Below are positions 1-64,000 of a stretch of DNA of 64,000 bases, piece by piece. The stretch is from NCBI RefSeq assembly GCF_007997225.1, contig NZ_VORM01000009.1, positions 62,001 through 126,000 on the forward strand, given 5' to 3'. Made by a program: the position numbers and the translations under genes. Position 1 is the stretch's first letter. Each line of letters begins with the position of its first letter. The stretch comes from Subsaximicrobium wynnwilliamsii. GTDB taxonomy: Bacteria > Bacteroidota > Bacteroidia > Flavobacteriales > Flavobacteriaceae. The notes below the pieces were generated by a model. It saw nothing but the letters and a program-made list of their open reading frames with translations, ran no database searches and was not told where the DNA came from.

Positions 1-8
1 AACAAAAG

Positions 9-52
9 ACCTCACAGGTTTTTATCCCGATAGCTATCGGGACTGTGAGGTC
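9..52. repeat. Intergenic hairpin repeat, copy 1
   Basis: Outer arms GACCTCACAG (9-18) and CTGTGAGGTC (43-52) are perfect inverted repeats, and they enclose the near-palindrome TCCCGATAGCTATCGGGA. The same element occurs at 2582-2626 and 12571-12615, each time just upstream of a permease start codon. It ends 16 bases before the start of the first permease, which suggests another permease of the same array lies to the left of the window. Confidence 0.85.
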
Positions 53-68
53 TAAGAAAATAAAAATC

Positions 69-2516
69 ATGTTTAGAAACTACATCAAAATCGCCTGGCG
101 GAACATCTCTAAGAACAAGGGCTTCTCTGCAATTAATGTGATTAGTTTGGCCATTGGCTTGAGCGCGTCCTTTGTGATTGGCTTGATGGTTTACTATGAT
201 TTTACCTTTGATAAATTCCATAAAGATGGAGATCTCATTTACCGTGTGACAACGGTTTATAATTCGCCCGAGGGGGAGGATTACAATTACGGGGTTTCAG
301 TGCCTTTGATTGCTGAAGTCAAACAGAAGCTAACCGGCATTCAGCAATCCACCGCTTTTTTTACCGCAGAACCAAGTAAGGTCATGAATGCTGGTTTTTC
401 CAAAGCATTTAATAATCCGGAACGCGTGATTTATGCCGATCCCGATTTTTTTGGATTCTTAAATTATGAATGGCTTGCAGGCAATGCGATTTCGGCCATT
501 GATGCGCCAAATAAGGTGGTGCTCACTGAAAATCGGGCTAAAAAATACTTCCCCAACAAGAGTTACAATGAGATTTTAGGCGAGACTTTAGTTTATGATG
601 ATTCAGTAGCTGTAGCGGTAACCGGAATCGTAGCCAATTTCAAGGACAGAACCGATTTCACTTTTGAAGAAATCATTTCGCTGGACACTGGCAAGCAGTC
701 TTACATGCAGGATCAGATTACTGATGATAATTGGAACAGCACCAGCTCCAGCACCCAATTGTTTGTAAAGCTCAATGACAAAAATGCACGTTCTAAGGTA
801 CAGCGCCAATTGGATGTTTTTGCCAAATCAAACGAGAGCGAAAATGCGGTAAAGTATAATGAACATCGCCACTTCTATCTGCAAGCTTTAAGCGAACTTC
901 ACTTTGGTGGAAATTATGGTGTTTTCGATTTTACGGACTATAACGCCAATAAAACCGTGCTCACTAGTTTGATCTGGATTGCTGCATTTTTACTGATTTT
1001 GGGCTGCATTAATTTCATCAACTTAAATACCGCCCAAGCCACGCAACGCGCCAAGGAAATCGGTATTCGCAAGACGCTGGGCAGTTCTAAAAAACAGCTC
1101 ATATTTCAATTTTTGTGGGAGACCTTTTTGCTGACACTTTTTGCCGCGTTTTTATCAATTCTTTTGGCAGCGGGCTTGATTAAGGTGTTTGCCGATTTCC
1201 TCCCTGAAGGGCTGCATTTTGGTCTCTTTGCCGACCCATTTATTATTGGCTTCGGAATGCTCTTGTTGGTCATCATTGCTGTATTGGCTGGTTTTTATCC
1301 TGCGATGGTATTGTCGTCGTTCAAACCGGTTTCGGTGCTTAAAAATCGAATATTTATAACCAATAGCCATCTTTCACTTCGGAAGGGCTTGATCGTATTT
1401 CAATTCATCATCGCACAGGTTTTTATTATTTCCACCGTGGCAGTGGGCAAGCAGATTCATTTTCTTATGGAAAAGGATATGGGTTTTAAAACGGAAGCCA
1501 TCACCTACATCAGAACCCCTTGGATGGACCAGTCGCTTCAGAAAAGGGAAGTCTTCATTCAAAAATTGAAAGCAATTCCTCAAATCGAAAACATCAGTCT
1601 CGGTGGTTCTCCACCGGCATCATTTAATACGCATGCCACGGAAGTGGTCTATCTGAATGGGAAAACCGAAGTACGTACCGATTTGGAATTGCTTTATGGC
1701 GATGAGGCCTATCTCAATCTTTATGATATCGAATTATTGGCTGGCCGAAAACTGCGCAATGATACCATCCACGAGTACGTCATCAACGATGCTTGCAGGA
1801 AAGTACTGGGATTTGAGAGTCCCGCAGAAGCTATCGGCAAAACGCTCGGCCAAGGAAAGGATGCCGTCCCAATAGTTGGGGTCATGGAAGATTTTAACCA
1901 GCGCTCATTGAAAACACAAATTCAACCCATGGCTTTTGTGGGGGATTGGAGCCGAAAGCGTTATTCGCAATTCAACACCATTCACATGCAGCTGAATCAA
2001 CAGGGTTCCAAAAACTGGCCTGAAACCATCGCAAAGGCGGAAACTGCTTGGCAAACTGTGTATCCGGAATCTGATTTCAAAATGGAATTCATTGACCAAA
2101 CCATTGCAAAATTCTATCAAACTGAAAGTAGCATGACCAAGCTCTTAAACTGGGCGACAGGGTTATCGGTACTTATAAGTTGTCTCGGGCTTTTGGGCTT
2201 GGTGATTTATACCACTGAGCGTCGTGTCAAGGAGATTGGCATCCGCAAGGTATTGGGCGCATCCTTGGCGCAACTCAACCTATTGCTTTGCAAGGATTTT
2301 ATAGTGCTGGTATTGGTAGCCTTCATCGTGGCTGCACCGATTGCCTATTATGGTTTGCACAATTGGTTACAGGATTACGCTTATAAAACAAGACTCAATT
2401 GGTGGATTTTCGCTGCCAGCGGTTTTGGAATCGTCGCATTGGCATTAATTATCATGAGCGTGAAAACGCTTTCAACAGCAAGTAAGATCCCAGTAAAGAG
2501 TCTAAGAACGGAATAG
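69..2516 (+). CDS. ABC transporter permease, FtsX/MacB type (permease 1)
   Basis: 815-residue inner-membrane permease with duplicated MacB/FtsX architecture. It has an N-terminal membrane helix (about residues 20-42), a periplasmic MacB-core-like domain, a first FtsX block near 300-420 with the motif AKEIGIRKTLG, a second periplasmic region, and a second FtsX block near 695-810 with VKEIGIRKVLGAS. The family works with a separate LolD/MacB-like ATPase in efflux or lipoprotein-type transport; the substrate cannot be read from the sequence. I chose the ATG at 69 because it gives MFRNYIKIAWRN, matching the MIRNYxKIAWRN start of the other five; an ATG at 45 lies in the repeat arm. It is the first of six tandem paralogues on one strand. 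Its C-terminus, SKIPVKSLRTE, differs from the IANPVKSLRTE of the others. Confidence 0.93.
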   Translation: MFRNYIKIAWRNISKNKGFSAINVISLAIGLSASFVIGLMVYYDFTFDKFHKDGDLIYRVTTVYNSPEGEDYNYGVSVPLIAEVKQKLTGIQQSTAFFTAEPSKVMNAGFSKAFNNPERVIYADPDFFGFLNYEWLAGNAISAIDAPNKVVLTENRAKKYFPNKSYNEILGETLVYDDSVAVAVTGIVANFKDRTDFTFEEIISLDTGKQSYMQDQITDDNWNSTSSSTQLFVKLNDKNARSKVQRQLDVFAKSNESENAVKYNEHRHFYLQALSELHFGGNYGVFDFTDYNANKTVLTSLIWIAAFLLILGCINFINLNTAQATQRAKEIGIRKTLGSSKKQLIFQFLWETFLLTLFAAFLSILLAAGLIKVFADFLPEGLHFGLFADPFIIGFGMLLLVIIAVLAGFYPAMVLSSFKPVSVLKNRIFITNSHLSLRKGLIVFQFIIAQVFIISTVAVGKQIHFLMEKDMGFKTEAITYIRTPWMDQSLQKREVFIQKLKAIPQIENISLGGSPPASFNTHATEVVYLNGKTEVRTDLELLYGDEAYLNLYDIELLAGRKLRNDTIHEYVINDACRKVLGFESPAEAIGKTLGQGKDAVPIVGVMEDFNQRSLKTQIQPMAFVGDWSRKRYSQFNTIHMQLNQQGSKNWPETIAKAETAWQTVYPESDFKMEFIDQTIAKFYQTESSMTKLLNWATGLSVLISCLGLLGLVIYTTERRVKEIGIRKVLGASLAQLNLLLCKDFIVLVLVAFIVAAPIAYYGLHNWLQDYAYKTRLNWWIFAASGFGIVALALIIMSVKTLSTASKIPVKSLRTE

Positions 2517-2626
2517 GCCCCCTCTGCCCATGCGGGCATCTCCCCCAAAAGGGGAGAAAACAGTTGGATGGATTAACAAAAGACCTCACAGGTTTTCATC
2601 CCGATAGCTATCGGGACTGTGAGGTC
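2517..2626. repeat. Permease junction 1: GC-rich repeat plus hairpin copy 2
   Basis: Two repeats lie side by side. A GC-rich element (2517-2562, containing GCCCATGCGGGCATC and CCCCAAAAGGGG) also occurs at 5068-5113 and, diverged, at 12504-12550. The hairpin with GACCTCACAG arms follows at 2582-2626. The downstream permease starts 18 bases later. The elements are non-coding and may act as processing or termination structures within the operon. Confidence 0.85.
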
Positions 2627-2643
2627 TCTAAAAACAGAAAATT

Positions 2644-5067
2644 ATGATCAGGAATTATTTTAAAATCGCGTGGCGAAGCCTTCAGAAGAATAAGCTACAG
2701 ACCTTTATCAATCTGCTGGGGCTAACGGTGGGTACGGTGTGCTGTTTGAGCATCCTAATCTATGTGATGGCGCAGTTTGGTTATGAAAAGCAATTCAAGA
2801 ATTCCAATTCGATTTATAGAATTACGACTACTGTCACGTCAGATGGTATAGGAACACAAGTATCTGCTGGAAGTTCTCCACCCATCGCATTTGCATTGAA
2901 AGAAGATTATCCTGAGGTAAAAGAAGTGTGTCGAGTGGTCTATTTTGGAGAAGGAAATAATGGTCTCTTACGCGCAACAGGAAGTGACAAAGCATATTAT
3001 GAACCAAGGGGATACATTGCAGACTCTACCTTCTTCAAGCTTTTTAACTACCCATTTCTTGAAGGTAAACCAGAAGGTGCTTTAAATGCGCCAAATGCGG
3101 TGGTACTTTCGAAAAGTTTGGCGATGAAAATTTTTGGTAACGAAAAAGCATTGGGAAAAACTTTGGTGCTGGGAAGTGGAGAAGGGCAGCAAACACTGAC
3201 GATAAAAGGTGTTTTCAAAGATGACTTTGGAAAATCGCACCTGAACCCAAATTATATACTCACAATGAATTCCAATGGTGTGGGAAGTTTTGTGCGCTCT
3301 GTTCAGAATTTTGCCACCCAGAATTTTGCGCTCACTTATGTAAAACTAATTACGGGTGCAAATGTAGGAGGATTACAAAAAAAGTTACCTGTATTTCTCC
3401 AAAGACACGGAGCAGCAGACCTCGCAGCTGTGGGTTTTGAAAAGTCACTTTCTTTGCAAAAAGTTTCAGATATCCATTTGTATTCTAAAGGGATACGAAG
3501 CCAAATCGACAAAATTTCAGATATCAATTATCTGTATTTGTTGCTTATTTTAGCGCTTTTTATTCAGTTGGTGGCTTGTATCAATTTTATAAACCTGAGT
3601 ACTGCACGCGCCAATAAGCGAGCGAAGGAAATTGGGGTGCGTAAAGCCATCGGTGCCGATAAGGGGGACTTGATACGTCAATTTTTGGGAGAATCGGTTT
3701 TGCTGTCACTTTTTGCTTCCGTGTTGAGCCTGCCGCTTACCGCTTTGGCCTTGCCATTTGTAAACGAATTGACCCAAGGTGCAATTGGCTATTCAAATAT
3801 TTTTTCATGGCCTATTTTAGTAACACTTTTGGGCCTTGGTATTTTGACCGGTCTTATCGCCGGGCTCTATCCTGCATTGATTCTTTCTTCCATAAAACCC
3901 GTAAAGGTTCTAAAATCTTCGGTAAATCTGAATATAGGCAACGGCTATTTAAGAAAGGGCTTGGTAGTTTTTCAGTTCGTGGTTTCGATTGGATTGATTT
4001 CCTCTGTGATCATCATCTCACAACAGGTAAGACATTCGCAAAAAATGGATATGGGTTTTAATAAGGATAACCTTATAGCCATTCGGTTGGGAACCGAAAC
4101 GGATTTGCGCAATTTCAATTCCCTAGCAACCCAGTTCTCATCAATAAAAGGAGTTGCCGAGGTTTCAGGAAGTAATAATTACCCTTCAGAATTGATTTTA
4201 GGCGATCTGGGGATGCACCTCCCAGGTAAAAATCCAACCCATCTAACTTTGGTCCATTACACTGGTGTTAGTCCTAATTATTTTAATACTGTAGGCACCA
4301 AATTATTGGTTGGTCGTGATCTTCGTTCAAATGACAGTATTCAGGTCGTTGTGAATAAGGCAACCTTGGATGCCTTTAATATTCCGTTGGATAAGGCTAT
4401 TGGTTCCATTTTAGTACAAGCCAATGAGGGCAGTTCAACAAATCATGAACTGGTGGGTGTTGCCGAGGACTATCATTTTGCTTCCCTCAAAGAAGAAATT
4501 GCTCCCATGCTTATTTTTAATGAAACGTCTCCGGGCTGGATTATACTTAAGGCCAATACCAATAACTATAAAAATCTTTTGAACGATCTGGAACGTAGCT
4601 GGAAAAATATCAATGCAAACACACCATTCGTTTTCAACTTTGTAGATAAGGAAGTAGAAAAATTATATGCTGAAGAAAAACGCCTGGGCAAAATCTCTGT
4701 GGTCTTTACTTCCTTGGCCATCTTGATTAGTTGTTTGGGCTTATTCGGACTCGTTTCTTTCGTGGCCGAACAGAAGAAAAAGGAAATCGGCATCCGCAAA
4801 GTTTTAGGGGCCAGCGTTCAAAATATGGTACGACTTTTAACCAAGGATTTTGTACGGTTGGTAGGCATCGCCTTCATTATCGCCGCACCGCTTGCCTATG
4901 TTGTGATGCAAAAGTGGTTACAGGATTTCCCATACAGAATAACGATTGAGTGGTGGGTGTTTCTGATTGCTGGAGGCGCTGCATTGCTAATAACCCTTTT
5001 AACCGTGAGCTTTCAAGCCATAAAAGCAGCCATTGCAAACCCTGTGAAAAGTTTGAGAACGGAATAG
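2644..5067 (+). CDS. ABC transporter permease, FtsX/MacB type (permease 2)
   Basis: 807 residues with the same architecture as permease 1: N-terminal helix, periplasmic domain, FtsX block near residues 295-425 (AKEIGVRKAIGAD), second periplasmic domain, and a second FtsX block near 690-800 (KKEIGIRKVLGAS). It starts MIRNYFKIAWRS and ends IANPVKSLRTE. The last dozen codons are nearly identical in DNA to the ends of permeases 3 to 6, which suggests gene conversion or recent duplication. It sits between permeases 1 and 3 and is probably co-transcribed with them. Substrate unknown. Confidence 0.93.
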   Translation: MIRNYFKIAWRSLQKNKLQTFINLLGLTVGTVCCLSILIYVMAQFGYEKQFKNSNSIYRITTTVTSDGIGTQVSAGSSPPIAFALKEDYPEVKEVCRVVYFGEGNNGLLRATGSDKAYYEPRGYIADSTFFKLFNYPFLEGKPEGALNAPNAVVLSKSLAMKIFGNEKALGKTLVLGSGEGQQTLTIKGVFKDDFGKSHLNPNYILTMNSNGVGSFVRSVQNFATQNFALTYVKLITGANVGGLQKKLPVFLQRHGAADLAAVGFEKSLSLQKVSDIHLYSKGIRSQIDKISDINYLYLLLILALFIQLVACINFINLSTARANKRAKEIGVRKAIGADKGDLIRQFLGESVLLSLFASVLSLPLTALALPFVNELTQGAIGYSNIFSWPILVTLLGLGILTGLIAGLYPALILSSIKPVKVLKSSVNLNIGNGYLRKGLVVFQFVVSIGLISSVIIISQQVRHSQKMDMGFNKDNLIAIRLGTETDLRNFNSLATQFSSIKGVAEVSGSNNYPSELILGDLGMHLPGKNPTHLTLVHYTGVSPNYFNTVGTKLLVGRDLRSNDSIQVVVNKATLDAFNIPLDKAIGSILVQANEGSSTNHELVGVAEDYHFASLKEEIAPMLIFNETSPGWIILKANTNNYKNLLNDLERSWKNINANTPFVFNFVDKEVEKLYAEEKRLGKISVVFTSLAILISCLGLFGLVSFVAEQKKKEIGIRKVLGASVQNMVRLLTKDFVRLVGIAFIIAAPLAYVVMQKWLQDFPYRITIEWWVFLIAGGAALLITLLTVSFQAIKAAIANPVKSLRTE

Positions 5068-5113
5068 GCCCCCTCTGCCCATGCGGGCATCTCCCCCAAG
5101 AGGGGAGAAAACG
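5068..5113. repeat. Permease junction 2: GC-rich repeat without the hairpin
   Basis: This is the same GC-rich element as 2517-2562, followed by the same AACAAAAGAC lead-in, but the 45-base hairpin present at the matching position in junctions 1 and 5 is absent. The sequence passes directly from AAAAGAC to ACAATT and the start codon. This is what a precise loss, or a missing insertion, of the hairpin unit would leave. Confidence 0.8.
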
Positions 5114-5141
5114 GTTGGATGGAATAACAAAAGACACAATT

Positions 5142-7502
5142 ATGATTAGAAATTATATAAAAATCGCGTGGCGGAATCTTTGGAAAAACAAAGGGTATTC
5201 ATTCATCAATATTTTTGGTCTGGCCATTGGGATTACTTGTGCCAGCCTTATTCTTCTTTGGGTTGAAGATGAGTTGAATTTTGACCAATCCATCCCTGAT
5301 AAAGAATTGGTTTTTGCTATTCCTACCAATCAAAAGTACGATGGCGAATGGCGAACCTTCTTTGAGGCCACTCCAGGACCTTTAGCTTCAGTTTTAAAAT
5401 CTGAAATACCTGAAATTACTAAATCGGCAAGAAAACGAGATGTTGGCCAGTTACTAAGCGTTGGCGAAAAATCTGTAAATAGCGCAGGCAGTTTTGCGGA
5501 TGAAGATTTGATAAACATTTTTGGGCTTAATTTTATCGCAGGAAATTCTAAAGAAGCCTTTAAGGATAAAAAATCGGTTATTCTCACTGAAAAAGCAGCT
5601 TCTGTCTTTTTCGATAAAAGTGAAGATGCCATCGGCAAGAATATTCAATTTGACAAAAAAGACACATATACCATAACAGGTGTTGTTGCAGATTTTCCCG
5701 AAAACACAACCTATACTTTTGATTGGTTGGTTCCTTTTGAAAATTTTACCGACGGTAAAGAATGGACTCAGGGTTACGGTGCTAATTTCACGAACACTTT
5801 TGTGAAATTGGCTCCAGATGTAAATGTTGCGAATGTCAATGAAAAAGTAAAAGCAATATTACCCGCCAAAACAGGAGATGCGGAAACCGAAGCGATTTTG
5901 TTTTCGGCAAACGATTGGCATTTACGCGACAAATTTGTGAATGGTAAAATAGATGGTGGCAGGATTGAGTATGTTCGACTATTCAGTTTCATCGCTCTAA
6001 TTATCTTGGTTATCGCTTGCATTAATTTTATGAACTTATCCACTGCCCGAAGCGAGAAACGTGCAAATGAAGTGGGGATGCGCAAAGCTTTGGGCTCAGG
6101 TAAAAAACAGTTGATTTTTCAGTTTTTAACAGAAGCGGTTATGACAGCTTTCATCAGCGGAATTGTTAGTGTGGCACTCTTAATAGCGCTAATTCCGCAG
6201 TTTAATGCGCTAATTGAAAAAGATCTGAGCTTGGCAATTACAGAGCCAATACATGTTCTTCCAATAGTATTTATTACCCTTTTCTGCGGAATTATTTCCG
6301 GACTTTATCCCGCGTTTTATCTGTCTTCCTTTAAACCTATTGAAGTCTTAAAAGGAAACCGAAGACAATCGGGAAGCGCCTCTTTTACAAGAAAGACATT
6401 GGTAGTAATTCAATTTTCAATATCTATAATTTTTATCATTAGCACCATATTGGTTTATCAACAAGTGCAGCACATAAAAAATCGAAATTTGGGGATTGTA
6501 AAAGAAAACCTCATTGAAATGCCAGCTGCAAACGGCGACATTATCAAAAACTTCAAATCTATTGAGCAAGCGTTGATCTCTTCTGGCTTAGTTGAAAGTG
6601 CAGCCTTGATGAATTCACAAATTTTGTCTGGCGGAAATAATACCTCTGGTGTTGATTGGCAAGGAAAACCATCAGACGCAGATATCTTGATTTCCATTAG
6701 AACAATTACTCCGCAATTTTTTAATACTGCCGGAATGAAAATAAAAGAGGGTAAAGGTTTTGGAACTTCCGAAGACGCAGATAGCACTAAAGTTCTGATA
6801 TCTGAATCTTTTGCAAAACTTATGGACACCGATAATGTTGTAGGAAATAGGATTAATTATAATGGTCAAATATTAACTATTAATGGTGTCGTCAAAGATT
6901 TTTTATACGGCGATATGTATGGCACAAGCGATCCGGTTATGTTTTATCATCAGGCAGAAGAAGCAAATTATATGTATATAAAACCTGCGGCCGGTGCGGC
7001 TATAAATAAAACGCTGACAAAAATAGAAGATGTTCTTAAAACACAAAACCCTGGTTTTCCGTTTGAGTACAGATTTGTAGATGAGGCTTTTAACGAGCGC
7101 TTTAAAAGTGAACAATTGGTGGAGAATCTTTCCCAAATTTTTGCGATGTTGGCGATTATCATTTCTTGCCTGGGGCTTTTTGGGTTATCAGCTTTTACAG
7201 CAGAACAACGCCGGAAGGAAATAGGTGTGCGGAAGGTTTTAGGTTCAAGTGTTTTGGGGATCGTAAAATTGCTATCAAAGGATTTTTTAAAGTTGGTGCT
7301 GCTCTCCATTTTAGTATCCGTTCCTATTTCGTGGTACGTGATGCAAAACTGGCTTCAGGGATTCGCTTACAGAATTGACATAAAATTATGGGTTTTTGCA
7401 ATTGCCGGGTTGTCCGCGGTTTTGATTGCCTTAATAACCGTGAGCTTTCAAGCGGTAAAAGCCGCCATTGCAAACCCAGTAAAAAGCTTAAGAACAGAAT
7501 AA
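5142..7502 (+). CDS. ABC transporter permease, FtsX/MacB type (permease 3)
   Basis: 786 residues from the ATG at 5142, which gives MIRNYIKIAWRN as in its paralogues. The reading frame is open upstream to 4950, but that part overlaps permease 2 and the repeat and is not family-like. Motifs: first FtsX block near residue 283 (ANEVGMRKALGSG), second near 669 (RKEIGVRKVLGSS), ending IANPVKSLRTE. The middle is more AT-rich than in permeases 1 and 4, so the paralogues have diverged apart from their ends. Predicted inner-membrane subunit; substrate unknown. Confidence 0.93.
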   Translation: MIRNYIKIAWRNLWKNKGYSFINIFGLAIGITCASLILLWVEDELNFDQSIPDKELVFAIPTNQKYDGEWRTFFEATPGPLASVLKSEIPEITKSARKRDVGQLLSVGEKSVNSAGSFADEDLINIFGLNFIAGNSKEAFKDKKSVILTEKAASVFFDKSEDAIGKNIQFDKKDTYTITGVVADFPENTTYTFDWLVPFENFTDGKEWTQGYGANFTNTFVKLAPDVNVANVNEKVKAILPAKTGDAETEAILFSANDWHLRDKFVNGKIDGGRIEYVRLFSFIALIILVIACINFMNLSTARSEKRANEVGMRKALGSGKKQLIFQFLTEAVMTAFISGIVSVALLIALIPQFNALIEKDLSLAITEPIHVLPIVFITLFCGIISGLYPAFYLSSFKPIEVLKGNRRQSGSASFTRKTLVVIQFSISIIFIISTILVYQQVQHIKNRNLGIVKENLIEMPAANGDIIKNFKSIEQALISSGLVESAALMNSQILSGGNNTSGVDWQGKPSDADILISIRTITPQFFNTAGMKIKEGKGFGTSEDADSTKVLISESFAKLMDTDNVVGNRINYNGQILTINGVVKDFLYGDMYGTSDPVMFYHQAEEANYMYIKPAAGAAINKTLTKIEDVLKTQNPGFPFEYRFVDEAFNERFKSEQLVENLSQIFAMLAIIISCLGLFGLSAFTAEQRRKEIGVRKVLGSSVLGIVKLLSKDFLKLVLLSILVSVPISWYVMQNWLQGFAYRIDIKLWVFAIAGLSAVLIALITVSFQAVKAAIANPVKSLRTE

Positions 7503-7601
7503 TGGCCCCCTAACCCCTTCTTCCGGCAGTCAGGCCCGAAATGGGAACGATTACTCAGAAATAACTCCCTCTCCTTCGGGAAGGGTTGGGGAGGGGATAA
7601 A
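7503..7601. repeat. Permease junction 3: different GC-rich inverted repeat
   Basis: Arms CCCCCTAACCCCTT and AAGGGTTGGGGAGGGG can pair, and a small inner hairpin CCTTCGGGAAGG lies within. This type is distinct from the elements at the other junctions. It ends about 12 bases before the start codon of permease 4. Confidence 0.75.
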
Positions 7602-7613
7602 AAACACAATGTT

Positions 7614-10013
7614 ATGATTAGAAACTATTTTAAAATCGCTTGGCGAAACATACTTGCCAACAAACTCTTTACCCTGCTCAACATTGCAGGTTTGGCGATT
7701 GGCGTATGCGTTTGCGTCATTCTGTTTTCTTTTGTGAATAAAGAACTGAGCTACGACAAGATGTATTCAAATTCAGAAGACATTTATCGGGTCAATATGG
7801 AGACTTCGGAAGCCTACGATTATGAAACTTGGGCGACCATGCCAAATGCTGTTGGTCCCGCAATTGTGGCGGAAATTCCGCAGGTTGAAACGATGACCCG
7901 GCTTATCAAGGATGATTTTGGGGCAACCGCCTCCCTCAAGATCGGCGATAAGAATTATACAGAAGACGGACTCTACCTCGCCGATGCTTCACTCTTTAAA
8001 ATGTTCGATTTTAAATTTCTGCAAGGGAACAGTGAAACGGCTTTCTCAGAGCCGAAATCCATCGTGCTGTCAATGTCGGCTAAAGAAAAATTATTTGGCG
8101 CAAAAGAAGCAATGCACAAATTGATCACTGTAAATAACAGCGATACGTTGCAGGTTTCGGGTATTTATGCGGACCTGCCCAAAAACAGTGTGATGGATTG
8201 CGCCATGGTCTATAATATCATGGATTCTTGGATGGGTACTAATGTTTATTGGAGCAATGCCAGTTATGAAACCTACGTGCAACTGCAACCAAATGCCGAT
8301 GTTGCCGAAATCGAAAAGCGAGCCACGGCATTAATAGATAAAAATGTGGACAAGGACGGACAGTATTTCACAAAGTTCATTTTTCAACCATTAACAAAAA
8401 TACACCTCTATTCGGCAGATGTTAGGGAAGGTTATTCTACCAAGCTTGGCAATATAACGACTATTAAAAGTCTTATGTTCCTTTCATTACTCGTACTTTT
8501 TATAGCCTGTATCAACTATATGAACCTCGCCACGGCAAATTCCCGAAAACGCGCCAAAGGCATTGGAGTCAACAAAGTTTTGGGTGCAAACAGGCGACAA
8601 ATGCTTTTCCTCTTTTATGTGGAAACCGGTATTCTTGTCCTAGTTTCCATCATTGTGGGTTATGCAGCCTCCTTCTTGACGCTGCCTTTGTTTCAAAATG
8701 TGACAAGCAGTGAACTTGCTTTTTCAGATTTATTGGCAGCACCTATTTTAGTTGGTCTATTGCTTATTTGGATTGTGGTCACGATCATTGCTGGTAGTTA
8801 TCCGGCCATTGCTATGTCTGGAATCTCGCCACTTATCTTGGTCAATAAATCAAAGAAGAAAAATTCGGCTTCAGAATATGTGCGCAAAGGCCTTGTGGTA
8901 TTTCAGTTTGCAGCTTCCATCGTATTGATCATTGCGGTCACGATCATCCTTCAGCAAATGGCATTTATAAAAAATAAAAATCTAGGTTACGATCCTAACG
9001 GCATTATTGCTATTTCGGTTAAATCTGCTGAAAATCAGCAACAGATCGATGCTTTTACCAAGGCCGTTGAGAAACACAGTAATGTTGAGAGCGTATCGGC
9101 CGTTCAAGCCATGCCGGGTGTAGGAGAAAGTGGCCGTTCGGTTCAAAAATTAGTAACCGATAATGTTGGTTTGCCCATAGCAAGTTGCCGCACCAACGGT
9201 AAGGTCGTTAAAACCTTGAAATTGAATTTACTCGCTGGTAACGAGCTTCCAGAACACATAGCCGAAGGAGATTCCATAATCTACACCTTGATCAACGAAA
9301 AAATCCTGAGCTACCTCGATTATAAAACTGCGGAAGATGCCGTAGGTAAAATCATCAATACCGAACTTGGTTCAAGGGCGATAATTACTGGCGTTGTTAA
9401 AAACTTCAATTTCAGCTCGCTCAAGGAAGATGTTGGAGGTTATATGTATTACAAATCGAGTAGCGCACCAGAAGGCATCCGAACCCTTTTGGTACGCTAT
9501 AACACCCAAAAATTGCCCCAGTTTATGGGTCAGCTGGAAAAAACCTTTAATGAGAATCTGCCCAATACGGCATTCGATTATCAATTTGTCGATAGGCACG
9601 TGGCGCAGTTATATGCTTCCGAAGAAAAAACAGCGAGTACTGCAACGATTTTTTCTGCTTTGGCCATTTTTATTGCTTGCCTTGGTCTTTTTGGTCTGGC
9701 CGCGTTTATGGCAGAACAGCGCACCAAGGAAATTGGCGTACGTAAGGTCTTGGGCGCAACAGTTGCCAACCTCACGAAATTATTGACGAAAGATTTTTTA
9801 AAACTGGTGCTGGTTGCTTTTGTGATCGCCGCACCCATTGCGTATTGGCTCATGAACAAATGGTTGCTTGATTTTGCATACCGAACAGAAATGAGTTGGT
9901 GGGTGTTCGCTTTGGCAGGATTGGCAGCGGTTTTAATTGCATTGATAACGGTAAGCTTTCAGGCCATAAAAGCGGCGATTGCAAATCCTGTGAAGAGTTT
10001 GAGGACGGAGTGA
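7614..10013 (+). CDS. ABC transporter permease, FtsX/MacB type (permease 4)
   Basis: 799 residues, starting MIRNYFKIAWRN. FtsX block 1 lies near residue 287 (AKGIGVNKVLGAN) and block 2 near 682 (TKEIGVRKVLGAT), ending IANPVKSLRTE. The first block carries GVNK where the others have GIRK or GVRK, a small departure in a strongly conserved cytoplasmic loop. The DNA from about 9965 through the stop codon and the following leader is nearly the same as 14983-15067 at the end of permease 6. Role as for the other permeases. Confidence 0.93.
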   Translation: MIRNYFKIAWRNILANKLFTLLNIAGLAIGVCVCVILFSFVNKELSYDKMYSNSEDIYRVNMETSEAYDYETWATMPNAVGPAIVAEIPQVETMTRLIKDDFGATASLKIGDKNYTEDGLYLADASLFKMFDFKFLQGNSETAFSEPKSIVLSMSAKEKLFGAKEAMHKLITVNNSDTLQVSGIYADLPKNSVMDCAMVYNIMDSWMGTNVYWSNASYETYVQLQPNADVAEIEKRATALIDKNVDKDGQYFTKFIFQPLTKIHLYSADVREGYSTKLGNITTIKSLMFLSLLVLFIACINYMNLATANSRKRAKGIGVNKVLGANRRQMLFLFYVETGILVLVSIIVGYAASFLTLPLFQNVTSSELAFSDLLAAPILVGLLLIWIVVTIIAGSYPAIAMSGISPLILVNKSKKKNSASEYVRKGLVVFQFAASIVLIIAVTIILQQMAFIKNKNLGYDPNGIIAISVKSAENQQQIDAFTKAVEKHSNVESVSAVQAMPGVGESGRSVQKLVTDNVGLPIASCRTNGKVVKTLKLNLLAGNELPEHIAEGDSIIYTLINEKILSYLDYKTAEDAVGKIINTELGSRAIITGVVKNFNFSSLKEDVGGYMYYKSSSAPEGIRTLLVRYNTQKLPQFMGQLEKTFNENLPNTAFDYQFVDRHVAQLYASEEKTASTATIFSALAIFIACLGLFGLAAFMAEQRTKEIGVRKVLGATVANLTKLLTKDFLKLVLVAFVIAAPIAYWLMNKWLLDFAYRTEMSWWVFALAGLAAVLIALITVSFQAIKAAIANPVKSLRTE

Positions 10014-10073
10014 AAAAAGTATGCAGTTTCAGTCACAGTATTCAGTAAAATAATTAAAATTAACATTTTCAAA
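10014..10073 (+). repeat. Permease junction 4 leader, duplicated after permease 6
   Basis: The leader beginning AAAAAAGTATGCAGTTTCAG recurs after permease 6 at 15031-15089 with a few substitutions. Here it leads into the intact start of permease 5; there it leads into the stub of a seventh permease. The shared block extends back into the coding ends of permeases 4 and 6. Confidence 0.8.
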
Positions 10074-12503
10074 ATGATACGAAACCACTTTAAGATTGCG
10101 CTGCGGTATTTGTTCAAGAACAAATTATACTCCATCCTCAATATCGTTGGGCTGGCCTTGGGGATTGCGGCATTTGTGATCATCACACTTTATGTGGGTT
10201 ACGAGCGCAGTTACGATAAATTTGAAGGTTCAGATGAGGTGTTTCGGGTGTATATGGATTATGCTGAAGGTGGAAACTTTGTACCTGGCGATGCGCAGAC
10301 CTATAACCTTAGCGGTCCGACCTTGAAAAAAGAATTTCCCGAGATCATCGAGCAGGTAAGATTGTACCGTTTGGAAAAAGTGACCTTCGTCAATGGCGAA
10401 AAAATTATCCAGCAACCCAATGGCTCATTGGCAGATGCGAGTTATTTCAAGATTTTTGATCATCCGCTAATCGAAGGCAATCTCAGCGATTTTGAAAAGC
10501 CAAACACCATAATTCTCACAAAAACCTTGGCGAAAAAGCTCTTTGGAAAAAAACAGGTTTTGGGCAAAAGTCTGGAAGTGTTTGATGGGAATGGCATACG
10601 CTTGGAAATTGTTGGGATTATCAACGATATTGCGCAAAACACACATTATAAAACGAATTTTTTGATATCCTACCCAACCATGAATACTTGGGATATGGGA
10701 AATAATGCCAAACCCAATTGGAGCGGCAATAACTTTTTTACCTATCTGAAGGTTGCTCCTGGAATTGATAAAATAGCGCTTCGGAAAAAAATAATGATGA
10801 GCGATTTTGAACAAGATCCAGATGAAAGACACAATATCGAGGCGATTTCAGACATCCATTTGCATTCAGATAAACCATTTGAAGCCGAAACTAACGGAAG
10901 CTTAAGTCGGGTTCGGTTTCTTTCAGCAATTGGCTTTATCATTCTTATTCTGTCCTGGCTGAATTATGTCAACCTCGCCACAGCAAAATCGATGGAACGC
11001 TCCAAGGAGGTTGGCATACGTAAAGTAGCTGGCGCGCAAAGATCACAATTGATAGTTCAGTCTTTGGGGGAATCGTTATTGCTCAATCTGTTTGCTGTAG
11101 CACTGGCCATTGGGTTGGCGTATGTATTGCTTCCTTTATTCAATAATTTTGTTGGCAAAGAGCTCGTTTTGGGGCTTTCAAATTTAGGCATCATCTTGCC
11201 TTATCTTGCATTTATTCTTTTGGGCACTTTAGTCTCGGGACTTTATCCGGCGATGGTCATTAGTGGTTTTTCGCCCATTCGCGCTTTAAAAGGAAAAGTT
11301 GTTGCCTCTCGTGGCGGAGTCAACATTCGCAAGGGATTGATAGGGGTGCAGTTTTTCGCTACTGTCGTTTTGATTATTGGCACCTTGGTCGTATCGCAAC
11401 AGATCAGTTTTTTAGGGGAACAACCACTTGGCGTTGATCTTTCTCAATTAGTAGCGCTTAAGGGCGAATTGCTGTCGAATGAAAATGATTCTATTACACG
11501 CCAGAAATCTGTAGTGTTGGAGTCCGAATTATCCCAATTACCATTCGTTAAGGGCGTAACCCAAGCTAAAACCTACCCCGGTGATGGTTATGATAATTTA
11601 TCTTCTAATGTTGGAATTACTTATCCCGATGGAACAAGCAATGAACGTCTGTTGTTTTATTTGTATGGCGCGCAGCCCAATTATTTTGAGGTTTTAGGTA
11701 TCGATTTTTTGGCAGGAAAAACCTATCTGCGGAAGAATCCTGGGGTTCACAATTTCGATATCGTGATCAACGAAACATTTGCCAGAATCATGGGGTTCAC
11801 TGATATGTCTGAGATTATCGGAAAAAACGTAAAATTTTGGGACGAGACTTGGACGGTTACTGGTGTTTTTGAAGACTACCACCATTTCGGTTTGAAAAGC
11901 AAGATAGAGCCTATGTTCATTGGCGATATCAATTGGGCTTTTGGTACTGGTCTGCAGAATGTTTTGGTCAAGATGGATGCTACTGGACTTTCATTATCGG
12001 TTATGGATAAAAATCTGGATCAGATTCAGCAAAAATGGAAGACTATTTTTCCGCAGAGCACTCTGGACTATACCTTTCTCGATAAAAAATTTGAAGCACA
12101 ATATAAAGAGGATACTAAGTTTGGAGCAGCATTTCAGTTGTTTACGGGTTTGGCGATTTTCATAGCAGGATTGGGGCTTTTCGGACTCACATCTTACACT
12201 ATTTTACAGCGCAAAAAGGAAATTGGCATCAGAAAAGTGAGCGGTGCATCAGTCCTACAAATTCTGACCTTGCTCAACAGGGATTTTCTCAAATTGGTGA
12301 CCATCTCCTTTATTTTGGCGGCACCGATAGCTTGGTATGTGATGAACCAATGGTTGCAGGAATTTGCCTATCAAACCAGATTGAATTGGTGGGTTTTTGC
12401 GCTCGCTGGGATTGCAGCTTTTTTAGTGGCGATAATTTCGGTAAGTTTTCAGGCCATAAAAGCGGCCATTGCAAATCCTGTGAAGAGCTTGAGAACGGAG
12501 TAA
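10074..12503 (+). CDS. ABC transporter permease, FtsX/MacB type (permease 5)
   Basis: 809 residues, starting MIRNHFKIALRY, slightly divergent from the MIRNYFKIAWRN of its neighbours. The FtsX blocks lie near residues 282 (SKEVGIRKVAGAQ) and 692 (KKEIGIRKVSGAS). It ends with the shared IANPVKSLRTE. It is an inner-membrane protein with the usual two large periplasmic domains and four membrane helices per half. It is followed by a diverged copy of the GC-rich repeat and the third hairpin copy. Substrate unknown. Confidence 0.92.
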   Translation: MIRNHFKIALRYLFKNKLYSILNIVGLALGIAAFVIITLYVGYERSYDKFEGSDEVFRVYMDYAEGGNFVPGDAQTYNLSGPTLKKEFPEIIEQVRLYRLEKVTFVNGEKIIQQPNGSLADASYFKIFDHPLIEGNLSDFEKPNTIILTKTLAKKLFGKKQVLGKSLEVFDGNGIRLEIVGIINDIAQNTHYKTNFLISYPTMNTWDMGNNAKPNWSGNNFFTYLKVAPGIDKIALRKKIMMSDFEQDPDERHNIEAISDIHLHSDKPFEAETNGSLSRVRFLSAIGFIILILSWLNYVNLATAKSMERSKEVGIRKVAGAQRSQLIVQSLGESLLLNLFAVALAIGLAYVLLPLFNNFVGKELVLGLSNLGIILPYLAFILLGTLVSGLYPAMVISGFSPIRALKGKVVASRGGVNIRKGLIGVQFFATVVLIIGTLVVSQQISFLGEQPLGVDLSQLVALKGELLSNENDSITRQKSVVLESELSQLPFVKGVTQAKTYPGDGYDNLSSNVGITYPDGTSNERLLFYLYGAQPNYFEVLGIDFLAGKTYLRKNPGVHNFDIVINETFARIMGFTDMSEIIGKNVKFWDETWTVTGVFEDYHHFGLKSKIEPMFIGDINWAFGTGLQNVLVKMDATGLSLSVMDKNLDQIQQKWKTIFPQSTLDYTFLDKKFEAQYKEDTKFGAAFQLFTGLAIFIAGLGLFGLTSYTILQRKKEIGIRKVSGASVLQILTLLNRDFLKLVTISFILAAPIAWYVMNQWLQEFAYQTRLNWWVFALAGIAAFLVAIISVSFQAIKAAIANPVKSLRTE

Positions 12504-12615
12504 TGGCCTCCTCTGGTTATGCGGGCATCTCCCCCAAGAGGGGAGAAAACAAGTGGGTGGATTAACAAAAGACCTAACAGGTTTTCATCCCGATAGCTAT
12601 CGGGACTGTGAGGTC
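12504..12615. repeat. Permease junction 5: GC-rich repeat plus hairpin copy 3
   Basis: A diverged copy of the GC-rich element (12504-12550) is followed by the hairpin (12571-12615). The left arm is GACCTAACAG and the right arm CTGTGAGGTC, so one base pair of the outer stem is lost, while the inner TCCCGATAGCTATCGGGA is intact. The start codon of permease 6 follows 15 bases later. Confidence 0.85.
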
Positions 12616-12630
12616 TAAAAACATAAAATT

Positions 12631-15030
12631 ATGATTAGAAACTATATTAAAATCGCGTTCCGTAACCTTAAAAAGAACAAGGTGTATTCGTTTATCAACA
12701 TCTTCGGGTTGGCGCTAGGGCTTGCGGTAACGATGATTATTGGGCTATGGATTGTAGATGAGTTCAACTATAATGATCATTTCGAAAGTAAAGATCAGAT
12801 TGCACAGGTCATGCAAAACCAGACTATTAATGGGTCTGTTGAAACTAATGAAGGGCTTCCGTTAGCATTAGAATTTCAATTACGAGATCATTTTGGCGAT
12901 GCGTTTGAGTCTATCGTCATGTCATCAAGACCTGATGAACGTTACCTAAGTTTAAAAGACAAAGTCATCTCTAGCAGTGGACGTTTTATGCAAGTTGATG
13001 CCCCAGACTTATTGGAGCTTGATATGCTTGAAGGCACCAGAAAAGGACTAAAGGAAACTAATGCTATTCTTCTATCTGAAACTACGGCTCAAACACTTTT
13101 TGGAAGTGAAAGTCCATTGGGGAAATCTATTGTCTCAGACAATGAACACACCATGGTCGTAACCGGTATTTATAAGGATATCTACAAAAATAATAGCTTT
13201 AACGGCATGCATTTTATAATGCCTTTTAAACATTGGATGTCCACGCGGTGGGGTTGGCTTGAAAATCAAGACTCTAATTGGAGTTATAATCCATTTTTCA
13301 TTTACGTAAAGTTTTCAGAAAACGCAGATTTGGCCGCGGTAAATGCTCGAATTGTAAACCTAAAGAAAGATAACCTTCCAGTCGGGGATGTTTTTAATTC
13401 GCAGTTATTTCTCTTCCCAATGGCAGATTGGTATTTACATTCCAATTTTGAAAATGGGAAACAAGTTGGTGGACGTATTGAAAACGTCTGGTTATTTGGT
13501 ATCATCGGATTGTTCGTTTTGCTTCTTGCTAGTATTAATTTTATGAATCTGAGTACCGCAAGGTCAGAAAAACGTGCACTCGAAGTTGGTATTAGGAAAT
13601 CTATCGGCTCGACAAGAAGACAACTGATATATCAATTTTTGAGCGAATCTTTTTTAGTGGTTTTAGTCGCATTTATACTCGCAATTGGGCTTGTGCTAGT
13701 ATCACTTCCCGCATTCAATACCATAGCAGGAAAGGACGTCATCTTTCCGTGGTCAAGTAGTCTATTTTGGATGGTATCTTTAGGGTTTATAGGTTTTACA
13801 GCATTGGTTTCTGGTAGCTATCCCGCATTATACCTATCGTCATTCAAACCCATAAAAGTGTTGAAAGGTACTTTTAAAATGGGCAAGTTTGCTGCGCTGC
13901 CAAGAAAGGTGCTTGTGGTAACCCAGTTTACAGTCTCCATAGCACTTATTATTGGGACGCTGATTGTAAAGGATCAAATTGATTATAGTAAAAATAGGCC
14001 GGTAGGTATCAACAGTGCTCAATTGATCCAGCTACCGACCTCGAGTCAAGATTTTTCAGGAAAGTATGACCTCATTCGCAACGCGTTTTTAAGTTCTGGC
14101 TCTGTGGCCAAAATGGGTTGGGGTACCAGCCCGGCGACAAGTATTTGGAACTATTCTTCTGGATTTGAGTGGGACGGTAAGCCTGTTGATTTTAATGAAA
14201 GTTTTGCGCAAATGGCTATTTCTTTTGATTACATAGATGCTGTAGGCATGAAAATAATAGAAGGTCGTTCTTTTTCGCGTGACTTTGCGACAGATTCAAA
14301 TGCGGTTGTTTTAAACAAAACTGCTGTTGACTATATGGGTATTAAGAACCCTGTAGGAAAATACATTCGTGGGACTGCGGCAGGTCCTAACGATGTCCCA
14401 ATGCAGATTGTGGGTGTGGTGGAAGATGTGATCAATGAGTCCGCTTACGAACCTGTTTCACCTCAAATGTATCAATTTGGTCATGGTACTGGCGGCTTTT
14501 ATTATTTGAGGCTTAATCCCAATCAGGCAACCAGCAAAAGTTTAGCTTCCGTAGAAAAAATATTCAAAACAAATTTTCCCAACCTGCCTTTTAGCTATGA
14601 TTTTGTGGATGAGGAATATGCGCAAACCTTTGCTGCGGAAGAGCGTATCGCTAGCCTTGCCAAAGTATTTACGTTGTTGGCGATTTTGATCAGTTGTCTC
14701 GGTCTATTTGGGTTAGCCTCTTTTATGGCCGAGCAACGAAAAAAGGAAATAGGCGTTCGAAAGGTATTAGGAGCAACGGTCACTAATTTATGGCTGCTGC
14801 TTTCAAAGGACTTTATCCTTCTGATCGCAATTTCCATCTGTATAGCCGCACCACTTGCTTACTATTTTATGAGTGATTGGATTGAGAAGTTTTTTTACAG
14901 AACCGATATTTCAATAGGCGTATTCTTGATTGCCGGATTGGGCGCCTTATTGTTGACCGTGATTACAGTTAGTTTCCAAGCGATAAAAGCGGCGATTGCA
15001 AATCCTGTGAAGAGTTTGAGGACGGAATGA
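12631..15030 (+). CDS. ABC transporter permease, FtsX/MacB type (permease 6)
   Basis: 799 residues, starting MIRNYIKIAFRN. FtsX block 1 lies near residue 290 (ALEVGIRKSIGST) and block 2 near 685 (KKEIGVRKVLGAT), ending IANPVKSLRTE. It is the last intact permease of the array. The next gene start on this strand is a stub of a seventh permease, and the ATPase that would serve the array begins about 1.25 kb downstream. Predicted inner-membrane subunit of an efflux-type ABC system; substrate unknown. Confidence 0.93.
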   Translation: MIRNYIKIAFRNLKKNKVYSFINIFGLALGLAVTMIIGLWIVDEFNYNDHFESKDQIAQVMQNQTINGSVETNEGLPLALEFQLRDHFGDAFESIVMSSRPDERYLSLKDKVISSSGRFMQVDAPDLLELDMLEGTRKGLKETNAILLSETTAQTLFGSESPLGKSIVSDNEHTMVVTGIYKDIYKNNSFNGMHFIMPFKHWMSTRWGWLENQDSNWSYNPFFIYVKFSENADLAAVNARIVNLKKDNLPVGDVFNSQLFLFPMADWYLHSNFENGKQVGGRIENVWLFGIIGLFVLLLASINFMNLSTARSEKRALEVGIRKSIGSTRRQLIYQFLSESFLVVLVAFILAIGLVLVSLPAFNTIAGKDVIFPWSSSLFWMVSLGFIGFTALVSGSYPALYLSSFKPIKVLKGTFKMGKFAALPRKVLVVTQFTVSIALIIGTLIVKDQIDYSKNRPVGINSAQLIQLPTSSQDFSGKYDLIRNAFLSSGSVAKMGWGTSPATSIWNYSSGFEWDGKPVDFNESFAQMAISFDYIDAVGMKIIEGRSFSRDFATDSNAVVLNKTAVDYMGIKNPVGKYIRGTAAGPNDVPMQIVGVVEDVINESAYEPVSPQMYQFGHGTGGFYYLRLNPNQATSKSLASVEKIFKTNFPNLPFSYDFVDEEYAQTFAAEERIASLAKVFTLLAILISCLGLFGLASFMAEQRKKEIGVRKVLGATVTNLWLLLSKDFILLIAISICIAAPLAYYFMSDWIEKFFYRTDISIGVFLIAGLGALLLTVITVSFQAIKAAIANPVKSLRTE

Positions 15031-15089
15031 AAAAAGTATTCAGTCTCAGTCGCAGTATTCAGTAAAAAAATAGAAAAAGCATTTTTGAA

Positions 15090-15137
15090 ATGATAAGGAA
15101 TTATTTTAAAATGAACTTAAAAAATCAGAAGGATTGA
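15090..15137 (+). pseudogene. 5' stub of a seventh ABC permease
   Basis: The first seven codons read MIRNYFK, exactly the permease start, and the leader before them (15031-15089) matches the one upstream of permease 5. Similarity stops at about 15112 and the frame ends at 15137. The rest of the gene has been replaced by the toxin-antitoxin block on the opposite strand. I infer deletion or replacement of a seventh permease. Confidence 0.75.
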
Positions 15138-15516
15138 AAATGGGAATACTACGAAACGGATGCAAAACCAAAAGATCATCATCGCCTGTAATGATACAGG
15201 ACGCTTTTGCGGCGACTGCAAGTTCTAGGAATTTGTTGTCTTTGGGGTCGCGGCAGGCGGTAATGGAGATTTCAGGAATAATGGTTATGCTATTTCTTTC
15301 GATGCGATCAATTATGGCCATACGCTCATCTTCAAAGAGAAACTATGTATCGAATTTCTTTCGATACAAAACGTCCATGAATTCGGTAATTGTTTCTCTG
15401 GAAGACGCCATTGCCCCTAAACCCATAACCTTGTCCAAAACTTTACGACTGGTGGAATTGGGGGTTAAGGCAGCACTGATTAAAACATTGGTGTCTAAAA
15501 TAAAAAAATCAGTCAT
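15106..15516 (-). pseudogene. PIN-domain toxin (PIN_3-like), broken by an in-frame stop
   Basis: Read from the ATG at 15516, the frame gives MTDFFILDTNVLISAAL, then KKFDT, a TAG stop at 15343-15345, and continues in the same frame as FLFEDERMAIIDRI to the end at 15106. The PIN nuclease residues are all present: LDTN near the start, ETITEF, and the later DPKDNKF and TGDDDLL acidic clusters. One base change in a tyrosine codon would explain the stop (a YFL-type sequence is common here). The start overlaps the end of the antitoxin gene by 8 bases (ATGACTGA). The full-length toxin would be about 136 residues. Probably an inactive toxin, unless the amber stop is read through. Confidence 0.85.
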
Positions 15517-15739
15517 TCTCAGCCAGAATCTCTTGAAGGATTTTCTCTGTAAGGCCACTTTCTTCAATGGTTTTGCCTATTTCATCAAGAAATTTTTTAA
15601 AATCATCAGGCGAATCTTTCAAGAGTTCTTGGTTCAGTCGAATGTTCATCCGTTGAGAAATTCGCTCTCTTTTTTCGGGCGAGGACAATCTCCATTTTTT
15701 TGCCGTTTCTTCAGAAACTTCAATAACAATACGGTCCAT
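15509..15739 (-). CDS. Antitoxin of PIN toxin-antitoxin module 1
   Basis: 76 residues, starting MDRIVIEVSEETAKKWRLSSPEKRERI and rich in charged helices. It directly precedes and overlaps the PIN toxin gene, the usual order for this type II family. The antitoxin would bind and block the toxin, and may bind its own promoter. The neighbouring decayed antitoxin at 15941-16171 is a paralogue with the same N-terminal pattern (MDxxxIxVxxxTA). With its toxin broken, this antitoxin may be a relic. Confidence 0.75.
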   Translation of the reverse strand: MDRIVIEVSEETAKKWRLSSPEKRERISQRMNIRLNQELLKDSPDDFKKFLDEIGKTIEESGLTEKILQEILAEND

Positions 15740-15786
15740 AATTTAAATTTAGTTCCTATTAAAAACACAAAAAATCATTCATCCAA

Positions 15787-15948
15787 TCACAAAAGCGGAA
15801 ATGACGATAAAAATGCTTCTAAAGTGGTATCACTTGCAACAAGTCGACCGGAAGCTCTCGCTTTTTCGTATGCAAGTGTAGGTTTAGAATTTTCAAAAAG
15901 CAATGCGCTTAGGAATACGTTGGTGTCTAAAACGAAAGATTCAGTCAT
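15787..15948 (-). pseudogene. Truncated PIN-domain toxin, module 2
   Basis: 53 codons from the ATG at 15948 encode MTESFVLDTNVFLSALLFEN and continue to a TGA at 15787. The first PIN aspartate motif (LDTN) and a SDTTLEAF segment are present, but the last two thirds of the domain are missing. The start overlaps the upstream antitoxin by ATGACTGA, exactly as in module 1. The stop lies 47 bases before the module 1 antitoxin, so the missing part was probably lost in a deletion between the two tandem modules. Confidence 0.75.
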
Positions 15949-16171
15949 CTTCGTTCAATATGTCATTCAGAATTTCTTCCGTAAGACTATTTTCTTTCGC
16001 TTCTTTTCTTATTTCCTTCAGCAAAATATCGAGCTTCGTGAATTTGCTTCTGTGGATGATTTCATCAATCTGCTTTTCCAAATAATTTTCAAGGTGCGAT
16101 CGGAGTTTCGGAGCTTTGTTCTCCAAATCTTATGCAGTGTCTTTGGTGACGTTGATTGTGAAGGTGTCCAT
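15941..16171 (-). pseudogene. Antitoxin of PIN module 2 with an early stop
   Basis: The ATG at 16171 gives MDTFTINVTKDTA, followed by a TAA and then, in the same frame, DLENKAPKLRSHLENYL and so on to 15941. The intact paralogue reads MDRIVIEVSEETAKKW, so the stop replaces a lysine codon (AAA to TAA). A restart at the TTG at 16126 could still give a 61-residue product. The end overlaps the truncated toxin start by 8 bases. Confidence 0.75.
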
Positions 16172-16284
16172 AATTCACAAGTTTTAATACCTCTAAAATG
16201 CTGAAAAAAAAGAAGATAATTTTAAAACGAATCGTTAAGAATCAACATTTACAATCCATCATAACACACTAAAATTAAAAAAAT

Positions 16285-16953
16285 ATGTTACTAGAACTCA
16301 ACAACATTTTCAAATGGGTCAACCAAGGCGGAAACCGAGTCTTTCTGCTCAAAGATCTCAATCTCGAAGTAGAGGAGGGCGAATTCATTTCCATCATGGG
16401 GCCTTCTGGTTCGGGGAAATCCACCTTGCTGAACGTCATTGGGATGTTGGACGGATTTCAGGAAGGCGAATATAAGTTCCTGGACGAATCGGTGCATGCG
16501 ATGAAGGAAAAAAACCGTTCCAAATTGTATAAGGAATACATCGGGTTTGTGTTTCAGGCCTACCATCTTATCGATGAACTCACGGTGTATGAAAATATTG
16601 AAACCCCATTGCTTTATAAAAACATAAAATCTGCAGAGCGCAAAGCTTTGGTGGCCGATATGTTGGACCGGTTCAACATTGTGGGTAAAAAGGATTTATT
16701 TCCCGCCCAATTGAGCGGTGGGCAACAGCAATTGGTGGGCATCGCTCGGGCCTTGGTGGCCAAACCAAAACTCATCCTGGCCGATGAGCCTACCGGCAAT
16801 CTAAATTCTAACCAAGGCGAGGAGATCATGCAGCTTTTTAAGGAATTGAATCAAGAAGGTGTGACCATCATACAAGCCACACATTCTGAAACCAACGCCG
16901 CCTATGGGTCGCGAACCTTGCACCTTCTCGACGGAAGGCGAGATCACAAGTAG
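16285..16953 (+). CDS. ABC transporter ATP-binding protein, LolD/MacB-like
   Basis: 222-residue cytoplasmic ATPase. Walker A is GPSGSGKST (residues 39-47), the signature is LSGGQQQL (near 143), Walker B runs into LADEPTGNL (near 164-172), and the H-loop is QATHS (near 200). This set is typical of the LolD/FtsE/MacB branch that powers FtsX-type permeases. It is the only ATPase near the six permeases and so probably serves them, although the toxin-antitoxin block now separates it from the array. The tolC-like gene lies 286 bases downstream. No membrane-fusion protein gene is visible in the window. Confidence 0.95.
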
Positions 16954-16984
16954 GGAGCCGTTTACGACGACTGTATTGTCATTT

Positions 16985-17130
16985 TTGGACAGAAGACGGG
17001 AGATGGAAAACGGGAGACGAGAGACGGGAGACGGAGGGCAGAAAGTATCAAATTATAAGCCCAATTCTTATTTTAAAGACCTTCTAGTCTCTAGCCTCTA
17101 GGCTCTAGCGTCTACTTTTTACCTTCTAGC
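16985..17130. repeat. Degenerate low-complexity repeats
   Basis: Two arrays sit between the ATPase and tolC genes. Near 16993-17040 there are repeats around GGGAGACG. Near 17083-17130 there are repeats around CTCTAGCCT, the reverse complement of the TAGAGGC heptamer that forms the long array at 31930-32600. No open frame is convincing here. Confidence 0.6.
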
Positions 17131-17239
17131 TCTTTGGTCGATTTATCCAATTTAGAGTCTAGAACATCAAAATAGTTACCCATTAAATAATTGAAGCACT
17201 TAAACATTTTTTTCATCAATCACATCAATCACATCAATC

Positions 17240-18655
17240 ATGAGACTTAAACTTTTTGTAGTACTATTTTTTAGCAGCACTGTTTTAATTTTCGCACAAA
17301 CCGATACCCGCCTTCCGCTAAGCCTTGAGGCCTGCATTAGTTTGGCTATTGAACACAATCTCGAACTAAAATCTTCGGAATTGGCGAAGCAGAGCAGAGC
17401 GATAAACTTCAATCAGAGTAAAAATGCTTTATTGCCCAACATCAACGGAAACTATAATATAGGGCTTAGTAATGGGCGTAGCATCGACCCTTTCACGAAC
17501 GACATCACCAACCAAGAACTCATATTTTCCAATGCGGGTCTGGGATTGGATGCCACTATTTTTAATGGATTTAGACTCATCAACAGTTGGAAACAGGCCA
17601 AACTCAATTTGGAAGCTGCGGAAATGGACGTAGAGGCTGCCAAACAATTGTTGGTGCTCAATGTGACTTTGACCTATCTTCAGGTTTTGAATGCGCAGGA
17701 TTTAGTGAGGCTCGCCCAATCCCGATTGCAAACCACCCAAGGTCAGTTGGATCGACTCAAAAGTCTGTACGAAGAGGAAACGGGCAATCCTGCCGAATAC
17801 CGCGACCTGCAAGGGCAAATCGCCATGGATGCGGCAAATATCGCCGAAACTAAGAATACATTGGAAACCGAACTCATCAATCTCAACACCCTCGTCAATG
17901 CGGAAGAGGCCATTACCGTGGCGCCTTTAAATATGGAAATGGATTTTGAAACCTATCTGTTTTCTGCGGAAGCTGTTTACCAAAAGGCGCTTGAGGTGTT
18001 TCCTTCGGTTAAGGCAAGTGATTTGAGTTTGGCGGCAGCTGAAAAGGCGGTCTCCGTAGCCAAATCGCAATACATTCCAGAAATAAGCCTCTTTGCCAAT
18101 TTGAACACTAATTTTTCCAGTGCTGCCCGACTATTCAATGATTTGGGAACCAGTATCGTTGAAACCGGTAACTTTGTGAATATTGATAATCAGGCCTACT
18201 CTGTTTTTACTGAACAAACCAGTTTTTTGAGTAGTGAAATTCCGTATCGCGATCAATTTGACAACAACCTCAATTCTTTAGTAGGGGTAGCGGTGAGCAT
18301 CCCAATTTTTAATGGCTTTAGGGCTAAGAACAATGTGGCGCTTGAAAAGATCAAGAAAGCCGAAGCCCGAACAGCTTTAGAGCAGACCAAACTGGATCTC
18401 AAGCAAGCGGTCAACCAGTCGTATAATGCCATGCAAACCGCCTTTCAACGGTATGACCTGCTTCAGGATCAGGTGGAGGCTTATGAAGAATCCTTCCGCA
18501 TCAATGAAATTAGATTCAACAATGGTGTTTCCAATAGCGTGGCGTACATCATCAGCAAAAACAATTTGGATACTGCCCAAATCAATTTGTCGAACGTCAA
18601 GTATGAATATGCACTTCGGGTAAAAGTGTTGGCGTATTATCAGAATAAAATCTAA
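17240..18655 (+). CDS. TolC-family outer membrane efflux protein
   Basis: 471 residues with a signal peptide (MRLKLFVVLFFSSTVLIFA, cleavage near AQT). It is rich in long amphipathic helices, and the two halves each contain a SxNGxxxxxP-type strand region (GLSNGRSIDPFTND near residue 75, FNGFRAKNN near 360), as in outer membrane factors. It should form a trimeric outer membrane channel and periplasmic tunnel for the ABC system encoded upstream. Family length is about 430-490, so it is complete. Its 3' end is duplicated at 19503-19668. Confidence 0.93.
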   Translation: MRLKLFVVLFFSSTVLIFAQTDTRLPLSLEACISLAIEHNLELKSSELAKQSRAINFNQSKNALLPNINGNYNIGLSNGRSIDPFTNDITNQELIFSNAGLGLDATIFNGFRLINSWKQAKLNLEAAEMDVEAAKQLLVLNVTLTYLQVLNAQDLVRLAQSRLQTTQGQLDRLKSLYEEETGNPAEYRDLQGQIAMDAANIAETKNTLETELINLNTLVNAEEAITVAPLNMEMDFETYLFSAEAVYQKALEVFPSVKASDLSLAAAEKAVSVAKSQYIPEISLFANLNTNFSSAARLFNDLGTSIVETGNFVNIDNQAYSVFTEQTSFLSSEIPYRDQFDNNLNSLVGVAVSIPIFNGFRAKNNVALEKIKKAEARTALEQTKLDLKQAVNQSYNAMQTAFQRYDLLQDQVEAYEESFRINEIRFNNGVSNSVAYIISKNNLDTAQINLSNVKYEYALRVKVLAYYQNKI

Positions 18656-19235
18656 GGATTGATGTGGATGTTTTAGGCTTGCAGTTTCGTGAGAGCGCGC
18701 AATAAAAAAATGATTGAGGCAGAATGAATGTGCCGATAGATGGCAAGGAGAGCTGGTTTTATTGGTCTCAAAAAAAGTCAAAACGATGTGCTTTAGTGCA
18801 TCTCGCTTTAGCTTCAAGAAATAGTTTAGCCACGAATTACACGGATCTGCCTGTCCGATAGGAAGGTATTCACGAAATCTGTTGTTCCCTTAATGCGCAC
18901 TCAATGAGATACTGTTGATTTCACGAATTCAACAGACTTTCAGTCTGTTTCAAAAAATCTATGGTACTTTAGGCCATAGTGATTTAGTCTCAAAGATGAG
19001 ACAAAATAAACCCTCTTGGAGCTTAGGGAGGACAATTAAGAGTTTCGAATGTTCGGGTAACAAATTGATGCTGTGCCCTTAATAACATACAAAAGTCTTA
19101 TCCTGTTGAAAGCGTATTGCGTTAGGCGAAAAATCAATATGTATGATTATTGCGCTTCTTTATACCTATAAATACAATATGTAAAGAAAATCGAATTATC
19201 TTGATATATAATCAGGCCTCAGAAACCGAATATAA
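18656..19235. other. Intergenic scar with three consecutive hairpins
   Basis: No convincing gene. Three small inverted repeats follow one another: AACAGACT/AGTCTGTT (18931-18949), CTATGG/CCATAG (18959-18979) and GTCTCA/TGAGAC (18987-19002). They could belong to a structured RNA or be a terminator cluster. The rest is low-information sequence between tolC and a fic remnant. Confidence 0.5.
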
Positions 19236-19464
19236 ATGACTTGGAAACTCCAAAATGTGCCCTATCCTCAAGATTTAGAAACTTTGAAAGTGGGCAAGCT
19301 ATTGCCTAAAGCGCATAGAGTTTCTACAAAAGGAGTTAGTCATATCACGTATCACTGCGGCTAATTATTTAAACCAATTGGCAGAAGATGGCCATCTTAC
19401 TAAATTTAAGATAGGTAGGACTAACTATTATGTAAATGACATTGTGCTCAATGTCTTAAAATAA
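19236..19464 (+). pseudogene. Fic-family protein remnant, internally deleted
   Basis: The ATG at 19236 opens MTWKLQNVPYPQDLETLKVGKLLPKAHR, which resembles the N-terminus of Fic (AMP-transferase) proteins. From 19333 another frame reads ELVISRITAANYLNQLAEDGHL and on to a TAA at 19462-19464, which resembles the C-terminal winged-helix end of the same family (SRITAANYLNQL). The central Fic domain, including the HPFxxGNGR loop, is missing. It is therefore a relic with N- and C-termini joined out of frame. The family call is from memory of such proteins. Confidence 0.7.
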
Positions 19465-19502
19465 CCGGTTACATTTCAAAAGCTGTGAACACCTCGATAC
19501 AA

Positions 19503-19668
19503 TGATATTCGATTCAACAACCAATAGCATGGCGTACATCATCAGCAAAAACAATTTGGATACTGCCCAAATCAATTTGGCGAACGTCAAGTATGAATAT
19601 GCACTTCGGGTAAAAGTGTTGGCGTATTATCAGAATAAAATCTAAGGATTGATGTGGATGTTTTAGGC
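19503..19668 (+). pseudogene. Duplicated 3' end of the tolC-like gene
   Basis: This block repeats the last about 140 coding bases of the tolC-like gene plus 24 bases beyond its stop (original 18501-18678), at an offset of 990 bases. It has only a few substitutions and an 8-base deletion. It has no start and no 5' part. The two copies flank the hairpin cluster and the fic remnant. Confidence 0.9.
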
Positions 19669-19849
19669 GTTCACAAAATTTCGCTCAAGTGAAATCGGCT
19701 TAGGCTGAGAATATTTGCAAAACAAAATTTTGTAAAACCTTAGCTTTGCTTTAAATTTCGCTGATCCTATTATTTAATCGCAGGAATCTTTTGCAACAGA
19801 TATAGGGATTACATGCAGTTAAACTTGAAATTTTCCAACGCCTCATACT

Positions 19850-20419
19850 TTGAAACAGAATCAGCATAAATCAGTGCAGCTTTGGGCAAAACTCCAGCAA
19901 GGTGATTTGGATGCCTTGGGGAAGTTGTACGATGCGTTTAGTGATGATTTGTTTACCTATGGCATGCAGTTCACTCCCGATAAAGCTGTGGTTATGGACG
20001 GCATTCACGATGTATTTCTCAATCTTTATAAATACCGGAAGAATCTTGCCAAAACCGACGCTGTGGACTATTACCTCATGCGGTCACTCAAGAATACGAT
20101 TTTAAAGAAGTGCCAATCACAACTGAGGGAAGTGCCCTCAGAAATCCCTCAAACCCTCGCCCATTGCCAAGCTTCTGTAGAACAGGGGCTCATTGAGAAC
20201 GAAATCAAGAACGAGCGTTCCTACAAACTTACCAGAGCCATGAGCTCGCTCAGCAAAAAACAGCGAAAAAGCTTGTTTCTAAGATTTACCGAAAACCACT
20301 CCTACGAGGAAATCGCCGAGATCATGCAAATTTCAGTGGCTTCTTCTAGAACCACCATCTATAGGGCAATCAAATCCTTACGGAAGCAAATGCATCTGTT
20401 CTTCACATTCTTCCTATAA
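19850..20419 (+). CDS. ECF-type RNA polymerase sigma factor
   Basis: 189 residues. Sigma region 2 spans about residues 10-80 (LWAKLQQGDLDALGKLYDAF and the DxFLNLYKYR promoter-melting segment). Region 4 spans about 125-180 (LSKKQRKSLFLRF and a YEEIAEIMQIS helix-turn-helix). The start appears to be TTG at 19850, since no ATG precedes region 2 in frame. With the FecR protein and STN-domain SusC downstream it fits a FecI-FecR-FecA-like surface signalling cascade that switches on the uptake locus. The 0.55-kb gap to fecR is unusually long. Confidence 0.9.
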   Translation: MKQNQHKSVQLWAKLQQGDLDALGKLYDAFSDDLFTYGMQFTPDKAVVMDGIHDVFLNLYKYRKNLAKTDAVDYYLMRSLKNTILKKCQSQLREVPSEIPQTLAHCQASVEQGLIENEIKNERSYKLTRAMSSLSKKQRKSLFLRFTENHSYEEIAEIMQISVASSRTTIYRAIKSLRKQMHLFFTFFL

Positions 20420-20998
20420 AATGGAGGCTTCAGGTCAATAGTTGGCTCCTTCCGATAATTTTCGGGATGCGTGTATTACTTATAAACCGTTATAGTCATT
20501 TGCCAGATTTTTGAATCTTGTTGTTTAAAAACAATAGTGTCCGATTAAGAGTTTTACGATAATTAACCCTTTTAAGCATGGGTTTTAAGAACCTATTAAG
20601 TTGACACCTTGCTTTTTCTGAAATAATTTCATCGAAAGTGAGAGGACATTTTCAATACAAATTTTAACTGCTTGCCAGCTAGTTACTATTAAGTCTTTGT
20701 TCTTTGTTCTCACAGTCCCGATCGCTCGGGACGGTCTTGATTCTTTTTCGGATTACAATTATTTAAAAATTTCCAAAGGCAAATCCTAGCTTTAAAAACA
20801 CGCTCAACCCCTAGTGGGAAAGGGTTAAAGCCTAACCTAATTTTTTTTACTGCTGAATGATACGCAGCTAAATTTATTTTTTTTCAAAAAAACTGTCTAT
20901 AAAACAGAAACTACTGACTTATAGTTATAGAGAGGTTTGCGGTTTCATGCCGAAAGCCGATTTCAATGAAGCTAATTTCGTTGTTACTAAAATCTGAT
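20420..20998. other. Intergenic region between sigma factor and anti-sigma factor
   Basis: No gene is supported. It contains a small hairpin, GTCCCGA/TCGGGAC (20716-20733), preceded by CTCACA. This resembles the inner palindrome of the repeats in the permease array. Runs of A and T precede the FecR gene. The promoter of the FecR-SusCD unit may lie here, but I see no clear TAnnTTTG box. Confidence 0.45.
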
Positions 20999-22075
20999 AT
21001 GACACAAAAAAATAAGAATCCGTTTAATTCTGAACCCCTTTCCACTAAGGATAAATTGCATTTAAGGCATCGTATTTTCAGTTCCATTTACCATTATAAG
21101 CGTAAAAAGCGCGTGTTTAGGTTTGGTGTTGGCGCTTCGGTGGCAGTGGTGTTATTGCTGGTTACGTTCTCTGTGCTTCGTGGCAGTGGTGCAAATGCTT
21201 CTGGGATTGAACATTTTGTAGCCTCCCAAAAAGACATTCCGGCGGGGCAAGAGATTCAATTGATATTAAACGATCAACATAAGGTCAATGTTTCAGAAGA
21301 AAACGCCAAGATAAGTTATTCCACAACTGGTAAGGAAGTGCGAATTGGAGACTCGAAAGCGCTCAACCAAAATGCAAACCCTTCCGAAGCCATTGTTTAC
21401 AATACACTGCTGGTGCCCTATGGGAAACGTTCAGAGATCACACTTTCCGATGGCAGTAAGGTTTGGCTCAACTCTGGTTCTAAGCTCGTGTTTCCTGCAA
21501 AATTTGCTGCGGAAAAAAGAGAGGTCTATTTGGAAGGTGAGGCGATATTTGAAGTGAGCCACAACGAAAACAAACCTTTTCACGTACAATCTAAAAACCA
21601 TGACCTACAAGTATTGGGCACGGTGTTCAACCTGAGCAATTATAAGGATGACGCAGCTATTTACACCGTTCTTAAAAGCGGAAGCGTGCAAATAAATTAT
21701 AAAACCAATGCGCTTTTCAACACTCAAAAAAGCGTTAAGATTAAGCCTGGGATGTTGTCTGCCTTCAATAAAAACGATAGGGAGGTGCAAAAAAGCCAGG
21801 TTGATGTGGAACGCTATTTTTCATGGCGCGATGGGGTGTTTATCTTTAAGAACGATGCCTTGAAATCCATCATGAAGAAACTTTCAAGGTATTACAATGT
21901 TGAAATAAGCATTGCCGATGACGCCTTGGCCAATGAGACTTTTTCTGGGTATTTGGATGTGAAGGACAATATCGAAAGCGTGATGGAAACCATCAAGGCC
22001 GCCGAAACTCCTGGATTTACTTACGAACGCACTGCAGACCATAAATTAATCATTAGTCTAAAACAAAATTTATAG
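20999..22075 (+). CDS. FecR-family anti-sigma factor
   Basis: 358 residues from the ATG at 20999 (an in-frame ATG at 20966 would add 11 residues). A short cytoplasmic part is followed by one membrane helix (VGASVAVVLLLVTFSVL, near residues 40-58), a periplasmic FecR domain (LLVPYGKRSEITLSDGSKVW, WLNSGSKLVFP, near 130-225), and a C-terminal domain like DUF4974 (YFSWRDGVFIFKNDALKSIM, to the end). The family relays a signal from the STN domain of the outer membrane receptor to the sigma factor. It lies directly upstream of susC and downstream of the sigma gene. Confidence 0.93.
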   Translation: MTQKNKNPFNSEPLSTKDKLHLRHRIFSSIYHYKRKKRVFRFGVGASVAVVLLLVTFSVLRGSGANASGIEHFVASQKDIPAGQEIQLILNDQHKVNVSEENAKISYSTTGKEVRIGDSKALNQNANPSEAIVYNTLLVPYGKRSEITLSDGSKVWLNSGSKLVFPAKFAAEKREVYLEGEAIFEVSHNENKPFHVQSKNHDLQVLGTVFNLSNYKDDAAIYTVLKSGSVQINYKTNALFNTQKSVKIKPGMLSAFNKNDREVQKSQVDVERYFSWRDGVFIFKNDALKSIMKKLSRYYNVEISIADDALANETFSGYLDVKDNIESVMETIKAAETPGFTYERTADHKLIISLKQNL

Positions 22076-22177
22076 CGCATACAAACCATAAAAAAAAGCC
22101 GGAAGATGCGTCAACATCCTCCAGCCATGATAAAAATACCACTGTAGCACAGCAATATTAACCACTAACACAAAATT

Positions 22178-25100
22178 ATGAATAAAACTAAGAACCTTTG
22201 TCCTATGCCAAGGATAAACTCTTTCAATTATTATTTGGGGCACATGATACGAACCTTCTTACTATTGATTACGATTGGCTTGGGCACTGCCTTTGCCAAC
22301 ACTTCAGAGGCGCAGACTAAAATGGACATTAGTGTGACTAATGTAAGTTTAGAGCAATTGTTTAAGGAAATCCAAAGCAAGAGCGAGTACATTTTCTTCT
22401 ATAAGGACGCTATTTTTGATTATAGGGTGTCGCTTAACTTGAAAGCATCTACGGTAGCTGGAATTCTGGATAAGGCTTTGGCCGATACCGATTTGACCTA
22501 CATGATCAATGAGCGCCAAATCGTGATCAAGAGTAAGCTTGAGACGCCTGCTGAAGCATTGAAAACCAACCAACAGTTGCGAGAGATAACGGGAACCGTT
22601 AGCGATCCCAACGGAACACCTTTGGCGGGAGCAACAGTGATTGTTAAAGGCACCACTAAAGGTGCTTCTACCGATTTTGATGGAAACTTTAAACTGGATG
22701 TGCCAATAGACACTAAGACGCTGGTCGTAACCTATTTGGGCTATGTGGCACAAGAGGTGTCGATTGAAGGTAAAAGTGAGCTTAATATTACCATGCTTGA
22801 GGACAATACAGCTTTGGAGGAAATTGTGGTTATTGGTTATGGTACTGAAAAGAGAGCATTGATAAGTGATGCCATCACAACGGTCTCTGCAAAACAAATC
22901 GAAGATTTGCCTTTGGGCTCTGTAGATGCGGTGCTCCAAGGTCAAGCGGCTGGTGTGCAGGTTAGCCAAAACTCTGGGACGCCTGGTGGGGAAATGTCGG
23001 TGCGTATTAGAGGTTTAACCTCTATTAGCGGCTCGAGTCAGCCCTTATATATCATTGACGGCATTCCCGTTACCACAGGAGACTACGGTCAAATTGGCTA
23101 TTCTGGCCAAGGTGCAAGTGCATTGACCGATCTTAACCCGAGTGATATTGAATCCATCAGTATTTTGAAAGATGCCTCGGCCACCGCCATTTATGGGGCA
23201 AGGGCTTCCAACGGCATTGTGCTCATTACCACCAAACGCGGGAAGGTACAGGAAACGGTAGTGTCTGTAAATGCCTATTCTGGAATGCAGAGGGCTTGGA
23301 ATAAATTGGACATGCTAAATGCCAGAGAATGGATGGAATACCGCAATGATTTGACCAATTCCACGGTTTTTACCCAGGAGCAAATAAATAACAACCAAGT
23401 GGATACCGATTGGCAGGATGTGATTTTTAGAACAGCACCTATAAATAGCTATGAGGTGTCTGCCAGAGGTGGTACAGAAAAGACCCAGTTTTTTATGAGC
23501 GGCACGCTTTTCGAACAGGAAGGCATCTTGATTGGCACTGATTACAGCCGTGTGAATGCACGTGTGAATGTGGACCATCAAATCTCAGATAAGTTCAAGA
23601 TTGGCGCAAGTATTGGCTTAAGTTATGCCAAGACCGATAGGGTGGAGAGTGACCAATCCTTGCACGGGCCATTGCCAAACGGGATATCAACACCGGCTAT
23701 TTTTCCGGTGTTTAATGAAGATGGTTCTTACAATCAAGATGGGCCTTACTCCAATCCTTTGTCCATTGCCAATGAAGCCATCAATGAGAATTTCTCCTAC
23801 AGAACGAACTCTAACTTCTATTTCGATTATTACATCACAGATTACCTTACGCTTTCTTCAAAATTGGGAGTTGATTTTCTCAACTTTAGAGAGCATGGTT
23901 ACGAATCGACTAGAACGGTGCAAGGCGCAAAATTTAACGGACTCGGTTTTGAGACTTATAGTAATATCTCCAACATTGTTTCCAATAATCTGTTGAAATT
24001 CAACAAGCGTTTTGGGCAGCATAAAATTGAGGCCTTGGTAGGTTACAGCTTTGAGAAGCGCAATTTTAGATCCTCCTTTATTAGGGGTCAGGATTTTGCC
24101 GATGATGATTTGGAGTACATCAATTCTGCAGCCACCATTGTCTCAGCTAGTGCCAGTGCTGCAGACGAAGGTTTACGATCTTCTTTTGGGCGGGTCAATT
24201 ATAATTTCAGTGATAAATACATTGCGACAGTAACGGGTAGATTTGATAGCTCCACCAAATTTGGCGAGAACAATCAAACGGGGTTCTTCCCAGCAGCATC
24301 TTTGGCTTGGCGCGCCTCGCAGGAGGAATTTTTGAAAAACTCCAGGGTCATTTCAGACCTCAAATTACGTGTGAGTTATGGTTTGACCGGGAATGATGAT
24401 ATTAGTCCGTTTTTGTTTTCAGAACTCTACGGAAACACCTCTTATGGTGGTTCGCCAGCAATTTTTCCGAGCAACATTCCCAATCCCGATTTAAAATGGG
24501 AAAGTACCACACAATTGAACATTGGGCTTAACTTGGGCTTGTTTAAGGATCGCATCACGCTCACTGCCGATTATTATGATAAACAAACCAACGATTTATT
24601 GTTGAGTCGCCCGCTGCCGCCAAGCTCAGGCTTCTCATCCATTACCGAAAATGTGGGTAAGGTGGAAAATAAAGGGATTGAACTTACAATCGCCTCACAG
24701 AATTTTATAGGTGAATTCAAGTGGAACACCCAATTCAATATTTCAGGCAATCGCAATAAGGTTTTAGAGTTGTATAATGGCCAACCCATAGATGATATTG
24801 GGCGCGGTGGCAATCGCATTATGGAAGGCCAGCCCATTGGTGTGTTCTACAGTTTTGAATCCTTGGGCGTGGATCCTTCAACAGGGGATATTGTCTATGC
24901 CGACACCAATTTTGATGGGGTCATCACATCCGCAGATCGCACGATTGTTGGAGATCCGCATCCCGATTTTATTGGGGGTCTCACAAATAATTTTTCCTAT
25001 AAAGGCATTGATTTAACGGTGTTTCTTCAAGGCTCTTATGGAAACGATGTGTTTCATGGCTCCCGCTTGTTCTTAGAATCCCTTCAAGGTGGCGACAACC

Positions 25101-25468
25101 AAGTGGCAGCCGTTACCAGACGTTGGATGCAACCCGGCGATATTACCGATATCCCGAGAGCAACCACCGATGCCGTGGCAGCAGCCCAGAACAAACGCGT
25201 ATCCTCAAGATTTTTGGAAGATGGCTCTTATTTGAGAATCAAGAACGTGACCTTAGGCTACACTGTAGATAAAAGGGCGCTGGATAAGTCCTTTTTCGAA
25301 TCCATTCGTGTGTATGTGAGTGCGCAGAATATGTTCACATTCACAAATTATACGGGTTTAGATCCAGAGGTCAATTATAGAGGCGACGACAATTCGGTCA
25401 TTGGTACCGATTTCTTTACCTATCCGCAAGCGCAGACCATCACTTTGGGCGTTAATCTTAAAATGTAA
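22178..25468 (+). CDS. SusC/RagA TonB-dependent receptor with STN domain
   Basis: 1096-residue outer membrane receptor. After the signal peptide come an STN signalling domain (about residues 50-115), a carboxypeptidase-like regulatory domain (about 131-215, ITGTVSDPNGTPLAGATV), a TonB plug (about 225-340, with the SusC mark LYIIDGIPV), and a 22-strand barrel to the C-terminus (TITLGVNLKM). The STN domain fits signalling through the FecR protein encoded just upstream. With SusD it should import a large ligand in a TonB-dependent way. Downstream genes suggest the ligand is a peptide-like polymer such as cyanophycin rather than a glycan. Confidence 0.95.
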   Translation: MNKTKNLCPMPRINSFNYYLGHMIRTFLLLITIGLGTAFANTSEAQTKMDISVTNVSLEQLFKEIQSKSEYIFFYKDAIFDYRVSLNLKASTVAGILDKALADTDLTYMINERQIVIKSKLETPAEALKTNQQLREITGTVSDPNGTPLAGATVIVKGTTKGASTDFDGNFKLDVPIDTKTLVVTYLGYVAQEVSIEGKSELNITMLEDNTALEEIVVIGYGTEKRALISDAITTVSAKQIEDLPLGSVDAVLQGQAAGVQVSQNSGTPGGEMSVRIRGLTSISGSSQPLYIIDGIPVTTGDYGQIGYSGQGASALTDLNPSDIESISILKDASATAIYGARASNGIVLITTKRGKVQETVVSVNAYSGMQRAWNKLDMLNAREWMEYRNDLTNSTVFTQEQINNNQVDTDWQDVIFRTAPINSYEVSARGGTEKTQFFMSGTLFEQEGILIGTDYSRVNARVNVDHQISDKFKIGASIGLSYAKTDRVESDQSLHGPLPNGISTPAIFPVFNEDGSYNQDGPYSNPLSIANEAINENFSYRTNSNFYFDYYITDYLTLSSKLGVDFLNFREHGYESTRTVQGAKFNGLGFETYSNISNIVSNNLLKFNKRFGQHKIEALVGYSFEKRNFRSSFIRGQDFADDDLEYINSAATIVSASASAADEGLRSSFGRVNYNFSDKYIATVTGRFDSSTKFGENNQTGFFPAASLAWRASQEEFLKNSRVISDLKLRVSYGLTGNDDISPFLFSELYGNTSYGGSPAIFPSNIPNPDLKWESTTQLNIGLNLGLFKDRITLTADYYDKQTNDLLLSRPLPPSSGFSSITENVGKVENKGIELTIASQNFIGEFKWNTQFNISGNRNKVLELYNGQPIDDIGRGGNRIMEGQPIGVFYSFESLGVDPSTGDIVYADTNFDGVITSADRTIVGDPHPDFIGGLTNNFSYKGIDLTVFLQGSYGNDVFHGSRLFLESLQGGDNQVAAVTRRWMQPGDITDIPRATTDAVAAAQNKRVSSRFLEDGSYLRIKNVTLGYTVDKRALDKSFFESIRVYVSAQNMFTFTNYTGLDPEVNYRGDDNSVIGTDFFTYPQAQTITLGVNLKM

Positions 25469-25472
25469 AAAA

Positions 25473-26801
25473 ATGAAAAACATACTTTATATAGTGATTA
25501 CATGCATGGCAGTTTACTCCTGTGATGTGCTGGATGTGGAACCACAAAATTCCATATCGGCCGCAGAGGCCTTTAAAACCAAAGAAGATATTGACAAAGG
25601 CATTTTGGGAGCTTATGCTTCCTTTCAGAGTCTGAGTTACTACGGCAGGACCTATAGCATTTTTGCTGACCTGGCGGCCGATAATCTTTCCCATCCGCTT
25701 GATGCCACTGCATTGGAATATGCCGAGGTAGACAACAACAACCTGCTTCCAGAAAACGGCAGCAGTAGCAACATGTGGGCGATTATGTACGATGGCATCA
25801 ACGTGGCCAACAACGTCATCGCTAAAGTGCCAAGCATTGCCGACATGTCTGCGGAAGAACAGGATGAAGCTTTGGCCGAACTCTATTTCATAAGAGCCAT
25901 GAACCATTTTGACCTGACCCGTTATTACGGTGCGATTCCTTTGAAATTGACGCCAACCGTTGGGGTTACAGGACTCGATGCTCCAAGAGCGCCTTTAGAT
26001 GCCGTGTATGCACAGCTCATTTCAGACTTGACTTTTGCTGCCGAAAACATGCCAAGTTCCGGCACAAAAACCAGAGGTTCCAAATATGCAGCGAAAGCCC
26101 TTTTGGCACGCGTTTATCTTTATCAGAAAAATTATGCGCAGGCCGCCAGCATGGCTTCGGAAGTGATTGATGAAGGCGGTTACAGCCTACTTCCTAATTA
26201 TGCCGATATTTTTGCTGAAGAAAATACCGCAGAATCCATCTTTGAGATTTCCTTCTCACAATTGGAGCGTAACCGCATTGCCGAGTACAATTTCCCGCGT
26301 TCACTCAATGGGCGTCGTGAGGTGCAACCTTCCGCAGATCTCTTGGAAGCTTATGAAGCAGGCGACACGCGTTTTGACACCAGTATCGCTTTCGCGGAAA
26401 TTTTAGCCTATGCCATCAAGTACGATGATTTAAGCCTAGGCGCCGATAATTTTATCGTCTTGCGTCTTGCAGATCTTTATTTGATACGTGCGGAAGCTCT
26501 GGCAAAAGGAACAGCGCCAGAGGTCACGCAAATCAAGGCCGATTTGAATACCATTCGCGCCAGAGCAGGACTATCAAATATTACCAGTAACAATGTGGGC
26601 CAATTGATAAGTGCTATAGAAAAAGAACGACGTGTGGAATTTGCCTTTGAAGGCCATCGCTGGTTTGATTTGGTAAGAACCGATAGGGCCGTTGACGTTT
26701 TGTTCAATGTGACCAGTGTGAACCAGACCTTATTCCCAATTCCCTTTGATGAAATCCAAACCAATAACGATCCAGCAATGGTTCAAAATCCAGGATATTA
26801 A
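25473..26801 (+). CDS. SusD/RagB-family surface lipoprotein
   Basis: 442 residues from the ATG at 25473, 4 bases after the susC stop. The lipoprotein signal ends at VYSC (Cys about residue 16). The SusD fold is seen in the N-terminal TPR helices (FIRAMNHFDLTRYYGAIPL near 150) and the C-terminal EKERRVEFAFEGHRWFDLVRT and FPIPFDEIQTN segments. It forms the lid of the SusC transporter and binds substrate at the cell surface. No glycoside hydrolases, lyases or sulfatases are nearby, which argues against a polysaccharide locus. Confidence 0.95.
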   Translation: MKNILYIVITCMAVYSCDVLDVEPQNSISAAEAFKTKEDIDKGILGAYASFQSLSYYGRTYSIFADLAADNLSHPLDATALEYAEVDNNNLLPENGSSSNMWAIMYDGINVANNVIAKVPSIADMSAEEQDEALAELYFIRAMNHFDLTRYYGAIPLKLTPTVGVTGLDAPRAPLDAVYAQLISDLTFAAENMPSSGTKTRGSKYAAKALLARVYLYQKNYAQAASMASEVIDEGGYSLLPNYADIFAEENTAESIFEISFSQLERNRIAEYNFPRSLNGRREVQPSADLLEAYEAGDTRFDTSIAFAEILAYAIKYDDLSLGADNFIVLRLADLYLIRAEALAKGTAPEVTQIKADLNTIRARAGLSNITSNNVGQLISAIEKERRVEFAFEGHRWFDLVRTDRAVDVLFNVTSVNQTLFPIPFDEIQTNNDPAMVQNPGY

Positions 26802-26841
26802 AAAAAATTCCAAGACCGCTGCGCTACGAGACCCATGAAAC

Positions 26842-26854
26842 AAGACTTGATTCT
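26842..26854 (+). promoter_or_regulatory. Shared upstream motif AAGACTTGATTCT
   Basis: The same 13 bases occur at 29593-29605, upstream of the cyanophycinase gene, and a relative (GACTTGATGCTGAC) lies at 32581, just upstream of the second cyanophycinase-like gene. The sites are 178, 154 and 57 bases upstream of the respective start codons. It may be a regulatory site for the locus or repeat debris. Confidence 0.3.
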
Positions 26855-27019
26855 AACGCATTGATCAGGTATTGATTTTGTTGATGAAAATTGTGAGAAA
26901 TGAGTTTCATGATATGAAAGTAGCAACACCCATTGAGGGAAATAGATTTGAACGAAGTCGTAAATTTTTTTACAAAAAATAATGATACTAATATACTAAC
27001 GCCAATAAAAAATCAGATT

Positions 27020-28366
27020 ATGAAAACAATTTTATACAGATACGCCATTTTAAGTCTCATGGTCTTGGCAATTTTTTCTTGCCAGAATGACGACGACACC
27101 TTGCCACCACAATCCCAAGCGGAATTTACCGTAAGCGCTTCAGAAGTGGCCATTGGCGAAACCATTCAATTTACCAACAACTCGGAAAATGCCACCGCTT
27201 ACAAATGGAGTTTTGGAGATGGTACCACGTCCATGCAAGTGTCGCCAACAAAATCATATACCAGCAGCAATGTGTTTTTGGTAAGTTTGGTTTCAACCGG
27301 ATCGGGAGGTTCCACAATTTCAAATATGGAAATTACCGTAACCCCAGCCAGTTCTTTCTCAGTGGAAGATGAAGAGAATTTGAGCGCCGGTTTGCCGGTA
27401 CAGTTCACGAATACTTCCGTTGGAGCAACCAGTTTTAGTTGGAATTTTGGAGATGGGGCTGGCACAACTTCCGCAGAAGAAAACCCAGCCTTCACTTATG
27501 CTTCCGAAGGCAGCTATACCGTTTCGCTAACCGCAACCTCGGCTTTTGGCTCCAACACCAGCACGAAAGAGATCACTTTGGCCATGGCTCCAGAAGCGCC
27601 TGCATCGCTTTATTACATTAGTTTGGGCGATGAATTTATAAGGAACTTGACTCTTGATGGTTCGGGAACAACTACCGATCTTGTGGATCTTGTAGGCAAA
27701 GGAGGTGTTGGTCTGGCTTACGATGCCACTAACGAAAAGATCTATTTCAGTGATTTTGACACCTATCCCTTCGGAAATATTTGGAGGGCAGATCTTGATG
27801 GTGCCAACCCTGAAACCATTGTGAGTGGTATTGGTGATCCTTATGCGGTTCAAATTGATGAGGTCAACGCTAAAGTTTACTGGGTAGATGACGACGGCAA
27901 TGTCTCTAGAGCTAATTTGGATGGTTCTAGCCCCGAAAATGTCTTGAATTTGCCTTCAGCACAATGGAGAGCTTTGGCACTTGATGTTGAAAATGGTAAA
28001 ATGTATGCTTACGAAGTGAATAACGAAGATTTATATGAGGCTAATTTGGATGGTTCGAATCCGCAAATCATTATTTCCGGGATTTACGGTTATGCCATTG
28101 CGGTAGATACGGTAAATGATAAGGTCTATTTTGACGATCAAAATGCCGGCACGTTCAATGTGGCAAATTTGGACGGCTCCAACATTCAAACTGTGGATAC
28201 CGATGGCACACGCATCTATGGCATCCAAATCGATAATGAAGACAACAAATTATATTGGTCTGGGAGGGATTCTGGAGAGTTGTATCGCGCCAATCTAGAC
28301 GGGAGCGAACGTGAAGTCTTAGCCAGTGGCCTTGCGAGCCCAAGAGGAATTGTACTAATAAAATAA
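27020..28366 (+). CDS. Lipoprotein with PKD domains and YWTD propeller
   Basis: 448 residues from the ATG at 27020. The lipobox is AIFSC. Two PKD domains follow (FSFGDG-type cores YKWSFGDGT near residue 65 and FSWNFGDGA near 145). Then comes a six-bladed propeller of LDL-receptor class B type, with repeated YWVDDDGN, RANLDGS and YWSGRDSG motifs to the C-terminus. It is probably surface exposed and takes the place of the SusE/SusF-like binding proteins of a polysaccharide locus. It is a paralogue of the next gene, 4 bases downstream. Exact ligand unknown. Confidence 0.85.
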   Translation: MKTILYRYAILSLMVLAIFSCQNDDDTLPPQSQAEFTVSASEVAIGETIQFTNNSENATAYKWSFGDGTTSMQVSPTKSYTSSNVFLVSLVSTGSGGSTISNMEITVTPASSFSVEDEENLSAGLPVQFTNTSVGATSFSWNFGDGAGTTSAEENPAFTYASEGSYTVSLTATSAFGSNTSTKEITLAMAPEAPASLYYISLGDEFIRNLTLDGSGTTTDLVDLVGKGGVGLAYDATNEKIYFSDFDTYPFGNIWRADLDGANPETIVSGIGDPYAVQIDEVNAKVYWVDDDGNVSRANLDGSSPENVLNLPSAQWRALALDVENGKMYAYEVNNEDLYEANLDGSNPQIIISGIYGYAIAVDTVNDKVYFDDQNAGTFNVANLDGSNIQTVDTDGTRIYGIQIDNEDNKLYWSGRDSGELYRANLDGSEREVLASGLASPRGIVLIK

Positions 28367-28370
28367 GATC

Positions 28371-29501
28371 ATGATGAGATATTTTTCAATTGTATTACTG
28401 TTCATGGGTTTGGGAAGTTGTTTTGTTTCCTGTACCGACGATGATTTTCCGGTACCAGCAGCGAGCACGGTACCAAAGTTTACTTATACCATAGATAACG
28501 ACGAATTTGCGCCAGCCACGGTAACATTCACAAATACCTCCATCGTGCCGCAAGCCGTTGGTGAGCCTACCTATTACTGGAACTTTGGCAATGGCGATTC
28601 TTCCACAGAGGTCAGTCCCAGCTATACGTATTTAGAGGCAGGTGCTTATGAGGTAAAATTGGTGGTGACCACCTCTGCTTCCTTGGAAGTTAGGGAGGAA
28701 ATTATCACGCTCGTGGTCAAAGATCCGAATGCCGTGGGCACGCCTATTTATTTTACAAATGGGAATCAGCTTTTTCAGGGCTTGATCAATGACCAAGCGC
28801 CAATTTTCACACCTTTGGCAGACGTAGCACCTCAGGCGGCTTATGAAATCGTCTACAATGCTTCAGATGAAAAATTATACATCAGTGATTTGGATGCTGG
28901 TAAGATTTACCGATGCAACACCGATGGTTCTGATTTTGAAGATTTCAGAAGTGGTTTAAGTGATCCTATTGGCATGGCTATAGATTATGATGCTGACAAG
29001 TTGTACTGGACAACGGGTTCTGGAATTCAAAGCACCGATTTGGGAAGTACCGATGTCAATGACAGGGAAGATTTTGTAACCGGTCAAACCAATGATCCTG
29101 AAGGTGTCGCGATACACGCACCAAGCGGGAAATTATTTTGGGGCAATTACTCTGGTGGCATTTGGTCAAAAAACCTAGATGGGTCCAATGAAACCTTGGT
29201 TATTCCAGATATTGAGACCGGCAGCATGAGCGTGATTGGTGATCGTATCTATTATGACGAATATGTGGGGTCTGGCGATATTCGCATTAAATCTGCAGCC
29301 TTAGACGGTACCAACATCACTACCATCGCTACGGGAATAGGACGTGTGGTTTACGGCATTGGTTTCGATGCCTCTGAAAATAAGATGTATTGGGGCGACC
29401 GCGATACAGATGCGCTTATGCGCGCCAACCTTGATGGCTCTGAAACCGAATTGTATTATCAGGCTTCAAGCGATACTCGGGGGATTGTGATTATCAATTA
29501 G
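28371..29501 (+). CDS. Lipoprotein with PKD domain and YWTD propeller
   Basis: 376 residues, starting MMRYFSIVLLF, with lipobox CFVSC. One PKD domain (YYWNFGNGDS near residue 65) precedes a propeller with YISDLDAG, KLYWTTGSG, MYWGDRDTD and RANLDGSE motifs. It is a shorter relative of the protein encoded 4 bases upstream and is probably made from the same transcript. Probable surface-exposed binding or scaffold role in the uptake locus; the ligand is not known. Confidence 0.85.
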   Translation: MMRYFSIVLLFMGLGSCFVSCTDDDFPVPAASTVPKFTYTIDNDEFAPATVTFTNTSIVPQAVGEPTYYWNFGNGDSSTEVSPSYTYLEAGAYEVKLVVTTSASLEVREEIITLVVKDPNAVGTPIYFTNGNQLFQGLINDQAPIFTPLADVAPQAAYEIVYNASDEKLYISDLDAGKIYRCNTDGSDFEDFRSGLSDPIGMAIDYDADKLYWTTGSGIQSTDLGSTDVNDREDFVTGQTNDPEGVAIHAPSGKLFWGNYSGGIWSKNLDGSNETLVIPDIETGSMSVIGDRIYYDEYVGSGDIRIKSAALDGTNITTIATGIGRVVYGIGFDASENKMYWGDRDTDALMRANLDGSETELYYQASSDTRGIVIIN

Positions 29502-29520
29502 TCAAGACTGCTGTTTGGGT

Positions 29521-29662
29521 TGAGACTATAAGAATTAAGAACAAAGTACAAAGTACTAAGAATTAAGAAAGCGTCTTGTGGGCGATTGGGAAAAGACTTG
29601 ATTCTGGATAGTTGATGAGCAGCTTATCTAGAACCTTTCAGTTTTTCAAAACCTGAAAGGTT
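29521..29662. repeat. AT-rich direct repeats and a hairpin
   Basis: Repeats of AAGAATTAAGAA and ACAAAGTAC (29530-29568) are followed by a hairpin, AACCTTTCAG/CTGAAAGGTT (29632-29662). The hairpin could end the transcript of the propeller lipoproteins. The motif AAGACTTGATTCT lies between them at 29593. Confidence 0.6.
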
Positions 29663-29746
29663 TGAATTGGAAACCATTGATTGTGATCGAACTACAACAT
29701 GAAATTCCGTGATTCTAATGCAACACATACTAATTTTAAAAAGGAG

Positions 29747-30598
29747 ATGATTTTGAAAAATATACTATGTTTAGTCGTAATGCTTATTGCTGGGTTTCAG
29801 TTTTCAGCTTGCGCTCAAGAATCTGATGCCCAAGGAAAATTGGTCATTATTGGCGGCGGCTCAAGACCTGCGGCGATGATTGATCGCATCATCAAGGAAT
29901 CTGGCATTGATAAAGAGGGCTACGGCATTATATTGCCCATGTCGAGTGTGGAGCCAGATTCGGCAGTCTATTACGCCAAAATGCAGTTCACAAAAGTGGG
30001 AATCAATAACGTTCACGGCTTGCAGTTTGCAAAGGGAGAACGCTTGGGTTCAGCCAAATTGGATTCCATTAAAAAGGCCAAACTGATTTATATTTCAGGA
30101 GGCGATCAAAACCGATTTATGGACATCGTTGCAGGAACCACTGCGGAAAAGGCGATTCATGAGGCTTATGAGAATGGTAGTTTGCTCGCAGGAACCAGTG
30201 CCGGAGCAGCCGTAATGAGTAAAATGATGATTACCGGAAATGAACTGAAGCATCCAGAATACGCATCCACTTTTAGAAACATCGAATCTGAAAACATTGA
30301 ATTGAAAACAGGTTTGGGCATGCTCAACAACGTGCTCATCGATCAGCATTTTGTGAAACGCAGTCGTTATAACCGGTTGATTAGCGCTGTGATTGAGCAT
30401 CCAGAGCTTATGGGGATTGGGATTGACGAGTCTACAGCCATTTTGGTAATTGGTAAATCGGCTGAGGTTATTGGGGAGTCGCAAGTGATCGTATTTGAAA
30501 ATCCCGATCGGTCCAAAACAGAAAAAAACGGGAAGTTGGGTGCCCAAGGTCTGGCATTGAATATCTATCTTCCCGGCGACAGTTTTACACTAAAATAA
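29747..30598 (+). CDS. Cyanophycinase-like peptidase (S51), lipoprotein
   Basis: 283 residues from the ATG at 29747; a longer frame from 29699 exists, but the lipoprotein signal (ending FSAC) starts here. The S51 marks are KLVIIGGGS near residue 30, ISGGDQNRF near 110, and the nucleophile motif GTSAGAAVM near 148. The family hydrolyses cyanophycin (poly-aspartate with arginine side chains) to beta-Asp-Arg dipeptides. Family members also include other alpha-aspartyl or related peptidases, so the substrate is inferred. It probably acts in the periplasm or at the surface. The M20 peptidase gene follows after 4 bases. Confidence 0.9.
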   Translation: MILKNILCLVVMLIAGFQFSACAQESDAQGKLVIIGGGSRPAAMIDRIIKESGIDKEGYGIILPMSSVEPDSAVYYAKMQFTKVGINNVHGLQFAKGERLGSAKLDSIKKAKLIYISGGDQNRFMDIVAGTTAEKAIHEAYENGSLLAGTSAGAAVMSKMMITGNELKHPEYASTFRNIESENIELKTGLGMLNNVLIDQHFVKRSRYNRLISAVIEHPELMGIGIDESTAILVIGKSAEVIGESQVIVFENPDRSKTEKNGKLGAQGLALNIYLPGDSFTLK

Positions 30599-30602
30599 AC
30601 AC

Positions 30603-31928
30603 ATGATTTTGAACACACAATTAAAACAGATTAGCCTTTTTGCAAGCTTAGCATTCTGTACCTTGAGTATGGCACAACAAGACAAAATGGAAAAAAAGAT
30701 TCTGAAATCGGTAGATAAGCACCTAGAGGCCTCCATAGCACTACTTAAGAAAACGGTCAACATCAACAGTGGCACCATGAATTTTGAGGGTGTGCGAGCC
30801 GTTGGAACCCTATATAAAGAAGAACTCGACCAGCTTGGCTTTGAAACGCAATTGACTTCTGGAGAAGCCTACGATCGCGCAGGCCATCTCATCGCCAAGA
30901 CAACCGGTAAAAAAGGGCCAAAATTCTTGATGATCGGGCATTTGGATACGGTTTTTGAATTGGATAGTCCGTTTCAAGAGTTCATCATGCTAGACGATTC
31001 CATGATGAAAGGACCTGGTGTTGCCGATATGAAGGGTGGCGATGTCATCATCATTTTAGCCATGAAAGCCTTAAAAGATGCTGGCGTTTTGGAGGACATG
31101 TCTGTTGAAATCATCATGACCGGTGACGAGGAAAAAAGTGGTTCTCCGCTGGAATTATCCAAAAAAGACCTCATAGATGCTGCCAAACGTGCTGATATTG
31201 CGCTGGGTTTTGAAAACGGGGATAACAATCCGAAAACCATTGTGGTGTCCCGAAGAGGGTCTTCCGATTGGCAATTGACGGTTACAGGGCAGCCAGCCCA
31301 TTCCTCACAGGTGTTTTCAAAAGAGGTTGGCGTAGGCGCTATTTACGAAACCTCACGCATCCTCAATGAATTTTATCTGCAATTGGCCAATGAAAAGGAC
31401 CTGACCTTTAATCCCGGATTTATATTAGGCGGAACAGATATCACAATCAACGACGACCTCACTGGCGGAACAGCTTTCGGTAAAAACAACGTCGTAGCAG
31501 AAAAAACGGTGGTGCACGGCGATATTAGAGCAGTTAGCCCAGAACAGTTGAAAAAGGCGCAGGACGTCATGACGAAAATCGTTCAGGCGCATTATCCCAA
31601 AACCACTGCGGAATTGATCTTCAATGATGAAGGGTATCCGCCATTAGCTTTAACCGAAGGCAATACCAAACTTTTGGGCATTTACGATGGCGTAAGTCAG
31701 GATTTGGGATTTGGTCCGGTGGAAGCCGTGAACCCGAGAAATGCGGGTGCCGCCGATATCTCCTTTACTTCAGGTCATGTGGAGATGGCACTCGACGGAC
31801 TAGGCCTTACCGGTGGTTCTGGCGACCATACCATTGAAGAAACCGGCGATCTCAATACAATTGCCACCCAGGCGAAAATTACTGCGGTTTTGATGTATCG
31901 GTTGATGAAGAAGGAACTGGGGGAATAG
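30603..31928 (+). CDS. M20-family metallopeptidase (glutamate carboxypeptidase-like)
   Basis: 441 residues with a secretion signal (ISLFASLAFCTLSMAQ). The zinc ligands are visible: GHLDTV (near residue 113), GPGVADMKGG (near 137-146, bridging Asp), GDEEKSG (near 173, catalytic Glu) and GDHTIEETGDL near the C-terminus. A dimerisation insert lies in the middle (GQPAHSSQ). M20 enzymes of the carboxypeptidase G2 type remove C-terminal amino acids or split dipeptides. The 4-base gap after the cyanophycinase gene suggests it processes the released dipeptides. Confidence 0.92.
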   Translation: MILNTQLKQISLFASLAFCTLSMAQQDKMEKKILKSVDKHLEASIALLKKTVNINSGTMNFEGVRAVGTLYKEELDQLGFETQLTSGEAYDRAGHLIAKTTGKKGPKFLMIGHLDTVFELDSPFQEFIMLDDSMMKGPGVADMKGGDVIIILAMKALKDAGVLEDMSVEIIMTGDEEKSGSPLELSKKDLIDAAKRADIALGFENGDNNPKTIVVSRRGSSDWQLTVTGQPAHSSQVFSKEVGVGAIYETSRILNEFYLQLANEKDLTFNPGFILGGTDITINDDLTGGTAFGKNNVVAEKTVVHGDIRAVSPEQLKKAQDVMTKIVQAHYPKTTAELIFNDEGYPPLALTEGNTKLLGIYDGVSQDLGFGPVEAVNPRNAGAADISFTSGHVEMALDGLGLTGGSGDHTIEETGDLNTIATQAKITAVLMYRLMKKELGE

Positions 31929-31929
31929 A

Positions 31930-32600
31930 GAGGGTAGAGTTTTGAGCTGTGAGCTTTGAGCTGTGAGATGTGAGCTGTGAGTCGTGAGCCATGGAAAGGA
32001 AACTAGATGCTAGAGGATAGAGTCTAGACTTGAGGCTGACTTGATGAGTGGTATATTGGTTTGATTTGATTAAGAGCCAAGAGCCATGAGCTTTGAGCTA
32101 TGAGCCTTGGAAAGGAAAATAGAGGATAGAGGGTAGAGGCTAGAGGTTAGACTTGAGGCTTACTTAATGAATGGCTTATTAGTTTGATTTGGGAATTGTG
32201 GGCTTTGAGTTGTGAGCTGTGAAAAAGAAAATAGAGGCTAGAGGCTAGAGTCTAGACTTGAGGCTGACTTGATGAGTGGCATATTGATTTGATTTGATTA
32301 AGAGCCAAGAGCCATGAGCTTTGAGCTATGAGCCTTGGAAAGGAAATTAGAGGTTAGAGGTTAGACTTGAGGCTGACTTAATGAATGGCTTATTAGTTTG
32401 ATTTTGGAATTTTGGGCTTTGAGCTTTGAGCTGTGAGCTGTGAAAAAGAAAATAGAGGCTAGAGGCTAGAGGCTAGAGTCTAGACTTGAGGCTGACTTGA
32501 TGAGTGGCATATTGATTTGATTTAGAAAACTGGATTTTGGAATTGAGAGCTAAGAGCTAAAGGCCAATAGCCAAGAATAAGACTTGATGCTGACTAACTA
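31930..32600. repeat. Satellite-like array with a 228-base higher-order repeat
   Basis: A non-coding array is built from two heptamers, GAGCTDT and TAGAGGC, embedded in larger units. The phrase ACTTGAGGCT begins units at 32028, 32151, 32256, 32365 and 32484, with a last diverged one at 32582. Units alternate between two types (with TGATGAGTGGYATATTG or TAATGAATGGCTTATTAG), so like units recur every 228 bases for type A and 214 for type B. The array runs to within about 40 bases of the next start codon. Confidence 0.9.
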
Positions 32601-32637
32601 ATTGACATACATAATTAAACATAAAAATAATTGACTC

Positions 32638-33921
32638 ATGAAAAAAACACTACTCATTTTAGCACTCAGTTTAAGTCTGGGTGTTTTTGCCCAAAATTAT
32701 ACCGAGTATACCACGGGCAGCAGCACAGATATAAGCACTAACCATGAAGCAGGCATTTGCTTGATGGGTGGCGCTACGGAAAATGATGAGGCCATGCTTT
32801 GGTTTCTCAATAAGGCCAATGGTGGTGATGTGCTGGTGTTGCGCGCTACTGGTAGCGATGGCTACAACGATTATTTTTATAGTGATTTGGGCGTGACCCT
32901 CAATTCGGTAACCACCTTTGTGATCAACAACGCGGCAGGGGCGACCGATCCTGTGGTTTTGGCTAAAGTGGCCAATGCAGAGGCGATTTGGTTTGCTGGA
33001 GGTGATCAATTTGATTATGTCTCTTACTTTAAGGACAATGCCATGGAAACGGCGCTCAACGAATTTATCAACGTGAAGCAAGGGGTGATTGGTGGTACAA
33101 GTGCGGGCATGGCAATCATGGGAAGCTCTTATTTTTCTGGGGAATTCGGCACTGTGGAATCCGATGTGGCTTTGAGCAACCCTTACCATCCCCGAGTGAC
33201 CATGGGCTATAATGATTTCTTGGAAGTGCCGTTTATGGAAAACGTCATTGCCGACTCCCATTTTGCCGACCGTGACCGTCAGGGTCGTCAAAGCGTGTTT
33301 TTGGCACGATTTGTACAAGATAATGGCACGCGCTCCTTTGGGATCGCCTGTAATGATTATACCGCGGTATGTGTGGAGCCCAACGGAAAAGCTTACGTTT
33401 ACGGCGAATATCCCGATTATCCGGAATACGCCTACTTTTTACAAGCCAATTGCGTTTCAGATTATGCACCAGAAACTGTTGAGGCCGGAACTCCTGTTAC
33501 TTGGAACCGAAATGGCGAGGCCATGAAAGTCTATAAAGTACCGGGTACTTATGGGGGTCCCAATTATTTCGACTTATCCGATTGGGAAACTGGTTTTGGT
33601 GGCACTTGGGAAAACTGGTCCATAGATAACGGCACACTTTCAATGCTGGAAGGTACTAATCCGCAGTGTGCGACTTTGGATGTTTCAGAAGTGGTAGCTA
33701 ACACCATCAAAGTGTATCCGAATCCGTTTGATAACCTGATTCAATTGGAATCGGTTGCTCCAATTTCCGAAGTCCTGCTCTACGATATTTTGGGTAATGT
33801 GCTCCCAATTCAGCTGAAAAATGACACTACAATCGACACCTCGAACCTAAGTTCAGGCCTCTATATTTTAAGATTGAAAACAGCATCAGGACAACAAACA
33901 CTGAAGCTTTTGAAACGCTAA
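32638..33921 (+). CDS. Secreted cyanophycinase-like S51 protein with T9SS sorting domain
   Basis: 427 residues. The signal peptide is MKKTLLILALSLSLGVFA. The S51 domain spans about residues 35-290 (ICLMGGATEND, IWFAGGDQFDY, and nucleophile motif GGTSAGMAIMG near 153). A spacer follows, then a type IX secretion C-terminal domain over about 360-427 (IKVYPNPFDNLIQLE to the end, LSSGLYILRLKT). It should be exported to the surface or medium by the type IX system, where it could cut extracellular polymer before uptake. It complements the lipoprotein S51 enzyme at 29747. Exact substrate inferred. Confidence 0.9.
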   Translation: MKKTLLILALSLSLGVFAQNYTEYTTGSSTDISTNHEAGICLMGGATENDEAMLWFLNKANGGDVLVLRATGSDGYNDYFYSDLGVTLNSVTTFVINNAAGATDPVVLAKVANAEAIWFAGGDQFDYVSYFKDNAMETALNEFINVKQGVIGGTSAGMAIMGSSYFSGEFGTVESDVALSNPYHPRVTMGYNDFLEVPFMENVIADSHFADRDRQGRQSVFLARFVQDNGTRSFGIACNDYTAVCVEPNGKAYVYGEYPDYPEYAYFLQANCVSDYAPETVEAGTPVTWNRNGEAMKVYKVPGTYGGPNYFDLSDWETGFGGTWENWSIDNGTLSMLEGTNPQCATLDVSEVVANTIKVYPNPFDNLIQLESVAPISEVLLYDILGNVLPIQLKNDTTIDTSNLSSGLYILRLKTASGQQTLKLLKR

Positions 33922-34578
33922 ATCGGGACTTTTGGTTCTTGAGGCACGTTACAATTAGCTAAAACTGCGAATGCGCTTATTTTAGTGGTAGGTGTAATGC
34001 ATCGAAACACCGCGAATTCATTTTTTTGAGTAGATCCGAGGAATTTGCGGGAGTTGCTTTTACATGCGCTGTTCATGGGTTGTTGTCATTCGGGCTAGTA
34101 TTGAAATGGAAACATAGTTTCATTTTCAGTACTGTTGAAAATACCTGCATTCCATCCAATAGATCCCATTTGCCCATTCTGATAAATCTTCGGGCGGTGC
34201 AGTATTGTCCTTTGTTCTGCATATTTTTATATTTGTTTCTGCGCTCAAAATCTCGTGCTTACTATACCTTGAGGCAACATAATCTTCAGCGGTTTTTGAG
34301 CGCTGTTTGTTTACTGAGCAGATGCATGGGGTGTTAAATTTTTTAGAGGTGTTTTAAGATTATAGATATTTTTTAGTATCCTAAACCCTAAACCCTAAAA
34401 CAAGCTTTCAGGTTCCAGATGCGAATCGAAAGTTTTAAAATTATAACATTCCATTAAGGCTTTGAAAATACGATTTTCCTTAATCTAACCCTTAGAACAT
34501 ACCGCAATTTTTACTTTGATGCAAAAGATCTTTTATGTCTTTTGAGCCTTAAAACTAATGCTTAGTTAAGGATATCGT
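33922..34578. other. Intergenic region at the left edge of the accessory island
   Basis: No gene is supported; a 103-codon open frame at 34026-34337 has no recognisable features. There is an imperfect inverted repeat at 34098-34132. Base composition becomes AT-rich from about 34350, marking the change to the accessory island. Confidence 0.5.
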
Positions 34579-34662
34579 ATATCGCAATATGCGATATTAT
34601 AGTTATGAATTTTAATATATAACAAAAATTAGCTTATTATTACATATCGCAATACGCAATAT
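34579..34662. promoter_or_regulatory. Two operator-like palindromes upstream of the HTH gene
   Basis: The first site, ATATCGCAATATGCGATAT (34579-34597), is a perfect palindrome with 8-base arms. The second, ATATCGCAATACGCAATAT (34644-34662), differs at two positions and covers the HTH start codon. The centres are 65 bases apart, allowing looping or cooperative binding. I infer autoregulation by the HTH protein. Confidence 0.7.
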
Positions 34663-35173
34663 GATGAAAAGCAATAACACTTTAAAACCACAGGATATTT
34701 TAATTCTCTTAAAAATATGCACTTTAGAAAAGCAAAAATGGTTTCAACATACACTTGCAGAAGATTTAAATATTAGCCAGTCCGAAATCTCCGAATGCTT
34801 ATCAAGATCAAAATATTCAGGATTAATAGATGCAAGTCGCAAGCGAGTGAACCTGCTCAATTTGTTAGAGTTTTTACAATATGGAATTAAATATGTTTTT
34901 CCACAACAACCTGGTGCTCTTGTAAGAGGTATTGCAACTGCTCATTCGGCACCACCATTGAATAATAAAATACAAAGTGACCAGAATTATGTTTGGCCTT
35001 ACGCTAGGGGCAATATGCGTGGGCAAGCTATTCAGCCATTGTATAAATCCGTGCCCAAAGCGGTATTAAACGATCAAAATTTACACGAGATTTTAGCGCT
35101 AGTAGATGCCATTAGAGTGGGTAAAGTACGAGAACAAAATTTAGCTATTTCACTTTTGAAAGAAAGATTGTAA
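34661..35173 (+). CDS. Winged-helix/HTH regulator of the helicase cassette
   Basis: 170 residues. The N-terminal helix-turn-helix (about residues 8-65) includes WFQHTLAEDLNISQSEISECLSRSKYSGL. The C-terminal part (VWPYARGNMRGQAIQPLY, then ILALVDAIRVGKVREQNLAI) resembles, from memory, a family of small regulators often paired with toxin or defence genes. The start codon lies inside the second operator-like palindrome, so it probably represses its own operon. The 50-residue gene starts 1 base after its stop, then the giant helicase gene. Confidence 0.8.
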   Translation: MMKSNNTLKPQDILILLKICTLEKQKWFQHTLAEDLNISQSEISECLSRSKYSGLIDASRKRVNLLNLLEFLQYGIKYVFPQQPGALVRGIATAHSAPPLNNKIQSDQNYVWPYARGNMRGQAIQPLYKSVPKAVLNDQNLHEILALVDAIRVGKVREQNLAISLLKERL

Positions 35174-35174
35174 C

Positions 35175-35327
35175 ATGAATAATGATACCCAAACCGTCGT
35201 AATTATAAGTATCTATGCTCGAGATGAAGGTGCAGAATTATCAAGAGTATCAACCGATGTTGATATATATGGACAGGTTTCGAGTATTGGAGAAATGGAA
35301 ACATTACAGCGTATCAATCAATTATGA
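35175..35327 (+). CDS. Small conserved-position ORF in the helicase cassette
   Basis: 50 residues, starting MNNDTQTVVIISIYARDEGA. It begins 1 base after the HTH gene stop and its TGA overlaps the helicase ATG (ATGATGA), so translation of the three genes looks coupled. It is acidic and has no recognised domain, with one beta-strand-like stretch (TVVIISIY). It could be a small cofactor or a leader. It is supported by its tight spacing, not by homology. Confidence 0.6.
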   Translation: MNNDTQTVVIISIYARDEGAELSRVSTDVDIYGQVSSIGEMETLQRINQL

Positions 35328-38300
35328 TGAATAAAGTTCTATATATAGACATTGAGACTACCAAACAAGGAAAAATAAAGGATATTGGCGCTCTTTTTAA
35401 TGGACAAGAATTACATGAAAGTCAATTTACGAAACTTAAAAGTTGGATACACCAAGCAGAATATATCTGCGGTCATAATATAGTTGCACACGACATTCCT
35501 TTATTGGAAAGGGTACTAGGAAATGACATTTTTAAACATAAAAAGATAGTTGATACACTATTATGGTCCACACTATTATTTTGTGATAATCCTTACCATA
35601 AACTTGTAAAAGGGTATAAAATCGTTAACGATAGTGATTATAACAACCCCTTATCAGATTGCAAATTAACAAGGCAATTATTAATAGATGAACTCAATAG
35701 ATTCAAGGAATTAGAAGAAAATGTACAGCAAATTTATGTCAGATTACTTACTGGATCTGATGCGTATTCGGGTTTTTTAGAGTTGATTGATTTTCAGATG
35801 AGCAATCTAGATGCTGCTACTGAAATAGTAAATTTATTTAAAAGTAAAATTTGCGATAGCTCCAATATTTTTCAATTAGTAAAAGAATATCCTATTGAAT
35901 TAGCTTATGCTTTTTCATTAATAAATACCAAAGAAGATAAATCTGTTTTAGCTTATTGGGTTAGTAACACACTTCCTAAAACACAAGAGATATTAGATAA
36001 TGTTAGATTTAAATTTTGTGGTAAAGAAACTTGCACTTATTGTAATTCATATCTAAACCCTAAAAAAGCTTTACAAAGCTATTTTGGATATGAAGATTTT
36101 AGAAGCTTTGATCCTAATGAAGACATAAGTTTGCAAGAAAAAACTGTTCGGGCCGGCTTGAGTGCAAGATCCTTTGTGGCTGTTTTTCCCACAGGAGGAG
36201 GTAAGTCACTTACGTTTCAGTTACCAGCTTTAATGAAAGGCTCTCTGTCTCGTCAACTAACAGTTGTTATCTCTCCCTTGGTGTCGTTAATGAAAGATCA
36301 AGTTGAGAACCTTGAAAACCGTTTTGATATCACAAAGGCAGCAGCTATAAACGGGTTATTATCTCCTCTAGAAAGGCAAGATGCCATTGAAAGGGTGGAG
36401 AAAGGAGGAGTCCAACTTTTATACCTGTCTCCTGAGTCTTTGCGCTCGCCAACGATATTAAGAATTTTAAAACAGCGTTCAATAGCAAGGTTTGTTATAG
36501 ATGAAGCGCATTGCTTTTCGTCTTGGGGACAAGATTTTAGAGTAGATTATTTATTTATTGCTGACTTTATTTTGAGTCTTGAAGAAGAAAGACCATTTGG
36601 GAAAATACCTGTGTCTTGTTTTACAGCAACTGCGAAGCCACAAGTAATTGAAGACATTAAAAAATATTTTAAAATAAAGCTCAACATTGAATTAGATGAG
36701 TACGTCACTAGGGCTACTAGAACTAATCTAAAATATGAGGTCATTGAAATCAAGGATTCAGACCACAAGATGAATACATTATTATCAGTGTTGGAAAATT
36801 GTGAAAAGCCTGTGATTATTTATGCCTCAAGAACTAAAAGAGTTGAAGAAATACATGGCTTAATACAGAAAGCGGGATTAAGTTCTACTTATTTTCACGG
36901 ACGATTGGATAAAGAAGTAAAGAAAGATAACATGGATTCTTTCATGCATAATGAAAAGGACATTATTGTGGCTACCTCTGCTTTTGGGATGGGAGTTGAT
37001 AAGGATGATGTAAAATCTGTAATCCATTATAACATATCCGATTCTTTAGAGAATTACGTGCAAGAAGCCGGGCGGGCTGGTAGAGATGAAAAAATTCAAG
37101 CTAAATGCTATATTCTATTTAATGAGCAAGATTTAAGCAAGCACTTTAGTTTATTGCAACAGACCAAAATAAATCAAAAAGAGATTCAACAAATATGGCA
37201 AGCACTCAAGAATTTATCAAAATATAGAAAAGAAAAAAAAATAAGTAATTCCGCTTTAGAAATAGCACAAAAAGCAGGATGGGATACTGAAATTCAAGAG
37301 CTGGAAACTAGAGTTAAGACTTCTATTGCTGCTCTAGAAGATCAAGGCTTCTTAAAACGAAGATTAAATTCTCCCATGGTCTTTGCAGATAGTTTGTTGG
37401 TGCCTAACTTATCCAAAGCTTTAAAAATAATTAATCAAAGCAAAAATATTACTGAAATTCAAGTTCAAAATTGCTCAAGAATTCTACAGCGAATAGTTAA
37501 AGATGATGAATGCAGAATTGATTATTTAGCAGATAGAACTGGACTAAGGCTAAAAGAAATTAGAGATGTCATTGAATTATTAAGAGAGCTTAAGATTTTG
37601 GGCGATGCCAAAGATTTAACGGCATTTATTAACCTAACCCAATCAGCAAAAAGCTCAAGAAAGACTTTAGATCGGTATCGGAAAATTGAAACTGCAATGC
37701 ACCAGATTTTAACTGGAGACATTAAAATATCGATGCGACAACTAAATCAAAATATTAATGATTTAGATGTTAAATCAGAAATACATGAACTGAGGAACAT
37801 TCTTAATTATTGGGAACTGAGAAATTTTATCCAAAAAAAGCGTGTTGATAGAGAGAATGACTTATACCAAATAAAAATAAAGCACTATGATTCATTAAAT
37901 GAGGATATTAAATGGAGACACGAGTTGACATTAGATGTTTATGAGCTTCTTGAAAAATTCTATTTAAAGCAAAAAGAAAATCGAGATTCTCAAGATAAAA
38001 AGGACTTACCTGTAAGTTTTTCAATGTTAGAACTTAAAAACTCTAATCAACTATTCGGACAAATAAAAGAAGAAGACATTAAACGTTATGAGAAAACGTT
38101 ACTCTTTCTAAATCAGATCAAATCAATAAAACTAGAAGGTGGTTTTATGGTGTCCTATAATAGATTGAACATTGAAGATATTGATAGGTCACTCCCAAGG
38201 TTTACACTAGAGAATTTCAATAAAATGAGTCAACATTATCTTCATAAAACGGAACAGATTCATATTGTTGGTGAATATGCTAAACGAAGACTTAAAAACT

Positions 38301-40138
38301 ACGAATCTGCTTTAGCCTATGTCAATGATTATTTTAGTCAACCTTATGAAGAGTTTTTGGCTAAATATTTTCCGAGACGTAAAATGGAAATCAGTAGGCC
38401 GGTTACTCCTGAACGGTTTAAGAAAATCGCAGGAGAATTAGATATTGATCAGCGAAGTATTGTTGACGATAATAAATCAGATAACATACTGGTTCTTGCA
38501 GGTCCCGGGAGTGGCAAAACCAAGGTGCTTGTTCATAAGATTGCTAGTTTATTATTATTGGAAGATATTAAACCGGAGCAATTTTTAATGCTTACGTTTT
38601 CAAAAGCTGCTTCTCTAGAATTTAGAGCAAGAGCAAGAGAACTCGTTCCAGAATACACTGGGCTTATTAAAATCACAACCTTTCATGGCTTCTGTTTTCA
38701 ACTATTGGGGCAGCTAGGAGACTTGAAAAAATCAGAAAACGTCATTCAAGATTGTATTACGGCAATTAACAACAAGGAAGTTGATATCTCATCTATAATC
38801 AATAAAAGTGTATTGCTCCTCGATGAATTTCAAGATGTAAATGCCGTTGAATGGAAACTGGTACAAACCATAATAAATAAAGCTAAAAACATCAGAGTTA
38901 TTGCTGTTGGTGATGACGATCAAAACATATATGGTTTTAGAGGGTCCTCAAATAAAAATATGTTAGAATTTAGAGAGAAATACAATGCGACATCCTATGC
39001 ATTAATCAAAAATTATAGAAGTAGTTCGCACATTGTTCATTTTAATAATGCATTGCTTAAAAAAATACCAAACCGATTAAAAACACAAGCGCTAGAACCT
39101 ATTGATAAAACATTGAAATCCAATATTAAATTAATTAGGTACAACACTTCTTATCTAGAAAAATCCTTAGCAGAGAAAGTAATTCAAGATAATTACGTTG
39201 GCACAAGAGCTATACTGGTCAGGACTAATAAACAAGCTTTAATGCTCAATACATTCTTAAAAGAATTTGGACAAAAAACGAAGCTTATTACGGGACTTGA
39301 AGGCTTTAGTTTAGATCACTTATTTGAGCTAAGAACGTTCACAGATCATCTAAAACTGAACACAAATGATGCTGGTTTAATTTTCAATACTGAATGGGCT
39401 GATGCCAAAAATCATTTTGTATCAAAACACGATTCGAGCAGCCATCTTGATATTTGTTTAAAGCTTATTCAAAAATTTGAATTGAATTATAATAAGCAGA
39501 AACAATTAATAGATTGGTACGACTATATTCGTGAAATAAAAATGGAAGATGCCATTGATCCTGATTCCAAAGCAATTATAATTGCAACCCTGCATAAATC
39601 CAAAGGAAAAGAATTTGATCATGTGTACCTGCTCTTAGAAGACTATGATTTTGCCAAGACAGAATCTAAACGTGTGCTATATGTAGGCTGTTCTAGAGCA
39701 AAATTAAGTTTACAGTTACATTGTAACTCCTCCTTTTTTGATGAATTTGATACTAATAGTCTATCGGTAACCAAATTTGAAGGAACTACAGAGCAACCTA
39801 AACATTTTGAAGTAATACTAGGGCACAAAGACATATATTTAGGCTCTCAAAAATATTCTAAAACAGTAAATAGAATCAATACTTTAAAATCCGGGGATCA
39901 ACTTATAAATGATTCCGTGCAGTTTACAGATAATATCGCAATAGGATGCGCTAAACAAGATGGAGGGAATGTGCTACTATTTTCTAGAGATTTTATGGCT
40001 AAAAAGCACGACACTTTTATTAAGGACGGTTATCAACTAGCCAATGGAAGTGTCGCCTATTTAGTGTATTGGTTTGATGCTAAAGAAGGGAAAGAATATA
40101 AAGTGGTCTTGCCTAAGTTGATGTTTGAAAAAAGATAA
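35324..40138 (+). CDS. DEDD exonuclease-RecQ-UvrD fusion helicase
   Basis: 1604-residue multi-domain protein. Residues 1-130 are a DEDD 3'-5' exonuclease (DIE at 9-11, GHNIVAHD at 50-57, SDCKLT near 112). A CxxxxCxxC motif (FCGKETCTYC) lies near 232-241. A RecQ-type SF2 helicase spans about 260-640 (TGGGKSLTFQ near 288, DEAHCFSSWGQD near 392, QEAGRAGRD near 582). A linker follows over about 640-1030. A UvrD/Rep SF1 helicase spans about 1045-1470 (AGPGSGKTK near 1060, LLDEFQDVN near 1165, GDDDQNIYGFRG near 1200, LHKSKGKEFDH near 1425). A small beta-rich C-terminal domain ends it. The nuclease and two helicase motors suggest DNA processing, possibly antiphage defence. It is AT-rich and overlaps the small ORF. 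Confidence 0.9.
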   Translation: MMNKVLYIDIETTKQGKIKDIGALFNGQELHESQFTKLKSWIHQAEYICGHNIVAHDIPLLERVLGNDIFKHKKIVDTLLWSTLLFCDNPYHKLVKGYKIVNDSDYNNPLSDCKLTRQLLIDELNRFKELEENVQQIYVRLLTGSDAYSGFLELIDFQMSNLDAATEIVNLFKSKICDSSNIFQLVKEYPIELAYAFSLINTKEDKSVLAYWVSNTLPKTQEILDNVRFKFCGKETCTYCNSYLNPKKALQSYFGYEDFRSFDPNEDISLQEKTVRAGLSARSFVAVFPTGGGKSLTFQLPALMKGSLSRQLTVVISPLVSLMKDQVENLENRFDITKAAAINGLLSPLERQDAIERVEKGGVQLLYLSPESLRSPTILRILKQRSIARFVIDEAHCFSSWGQDFRVDYLFIADFILSLEEERPFGKIPVSCFTATAKPQVIEDIKKYFKIKLNIELDEYVTRATRTNLKYEVIEIKDSDHKMNTLLSVLENCEKPVIIYASRTKRVEEIHGLIQKAGLSSTYFHGRLDKEVKKDNMDSFMHNEKDIIVATSAFGMGVDKDDVKSVIHYNISDSLENYVQEAGRAGRDEKIQAKCYILFNEQDLSKHFSLLQQTKINQKEIQQIWQALKNLSKYRKEKKISNSALEIAQKAGWDTEIQELETRVKTSIAALEDQGFLKRRLNSPMVFADSLLVPNLSKALKIINQSKNITEIQVQNCSRILQRIVKDDECRIDYLADRTGLRLKEIRDVIELLRELKILGDAKDLTAFINLTQSAKSSRKTLDRYRKIETAMHQILTGDIKISMRQLNQNINDLDVKSEIHELRNILNYWELRNFIQKKRVDRENDLYQIKIKHYDSLNEDIKWRHELTLDVYELLEKFYLKQKENRDSQDKKDLPVSFSMLELKNSNQLFGQIKEEDIKRYEKTLLFLNQIKSIKLEGGFMVSYNRLNIEDIDRSLPRFTLENFNKMSQHYLHKTEQIHIVGEYAKRRLKNYESALAYVNDYFSQPYEEFLAKYFPRRKMEISRPVTPERFKKIAGELDIDQRSIVDDNKSDNILVLAGPGSGKTKVLVHKIASLLLLEDIKPEQFLMLTFSKAASLEFRARARELVPEYTGLIKITTFHGFCFQLLGQLGDLKKSENVIQDCITAINNKEVDISSIINKSVLLLDEFQDVNAVEWKLVQTIINKAKNIRVIAVGDDDQNIYGFRGSSNKNMLEFREKYNATSYALIKNYRSSSHIVHFNNALLKKIPNRLKTQALEPIDKTLKSNIKLIRYNTSYLEKSLAEKVIQDNYVGTRAILVRTNKQALMLNTFLKEFGQKTKLITGLEGFSLDHLFELRTFTDHLKLNTNDAGLIFNTEWADAKNHFVSKHDSSSHLDICLKLIQKFELNYNKQKQLIDWYDYIREIKMEDAIDPDSKAIIIATLHKSKGKEFDHVYLLLEDYDFAKTESKRVLYVGCSRAKLSLQLHCNSSFFDEFDTNSLSVTKFEGTTEQPKHFEVILGHKDIYLGSQKYSKTVNRINTLKSGDQLINDSVQFTDNIAIGCAKQDGGNVLLFSRDFMAKKHDTFIKDGYQLANGSVAYLVYWFDAKEGKEYKVVLPKLMFEKR

Positions 40139-40261
40139 AATCATGCTTACATAATGTTTTTTTTCAAAGGTTAAAAAGGACGAGAAGATAGTCTTGTATA
40201 AACGAAGAGGTATTTTTTAGTGTAAAAATGATGCGTCTTATGTTAGTTTTATTTTTCTATT

Positions 40262-40659
40262 ATGAGGTTGCCGTCCACTTTAAACGCACGCCTTGGTAAT
40301 GATGTTAGCCATAATTATTCACAAATATGGCTTAGTTCAGATGCGCTTCATGAAAAAGGAGTACAGTTTGGTTTAGAATCGTTTTCGGGTAAAGGAAATA
40401 CAGGAGGAAGGATGTTTGTAGGTGTTTTAGATAAGCAGCGAGAATATGATGCTATAGTAGATGGAGATAGGCGCTTAAACTCTTCTTGGCCAATTATACG
40501 AGATCTCAAAACAACAGAAGCTAATCCATTAAATTTGTCGAGTACAGCTATTTTAGGAAAATTGAGAACGAAACTGATTATTTTGAGGCTATGGTAGATA
40601 CGATAGTAGAACAAACCCAAGATTTTATAGTAAGTTATCACGACTATTGTTCTAATTAA
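40262..40659 (+). pseudogene. Frameshifted hypothetical gene remnant
   Basis: The first part (40262 to about 40563) reads MRLPSTLNARLGNDVSHNY through FGLESFSGKGNTGGRMF and RLNSSWPIIRDLKT. At an AAAA run near 40558 the frame changes, and the +2 frame continues ENETDYFEAMVDTIVEQTQ to a TAA at 40657-40659. Adding one A to the run would restore one protein of about 132 residues. I do not recognise the family. It follows the helicase gene by about 120 bases. Confidence 0.5.
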
Positions 40660-40845
40660 CAAAGTGCTTTGCATATTTAAAAGCCTTCGGTAAAAACGAT
40701 CGGGATAAAATGAATTTCTGGTAACGTACTTGCCTAGATTCGAGATGGCGTTACAACCAGCTATTAAGAAATTGAGATAAGTGATTATATTTATGAAATA
40801 ATATAATGAATTGGTTTAATAAAACGCTTTATGTTAATTGTCATA

Positions 40846-40893
40846 AAATTAACTTAAAAGTGAAATAAATTTGTAAATTAACTTATAAGTGAA
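40846..40893 (+). promoter_or_regulatory. Operator repeats and promoter of the TAC operon
   Basis: A 19-base repeat occurs twice, 29 bases apart, with one mismatch: AAATTAACTTAAAAGTGAA (40846-40864) and AAATTAACTTATAAGTGAA (40875-40893, core palindrome ACTTATAAGT). Each is followed within 2 bases by a TAnnTTTG box: TAAATTTG (40866-40873) and TAACTTTG (40894-40901). This fits an autorepressed toxin-antitoxin promoter. Confidence 0.65.
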
Positions 40894-41413
40894 TAACTTT
40901 GCGCATATAAAGCCAATAGCACAATACAAAAAAGTAGGCTACTATTCGATGTGTATTAATGATAATGAACTCTCTTTATTTGAAGAATTTATCAAACAAC
41001 ATACAAAAACGAACGAAAAAAAGTTAGACCATATACTTAATTGGCTGAAAGTTATAGGTAACAAATATGGTGCACAAACACATCACTTTAGACCAGAAGG
41101 CGAAACAGCCGACGCTTCTGCGCTACCACCCAAAGGAGTTGACCGTAAACCTCAATACACAGCGTATGGTAAAAAGAAAGCAAACAATTTGCGCTTATAT
41201 TGTTTGAGAGCAAATGAGCACATTGTTTTCTTATTTAGTGGAGACATTAAAACAACAAATAAAGCGCAACACTGCCCCAATGTTAAAAATCATTTTAAAC
41301 TAGCAAACCAAATTACCAAAGCAATCGATAATGCTTTTATAGACAAGGACATCGTTTGGAACGCTGATTTTACACAAATAGAATGTAATGAAGATTTCAA
41401 AATCTATTTCTAA
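40889..41413 (+). CDS. Toxin of a toxin-antitoxin-chaperone operon (RelE/HigB-like)
   Basis: 174 residues from the GTG at 40889; the first ATG at 40949 would drop 20 residues and may be used if transcription starts at the second promoter box. The C-terminal half (NLRLYCLRANEHIVFLFSGDIKTT, then NHFKLANQITKAI) resembles the beta-sheet and C-terminal helix of HigB/RelE-like ribonuclease toxins. The gene order toxin, then HTH antitoxin, is that of higBA. The downstream SecB-like gene suggests a TAC system. The predicted action is cleavage of ribosome-bound mRNA; this is inferred. Confidence 0.65.
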   Translation: MNNFAHIKPIAQYKKVGYYSMCINDNELSLFEEFIKQHTKTNEKKLDHILNWLKVIGNKYGAQTHHFRPEGETADASALPPKGVDRKPQYTAYGKKKANNLRLYCLRANEHIVFLFSGDIKTTNKAQHCPNVKNHFKLANQITKAIDNAFIDKDIVWNADFTQIECNEDFKIYF

Positions 41414-41422
41414 ACACACACT

Positions 41423-41797
41423 ATGAAATTTCCACAAAACAACATAATTGATAATTGGTTAAACGAAAATGGTAATCCTGAAATAGCAAGATTAGTAGAA
41501 AAAAATCTTGCCTTAACAGAAAAGATTAATTCCATTTTAAAAGAACGTGATATTAAAAAAGGTGAGTTTGCTGAAATGTTAGGCAAAAAACCTTCTGAAG
41601 TATCAAAATGGTTATCTGGTACTCATAATTTAACCATGAAAAGCATTAATAAAATGGAGTTTGTTTTGGGTGTTGATTTGATTAATATCGAGCCTATTAC
41701 AGAAGTTAAATACGTGTATTTAGGTTTAATTCAAGGTGGGGAAATTGAAAACGCAATGAATGATTATGAAGATTCTAATTACAATATTGCAATGTGA
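41423..41797 (+). CDS. HTH antitoxin of the TAC operon (HigA-like)
   Basis: 124 residues, 9 bases after the toxin gene. An XRE-type helix-turn-helix lies at about residues 33-88 (KGEFAEMLGKKPSEVSKWLSG). A C-terminal tail of about 30 residues follows (TEVKYVYLGLIQGGEIEN to YNIAM). In known TAC systems such a tail holds the chaperone-addiction segment bound by the SecB-like protein. Its stop overlaps the chaperone start by one base (TGATG). Confidence 0.75.
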   Translation: MKFPQNNIIDNWLNENGNPEIARLVEKNLALTEKINSILKERDIKKGEFAEMLGKKPSEVSKWLSGTHNLTMKSINKMEFVLGVDLINIEPITEVKYVYLGLIQGGEIENAMNDYEDSNYNIAM

Positions 41798-42255
41798 TGT
41801 CGGAAATTAAAATAAATCCAGAAAAATTACACCTCTTTCATATTAACGTTATTGAAAGTTCAATAAAAGATTTACCCAACAAAGGTAAAATTCCTTTTAG
41901 TATTAATGTTGCACATAAAACAATGCACAATTTAAAAGATGAGCGTATTAAAATCGGGTTGCTTATTGACCTGCAAACCAACAGTTCTGAAACAAATAAT
42001 GCAAACGCTCATTTTAGTATAGATTTTCATTTTCAAATAGAAGAATTAAAAAAATATTTTGAATTAAGCGAAAAGAACGAACCTGTTTTCTCAGGATTAT
42101 TAATTGCAACCTTATTAGGAGTTAGCTTCTCTACTGCAAGAGGCATTATTTATGAGCGTTTATCGAATACAAATATGCAAGGAATGATTCTACCTGTTGT
42201 ATCTCCTCAAAAAATGCTACTCCAACAAACGGAAGAGGATAAAAACAGAAAGTAA
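41797..42255 (+). CDS. SecB-like chaperone of the TAC operon
   Basis: 152 residues from the ATG at 41797 (an in-frame GTG lies at 41794). The C-terminal half (FSIDFHFQIEELKKYF, then LLGVSFSTARGIIYERLSN, then MILPVVSPQKML) has the SecB pattern of beta strands, a helix with xxARxxI, and a final NxxPVxPxxLL-type strand. Such a chaperone should hold the antitoxin in a folded, stable state. SecB itself is rare in Bacteroidetes, so a local role with the antitoxin is more likely than general export. A second SecB-like fragment is at 43740. Confidence 0.65.
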   Translation: MSEIKINPEKLHLFHINVIESSIKDLPNKGKIPFSINVAHKTMHNLKDERIKIGLLIDLQTNSSETNNANAHFSIDFHFQIEELKKYFELSEKNEPVFSGLLIATLLGVSFSTARGIIYERLSNTNMQGMILPVVSPQKMLLQQTEEDKNRK

Positions 42256-42321
42256 TAAGTAAATATTCCCCACAACGCAAAGCATCAGCGTATTCCAAAA
42301 AAAACATATCTTAATATTTAA

Positions 42322-42579
42322 AACAGTATTGTCCAGTTAAACACCATATGGACCAATCAGTTCGAGAACAGTTTCTTAGAGACATCGACCGAAACCCCTC
42401 CAAATTTCCCCAAGGAATTAGAACTCTATTGGAAGCACGAGGAATGGGAAGCGATTTCGAAGCTGCTAAACGCCAAGAGAATCGCTATAAGAGGGCAAGA
42501 GAATTATTTAACAAGAGAACTTGGTAAGAAGGGTAAAACCTTAGAATGGTTTATGAATGAGGTAAAGGATAAAGTATAA
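42322..42579 (+). pseudogene. Gene fragment lacking a start
   Basis: An 85-codon open frame without ATG, GTG or TTG near its beginning reads NFPKELELYWKHEEWEAISK, LLNAKRIAIRGQENYL, then EWFMNEVKDKV and a TAA. The composition is protein-like. Its end overlaps the convergent fic pseudogene. I do not recognise the family. A 59-codon ATG frame in the same DNA is Arg-rich and looks like a shadow. Confidence 0.4.
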
Positions 42580-43374
42580 GATTTTTCCTTCACTCTTTTC
42601 ATTAAATAGTCTGTCATTCCTTCTGCGAAATAGGTTACTAAAAGGATGTCGCTCTTTTCGCTTTCACAGTTTACTATGGTTGTAATATATTCTATTTGTT
42701 CCTCTTGAGTTGTTATTTCAGGAAATATAGGTGGGCAATCATTTTGCATTAAAATAGCACCAATAATTATTCTGCAAACTCTACCGTTACCGTCAGCAAA
42801 AGGATGGAGTTCATTCAAGAACTTATTATGAAAATAGGCTATTCTTGTAAGTATGTGCTTTTCTTCCGTTGTGTTATCTATATCAGAAAACCGATTATTG
42901 AACATCTCAACCCAAGTGCCCATTACATCGATTAATCGATAATGAGCAACATATTCTTTGTCTTCAAAAAAAGGTTGTCTGAACCCACCAATTGGTATAT
43001 TTCTGTAATTACCTACAAGTTCAGGTTCAAATTCCGCTTCCCAAGCAAAAGGATTGCCCATTAAACAACGATGTACTTTCTTAATAGAATCTTCAGATAA
43101 ACTAAAGTTATTTAAAGAATCTAAAAGATTTTTAAGGACACTTTGATGGGCAGATATCCCCATTAGGGAATTGAGGTTAATACCTCTTATGCTTTCATTG
43201 TTTAAAAAACGAATCGTATCTCCATATTGAAGTTTGCATCTTCAGCTCTTTCAGAATAAAAAGAATAATCATTGATTAGGGAATCTCTAAATTTTGGAGT
43301 CCATTCGTTTCTTGGAAATTTTCTTGAAAGCTTGAAAGAGCTTCGTTAAATTTTAAGAAATAATCAGGCAACAT
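42504..43374 (-). pseudogene. Fic-family AMP-transferase pseudogene with two frameshifts
   Basis: The ATG at 43374 opens MLPDYFLKFNEALSSFQENF. A frame change leads to EWTPKFRDSLINDYSFYSER near 43310. A second leads to QYGDTIRFLNNESIRGINLN near 43230, which continues into the 219-residue frame ending at 42504. The Fic active-site loop HPFADGNGRVCR (near 42780-42815) is intact. The last about 25 residues look like readthrough past the usual end. An internal start at 43163 could still give a Fic domain without its N-terminal part. Confidence 0.75.
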
Positions 43375-43376
43375 GA

Positions 43377-43589
43377 TTAGCCATTGTATTTATTAAACAT
43401 AAAACGTGTCCATCTTTTTATATCGTGAGGGTAAGCAAACAAAGTATTATCCTTTTTAAAAAACGTTTTCCCAAAAAAGAATAGTTGGAAATCTTTTTTA
43501 AAGGTATTAGGAATACTATCAATAGCTACAGCTTCTTTTGTAGTTGAAAATGTTTTTAAGGATAATATGTCTTGTCTTGTAACTAACAT
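43377..43589 (-). CDS. Small protein upstream of fic, possible antitoxin
   Basis: 70 residues, starting MLVTRQDILSLKTFSTTKEA, with a KTFFKKDNTLFAYPHDIKRW segment. Its stop is at 43377 and the fic start is at 43374, so the two were translated together. Small genes directly upstream of fic often encode FicA-type antitoxins, but I see no SxxxE(G/N) inhibitory motif here. Function unknown. Confidence 0.5.
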   Translation of the reverse strand: MLVTRQDILSLKTFSTTKEAVAIDSIPNTFKKDFQLFFFGKTFFKKDNTLFAYPHDIKRWTRFMFNKYNG

Positions 43590-43739
43590 TGGGCAAACGT
43601 ATTAAATTGTTGTGAATTGTTAACAAGTCTTCTATAAATTTTAACTACAACTTATTTGCTTATAATCAGTCAGTTGCACTGTTCGGACTTTAATATCTAC
43701 ATCAAAATGTCTATCCATATAGTAAATATATTTGTATTA

Positions 43740-44018
43740 ATGTGTATTCACAAACTAAAGGTAAATCAACCTTTTCTAATTCTTGAAGTTCAAGCGCTTT
43801 TTGAAATTAAAAAAAATGACTTTGAAGATAAAGTTAAACAAGATGATGGTTCTTATCTTGTCGCAAAAGGACCTGCTTTTCATTTTGCGTTGTTAGCTGT
43901 CGGCTCTGCCCGAGGGATTCTTCATACAAAAACTGAAGGAACCGCTTATAGTGGCTATTTACTTCCAACCATTGATGTGAAGCAGCTGGTAGAACAAGAT
44001 GTGGTTTTTAGGCATTAG
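43740..44018 (+). CDS. Orphan SecB-like chaperone fragment
   Basis: 92 residues from the ATG at 43740 (the frame is open from 43656). LKVNQPFLILEVQALFEIKK, HFALLAVGSARGILHTKTEG and GYLLPTIDVKQLV match the C-terminal SecB-like pattern seen in the gene at 41797. About 60 N-terminal residues of a normal SecB-like protein (about 150) are missing, and no toxin or antitoxin gene precedes it. It is probably a relic of a second TAC operon; weak similarity elsewhere is possible. Confidence 0.55.
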   Translation: MCIHKLKVNQPFLILEVQALFEIKKNDFEDKVKQDDGSYLVAKGPAFHFALLAVGSARGILHTKTEGTAYSGYLLPTIDVKQLVEQDVVFRH

Positions 44019-44130
44019 ATGATTCTCTACCTAGGAATTTTGGTCCCAACGTAAATATTTAACATCAGCTTTCAGCGTTTTTGGTCATGGAATAAACAAA
44101 TCGAACCATCCACCCATAATCTCACACCCT

Positions 44131-45627
44131 CTAATACTTAGCAGTCTTACCCTTCTGGTTCGTTTGTTTCAAAAATGCTCTAAGATCATCGTTGGAGGTC
44201 TTTAAGTCTTCTTGTCGCAGGTACATCATGTGGCCGCTATGGTAGATTTTAAAATGCATCCGGTCCTTGAGTTGTCCGCTAGGGTCAATTTGGCTCATTG
44301 AATATTTGGAGTGAAAATAGGTGGTGGCACCATCATAATAGCCGGTTTGGAATAAGATGTTTAAATAGGGATTTGTTGCCATGGCTTGTCTCAAATCTTC
44401 TCTGGTGTTATTGCCGCGGTTGTCCCAAGGCCTAACCGAACCGAACATATTATAGCTTAAGTCCGTTTTAAAATTGAGCTCCTCGCGCATGTAGTAATTG
44501 ATGGCCGGGGTAAAGGAATGCAACCAGGAGGTCAGCTCCGGACTGTAATCTGGCCCGTCGCCGGCTAACTTTCTGTCGATGCCTAAATATCGCGAATCCA
44601 ACCTGCCAATGGTGTTTCCGCTCTTGTCCCTTAACAGTTCTTTCCAAAACGAACGGGAAGGTAGGTCGAGATTATGTTGGAGGATTATTTTTTCAGAAAT
44701 TCCGGTATAGGTCGCCATTTGCTGGGCGATTTTTTCTTTTTCCGAAGTGGAGAGTAGCGATCCTTTTGCCAAAGCCGGAAGCAAGACATCTAAAGCATAA
44801 GTTTCCACCTCAGGGAGAATGGCTTCCAATGTTTGCTGCTGAAGCGCTGGCGACAAGGCTTTGTGATACCATGCGGCTGCGGTAAAATAGGGCAGGAACA
44901 AAGAGGAAGATAGCGCGGTATCGGAGTCAAAACTCAAATAATCGGCCGGAGATACTAAGATAACGCCGTTGAGGTACATCCATTGTTGTTCTTGCAATGC
45001 CAGCGCGAGTCCAGAAACCCGAGTGCCACCGTAGCTTTCGCCAATGAGGTATTTAGGCGACAGCCAAAGATTGTTTCGGCTTACAAAATTCTCCAGCCAT
45101 GACGCGAGGTATTTGATATCGGCATTGACCCCAAAAAACAAGTCGCGGTCTGGAGCTTTACCATCAATATCTAAGGTTCTGGAATAGCCGGTGTTTACAG
45201 GATTGACGTATAATATATCGGCCACATCCAAAATGGAATGCGGATTATCCTTCAAACCGTAAGGTTGCACGGGATAGCCTTCTGGGCTAATCTTTAAGAT
45301 TTTAGGGCCGGTGTAAGCGATATGCATCCAAGCCGAGGCAGAGCCAGGGCCGCCGTTGAAGGAAATGAGCAAGGGTCTTTGGGGTTCTTCGGAAGTATTT
45401 TTAACGTTTTTCTTATAAAAGGTATAATGCAAGGTCGCCATGGCTTTATGGTCACTATTCCATACCGGCTGCATGCCTGTGGTTGCGGTATATTCTAGGA
45501 TGTTGCCATTGATTTTAGCGGAATGCTGAGTCGTGATCGTGGTATCTGCTGGGATTCTGATCTCTTGGGCTTGGATGGCGAAGGATGATAAAACGAGTAA
45601 AAAAGTGAATTTCTTTAAAAGCTGCAT
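44131..45627 (-). CDS. Serine carboxypeptidase-like protein (S10)
   Basis: 498 residues with a signal peptide (FTFLLVLSSFAIQAQ). The S10 marks are ISFNGGPGSASAWMH (oxyanion region, near residue 90), the nucleophile motif GESYGG (near 196), an Asp in QTGYYDGATT (near 429), and a His in YHSGHMMYL (near 464). S10 enzymes remove C-terminal amino acids. The protein is probably periplasmic or secreted. It is divergent from the S9 peptidase gene, so the two may share control and act together on peptides. Confidence 0.92.
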   Translation of the reverse strand: MQLLKKFTFLLVLSSFAIQAQEIRIPADTTITTQHSAKINGNILEYTATTGMQPVWNSDHKAMATLHYTFYKKNVKNTSEEPQRPLLISFNGGPGSASAWMHIAYTGPKILKISPEGYPVQPYGLKDNPHSILDVADILYVNPVNTGYSRTLDIDGKAPDRDLFFGVNADIKYLASWLENFVSRNNLWLSPKYLIGESYGGTRVSGLALALQEQQWMYLNGVILVSPADYLSFDSDTALSSSLFLPYFTAAAWYHKALSPALQQQTLEAILPEVETYALDVLLPALAKGSLLSTSEKEKIAQQMATYTGISEKIILQHNLDLPSRSFWKELLRDKSGNTIGRLDSRYLGIDRKLAGDGPDYSPELTSWLHSFTPAINYYMREELNFKTDLSYNMFGSVRPWDNRGNNTREDLRQAMATNPYLNILFQTGYYDGATTYFHSKYSMSQIDPSGQLKDRMHFKIYHSGHMMYLRQEDLKTSNDDLRAFLKQTNQKGKTAKY

Positions 45628-46022
45628 AGCGTGTGGTTTTGGAATTTGAAAGCTTAAAAATACTGAATTTATAACAGGCGGTATTCAACTTGGCACTTAA
45701 TACGTTGTATTCGTTTAAAACCGACTTGAAAATACGCAGTAATCGCAAAAAAGGATGAGCTGGTTTCAATCCTGAGCGCCCGATTAAAGGCTTGAGAACT
45801 CAATACGGGTTTGTCCACTACAAATCAAATAGAACCTAAAACAGATCATTTGTTCAGGAAACTAAGGGCATCGATGTTGTCTTAAGTGAGTTCTCATGAA
45901 ACAATGACAAGGGCCTATTTTAAAAACTTACTGTACCTTGCGTTCAATACGAGTTTTTTGCTGTGTTTTAGATGCTATTATGGCATTAGAAGCATGGAAA
46001 CTTACACACAAAAAGACAACAG
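45628..46022. other. Divergent intergenic region between S10 and S9 peptidase genes
   Basis: 395 bases without a credible gene. It should hold the promoters of the two divergent peptidase genes. A TACCTTGC stretch near 45931 is one mismatch from TAnnTTTG. I see no inverted repeat strong enough to call an operator. Confidence 0.5.
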
Positions 46023-48404
46023 ATGAAAAAAGTGCTCCTATTCGGAATCCTACTTTTTTGTGGTATCATGACCATGACCGCCCAAAAGTTCAACCAATCT
46101 CCCTTGACCATCAAAGAGATCATGCAGGGTGATCAATTTATTGGCAATCTACCCTCAAATGTGCAATGGGCGGCAGACGGCCAAACCATTTATTTTGATT
46201 GGAATCCAGATGGCGTTTACAGTGATTCGTTGTATGGCTACAAGCTGAAGGACGAAAAGATTAACAAGGTCGATTTCGATACCGAATATGGATTGCCGTC
46301 GTCTTATGGCCACTTCAATGCAAACCGAACGAAGAGGCTGTACGCCAAACATGGAGATATTTTTCTTGTAGATGTCGCTTCGAAGGCAACACGTCCCATT
46401 ACCCGCACCAACAGTTACGAAGGGAATCCGCAGTTCACGGCTAATGAAACCAAGATCGCTTTTGAAAAGGGGAACAATATATTTACCTGGGACATCGCTT
46501 CTGGTACCACCACCCAAATAACCGATTTTACGGATACAAAGGAGAACGATGAAAAGAAAGACAGCAAAGATGTATGGCTCTACAACGACCAACTGGCGCT
46601 TTTTGATGTGTTGCGTGAACGGAAAGAAAAAACCGATGCACGCGACAGACTTGAAAAGCGAAACGATTCAAAACAAGCGTTTGCCATCTTTATAGGCGAT
46701 TTATCGGTTGCCAACCAGCAGATGAGTCCCGATGGGAACTATGTGACCTATCTCACGGTTAAAAGGGCAACGAATAAAAGCACAATCGCACCTCATTACA
46801 TCACTGAATCTGGCTATACCGAAGACCAGCAGACCCGAAGCAAAGTAGGCGATACGCCAGACGCCTATAAAATGTTCATCTACGACATTGTCAATAGAAA
46901 AGTGGACACGGTATCGCTGGAGAACCTTGAGGGGCTTGATTATGTGCCCGAATATACCAAAGACTACCCCGATAAACCTTATAAGAACGATGACCGTATT
47001 GGCTACATTTCGGAACCGGTATGGAGTGCCGACGGTAAAAGCGCGCTTTTAGACATTGCCTCGAACGATTATAAGGACCGATGGATCGTACTGCTCAATA
47101 TAAAGAACGGCACTGTGACGAATCTCGATCACCAGCACGACGAGGCTTGGATAGCGGGTCCTGGAATCAACAGTTGGGGGCGGTCAATAGGGTGGATGCC
47201 AAACGATCAACGCATTTGGTTTCAGTCTGAAGAAACCGGATATTCGCAGCTCTATGCCATGGATCTAAAAACCAAAACAAAGGAAGCCTTGACCACTGGG
47301 GATTTTGAAATCTATGAGCCTAAGATATCCAATGACAAAAAGCACTGGTATTTTACAGCAAACAAGATACATCCCGGTGACCGGCAGTTTTACAGTATGC
47401 CAATCAACGGTGGCGCCTTCAATCAATTGACCACCATGACTGGAAAAAATGAGGTGTCGCTTAGTCCAGATGAAACTAAGATGGCCATTTTATATTCCTA
47501 TTCCAACAAACCTACCGAGCTGTATCTGAAGGAAAATCCGATGTTTTCAAAAAAGGCGGCACCTGCAAAACAGCTTACAGAATCCACCACTGAAGCGTTT
47601 AAAAAATACAAGTGGAGAGATCCTGAGATCATCACTTTCAAGGCCGAAGATGGCGCTAAAGTTTATGCACGCCTATACCAACCGAAGCCCGATGTTAAAA
47701 ATAATGCTGCCGTGATCTTCGTTCACGGGGCGGGCTATTTACAAAATGCACACAAATGGTGGAGTTCCTATTTTAGGGAATACATGTTCCATAATCTTTT
47801 GGTTGATAACGGCTATACCGTCTTTGATATCGATTATCGTGGCAGTGCTGGGTACGGGCGCGACTGGCGCACCGGCATTTACCGGCATATGGGCGGGAAA
47901 GACCTATCCGACCAAGTGGATGGGGCAAACTATTTGGTCAACACCCACGGCATTGACAAAGATAAGATCGGGATTTACGGGGGTTCATACGGCGGTTTTA
48001 TCACCTTAATGGGCATGTTCAACGCAGCAGACACCTTTCATGCCGGTGCTGCCATCCGTTCTGTTGGTGATTGGGCAGCCTATAACCATGGCTATACCGC
48101 ACGTATTTTAAATACGCCAGTCACAGATAGTCTGGCCTACCGTCGCAGTTCTCCCATCTATTTTGCCGACGGACTCAAAGGGGACCTATTGATCCTTCAC
48201 GGATTGGTAGATGACAATGTGCATGCTCAGGATATGCTGCGATTGTCTCAACGTTTGATAGAATTGGAGAAGCACAATTGGGACATGGTCTTATATCCTA
48301 TGGAAAAGCACGGTTTTGCAGAGCCTAGCAGCTGGACGGACGAATATACCCGTATTTACAAATTGTTCCAAGAGAGTTTATTGCAAAAAATCAAGAAAGA
48401 ATAA
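46023..48404 (+). CDS. S9-family prolyl oligopeptidase / dipeptidyl peptidase
   Basis: 793 residues with a signal peptide (VLLFGILLFCGIMTMTAQ). An N-terminal propeller (WD40/DPP-IV-like repeats, to about residue 540) is followed by an alpha/beta hydrolase domain. The nucleophile motif is GGSYGG (near 652), the Asp is in GLVDDNVH (near 727) and the His in MEKHGF (near 762). The family cleaves prolyl or dipeptide bonds in short peptides. It is likely periplasmic. Length is normal for the DPP/AAP group. Confidence 0.93.
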   Translation: MKKVLLFGILLFCGIMTMTAQKFNQSPLTIKEIMQGDQFIGNLPSNVQWAADGQTIYFDWNPDGVYSDSLYGYKLKDEKINKVDFDTEYGLPSSYGHFNANRTKRLYAKHGDIFLVDVASKATRPITRTNSYEGNPQFTANETKIAFEKGNNIFTWDIASGTTTQITDFTDTKENDEKKDSKDVWLYNDQLALFDVLRERKEKTDARDRLEKRNDSKQAFAIFIGDLSVANQQMSPDGNYVTYLTVKRATNKSTIAPHYITESGYTEDQQTRSKVGDTPDAYKMFIYDIVNRKVDTVSLENLEGLDYVPEYTKDYPDKPYKNDDRIGYISEPVWSADGKSALLDIASNDYKDRWIVLLNIKNGTVTNLDHQHDEAWIAGPGINSWGRSIGWMPNDQRIWFQSEETGYSQLYAMDLKTKTKEALTTGDFEIYEPKISNDKKHWYFTANKIHPGDRQFYSMPINGGAFNQLTTMTGKNEVSLSPDETKMAILYSYSNKPTELYLKENPMFSKKAAPAKQLTESTTEAFKKYKWRDPEIITFKAEDGAKVYARLYQPKPDVKNNAAVIFVHGAGYLQNAHKWWSSYFREYMFHNLLVDNGYTVFDIDYRGSAGYGRDWRTGIYRHMGGKDLSDQVDGANYLVNTHGIDKDKIGIYGGSYGGFITLMGMFNAADTFHAGAAIRSVGDWAAYNHGYTARILNTPVTDSLAYRRSSPIYFADGLKGDLLILHGLVDDNVHAQDMLRLSQRLIELEKHNWDMVLYPMEKHGFAEPSSWTDEYTRIYKLFQESLLQKIKKE

Positions 48405-48793
48405 GCTGGTCATTTAAGGTCTAGCGTATGGCTGCGCTGGATAAGGGTTGAGTTTATTTTGAAATTCGAAGAGTTCGATGCTTCATCTAAGTGGGCCTAT
48501 TTGCGCGTTTCAGATGCTAGTGTTGGGTTCTTGCTTCGCTTTTAAACCAAAAAATTCAGGCCAAAAACTTCAAGCATTTTAAGGGCGACTCGTTTTGCTA
48601 ATGCTTTGGGGTTTCATTATAGAGGTGCTTTATGTCTTTAGGGCATCTGAGAACTGGCTGTGGTGTCTCAAAAAAAAATCTGCTCAAACAACAGGGTTTG
48701 GCAGATTTTCAGGTTTCACTATACATAAGCAGGCACGTCATTGTGGTTTTGGAATGCTCAACGCGGTACTTAGGTATTGATCTCAAATTTGAG
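48405..48793. other. Intergenic region with no gene
   Basis: No convincing frame on either strand, although the frames at 48595 and 48632 are open. The main element is the hairpin at 48675-48709, which is listed separately. Confidence 0.5.
48675..48709 (-). terminator. Intrinsic terminator for the 47-residue gene
   Basis: Arms AAAATCTGC (48675-48683) and GCAGATTTT (48701-48709) pair, with an inner CAAAC/GTTTG stem. Read on the minus strand the hairpin is followed by a run of eight T. It lies about 85 bases past the stop of the small gene at 48794-48937, which supports that gene being real. Confidence 0.75.
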
Positions 48794-48937
48794 TTATTCC
48801 TCTTCGTCTTTACCTGCTTTTTTTTTGGCAGCAGCTTTTTTCTTCTTGTCTATGTCAGAAGTTTCATCTTTAGCGATGCCTTTTGCATGAGGCACGGGAT
48901 GTTTTCCTACGGTTTTGTCATAATTTGGTGTTTTCAT
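48794..48937 (-). CDS. Small Lys-rich hypothetical protein
   Basis: 47 residues from the ATG at 48937, starting MKTPNYDKTVGKHPVPHAKG and ending in a stretch of lysines, alanines and acidic residues (KKKKAAAKKKAGKDEEE). It is highly charged and probably disordered. It has no hit in memory; it could be a nucleic-acid-associated or stress protein. The terminator downstream on the same strand supports expression. Confidence 0.6.
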   Translation of the reverse strand: MKTPNYDKTVGKHPVPHAKGIAKDETSDIDKKKKAAAKKKAGKDEEE

Positions 48938-49806
48938 AATGTTTGTTTTAAATTAATAATTGATGTATTTGAATGGTTTCTACTTTAGAAGTTTGTATTT
49001 CATTCATTGCAGGTTTACAGTTTTTAAGCTGTGGAAACCTATTGATAAAATCATCCATTTTTCTTCTGAAGCTGTAAAGCTTGGTTTCATTCTTGCTGCG
49101 GTGTCTGATTATGCCCGCCAGGCATTTTCTTAGTTCTGCCTTTGGAACTGGTAGTCAAATTTAGGGTTGCAGCCTTTCCTTTATTTTGAAGGCTCATGGC
49201 TTCAATACCCGCATTTTGATATTGATTTCCAATTTAGGGCAAGGGGCATGAACTGTATTTTCCGCTATCTGTACCAATCTGTTTTGAAACGCATGGACTT
49301 TTTATTAGCAGTTCCATTCAAAACAGTGATCATTAAACTACACTTTTTATAAATAATTTCGCTGTGCATTAACGCTATTTAACATAATATGACTAGATAA
49401 TAGGACTAAAATTGTCTTTTACTGGTTTTAAACCGATTTTCAATAGTTCGCTCGAATCATGCTAGCTCTAGGCGTCATCATTTCGTTTTATTGAGCACTG
49501 GCTATTTGCCAATGCCGTTTTGAGCCTATTCGGAAAAATTCATGATAAAGCGCTAGACGCTTTATGTCTTGAAGTTGGGCGGCCGCTTTGCCATGTTCTG
49601 CTGCTTCGAAATTTGAGATATGGAGCCCCTGTTTCGCAGAATCAATGTGGTAACCCAACGCAGATAGCCCTTCTGGAGTAAACCAATAACCTAAAGTTAT
49701 TTCCAGAAGGGCTACCGTTGGATTGCCTGTTTTCAGAATTTATAGTGCTGGTTTCATTATAATATTGAAACCAACAATGCTATGATCTAATGGTAGAGCA
49801 TTTAAC
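48938..49806. other. Intergenic region with a long hairpin
   Basis: No gene is strongly supported. A minus-strand open frame ending at 48948 contains FRRKMDDFINRFPQLKNC, but has no start codon before its middle. A long hairpin lies at 49654-49721, with perfect 13-base arms TAGCCCTTCTGGA and TCCAGAAGGGCTA and an outer CCAACG/CGTTGG. It is downstream of pckA on the minus strand, about 85 bases past its stop, and could slow or end that transcript, although no T-run follows. Confidence 0.5.
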
Positions 49807-51441
49807 CTACATGTGATGATCCATCACTTGGTGAGCGTCAATTAATGGGCCACCATTCATTATATCTTGGGAAGCTTGATTGACGAACTTATCAAAATTC
49901 AAGTGAAATGAATGCGCCAGTTGTATCGCTTTACTGATGTAGGCACCTTTCTGCAACCAAGTATTCATAGGGTCCAACATTTCAGTGGGTACATCTTTGC
50001 AGTATTTTGGCATATACAAGCCAAAAATAGGATGTTGTTCATAATCTACTTTTTCCAGCTCACCTTCCAAAATAGAAGAAATCATGGCTCTTGTGTATTT
50101 CAGTTTGATTCTAGAACCTACACCATAAGGACCTCCACTCCAGCCAGTATTGATTAGCCATACATTAACACCTGCATCAGTCATTTTTTTACTAAGCATT
50201 TCTGCATAAGCAGTTGGGTGAAGTGGCATAAAGGGTTCTCCGAAACATGCAGAGAATGAAGGAACTGGCTCATTGATACCTGCCTCTGTGCCGGCAACTT
50301 TAGCGGTGTAACCTGATATAAAGTGATATGCAGCCTGTCCCGGTGTCAATTTAGATACGGGAGGTAAAACACCAAAAGCATCACAGGTTAAAAAGAAAAT
50401 ATTTTTCGGGTTTTTCGCAAAAGAAGGCTCCACAATAGTGTCAATGTGATCTATAGGATAGCTCACGCGTGTATTTTGTGTTATAGAACTATCTGAATAG
50501 TCAACCTCTTTAGTGCCCTCTTTGAAAACGATATTTTCTAAAAGTGCCCCGGGCTTTATGGCCCTAAAAATGTCTGGTTCGTTTTCTTCAGTTAAATCAA
50601 TAACCTTGGCATAGCAGCCACCTTCAAAATTAAAAATCGTATTGTCATCGGCCCAACCGTGTTCGTCATCGCCAATTAGTTTCCGTTCAGGATCGGCGGA
50701 TAAGGTTGTTTTGCCAGTCCCAGAAAGTCCAAAGAAAATAGCTGTATCGCCTTCTTCCCCAACATTTGCCGAGCAGTGCATTGGCAAAACATTTTTTTCC
50801 GTTGGAAGGATGAGGTTTAAAGCTGAAAAAATGCCTTTCTTCATTTCCCCGGTGTAGGCAGAACCAGCAACCAAGGCAACCTTACGCGTAAAGTCGAGAA
50901 TGGAGAAATTACCAGCTCTCAAACCGAAAGATTCAGGATCTTTTGCCTCGTAACCTGGAGCACAAAGCACCAACCATTCTTCATCGAAGTTTTCGATTTC
51001 GTCAGCCTTCAGACTTATAAACATATTTTTGACAAAATAGTTTGACCAAGGATACTCTGTGATTGTTCTTACATTCATTCGGTATTTTGGATCGGCACAG
51101 ACGTATGCATCCCTAACATAGATTTCTTTACCAGATAAATAGCTGGTAACCTCATTGTAAAGGCGCTCGAAATTAGCTGGTTCTAACGGTTTGTTGATTC
51201 GTCCCCACCAAACCTTATCCTTGGTATAATCGTCTTTCACTAAAAAACGGTCTTTCGGTGATCTTCCTGTAAACTTCCCTGTGTTGACACAAAGGGTTCC
51301 ATTATCTGTTTCAGTACCCTGTCCTTTTTCTACAGTGATTTTTTGCAATGTCTCTCCATCAAGGTTCCAATGTGCGGTGACATTTTCCAAGCCATATTTT
51401 TTGAGATCTGAATTTTTTGGTTTCTTCGATACAATTTTCAT
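49807..51441 (-). CDS. pckA: Phosphoenolpyruvate carboxykinase (ATP)
   Basis: 544 residues, the usual length. It catalyses oxaloacetate plus ATP to phosphoenolpyruvate, CO2 and ADP, the entry step to gluconeogenesis, in the cytosol. The kinase loop GLSGTGKTTLSAD (near residue 238) and the GDDEHGW metal-binding segment are clear. It follows an SLC13-type anion transporter gene by 32 bases, and a universal stress gene lies before that, so the three probably form one operon. Confidence 0.97.
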   Translation of the reverse strand: MKIVSKKPKNSDLKKYGLENVTAHWNLDGETLQKITVEKGQGTETDNGTLCVNTGKFTGRSPKDRFLVKDDYTKDKVWWGRINKPLEPANFERLYNEVTSYLSGKEIYVRDAYVCADPKYRMNVRTITEYPWSNYFVKNMFISLKADEIENFDEEWLVLCAPGYEAKDPESFGLRAGNFSILDFTRKVALVAGSAYTGEMKKGIFSALNLILPTEKNVLPMHCSANVGEEGDTAIFFGLSGTGKTTLSADPERKLIGDDEHGWADDNTIFNFEGGCYAKVIDLTEENEPDIFRAIKPGALLENIVFKEGTKEVDYSDSSITQNTRVSYPIDHIDTIVEPSFAKNPKNIFFLTCDAFGVLPPVSKLTPGQAAYHFISGYTAKVAGTEAGINEPVPSFSACFGEPFMPLHPTAYAEMLSKKMTDAGVNVWLINTGWSGGPYGVGSRIKLKYTRAMISSILEGELEKVDYEQHPIFGLYMPKYCKDVPTEMLDPMNTWLQKGAYISKAIQLAHSFHLNFDKFVNQASQDIMNGGPLIDAHQVMDHHM

Positions 51442-51473
51442 AAGTTCTATTTTTTAGTGTTTATATTTAATAT

Positions 51474-53312
51474 TCAAAATGGCCAAAATACAGGTACCAC
51501 GAGCATCGTGATCACGAAAAACAACAATAAAAGCGGCGCTCCAACTTTTACATAATCTATAAATTTATACCCGCCAGAACCCATCACCATGGCGTTGGTT
51601 GTTGTGCCCACTGGGGTTAAAAAGGCAGTAGATGCGCTTATAGCGACTACAATCATAAACGGTTCTGGTGATACGCCCAACGAAACGGCAGCCATAAATG
51701 CTATAGGCGCCATTAATACCGCGGTTGCAGAATTATTAATGGTCTGGCTAAAAATGGTAGTCGTTAGAAAAATACCTCCCAACAGCATAATGGGGTGAAT
51801 ACTACCCAAAGTACTTACAAGTCCGTTTGAGACGAGTTCGGCAGTGCCTGTTTTTTGCAAAGCTATTCCCATTGGGATCATCGCAGCAATCATAACAACG
51901 CTTGTCCAACTTATGCCTGTATATGCTTTCTTGATGGGCACGCAGCCAGATAACATCATAATCCCTGCGCATATTAAGGCTGCTATTGCCCCAGGTAATA
52001 TTTCGAACACCAATAACACAATCATCAACAACAAGGTGCCTAAAGCGATATACGATTTTATGGTTATATCGTCAACATCTTTGGCCATAGCCTCCGGACT
52101 TCCAGAAATAACAAGATTTTCATAGACCTCATGTAAGGCTTCAATATTTTTCCAGGAGCCTCGTATTACAAAGGCATCACCTGCTTTTATTGTAATATTC
52201 TTATCGGCTAATGGCTTACCATCTCTCGAAGCACCCAAAAGCTGAATCCCCGATTTTTGCAGATATTTTCCTAATGGGAGGGTTCTTCCTACGAAAAAAG
52301 AGGTTGGGGTCACAATCATTTCTGCCATTCCTATTTCTTGGTTGATGAATTCCTTTTTGATTTCCGATGGCTTAAAGTCTCTAGGGATAAGGCCAAGTTG
52401 AAATTCAAGGATCATCTTATCAACATCAGTTGCACTTCCTTTAACCGTAATGATATCATGGTAGCGCATTTCGGTGTCTGGCTGTGGTAGTTCAACAAAT
52501 TGTGGTGTAGCTTTGAGAATACTAGGATGCCTTCGGCGTAAGCGCATGACAGACACGTTATGTTTCTGTTCAAACTCCCAATCTCCAATCTTGGTGCCAA
52601 TCAATTGAGACATGGATCGAATGCGTAAACGGTACATGTTATTACCTATGCTGTAATTCGATATCCATTTATGCACTTCACTGTCTATATTTACTGGTTG
52701 GTTTTGAGTTTTGTGATTGGGTAACAATCGGTACCCTATATATTTGAAATACAGAATTGCGATTATCAATAAAGGTAACCCTATAAGTCCGAATTCAAAA
52801 AAGGAGAAACTCTCCATCCCTTTCTCGGTAAGTGTGTTGCTAACAATAATGTTGGGTGGCGTTCCTGTCAATGTTAATAATCCTCCTGTATTTGAACCAA
52901 AAGCGACTGGCATTAAAAGTTTAGAAGGTACAGTGCCAGCTTTCCATGCTGCCGATACCGTCACTGGCAATAATGCAGCTACGGTTCCTGTATTACTAAC
53001 AAACCCAGAAAGCACTCCAGAGCCTAAAGTTATTAAGACCAAAAGTTTTGGGACACTCTTCCCGGCCCAAGCGACAAATTTTTGGCCTGCAAGTGCTGTC
53101 CACCCGGTTCGAGAAAGCCCTTCACCAATAATAAACAGCGCCGCGATCATTAATACTGTAGGATTGCTGAAGCCACTTAAGGTTTCTGATAAGTCTAAAA
53201 TTCCGCTCAAAAATAAAGCGATCATTGACATCAAGGCAACCACATCTGGCGGAAATTTACCCCAAATAAAAAGGGCAATAGTAATGAACAATATAACTAA
53301 GAGAACAACCAT
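51474..53312 (-). CDS. SLC13/DASS-family anion transporter with RCK_C domains
   Basis: 612-residue inner-membrane transporter. Two halves of membrane helices each hold a DASS signature: SNTGTVAALLP near residue 110 and INNSATAVLMAP near 530. Between them (about 205-395) lie two RCK_C/TrkA_C-like cytosolic domains (GKYLQKSGIQLLG region). The family moves dicarboxylates, sulfate or other anions, mostly with sodium. Co-transcription with pckA suggests C4-dicarboxylate uptake feeding gluconeogenesis; this is an inference. Confidence 0.9.
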   Translation of the reverse strand: MVVLLVILFITIALFIWGKFPPDVVALMSMIALFLSGILDLSETLSGFSNPTVLMIAALFIIGEGLSRTGWTALAGQKFVAWAGKSVPKLLVLITLGSGVLSGFVSNTGTVAALLPVTVSAAWKAGTVPSKLLMPVAFGSNTGGLLTLTGTPPNIIVSNTLTEKGMESFSFFEFGLIGLPLLIIAILYFKYIGYRLLPNHKTQNQPVNIDSEVHKWISNYSIGNNMYRLRIRSMSQLIGTKIGDWEFEQKHNVSVMRLRRRHPSILKATPQFVELPQPDTEMRYHDIITVKGSATDVDKMILEFQLGLIPRDFKPSEIKKEFINQEIGMAEMIVTPTSFFVGRTLPLGKYLQKSGIQLLGASRDGKPLADKNITIKAGDAFVIRGSWKNIEALHEVYENLVISGSPEAMAKDVDDITIKSYIALGTLLLMIVLLVFEILPGAIAALICAGIMMLSGCVPIKKAYTGISWTSVVMIAAMIPMGIALQKTGTAELVSNGLVSTLGSIHPIMLLGGIFLTTTIFSQTINNSATAVLMAPIAFMAAVSLGVSPEPFMIVVAISASTAFLTPVGTTTNAMVMGSGGYKFIDYVKVGAPLLLLFFVITMLVVPVFWPF

Positions 53313-53331
53313 GATTTGAATATGTAGCGAT

Positions 53332-54108
53332 TTAATCGATTGCCAATATTGGTATTGGGGAATGAAGTGTTAACAGTTCAGTAAGTTGTCCTTCCGAAGG
53401 TTGACCCTTCTTGGTGTGATTTCTTGGGAGAATCGTGATGACATCAATATCGCGTTGCGTTGCGTAGCTCAAAATACCGTCCACAACATCTGGATTTTCA
53501 ATGAACACATGTTCCGAATAGAAATTTTCGAGAAAATATTGGATCTTATTCTCGTTGTTTTCATCAGTCTCTGAATAACCAAAGGTTTCTGGTCTGTTCT
53601 CAATGGTGATCACATGTACTTTTGCATTGAACTTCTGTGAGACATTCAGTAAAGTCCTTAAAACTTCAGTGTCATCAATTTCCTCCTTGCCTAATACCAA
53701 TGCTATTTTTTTCAATCTAAACTCCCCCAAATTTGATGGGACAACTAAAACTGGGCAATCTGCTTCTAGCACTAATTTTGAAGTATTTGTAGGTTCTAAA
53801 CTGGTACCGCCAGAAGTGCCCATTATGATGAGATCAATCTGTTCACTCTTTTGAATTTGAATGAGCGCTTCTGTTAGTTCTCCTCGCATAGAAACCCATT
53901 CTATCTTATTCTTTAGCACATCGTGATGCCTTTTTTCTACAGTTTCGAATCTGGCTTTGAGTTCATCCATATGCCGATCATTAGATATGTGGCCTAGCAT
54001 TATTTTTAAGTTTTCGTCGTTGCCTACATATTTTACGGCATATTCTAGTGCGTCTTCTGAGATTTTCGAGAAATCGAATGGAATTAAAATGGTAGAGATT
54101 TTTTTCAT
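53332..54108 (-). CDS. Tandem-domain universal stress protein
   Basis: 258 residues forming two Usp domains (about 1-135 and 145-258). The first has LIPFDFSKISEDALEYA and MGTSGGTSLEPTNTSK, near the usual nucleotide-binding motif. It is first in an operon with the SLC13-type transporter and pckA (19- and 32-base gaps). The promoter region upstream contains a symmetric operator-like repeat, which suggests control by a Crp/FNR-type regulator. Confidence 0.88.
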   Translation of the reverse strand: MKKISTILIPFDFSKISEDALEYAVKYVGNDENLKIMLGHISNDRHMDELKARFETVEKRHHDVLKNKIEWVSMRGELTEALIQIQKSEQIDLIIMGTSGGTSLEPTNTSKLVLEADCPVLVVPSNLGEFRLKKIALVLGKEEIDDTEVLRTLLNVSQKFNAKVHVITIENRPETFGYSETDENNENKIQYFLENFYSEHVFIENPDVVDGILSYATQRDIDVITILPRNHTKKGQPSEGQLTELLTLHSPIPILAID

Positions 54109-54136
54109 GGTATTCTTATTTTAAATTGACTCATTA

Positions 54137-54210
54137 CAAAAATAGACACAGCAATCGTATCAAAATATGACAGTGGTCATATTTTAAAAGAAAACAAAAA
54201 TCTAATATTG
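54137..54210. promoter_or_regulatory. Symmetric divergent promoter with a central operator
   Basis: A perfect inverted repeat (arms AAAATATGAC at 54162-54171 and GTCATATTTT at 54176-54185, 4-base spacer) lies midway between the divergent usp and ROK genes. A TAnnTTTG box, TATTTTTG (minus strand, 54137-54144), serves usp, and a near-match, TAATATTG (plus, 54203-54210), serves ROK. Each box centre is 33 bases from the repeat centre, placing it at about -40 from both start points, as for a class II Crp/FNR-type activator. Confidence 0.7.
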
Positions 54211-54242
54211 GAGTTCGAAAAAATATGTAACAACTTTCAAAA

Positions 54243-55199
54243 ATGAATCTAGCTGTAGGAATTGATATAGGAGGCACCAAAACCAAGATAGGATTGGTAG
54301 ATGCATCAGGCAACTGTTTAGATTATCTGTTTTTTAGAACAAGGGACTATGATGATTTAGATGCTTTTCTCGATAAAATAAAGGGCAGTATTGACGAACT
54401 TATCATAAAACAAAAGAAGCCATTGCATCTCGTTGGATGCGGCGTAGGTGCACCAAATGCATCGAGTAGAACTGGCACCATTGAAAATGCCGCCAACTTA
54501 AAATGGAAAGGATCCGTTCCTATTTTAGAGAAACTCAAACAACGAATCGATTTGCCAATGCGCATTATGAACGACGCCAGTGCAGCCGCACTAGGTGAAA
54601 TGTTGTTTGGGAATGCTCAAGGAATGACCGATTTTATTTCCATCACACTGGGCACAGGCCTGGGGTCTGGCATTGTTGCCAACGGACAACTCATTGAAGG
54701 ATTTGATGGTTTTGCGGGTGAGTTAGGCCATATTGATATGACTCTTGGAGATGGGAGAATGACCGGGTTGAATGTCAAAGGCGGTCTTGAGGCCTACGTT
54801 TCTGCAACAGGGTTAAAGCGAACGATCTTATACATGATGAGTAAATATTTGGACGAAAGCAGGTTTCGTGGTATTGCATACAATGACCTCCACGGGGAGG
54901 ATATCACTAAAGCTGCGGAAGAAGGTGACCCAATAGCCCTAAAGGCCTTTGATTATACCGCCAAGATTTTAGGATTGGCTTTGGCCAACTTTACAGCATT
55001 CACTCAGCCTCAAGCCTTCTTTTTGACTGGTGGACTCGTAAATAGCGGAAAATGGATCTTGGAACCTTTGGAGCGCTATTTTGAGGATTGCCTGTTGGAT
55101 GTCTACAAAGGGAAAGTACAAATCTTGATGTCAGGCTTACCTGATAAAACCACTGCTATTTGCGGCGCCGCGGCTTTGATTTGGGAGAAGCAACGATGA
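54243..55199 (+). CDS. ROK-family sugar kinase
   Basis: 318 residues. The ATP-binding motif GIDIGGTKTKIGLVD is at residue 6, the catalytic Asp is in MNDASAAALGE near 113, and GTGLGSGIV and GELGHIDM are further on. The usual ROK zinc site (CxCGxxGCLE) is replaced by GLNVKGGLEAYVSA without cysteines, so metal binding at this place is lost. It probably phosphorylates glucose or a related sugar. It is divergent from the gluconeogenic operon and upstream of porin genes and pfk. Confidence 0.88.
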   Translation: MNLAVGIDIGGTKTKIGLVDASGNCLDYLFFRTRDYDDLDAFLDKIKGSIDELIIKQKKPLHLVGCGVGAPNASSRTGTIENAANLKWKGSVPILEKLKQRIDLPMRIMNDASAAALGEMLFGNAQGMTDFISITLGTGLGSGIVANGQLIEGFDGFAGELGHIDMTLGDGRMTGLNVKGGLEAYVSATGLKRTILYMMSKYLDESRFRGIAYNDLHGEDITKAAEEGDPIALKAFDYTAKILGLALANFTAFTQPQAFFLTGGLVNSGKWILEPLERYFEDCLLDVYKGKVQILMSGLPDKTTAICGAAALIWEKQR

Positions 55200-55218
55200 C
55201 TGATTCTTAAATAAACAT

Positions 55219-55239
55219 CTATGGCCTAAATAGCCATAG
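55219..55239 (+). terminator. Hairpin after the ROK gene
   Basis: Arms CTATGGC (55219-55225) and GCCATAG (55233-55239) pair, and GGGTTTT follows. This is a plausible weak intrinsic terminator 20 bases past the ROK stop codon. Confidence 0.5.
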
Positions 55240-55426
55240 GGTTTTAAAACTGACTAAAGTCTGTGCCGTTGGTGAAATTTTCAGTAAATGATTTTCGCCC
55301 GTTAGCTTCAGGAAACAAGTGAAGCTGTGGAAATTCGTGTCGCAATTTTTAGTAGCTAAAACGAGAAGCACGACTCTATTAAATGTTAACTTAATTTGAG
55401 ACCAATAAAAAAATTCTTGTCGTCAG

Positions 55427-56776
55427 ATGCTGTTTCAAAAAATATCTAATAAATTCATTTTCCTTTGGATGCTGTTAGTGCCGATTTCAATTTTAAACGG
55501 CCAAGAATTGGAATCCACTGATTGGGGACACAAACCCCTGCGTTTGAACCTGAATGACAATGGCACGCACTGGATTTCATTTCACACCTATGCCCAATTC
55601 TGGATGCGTGGAACGGAAAATAATCCCGGGAGTAGTCTCTCTGAAGAACCACAATCTAGCACTTTCGATATTTCCATTCGTCGATTTAGATTGGGAATTC
55701 AGGCACAATTGACAGAGCAATTATTTGTCTACTCCCAAGTGGGCATCAATAACCTCAATTATTTATCGCCTCGCGGTACGCCGACAGATCTTTTAGACGC
55801 CTACGCCGAATACGCGCTTTCCGAAGCACTAGAATTTGGTGCAGGAAAAACAGCATGGACAGGGCTTTCCCGCTATTCGGCTCCCAATACTTCCAAATTA
55901 TTATCCCATGATATTGTGCTGTTGGCTTTACCAACTTCAGATGAAACCAATGATCTCATTAGAAAATTGAGTGTGTATGCCAAAGGGAAGCTGGGAGCAC
56001 TGGATTATCGCATTGTATATTCTAAACCTTTTTCGCCCAGAAATAGCGCGAATTTCGATTCAGAATTGATTGAGAACAGCGCAAAATTTACAGACAAAAG
56101 CACTGGCAACATCTATTCGGGATATTTCAAATGGGCGTTTTTAGATTCTGAATCCAACAAAATCCCTTTTTCAGACGGCACCTATCTAGGTAAGAAAAAG
56201 ATTCTCAATATAGGAATTGGTGCGGAATTTCAAAATATGGCCTTGGCATCCCTTCAAAATGGTGAGACTCAATTTCATGATATGTCGCTTTGGGCAGCCG
56301 ACGTTTTTTTGGACCTTCCCATAAACCAAAAGAAAACGAGTGTTTTGACTTCCTATCTAGGCTATTTCAATTATGATTTTGGGCCAAATTACATTCGTAA
56401 TACCGGTGTTAATAATCCAATAGTATCCGTAAACCCTGACCAAGCTTCATTTAACGGTGCTGGTAACGCCTATCCTGTGGTTGGAACTGGAAATTCAATA
56501 TATGCTCAAATAGGCTACCTTTTTCCTTATCTGGGCGCGACTCAAAAATACGGGAGGCTCCAACCTTTTGTATCCTATCAATATTCTGATTTTGAAGTTT
56601 TAAACGATCCTATGACCACGTATGATTTTGGTATCAATTGGTATCTCAAAGGGCATCTTTCAAAATTCACGTTGAACCTGCAGTCACGCCCTATCTATGG
56701 AGAAACTTCGGAAGGCATCACCTTAGAAGATCGAAAATGGTCGGTCATTTTACAATATATCATACGATTGGAATGA
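55427..56776 (+). CDS. Porin-like outer membrane protein 1
   Basis: 449 residues with a signal peptide (LWMLLVPISILNGQ) and a repeated beta-barrel pattern (ISFHTYAQFWMRGTENN, FDISIRRFRLGI, VILQYIIRLE at the end). It resembles OprP/OprO-type or generic porins of Bacteroidetes. The stop overlaps the ATG of a paralogous gene (ATGA at 56773-56776). It may import small anionic or sugar substrates, but the substrate is unknown. Confidence 0.8.
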   Translation: MLFQKISNKFIFLWMLLVPISILNGQELESTDWGHKPLRLNLNDNGTHWISFHTYAQFWMRGTENNPGSSLSEEPQSSTFDISIRRFRLGIQAQLTEQLFVYSQVGINNLNYLSPRGTPTDLLDAYAEYALSEALEFGAGKTAWTGLSRYSAPNTSKLLSHDIVLLALPTSDETNDLIRKLSVYAKGKLGALDYRIVYSKPFSPRNSANFDSELIENSAKFTDKSTGNIYSGYFKWAFLDSESNKIPFSDGTYLGKKKILNIGIGAEFQNMALASLQNGETQFHDMSLWAADVFLDLPINQKKTSVLTSYLGYFNYDFGPNYIRNTGVNNPIVSVNPDQASFNGAGNAYPVVGTGNSIYAQIGYLFPYLGATQKYGRLQPFVSYQYSDFEVLNDPMTTYDFGINWYLKGHLSKFTLNLQSRPIYGETSEGITLEDRKWSVILQYIIRLE

Positions 56777-58110
56777 AAGGATATACCCATACTTTCTTAG
56801 TCTTATCCTTCATCCTGGTCATTTTTCCAGCTATGAAAGGGTTTTCGCAAAATGAATTCGGTAATTCCAATCTGCGCCTCTACCTTGATGATAATAAGGA
56901 GCATTGGTTACAATTCAGTTCGTTTGTACAACTTTGGAGCCGCGTTACTGAAAACAATCCAGGCACTACAGTAAACGATGTACCTGAAGCTGTCACAAGT
57001 GATATTTCAATTCGGCGTTTTCGATTGGGTTTAGCCGCAAAACCAGCAGATAAGGTGTTTGTTTTTTTTCAGTTGGGTGTCAATAATCTCAATTATCTCT
57101 CGCCACGCGGCACATCCATTGACTTGCTAGATGCCTACGTGCAGTATGAACTATCGCCATATATCGCCCTTGGAGGCGGAAAATCCTTTTGGAACGGCTT
57201 ATCACGCTTTACGTCTCCAAGCACATCAAAGTTGATGGGCTATGACCTCAACTTCGTGGCGAGCCCAACTCTTGATAGTACCGACGATTTAATTAGACGT
57301 TTGAGCATCTATGCCAAGGGTAAAATAGGCGCTATCGATTACAGATTTATAGTGGCCAAACCTTTGTCTGTTCAAAATAGTAGCGCTTTCAATGCCGAGC
57401 CCATTGAAGGCATTGCCAGTTTTAATGACAAGAGACCACATCCACAATTTTCTGGCTATGCAAAGTACGAGTTCTGGGAACCGGAAAGCAATCTGTCGGC
57501 TGCGAACGTAGGCACCTATTTAGCCACCAAAAAGGTTTTGAATCTAGGCATTGGATTTACGCATCAAACCGATGCCTTATGGTCTTTGAAACAAGGCAAA
57601 GAATCTTATCATAATATGTCACTGTTTGCGATGGATGCCTTTATGGATTTGCCAATAAACACAGACAAAAAAACAGCTTTGACGACCTATTTGAGTTATT
57701 TTAACTTTAATTTTGGGCCTAACTATATTCGATTATTGGGTGCAAACAACCCAGCAAACGGTGTCATTGCAGAGGAAAGTTCTTTTAATGGTCGTGGCAA
57801 TGCATTCCCTATTTCAGGGACGGGTACCTCAACATTTGCACAGATTGGTTTTCTTTTTGAATCCATGGGTAAACAAAAGAATCAGGGGCAGTTACAACCT
57901 TATGTGGCCGCACAGTATTCTAATTTTGACCGATTTGAAAATGCCATGTTCTATTATGACCTTGGAATCAATTGGTATCTCAACGGACATGCATCAAAAT
58001 TTACGCTCAATGCCGAAAACCGTCCTATTTTTCAGGATACTGACACCGTAATCCGTTTGGATGAACGTAAATGGATGTTTGTTTTGCAATACCAATTCAG
58101 GATAGACTAA
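56773..58110 (+). CDS. Porin-like outer membrane protein 2
   Basis: 445 residues from the ATG at 56773, chosen because MKGYTHTFLVLSFILV is a good signal peptide and the start overlaps the previous stop by four bases. The longer frame from 56638 overlaps the previous gene. It is a clear paralogue of the preceding protein: ISIRRFRLGLAAKPADKVFV and YLSPRGTSIDLLDAYVQYEL repeat its strands. Tandem duplication with translational coupling. The barrel ends in QYQFRID. Confidence 0.8.
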   Translation: MKGYTHTFLVLSFILVIFPAMKGFSQNEFGNSNLRLYLDDNKEHWLQFSSFVQLWSRVTENNPGTTVNDVPEAVTSDISIRRFRLGLAAKPADKVFVFFQLGVNNLNYLSPRGTSIDLLDAYVQYELSPYIALGGGKSFWNGLSRFTSPSTSKLMGYDLNFVASPTLDSTDDLIRRLSIYAKGKIGAIDYRFIVAKPLSVQNSSAFNAEPIEGIASFNDKRPHPQFSGYAKYEFWEPESNLSAANVGTYLATKKVLNLGIGFTHQTDALWSLKQGKESYHNMSLFAMDAFMDLPINTDKKTALTTYLSYFNFNFGPNYIRLLGANNPANGVIAEESSFNGRGNAFPISGTGTSTFAQIGFLFESMGKQKNQGQLQPYVAAQYSNFDRFENAMFYYDLGINWYLNGHASKFTLNAENRPIFQDTDTVIRLDERKWMFVLQYQFRID

Positions 58111-58246
58111 CTTAGGTTTAAAAAAGCGTATGACAAGAAATTGGTTCATAACTTATAATTGACCTAATTAATTTTAGTTAAGATTGAGATCATACTTGCA
58201 AAGCCTTCATCAATGCTTTAATTTGTACTTATAAAATAATAAATCT

Positions 58247-59551
58247 ATGGATTTTACTGTATCTACTTTAGGAGAACCTTCCGTACAATCACCAATCAGT
58301 CTTAGTACCATTAAAGGTGATAAAATTTTCAACTTTGTAAGCGAAGCGGAAAAAATACTTTTAAGCGTGTCCTTGAAAGCATTCAATGAACATAACGGCG
58401 CACCTGCGAGTTTAGAAAAAGCTGGGCCTAGAGCGCATATTTTCTTTGATCCAACAAAATCAACCGCAGCCATTGTGACCTGTGGCGGTCTCTGCCCGGG
58501 TATTAATAATGTCATTCGCAGTCTAGTGATGGGGCTCCATTATTTTTATGGCGTCCAACGAATATTAGGAATCCCTTATGGTTATGAAGGTCTAATTCCA
58601 GAATATGGACATGGGTTCATAGATTTAGTGCCCGATAAGGTCAAAGACATTCACGAATTTGGGGGCACTATTTTGGGTTCGTCAAGAGGTGGCCAAAATG
58701 TTTCTGATATGGTTGACACTTTGGAGAACAATAACATAGACATCCTTTTTGCCATTGGAGGTGATGGCACGCTAAAAGGCGCCAACGCCATTGGAGAGGA
58801 AATCAAAAAAAGAGGATTAAAGATTTCAGTGGTGGGAATTCCGAAAACCATAGATAACGACATCGATATCATCGATAAATCCTTTGGTTTTGAGACCGCT
58901 TTTGATGTCGCAAGCCCGATTGTGAAAGATGCCCACAACGAAGCAACAGGTGCGTATAACGGGATTTCGATTGTCAAATTAATGGGCCGTGACAGTGGTT
59001 TTATTGCAGCTTCAGTAGCGATTTCCATTCCTGTAGTCAACTTTGTTTTGATACCAGAAATGAAATTCGATCTTCAAGGAGACGATGGATTTTTGAATGC
59101 ATTGGAAGCCCGATTAGATCTGAAACACCATGCAGTCATCGTTGTTGCCGAAGGCGCAGGCCAAGATCTATTTGATAAGGATCAAAGTGAAGTCAAAGAT
59201 GCATCAGGAAACATACAGCATAGCGATATCGGACTACTGCTGAAAGATAAGATTAAAGACCACTTTGATTCAAAAGACAAGCGGGTCGTTATAAAATATA
59301 TTGATCCAAGTTATATCATCAGAAGCGCGCCAGCCAATGCCAGTGACAGTGTTTTCTGTAATAGGCTTGCTTACCAAGCCTTACATGGTGCAATGGCAGG
59401 AAAAACCTGTTTCGTAGTGGGAGTCGTCAATGGACAGTTTGTTTACCTACCGATCCCAGCTGTGACCCAAAAGCGAAAGAAAATAGATTTAGAAGGTGAG
59501 TTTTGGTTCGCAGCCCTGCAGAGTACAGGACAGCCATTTGTGATGGAATAA
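58247..59551 (+). CDS. 6-phosphofructokinase
   Basis: 434 residues, in the plant- and trypanosome-like long group. The substrate motif GGLCPGINNVIRSL is near residue 79, the nucleotide motif IGGDGTLKGA near 170 and the catalytic motif PKTIDNDIDI near 199. The Gly in GGDGT favours ATP; the Lys in PKTIDND is a trait otherwise seen in pyrophosphate-dependent enzymes, so the phosphoryl donor is not certain. It phosphorylates fructose 6-phosphate in glycolysis. It stands opposite in function to pckA, encoded nearby on the other strand. Confidence 0.92.
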   Translation: MDFTVSTLGEPSVQSPISLSTIKGDKIFNFVSEAEKILLSVSLKAFNEHNGAPASLEKAGPRAHIFFDPTKSTAAIVTCGGLCPGINNVIRSLVMGLHYFYGVQRILGIPYGYEGLIPEYGHGFIDLVPDKVKDIHEFGGTILGSSRGGQNVSDMVDTLENNNIDILFAIGGDGTLKGANAIGEEIKKRGLKISVVGIPKTIDNDIDIIDKSFGFETAFDVASPIVKDAHNEATGAYNGISIVKLMGRDSGFIAASVAISIPVVNFVLIPEMKFDLQGDDGFLNALEARLDLKHHAVIVVAEGAGQDLFDKDQSEVKDASGNIQHSDIGLLLKDKIKDHFDSKDKRVVIKYIDPSYIIRSAPANASDSVFCNRLAYQALHGAMAGKTCFVVGVVNGQFVYLPIPAVTQKRKKIDLEGEFWFAALQSTGQPFVME

Positions 59552-59987
59552 CTGGTAAATTGTCTATTTGGTTAGATTCAATTTGATGTCTTTTTATCTT
59601 TTGATACGCTTCCTTCCTGGTTGCTTTGCGGTGTGTTGTTTTTGGTGTTTAGTAAGTATTTTCAAAATAAAAACAGCTACACCTGTAAATCTGATTACCT
59701 ATGAAATGATAAATCCTCTCAGGCAATAGGTTCGAGAGGATTTTTTGCATGGATGGGGCGTCCAACCCAATCAAAATAAAAAGCACGAAGCATTGCAGAA
59801 TTGCAAAGTCATTTCTACACCAGCTAGAATATGAAGCATTTCTTTTTAAATGGGGCAGAGCGTGTTTGTGTAAGATTAGTCCCGTGATTAAGCGACTAAT
59901 TTAGCACATACAAATCGAATATAAAATCTGCTAGCATTTGCGCAGGCAGTTTTGCCATAGCGATTAATTATACATGGCTTAGTTTTT
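59552..59987. other. Intergenic region with a pfk terminator
   Basis: No gene is supported. The only clear element is the hairpin AATCCTCTC/GAGAGGATT (59712-59742) followed by five T, about 160 bases past the pfk stop. Confidence 0.6.
59712..59746 (+). terminator. Intrinsic terminator downstream of pfk
   Basis: Perfect 9-base arms AATCCTCTC (59712-59720) and GAGAGGATT (59734-59742) are followed by a T-run. This is the strongest intrinsic terminator on the plus strand of this region. Confidence 0.8.
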
Positions 59988-60511
59988 TTAATCGTCGAGA
60001 TATGATGTTAGTGGTTTTAGGTATTTAGTAAATCCGATGTGTTTAATGTAATCGTAAATTTCTTTCCGAGTAGCTTTGCTAAATCCTTTTGCAGGATAAG
60101 AATATTCATCTGAGATTTCAATTATTTTCAATTCCGTCGCTGGGATTTTTTCAGATGCGATTAGGTAATTGCATTCCAAGCAAATACTTATAGTTCCAAC
60201 TCTTTTCTCTTGCAGATAATACACAATAGCAAAGTGTGGGTCAAAACAAGGCATGGTAGAATTGCCATAGCTCTTTTCAGAAGTCAATATTGTTTCTAGT
60301 TTTCCAGTTTGCTTTTAAGTCAGCGTTATTTTCCTATTAATTTTTTCTCTTGCCTTGTCAAGACAATTTTCAATAATCAATCCATCTTCTCCTTGATATT
60401 CATAGGCGACAACCTTGTCATACTTCAAATTTTAAATGGATTTGATTGTCCAAAAGTCAAAAACGGAATTATAAATATATTGAGTGATATGTTTTTTTTT
60501 ATTCGTTTCAT
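59988..60511 (-). pseudogene. Hypothetical secreted protein gene with a frameshift and a stop
   Basis: The ATG at 60511 opens MKRIKKNISLNIFIIPFLTF, a signal-like start ending GQSNPF. A frame change near 60430 leads to NLKYDKVVAYEYQGEDGLII, an in-frame TAA near 60317, then KQTGKLETILTSEKSYGNST and the rest (FDPHFAIVYY, CLECNYLIAS) to 59988. The last 99 codons form an open frame. One changed base in a GAA codon and one indel would restore about 174 residues. The family is common in Bacteroidetes but unnamed to me. Confidence 0.6.
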
Positions 60512-60718
60512 CTTGTTCGTAACGATTCCGTTATGGTTAATAGGGGATTAACAAGCGATTACTTTTCGATTAGCACTTAGCCAAAACTTTTTATTTTGTT
60601 CTACCTTTTATCTTAAAGTCAAACCAAAAGATCTGGAGGTCATGGTTTAAAGCTCTAAATTTTAGGTTAATTGCTAAAAATCCGTATTAATTATAGCCAT
60701 AGTTGGGCTTTCGTACTT

Positions 60719-61201
60719 TTACTTTTTAATGAATTCAAAGCATTTAAACTCATTCTCATCCTTTTGGTCGTATCGTGTCATGTTGCATAAGATTTGTTCT
60801 TTTGGATTATTGTTGTTTACACAAATCAAGCACAAAGAAGGCCTCTTTATCAATTCGGGTCTAATCTCATATCCCTCATCATCAAAGTACCCTTTTATTT
60901 GTGTTTTATCCATTTCCGCAATGTTCTTGCGCCCTTGTGTGTTTTCTCTTTTCTTCACTGCCAGATCAATTTCATAATCTTCATTAGGTTGACTTTCTCC
61001 CGTTATACAAGTAAAACAATTATTACCTAGAGATGCCGAGCCAACAACCCAAATATCGTTCCCACAAGAACATTTTACTCCATTTTGATAGGCATCTATT
61101 GCCGAGTCTAGTCTTTTTCGCAAATCCGTCTCATTTTCAGAGGGATTGTTTATTAAATGTTTTTCTACATACCTACTTATTGAAATCGCTATAAATTTCA
61201 T
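60719..61201 (-). CDS. Hypothetical protein with Cys-rich motif
   Basis: 160 residues, starting MKFIAISISRYVEKHLINNP. A short CxC motif (KCSCGNDIWVV near residue 45), a CFTC (near 65) and a CLIC (near 125) suggest a zinc site. It is the second gene of a pair (5 bases after the 85-residue gene) on the minus strand. It has low GC. No function recognised. Confidence 0.6.
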   Translation of the reverse strand: MKFIAISISRYVEKHLINNPSENETDLRKRLDSAIDAYQNGVKCSCGNDIWVVGSASLGNNCFTCITGESQPNEDYEIDLAVKKRENTQGRKNIAEMDKTQIKGYFDDEGYEIRPELIKRPSLCLICVNNNNPKEQILCNMTRYDQKDENEFKCFEFIKK

Positions 61202-61206
61202 CTTAC

Positions 61207-61464
61207 TTATTTTTTTATTACAAATCCTGAACGTGCTTTTCCATCGTTCTTTATTCCTCTAATCTTACAATAGTTAATTAATTCATCAACATCCATCACA
61301 AAATCTGTAACTATAAACCCCTTTTCTGTTAATCCTTTTTTGGTCTTTTGATATGCTTTATGCCACTCTTTCCAAGAATCAAACATACTATCTCTATCAT
61401 CTATTGATTCTAAAAATCGGTTCCAATCTTTTTTCATGTAATATGCCAATTTTACTTGTTTCAT
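61207..61464 (-). CDS. Hypothetical small protein
   Basis: 85 residues, starting MKQVKLAYYMKKDWNRFLES, with a WKEWHKAYQKTKKGLTEKGF segment. It resembles, loosely, small conserved Bacteroidetes proteins of unknown role. It lies 5 bases upstream of the 160-residue gene and probably forms an operon with it. Confidence 0.6.
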   Translation of the reverse strand: MKQVKLAYYMKKDWNRFLESIDDRDSMFDSWKEWHKAYQKTKKGLTEKGFIVTDFVMDVDELINYCKIRGIKNDGKARSGFVIKK

Positions 61465-61884
61465 GTTTTTTTTTGGTTTTCCTGCCCGAAGGCCAACGGA
61501 ATTGTGTTTGGTCAGTTGTATGGTTAATCAACTAAATTAAAAAAATAATGCGAACCAGAGGGAAATCCACAGGATTTTCCGAATACACACCTGCCAAGCA
61601 ATTTATTATCTGATGTAAGTGAATGAAGATACATTGAGTATTTCTAATTTTAGAGTCAGAGAGATTCATTGCGTTGTCTCTAAAGACCTTAAATTTTCAA
61701 ATGCAAGAGGGTGGCTTTATAAGCAAGATGATTAGAACAGAAAAACCAAAACAAGTGATTTTAGAGATTTGTTAAACGTTTCATCTTTTATTTTCTCTAT
61801 AATTCTTATTTTTTAACTACCTTAGAACGAGATGACTATTGTTATAATTAGTCAATTTTTACGATAACTAATACTCTAACCCTC
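61465..61884. other. Intergenic region with no gene
   Basis: 420 bases of AT-rich sequence without a credible frame. The promoters of the divergent small genes and the 166-residue secreted protein should lie here. Confidence 0.5.
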
Positions 61885-62385
61885 ATGAAAATAATTAATA
61901 AGAATTTTTCTACGTTCTACCTCATTTTTTTCTTTTCTGTATTTAGTTTTTCACAGTCAACCATAACAATTAAACTTTTAGTGGATACTGAGAATTTTGA
62001 TGAAAACGATTTATCAAAATCATGCAGTTTCGAAGCCACATGGTCTGATTCAAGTAAGGTTGTACGGTCAAATGGGGATCTGGAGGACTTTACAATTGAG
62101 GCTTCTGAAGATGATACCATTATATGGGAGGGGAGCTCCACCTCTTCGAATACTGCAATTATTGATATTAAAAAAATTGATCAAGAGAACGCTTCAAAAA
62201 TATTCAAAAATAAAAAGATTTACGGCAAGAAACGTGGAAATTCCAAAAAGGAAACCGCGGAAGCTAGAGTGCTGTACAATACCAAAGGCAAACCAGATTA
62301 TAAATATAAAATATTCTTCAAGATAAATCAAAGGGGTAAAACTCATAAAATAGACCCTAAAATTAAAGTGTTGAGCAAGCCATAA
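61885..62385 (+). CDS. Hypothetical secreted protein
   Basis: 166 residues with a signal peptide (YLIFFFSVFSFSQSTITIKL). The mature part has a beta-rich pattern (TITIKLLVDTENFDENDLSK) and a lysine-rich C-terminus (KGKPDYKYKIFFKINQRGK). It ends 11 bases before the cyclase gene on the same strand, so the two may be linked. Function not recognised. Confidence 0.65.
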   Translation: MKIINKNFSTFYLIFFFSVFSFSQSTITIKLLVDTENFDENDLSKSCSFEATWSDSSKVVRSNGDLEDFTIEASEDDTIIWEGSSTSSNTAIIDIKKIDQENASKIFKNKKIYGKKRGNSKKETAEARVLYNTKGKPDYKYKIFFKINQRGKTHKIDPKIKVLSKP

Positions 62386-62396
62386 TCTAAATTGAA

Positions 62397-64000
62397 TTGG
62401 ATAAAAGACGTCATCTTATCTGGTTAAGATTACTAATCGCTGTTATTTGCGTACACTCATTTAATGCGCAAGATAAATCTAAAATTGACAGTTTAGAAAC
62501 CTCATATTTGACTCAAAATCTAAGCATTCCTGAGCAGATGGCCATACTAAGTGAGCTAGCCAATAAACATCCTAACCCTTCTCAAAGCTTGCTGTATAGC
62601 GATAAGTTATTAGTTTTAGCTCAGTCTCAAAATTCAACGAAAAATATTATCAATGCCCTTCAGCAAAAAGGGAACGCCTTAACCATAAAAGGAAATTTAA
62701 GCCAGGCGCTTGAAATTTTTATGGATGGAGTTCAACTGGCAAAAGAGGAAAAGGAAATTGAGATGTTGGGAGGCTTTTATATCTCAATTGCAGGTGTGTA
62801 TTCTGTAATGGATAATAAGAGTCATACCATTCTTTATTACAAGAAGGCTATTGAAGTTCTTAAAGACTTAGACGACAAAAGTAACTATGCTGCTGCCATT
62901 GAGAATTTGGGCGATGAGTATAATTTAAATATGGCCAAACCTGATTTGGCACTTGTGTATTTCGAGGAATCTGGGAAGCTATGGGAGCAACTAGGCCGTA
63001 AGGCAGGCCTTGCCTATAATATCGGAAATAAAGGTTTAGCCTATGCACAGCTGAAAAGATCTGAGGAGGCTGAATCTAACATTACTGAAGCTATTAGAAT
63101 GTTGGAGGAACTGGGCGATTATTATGGGATAAGTGTATACTTAACCTACATGTCTGATATATATATCGAAAAAGGCGATTACGAAGCAGCGATTTCTTAC
63201 GCCAATAATAGCTTGGCATTGGCTAAGAAATATGGTTTAAAAGATCAGATAGCAGATGCCTACTTAAAACTCTCAGAGCTTAATGAATTTAAGGGTAGAT
63301 TGCGACCTTCTTTAGATTACTATAAGAATTACATTACCTATAGAGATAGTGTTAAGAGCATCAGTGAAGCACAAGCCATAGCCGAAATCAAACGGGACAG
63401 AGATTTGGCACAAGCAGAATTTACACGTGAGCGAGATTTGGCCGTAAAGGATCAAGAATTGGCCTTATCGGAAGAAAAAGTGCACAACAAACAAAATGTT
63501 GCTATCGGAATCGGAGTAGCCTTATTTTTAATCGCTCTTTTAGCTTTAGGACTTTATAGAAGAACTATGTATATAAGTAAAACCAAAAAAATCATAGAGA
63601 TTGAACGCAATCGATCAGACAAATTACTCCTTAATATCCTTCCAGAGCAAACTGCAATTGAATTAAAGAACTCAGGCACTGTTGAAGCTAAAAAACACGA
63701 ATTGGTAAGCGTGCTTTTCTCAGATTTTAAGGGCTTTACTCATTTTGCTGAAGACATGACACCAGAAATGCTGGTGAAGAGTATCAGTTACTATTTTTCA
63801 GAATTTGATAATATCATTGAAAAAAACGGATTAGAAAAAATAAAAACCATAGGTGATGCCTATATGTGTGCAGGGGGATTATCTTTTCCAGACAAAGAAC
63901 ATGCCAAGAAGTTAACCCTTGCTGCACAAGAAATGATAGATTTTGTGACCACAGCAAAAAATGATGTTTCCAGGGACTACGCTAATTTTGAAATTCGTAT
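62397..64000 (+). CDS. TPR-containing class III nucleotide cyclase, incomplete
   Basis: 534 codons are visible and the gene runs past the window end. I place the start at the TTG at 62397 (MDKRRHLIWLRLLIAVICV), which gives a signal peptide; no ATG fits. TPR-type helical repeats cover about residues 60-300. A coiled coil and a membrane helix (NVAIGIGVALFLIALLALGL, about 367-388) follow. The class III cyclase domain starts near 435: first metal Asp in VLFSDFKGFT, second in IGDAYMCAGG near 485. It makes cAMP or cGMP; which one cannot be judged from the partial domain. Periplasmic TPRs may sense a signal across the membrane. Confidence 0.88.
   Translation, partial: MDKRRHLIWLRLLIAVICVHSFNAQDKSKIDSLETSYLTQNLSIPEQMAILSELANKHPNPSQSLLYSDKLLVLAQSQNSTKNIINALQQKGNALTIKGNLSQALEIFMDGVQLAKEEKEIEMLGGFYISIAGVYSVMDNKSHTILYYKKAIEVLKDLDDKSNYAAAIENLGDEYNLNMAKPDLALVYFEESGKLWEQLGRKAGLAYNIGNKGLAYAQLKRSEEAESNITEAIRMLEELGDYYGISVYLTYMSDIYIEKGDYEAAISYANNSLALAKKYGLKDQIADAYLKLSELNEFKGRLRPSLDYYKNYITYRDSVKSISEAQAIAEIKRDRDLAQAEFTRERDLAVKDQELALSEEKVHNKQNVAIGIGVALFLIALLALGLYRRTMYISKTKKIIEIERNRSDKLLLNILPEQTAIELKNSGTVEAKKHELVSVLFSDFKGFTHFAEDMTPEMLVKSISYYFSEFDNIIEKNGLEKIKTIGDAYMCAGGLSFPDKEHAKKLTLAAQEMIDFVTTAKNDVSRDYANFEIR

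What the first reader, a model, noticed from the sequence alone, without database searches (positions are those of the whole stretch)
34579..40138. Operator-HTH-small ORF-exonuclease/RecQ/UvrD cassette, a candidate defence system
One compact unit carries two matching operator palindromes, an HTH gene, a 50-residue ORF and a 1604-residue protein. The protein joins a DEDD nuclease, a CxxxxCxxC site, a RecQ-type SF2 helicase and a UvrD-type SF1 helicase. The genes touch or overlap (1-base gap, then ATGATGA). Two helicase motors of different superfamilies with a nuclease in one chain is unusual. The unit is AT-rich and lies in an island with a TAC operon and fic debris, all typical of defence islands. 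It matches no defence system I can name, but similar fusions may already be annotated simply as RecQ-family helicases.
Basis: partly seen in the sequence, partly recalled or inferred. Interest (0 to 1): 0.85.

Follow-up and report, generated by a model that had tools for sequence, protein, structure and literature searches.

The report
Mobile exonuclease-RecQ-UvrD gene behind captured operator
A large bacterial enzyme that joins a DNA-trimming domain to two DNA-unwinding motors has dropped, as one bare gene, behind the control switch of a broken toxin pair; it may be an unnamed single-gene defence against foreign DNA, while its two small neighbours are not part of it.

Summary
The features are real, but the "cassette" is two unrelated things side by side. 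(1) Operators and HTH gene belong to a two-gene AbiE-like pair. The HTH protein matches PADLOC PDC-M21A (E 2.6e-53); in 40 of 47 evaluable relatives a full-size nucleotidyltransferase follows. The 50-residue ORF is a deleted, truncated remnant of that gene (24.8 bits; best of 2000 shuffles 5.9). (2) The 1604-residue protein is a stand-alone mobile gene: DNA similarity to its closest relatives starts and stops at the ORF, and 0 of 80 fetched relatives show the HTH gene, nucleotidyltransferase or small ORF. It is accessory: 13 of 395 genomes of its order, own included. A predicted DEDD exonuclease fold, four cysteines, RecQ and UvrD keep the key residues examined in 75-76 of 76 sequences. McrC lies close by in 5 of 92 loci, about 0.03 expected; most nearest neighbours are ordinary. 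I think it most likely works like Hna, Nhi or Gabija, attacking foreign or damaged DNA (about 0.6); accessory repair is the main rival. Here it may have inherited the pair's operator control.

The parts
34579..34597 (.). operator-like inverted repeat 1 (8-bp arms, 3-nt centre); belongs to the HTH/AbiEii-like module
   Evidence: the same 19-mer stands upstream of the HTH gene in L055 and similar paired sites in L049, L050, L051
34644..34662 (.). operator-like inverted repeat 2, overlapping the HTH start codon
   Evidence: two-site layout in L049, L050, L051, L055
34661..35173 (+). HTH regulator, antitoxin-like partner of an AbiEii-type nucleotidyltransferase (PADLOC PDC-M21A)
   Evidence: E 2.6e-53; family context
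35175..35327 (+). 50-codon remnant of the nucleotidyltransferase gene; the GG motif and about the last 160 profile positions are missing, so not expected to be an active enzyme
35324..40138 (+). 1604-aa DEDD-RecQ-UvrD fusion; a stand-alone mobile gene
35324..35803 (+). DEDD-type 3'-5' exonuclease fold, predicted (D9, E11, D57, D112; Asn107/Asn108 at the usual His/Tyr place)
36017..36043 (+). C232-x4-C237-x2-C240, with Cys177 an invariant four-cysteine set (Zn or Fe-S, not known which)
36065..37231 (+). RecQ-type SF2 helicase core
37232..38446 (+). linker region, largely helical in the model with low confidence in parts; no family match over a curated cut-off
38447..39733 (+). UvrD/Rep-type SF1 helicase
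39746..40135 (+). C-terminal beta-rich domain, confident model (pLDDT near 90), no Pfam match; not searched alone by fold

Best explanation
The 1604-residue protein is a mobile single-gene DNA-processing enzyme. Most likely it is an immune effector that works like Hna, Nhi, Gabija or Hachiman: its RecQ and UvrD motors engage unusual DNA (ends, forks, gaps or single-stranded DNA made during phage or plasmid replication) and the N-terminal DEDD domain degrades a strand 3' to 5'. In this genome the bare gene landed immediately behind the HTH gene of an AbiE-like pair, in place of most of the nucleotidyltransferase toxin, so the pair's operators and repressor probably now control it. Shown by computation: domain make-up, invariant catalytic residues, single-gene mobility, toxin remnant, operators belonging to the HTH module. 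Inferred: exonuclease activity, substrate, defence role, capture of regulation.
Against: By Pfam the nearest neighbours are mostly ordinary genes (25 of 188 families shown). The 62 PADLOC families may come from a few helicase-type proteins, since the tool gives no count of members with a hit. The control regions come from nine Flavobacteriales genomes, the loci from wider taxa. The usual His/Tyr of the last DEDD motif is Asn, so nuclease activity is unproven. No Foldseek hit for the N-terminus reached E 0.001 (best 4.5e-3). RecQ, UvrD and DEDD enzymes are also classic repair enzymes. That the HTH protein still represses the chimeric operon is untested.
Confidence: 0.6

Rival explanations
1. 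An accessory repair or recombination enzyme, a bacterial counterpart of WRN (exonuclease plus RecQ) with an added UvrD motor, that spreads horizontally because it helps with DNA damage or stalled forks, not because it stops phages.
For: The RecQ part matches RecQ, BLM and WRN structures; the N-terminal fold is closest to exonuclease-bearing DinG, a stress-related enzyme; most nearest neighbours are ordinary; as far as I can name ORFs by eye, several relatives lie between housekeeping genes.
Against: Very patchy within orders, found on plasmids, over-represented near McrBC.
Confidence: 0.3
2. One reading: a dedicated operator-HTH-small ORF-fusion defence cassette whose three genes belong together.
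For: The genes touch or overlap in this window and all have low GC, 0.33-0.35.
Against: 0 of 80 relatives show the HTH gene, nucleotidyltransferase or small ORF, though 7 of the 80 hold under 450 bp upstream; 0 of 90 have an exact operator arm within 400 bp upstream; the HTH gene has its own partner in 40 of 47 loci and the fusion in none of 50; the 50-aa ORF is a remnant.
Confidence: 0.03
3. A helper gene of plasmids or integrative elements (replication, establishment or transfer) rather than a host defence.
For: 26 plasmid records, 8 of them mobilizable and 4 conjugative; plasmid-type genes near the Bacteroides finegoldii copy and RadC-type genes in a few loci.
Against: No transfer or replication family recurs among the neighbour clusters printed for 92 loci; the moving unit is the bare ORF. 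How many of the loci are chromosomal was not determined.
Confidence: 0.07

Closest known systems
Hna (helicase-nuclease abortive infection)
   Same: Single-gene fusion of a helicase with a nuclease; Hna is a 3'-5' ssDNA exonuclease stimulated by a phage SSB (PMC13381803, abstract and introduction read).
   Different: Hna has an N-terminal SF2 helicase and a C-terminal PD-(D/E)XK nuclease; here a DEDD-like domain comes first, followed by two helicases of different superfamilies.
Gabija (GajA-GajB), Hachiman, Nhi
   Same: Nuclease-helicase immunity; the UvrD part matches GajB models and the GajB chain of 8sm3.
   Different: Gabija and Hachiman are two-protein systems (passages of PMC10952713, and recall for Gabija; Hachiman abstract in a search listing); Nhi is a single gene (passages of PMC12904381) but, from recall, not a RecQ-UvrD fusion.
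DpdF and PsyrT/RqlH (RecQ-like proteins of defence or toxin-antitoxin systems)
   Same: RecQ core; DpdF models and PsyrT are the best PADLOC matches, over about residues 244-638.
   Different: Only the RecQ part aligns; RqlH has a phosphoribosyltransferase domain (PMC4670107 abstract), which no Pfam match shows here.
ExoDinG and WRN
   Same: DEDD exonuclease fused ahead of an SF2 helicase; S. aureus DinG is the best structural match (passages of PMC11981726).
   Different: No UvrD part; DinG's helicase is not RecQ-type; WRN is eukaryotic (recalled).
AbiE (AbiEi/AbiEii) type IV toxin-antitoxin; PADLOC candidate PDC-M21
   Same: HTH gene overlapping an AbiEii-family nucleotidyltransferase, paired operators.
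   Different: In the window the nucleotidyltransferase is only a 50-codon remnant and a mobile helicase-nuclease gene follows instead.

Membership tests
Hna | N-terminal SF2 helicase followed by a C-terminal PD-(D/E)XK nuclease, one gene | tested here: not met
   The SF2 core starts at residue 248 behind a DEDD-like domain and is followed by an SF1 helicase; no Pfam nuclease match. The last 130 residues were not searched alone by fold
Gabija | GajA nuclease gene next to a UvrD-like GajB | tested here: not met
   The UvrD part matches GajB, but none of the seven other window ORFs scanned matches GajA
DpdF / Dpd system | DpdF match over the curated cut-off, with other dpd genes | tested here: not met
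   244.8 bits against a 550-bit NCBIfam cut-off; no other dpd match among the window ORFs scanned
housekeeping RecQ (TIGR01389) | score over the equivalog cut-off | tested here: not met
   327.4 bits against 640.2; the genome has three other RecQ-like places at 36-42% identity
RecQ family in the broad sense (TIGR00614) | score over the subfamily cut-off | tested here: met
   279.6 bits against 219.8
DEDD exonuclease superfamily | DnaQ-like fold with four conserved acidic residues | tested here: met
DEDDh / DEDDy subtype | His or Tyr 5 or 4 residues before the last Asp | tested here: not met
   Asn107 in 76 of 76, Asn108 in 74 of 76; the subtype motif is recalled
AbiE-like pair (PDC-M21) in the window | HTH regulator of the PDC-M21A family | tested here: met
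   E 2.6e-53
AbiE-like pair (PDC-M21) in the window | intact AbiEii-type nucleotidyltransferase | tested here: not met
   only a remnant aligning to profile positions 32-68 of 228
anti-phage defence system | demonstrated reduction of phage or plasmid | not testable with these tools
   needs plating assays

The most novel reading that the evidence does not exclude
A widespread, unnamed single-protein immune effector with three engines (a DEDD nuclease carrying Asn in place of the usual His/Tyr, RecQ, UvrD) that moves as a bare gene, now and then beside McrBC, and that in this genome took over the operator-repressor of an AbiE-like pair by replacing its toxin, giving a chimeric operon in which an antitoxin-type repressor now controls a helicase-nuclease.
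Probability: 0.35. Interest if true: 0.78.

Novelty: new variant of a known kind. Interest (0 to 1): 0.55.

Why it matters
Such genes sit in many bacterial genomes; on plasmids they appear under the bland name 'RecQ family ATP-dependent DNA helicase'. If this is a defence effector, it is a new architecture of single-gene helicase-nuclease immunity and a natural test of why a cell would put two motors and a nuclease on one chain. The toxin remnant shows how a toxin-antitoxin control switch might be handed to another effector, and it warns against reading touching genes as one system.

Tried and rejected
Rejected: the 50-aa ORF as a small protein partner; the HTH gene and operators as parts of the fusion's system; a fixed chromosomal site (the largest neighbour cluster, which reads like ABC ATPases, is in 10 of 92 loci); homology of the N-terminus by sequence profile (none above threshold).

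Led nowhere: scan of viral contigs with P0001 alone; search for the rest of the nucleotidyltransferase elsewhere in the window (nothing above 5.6 bits); phage relatives in INPHARED (6 records, all partial matches under DNA-polymerase genes). Literature searches for this fusion listed no paper whose title or abstract start describes it; I looked for the words RecQ and UvrD inside three listed papers and found no such fusion in the passages shown. No bioRxiv library was held and most subscription journals were not searched. PADLOC version 2 shows no full-length model among 25 of 63 rows; later defence catalogues were not available. The PADLOC name of the nucleotidyltransferase was not obtained (one search failed). 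The C-terminal domain was not searched alone by fold.

Rows dropped or not seen: 3 of 50 HTH loci (contig end too near) before the 40-of-47 count; 8 of 58 other HTH matches were not fetched for it; 17 of 92 fusion loci with ORFs under 1500 aa before the residue count. Of 531 reported relatives of the N-terminal domain only the best 80 were kept and read, so the rest may include other exonucleases.

Full report
What is there. The repeats are not chance: 4 matches with up to 3 mismatches in the window, mean 0.00 in 100 shuffles. They lie in a stretch of 32-34% GC between 34 and 44 kb; 1-34 kb and 44-60 kb have 39-46%, and the last 4 kb of the window 32-36%.

The fusion is a stand-alone mobile gene. 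In 395 sampled genomes of the window's order the N-terminal domain is in 13, the own genome included; in the order of Bacteroides ndongoniae it is in 12 of 149, that centre genome included. Of these 80, 69 hold N-terminal, linker and UvrD parts in one ORF. No relative of the HTH protein, of two nucleotidyltransferases or of the 50-aa ORF was found in any of the 80 at E 1e-3; 7 of the 80 hold under 450 bp upstream, so there the test is weak. The 12 loci from the order show no HTH or small-ORF relative and no nucleotidyltransferase. Of 23 named genomes that carry the fusion, 2 have a P0002 relative elsewhere, and G098 has both on different contigs. DNA similarity to Hp32, Psychroserpens, Cellulophaga and Yeosuana covers window 35312-35324 to 40133-40141; apart from one 53-bp match nothing else between 33.5 and 43.5 kb is similar in the 13 close relatives compared. 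A genome of the same genus carries the gene between unrelated genes and keeps the window's left-flank genes on another contig without the island. The family tree (FastTree) follows class in the main but needs extra changes, for example Formosa algae among Marinilabiliaceae and five changes for six clostridial rows; that suggests transfer and does not prove it. N-terminal matches occur in 26 plasmid records, 19 over at least 80% of the query, at 24-38% identity in the rows shown. Of four opened, three have a CDS of 1624-1756 aa named RecQ family helicase (the UvrD part not checked) and one, Sulfurospirillum, has only a 199-aa CDS. Six viral contigs have near-complete N-terminal matches in long ORFs cut by the stretch held. 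dN/dS against four close relatives is 0.05-0.07, with dS at or beyond saturation.

The HTH gene, operators and 50-codon ORF are another module. P0002 matches PADLOC PDC-M21A at 2.6e-53. It occurs in 13 of 395 genomes of the order and 42 of 395 of the class, own included. I fetched 50 of the 58 other matches; 3 ended too near; of the other 47, 40 have a nucleotidyltransferase of 180 aa or more starting between 25 nt before and 1 nt after the HTH stop, 4 have one cut to 53-65 aa, 3 have none; none of the 50 has the fusion. Three of these nucleotidyltransferases were scanned and all match Pfam AbiEii over its cut-off. A profile of seven of them finds window 35160-35324 at 24.4 bits, E 1.6e-6, over profile positions 32-68 of 228; the 50-aa ORF itself scores 24.8 against 5.9 for the best of 2000 shuffles, and the next best place in the window scores 5.6. 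The GG motif, which stands just before position 32 in all seven, and the last 160 positions are missing, so the enzyme should be dead. The operator 19-mer recurs exactly upstream of the HTH gene in L055, and a similar two-site layout stands in L049, L050 and L051; by eye, other HTH loci have different GC-core repeats. 0 of 90 fusion loci have an exact operator arm within 400 bp upstream. In 6 of the 50 HTH loci an HsdR-like gene is near, and in L058 the nucleotidyltransferase is again cut, to 58 aa, in front of a 988-aa HsdR-like gene, a parallel to the window.

Is the fusion a defence gene? For: McrC is close by in 5 of 92 loci (L066, L068, L070, L108, L120) in different orders and strands, with an McrB-like gene beside it. 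These are blastp clusters; the L070 gene was checked by itself with Pfam, and two members of the neighbour set, which includes the L070 and L108 genes, matched McrBC. At 21 McrC matches in 196 genomes and an assumed 4 Mb per genome, 0.03 are expected in 1.11 Mb of flanks. The 140 nearest neighbours match 62 PADLOC families at E 1e-15, 140 control ORFs match 4. Among ten neighbours that I picked by eye, GmrSD (L061), DUF4062 (L022) and an HsdR-like gene (L134) were confirmed besides the McrC and McrB-like genes, while others were a DUF3732 protein, a WYL regulator, a UvrD-type helicase, an ordinary biosynthetic enzyme (L064) or had no match. A type I restriction system stands beside the Allochromatium plasmid copy. 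Against: by Pfam the nearest neighbours are mostly ordinary, the PADLOC count may rest on few proteins, and the control comes from nine Flavobacteriales genomes only. I therefore put defence at about 0.6 and accessory repair at 0.3.

Mechanism, inferred. RecQ and UvrD both move 3' to 5' (recalled), so on the two strands of one fork or gap they would move apart, unlike RecBCD's two motors of opposite polarity. A 3'-5' trimming domain could then remove the strand being unwound. Relatives in function, Hna (PMC13381803, abstract and introduction) and Gabija (PMC12407980, abstract), act on single strands or ends exposed during phage infection; the same kind of trigger is the simplest guess here. 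In this genome the gene sits where the toxin of the AbiE-like pair should be, with an ATGA overlap that could couple translation, so the HTH protein may now repress the fusion.

What is new. The parts are known, and public records name such proteins 'RecQ family ATP-dependent DNA helicase'. The three-part fusion has no full-length model among the PADLOC rows seen, and no paper describing it turned up in the searches named under Tried and rejected. I call it a new variant of helicase-nuclease effectors, not a new kind.

Noticed in passing
L058:262-3394 (and L050, L051, L198, L202, L222): The HTH/AbiEii-like pair is followed by an HsdR-like gene; in L058 the nucleotidyltransferase is internally deleted to 58 aa, like the window's 50-aa remnant.
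   Followed up: partly
L053, L197, L209: Further loci where the nucleotidyltransferase is cut to 53-65 aa while the HTH gene is intact.
   Followed up: no
window 40262-40597 and 40727-40779: A match to part of PADLOC PDC-S26, and a 53-bp match to the 3' end of a GmrSD gene that lies upstream of the fusion in Cellulophaga, L061.
   Followed up: partly
   Followed up: partly
L066, L068, L070, L108, L120: McrBC close to the fusion in three layouts: downstream on the same strand, upstream on the same strand, or downstream on the opposite strand.
   Followed up: partly
L073:9992-10840 and L074:2527-3375: Only an ORF of 282 residues for the N-terminal part of the fusion, in two MAGs with similar flanking ORFs.
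   Followed up: no
window 45-15030: Six tandem genes of about 800 aa for FtsX/MacB-like permeases, named from reading the sequence only.
   Followed up: no
L244-L249: IMG/VR viral contigs that encode the fusion's N-terminal domain in long ORFs cut by the stretch held; L247 lies next to ORFs that read like serine recombinases.
   Followed up: partly
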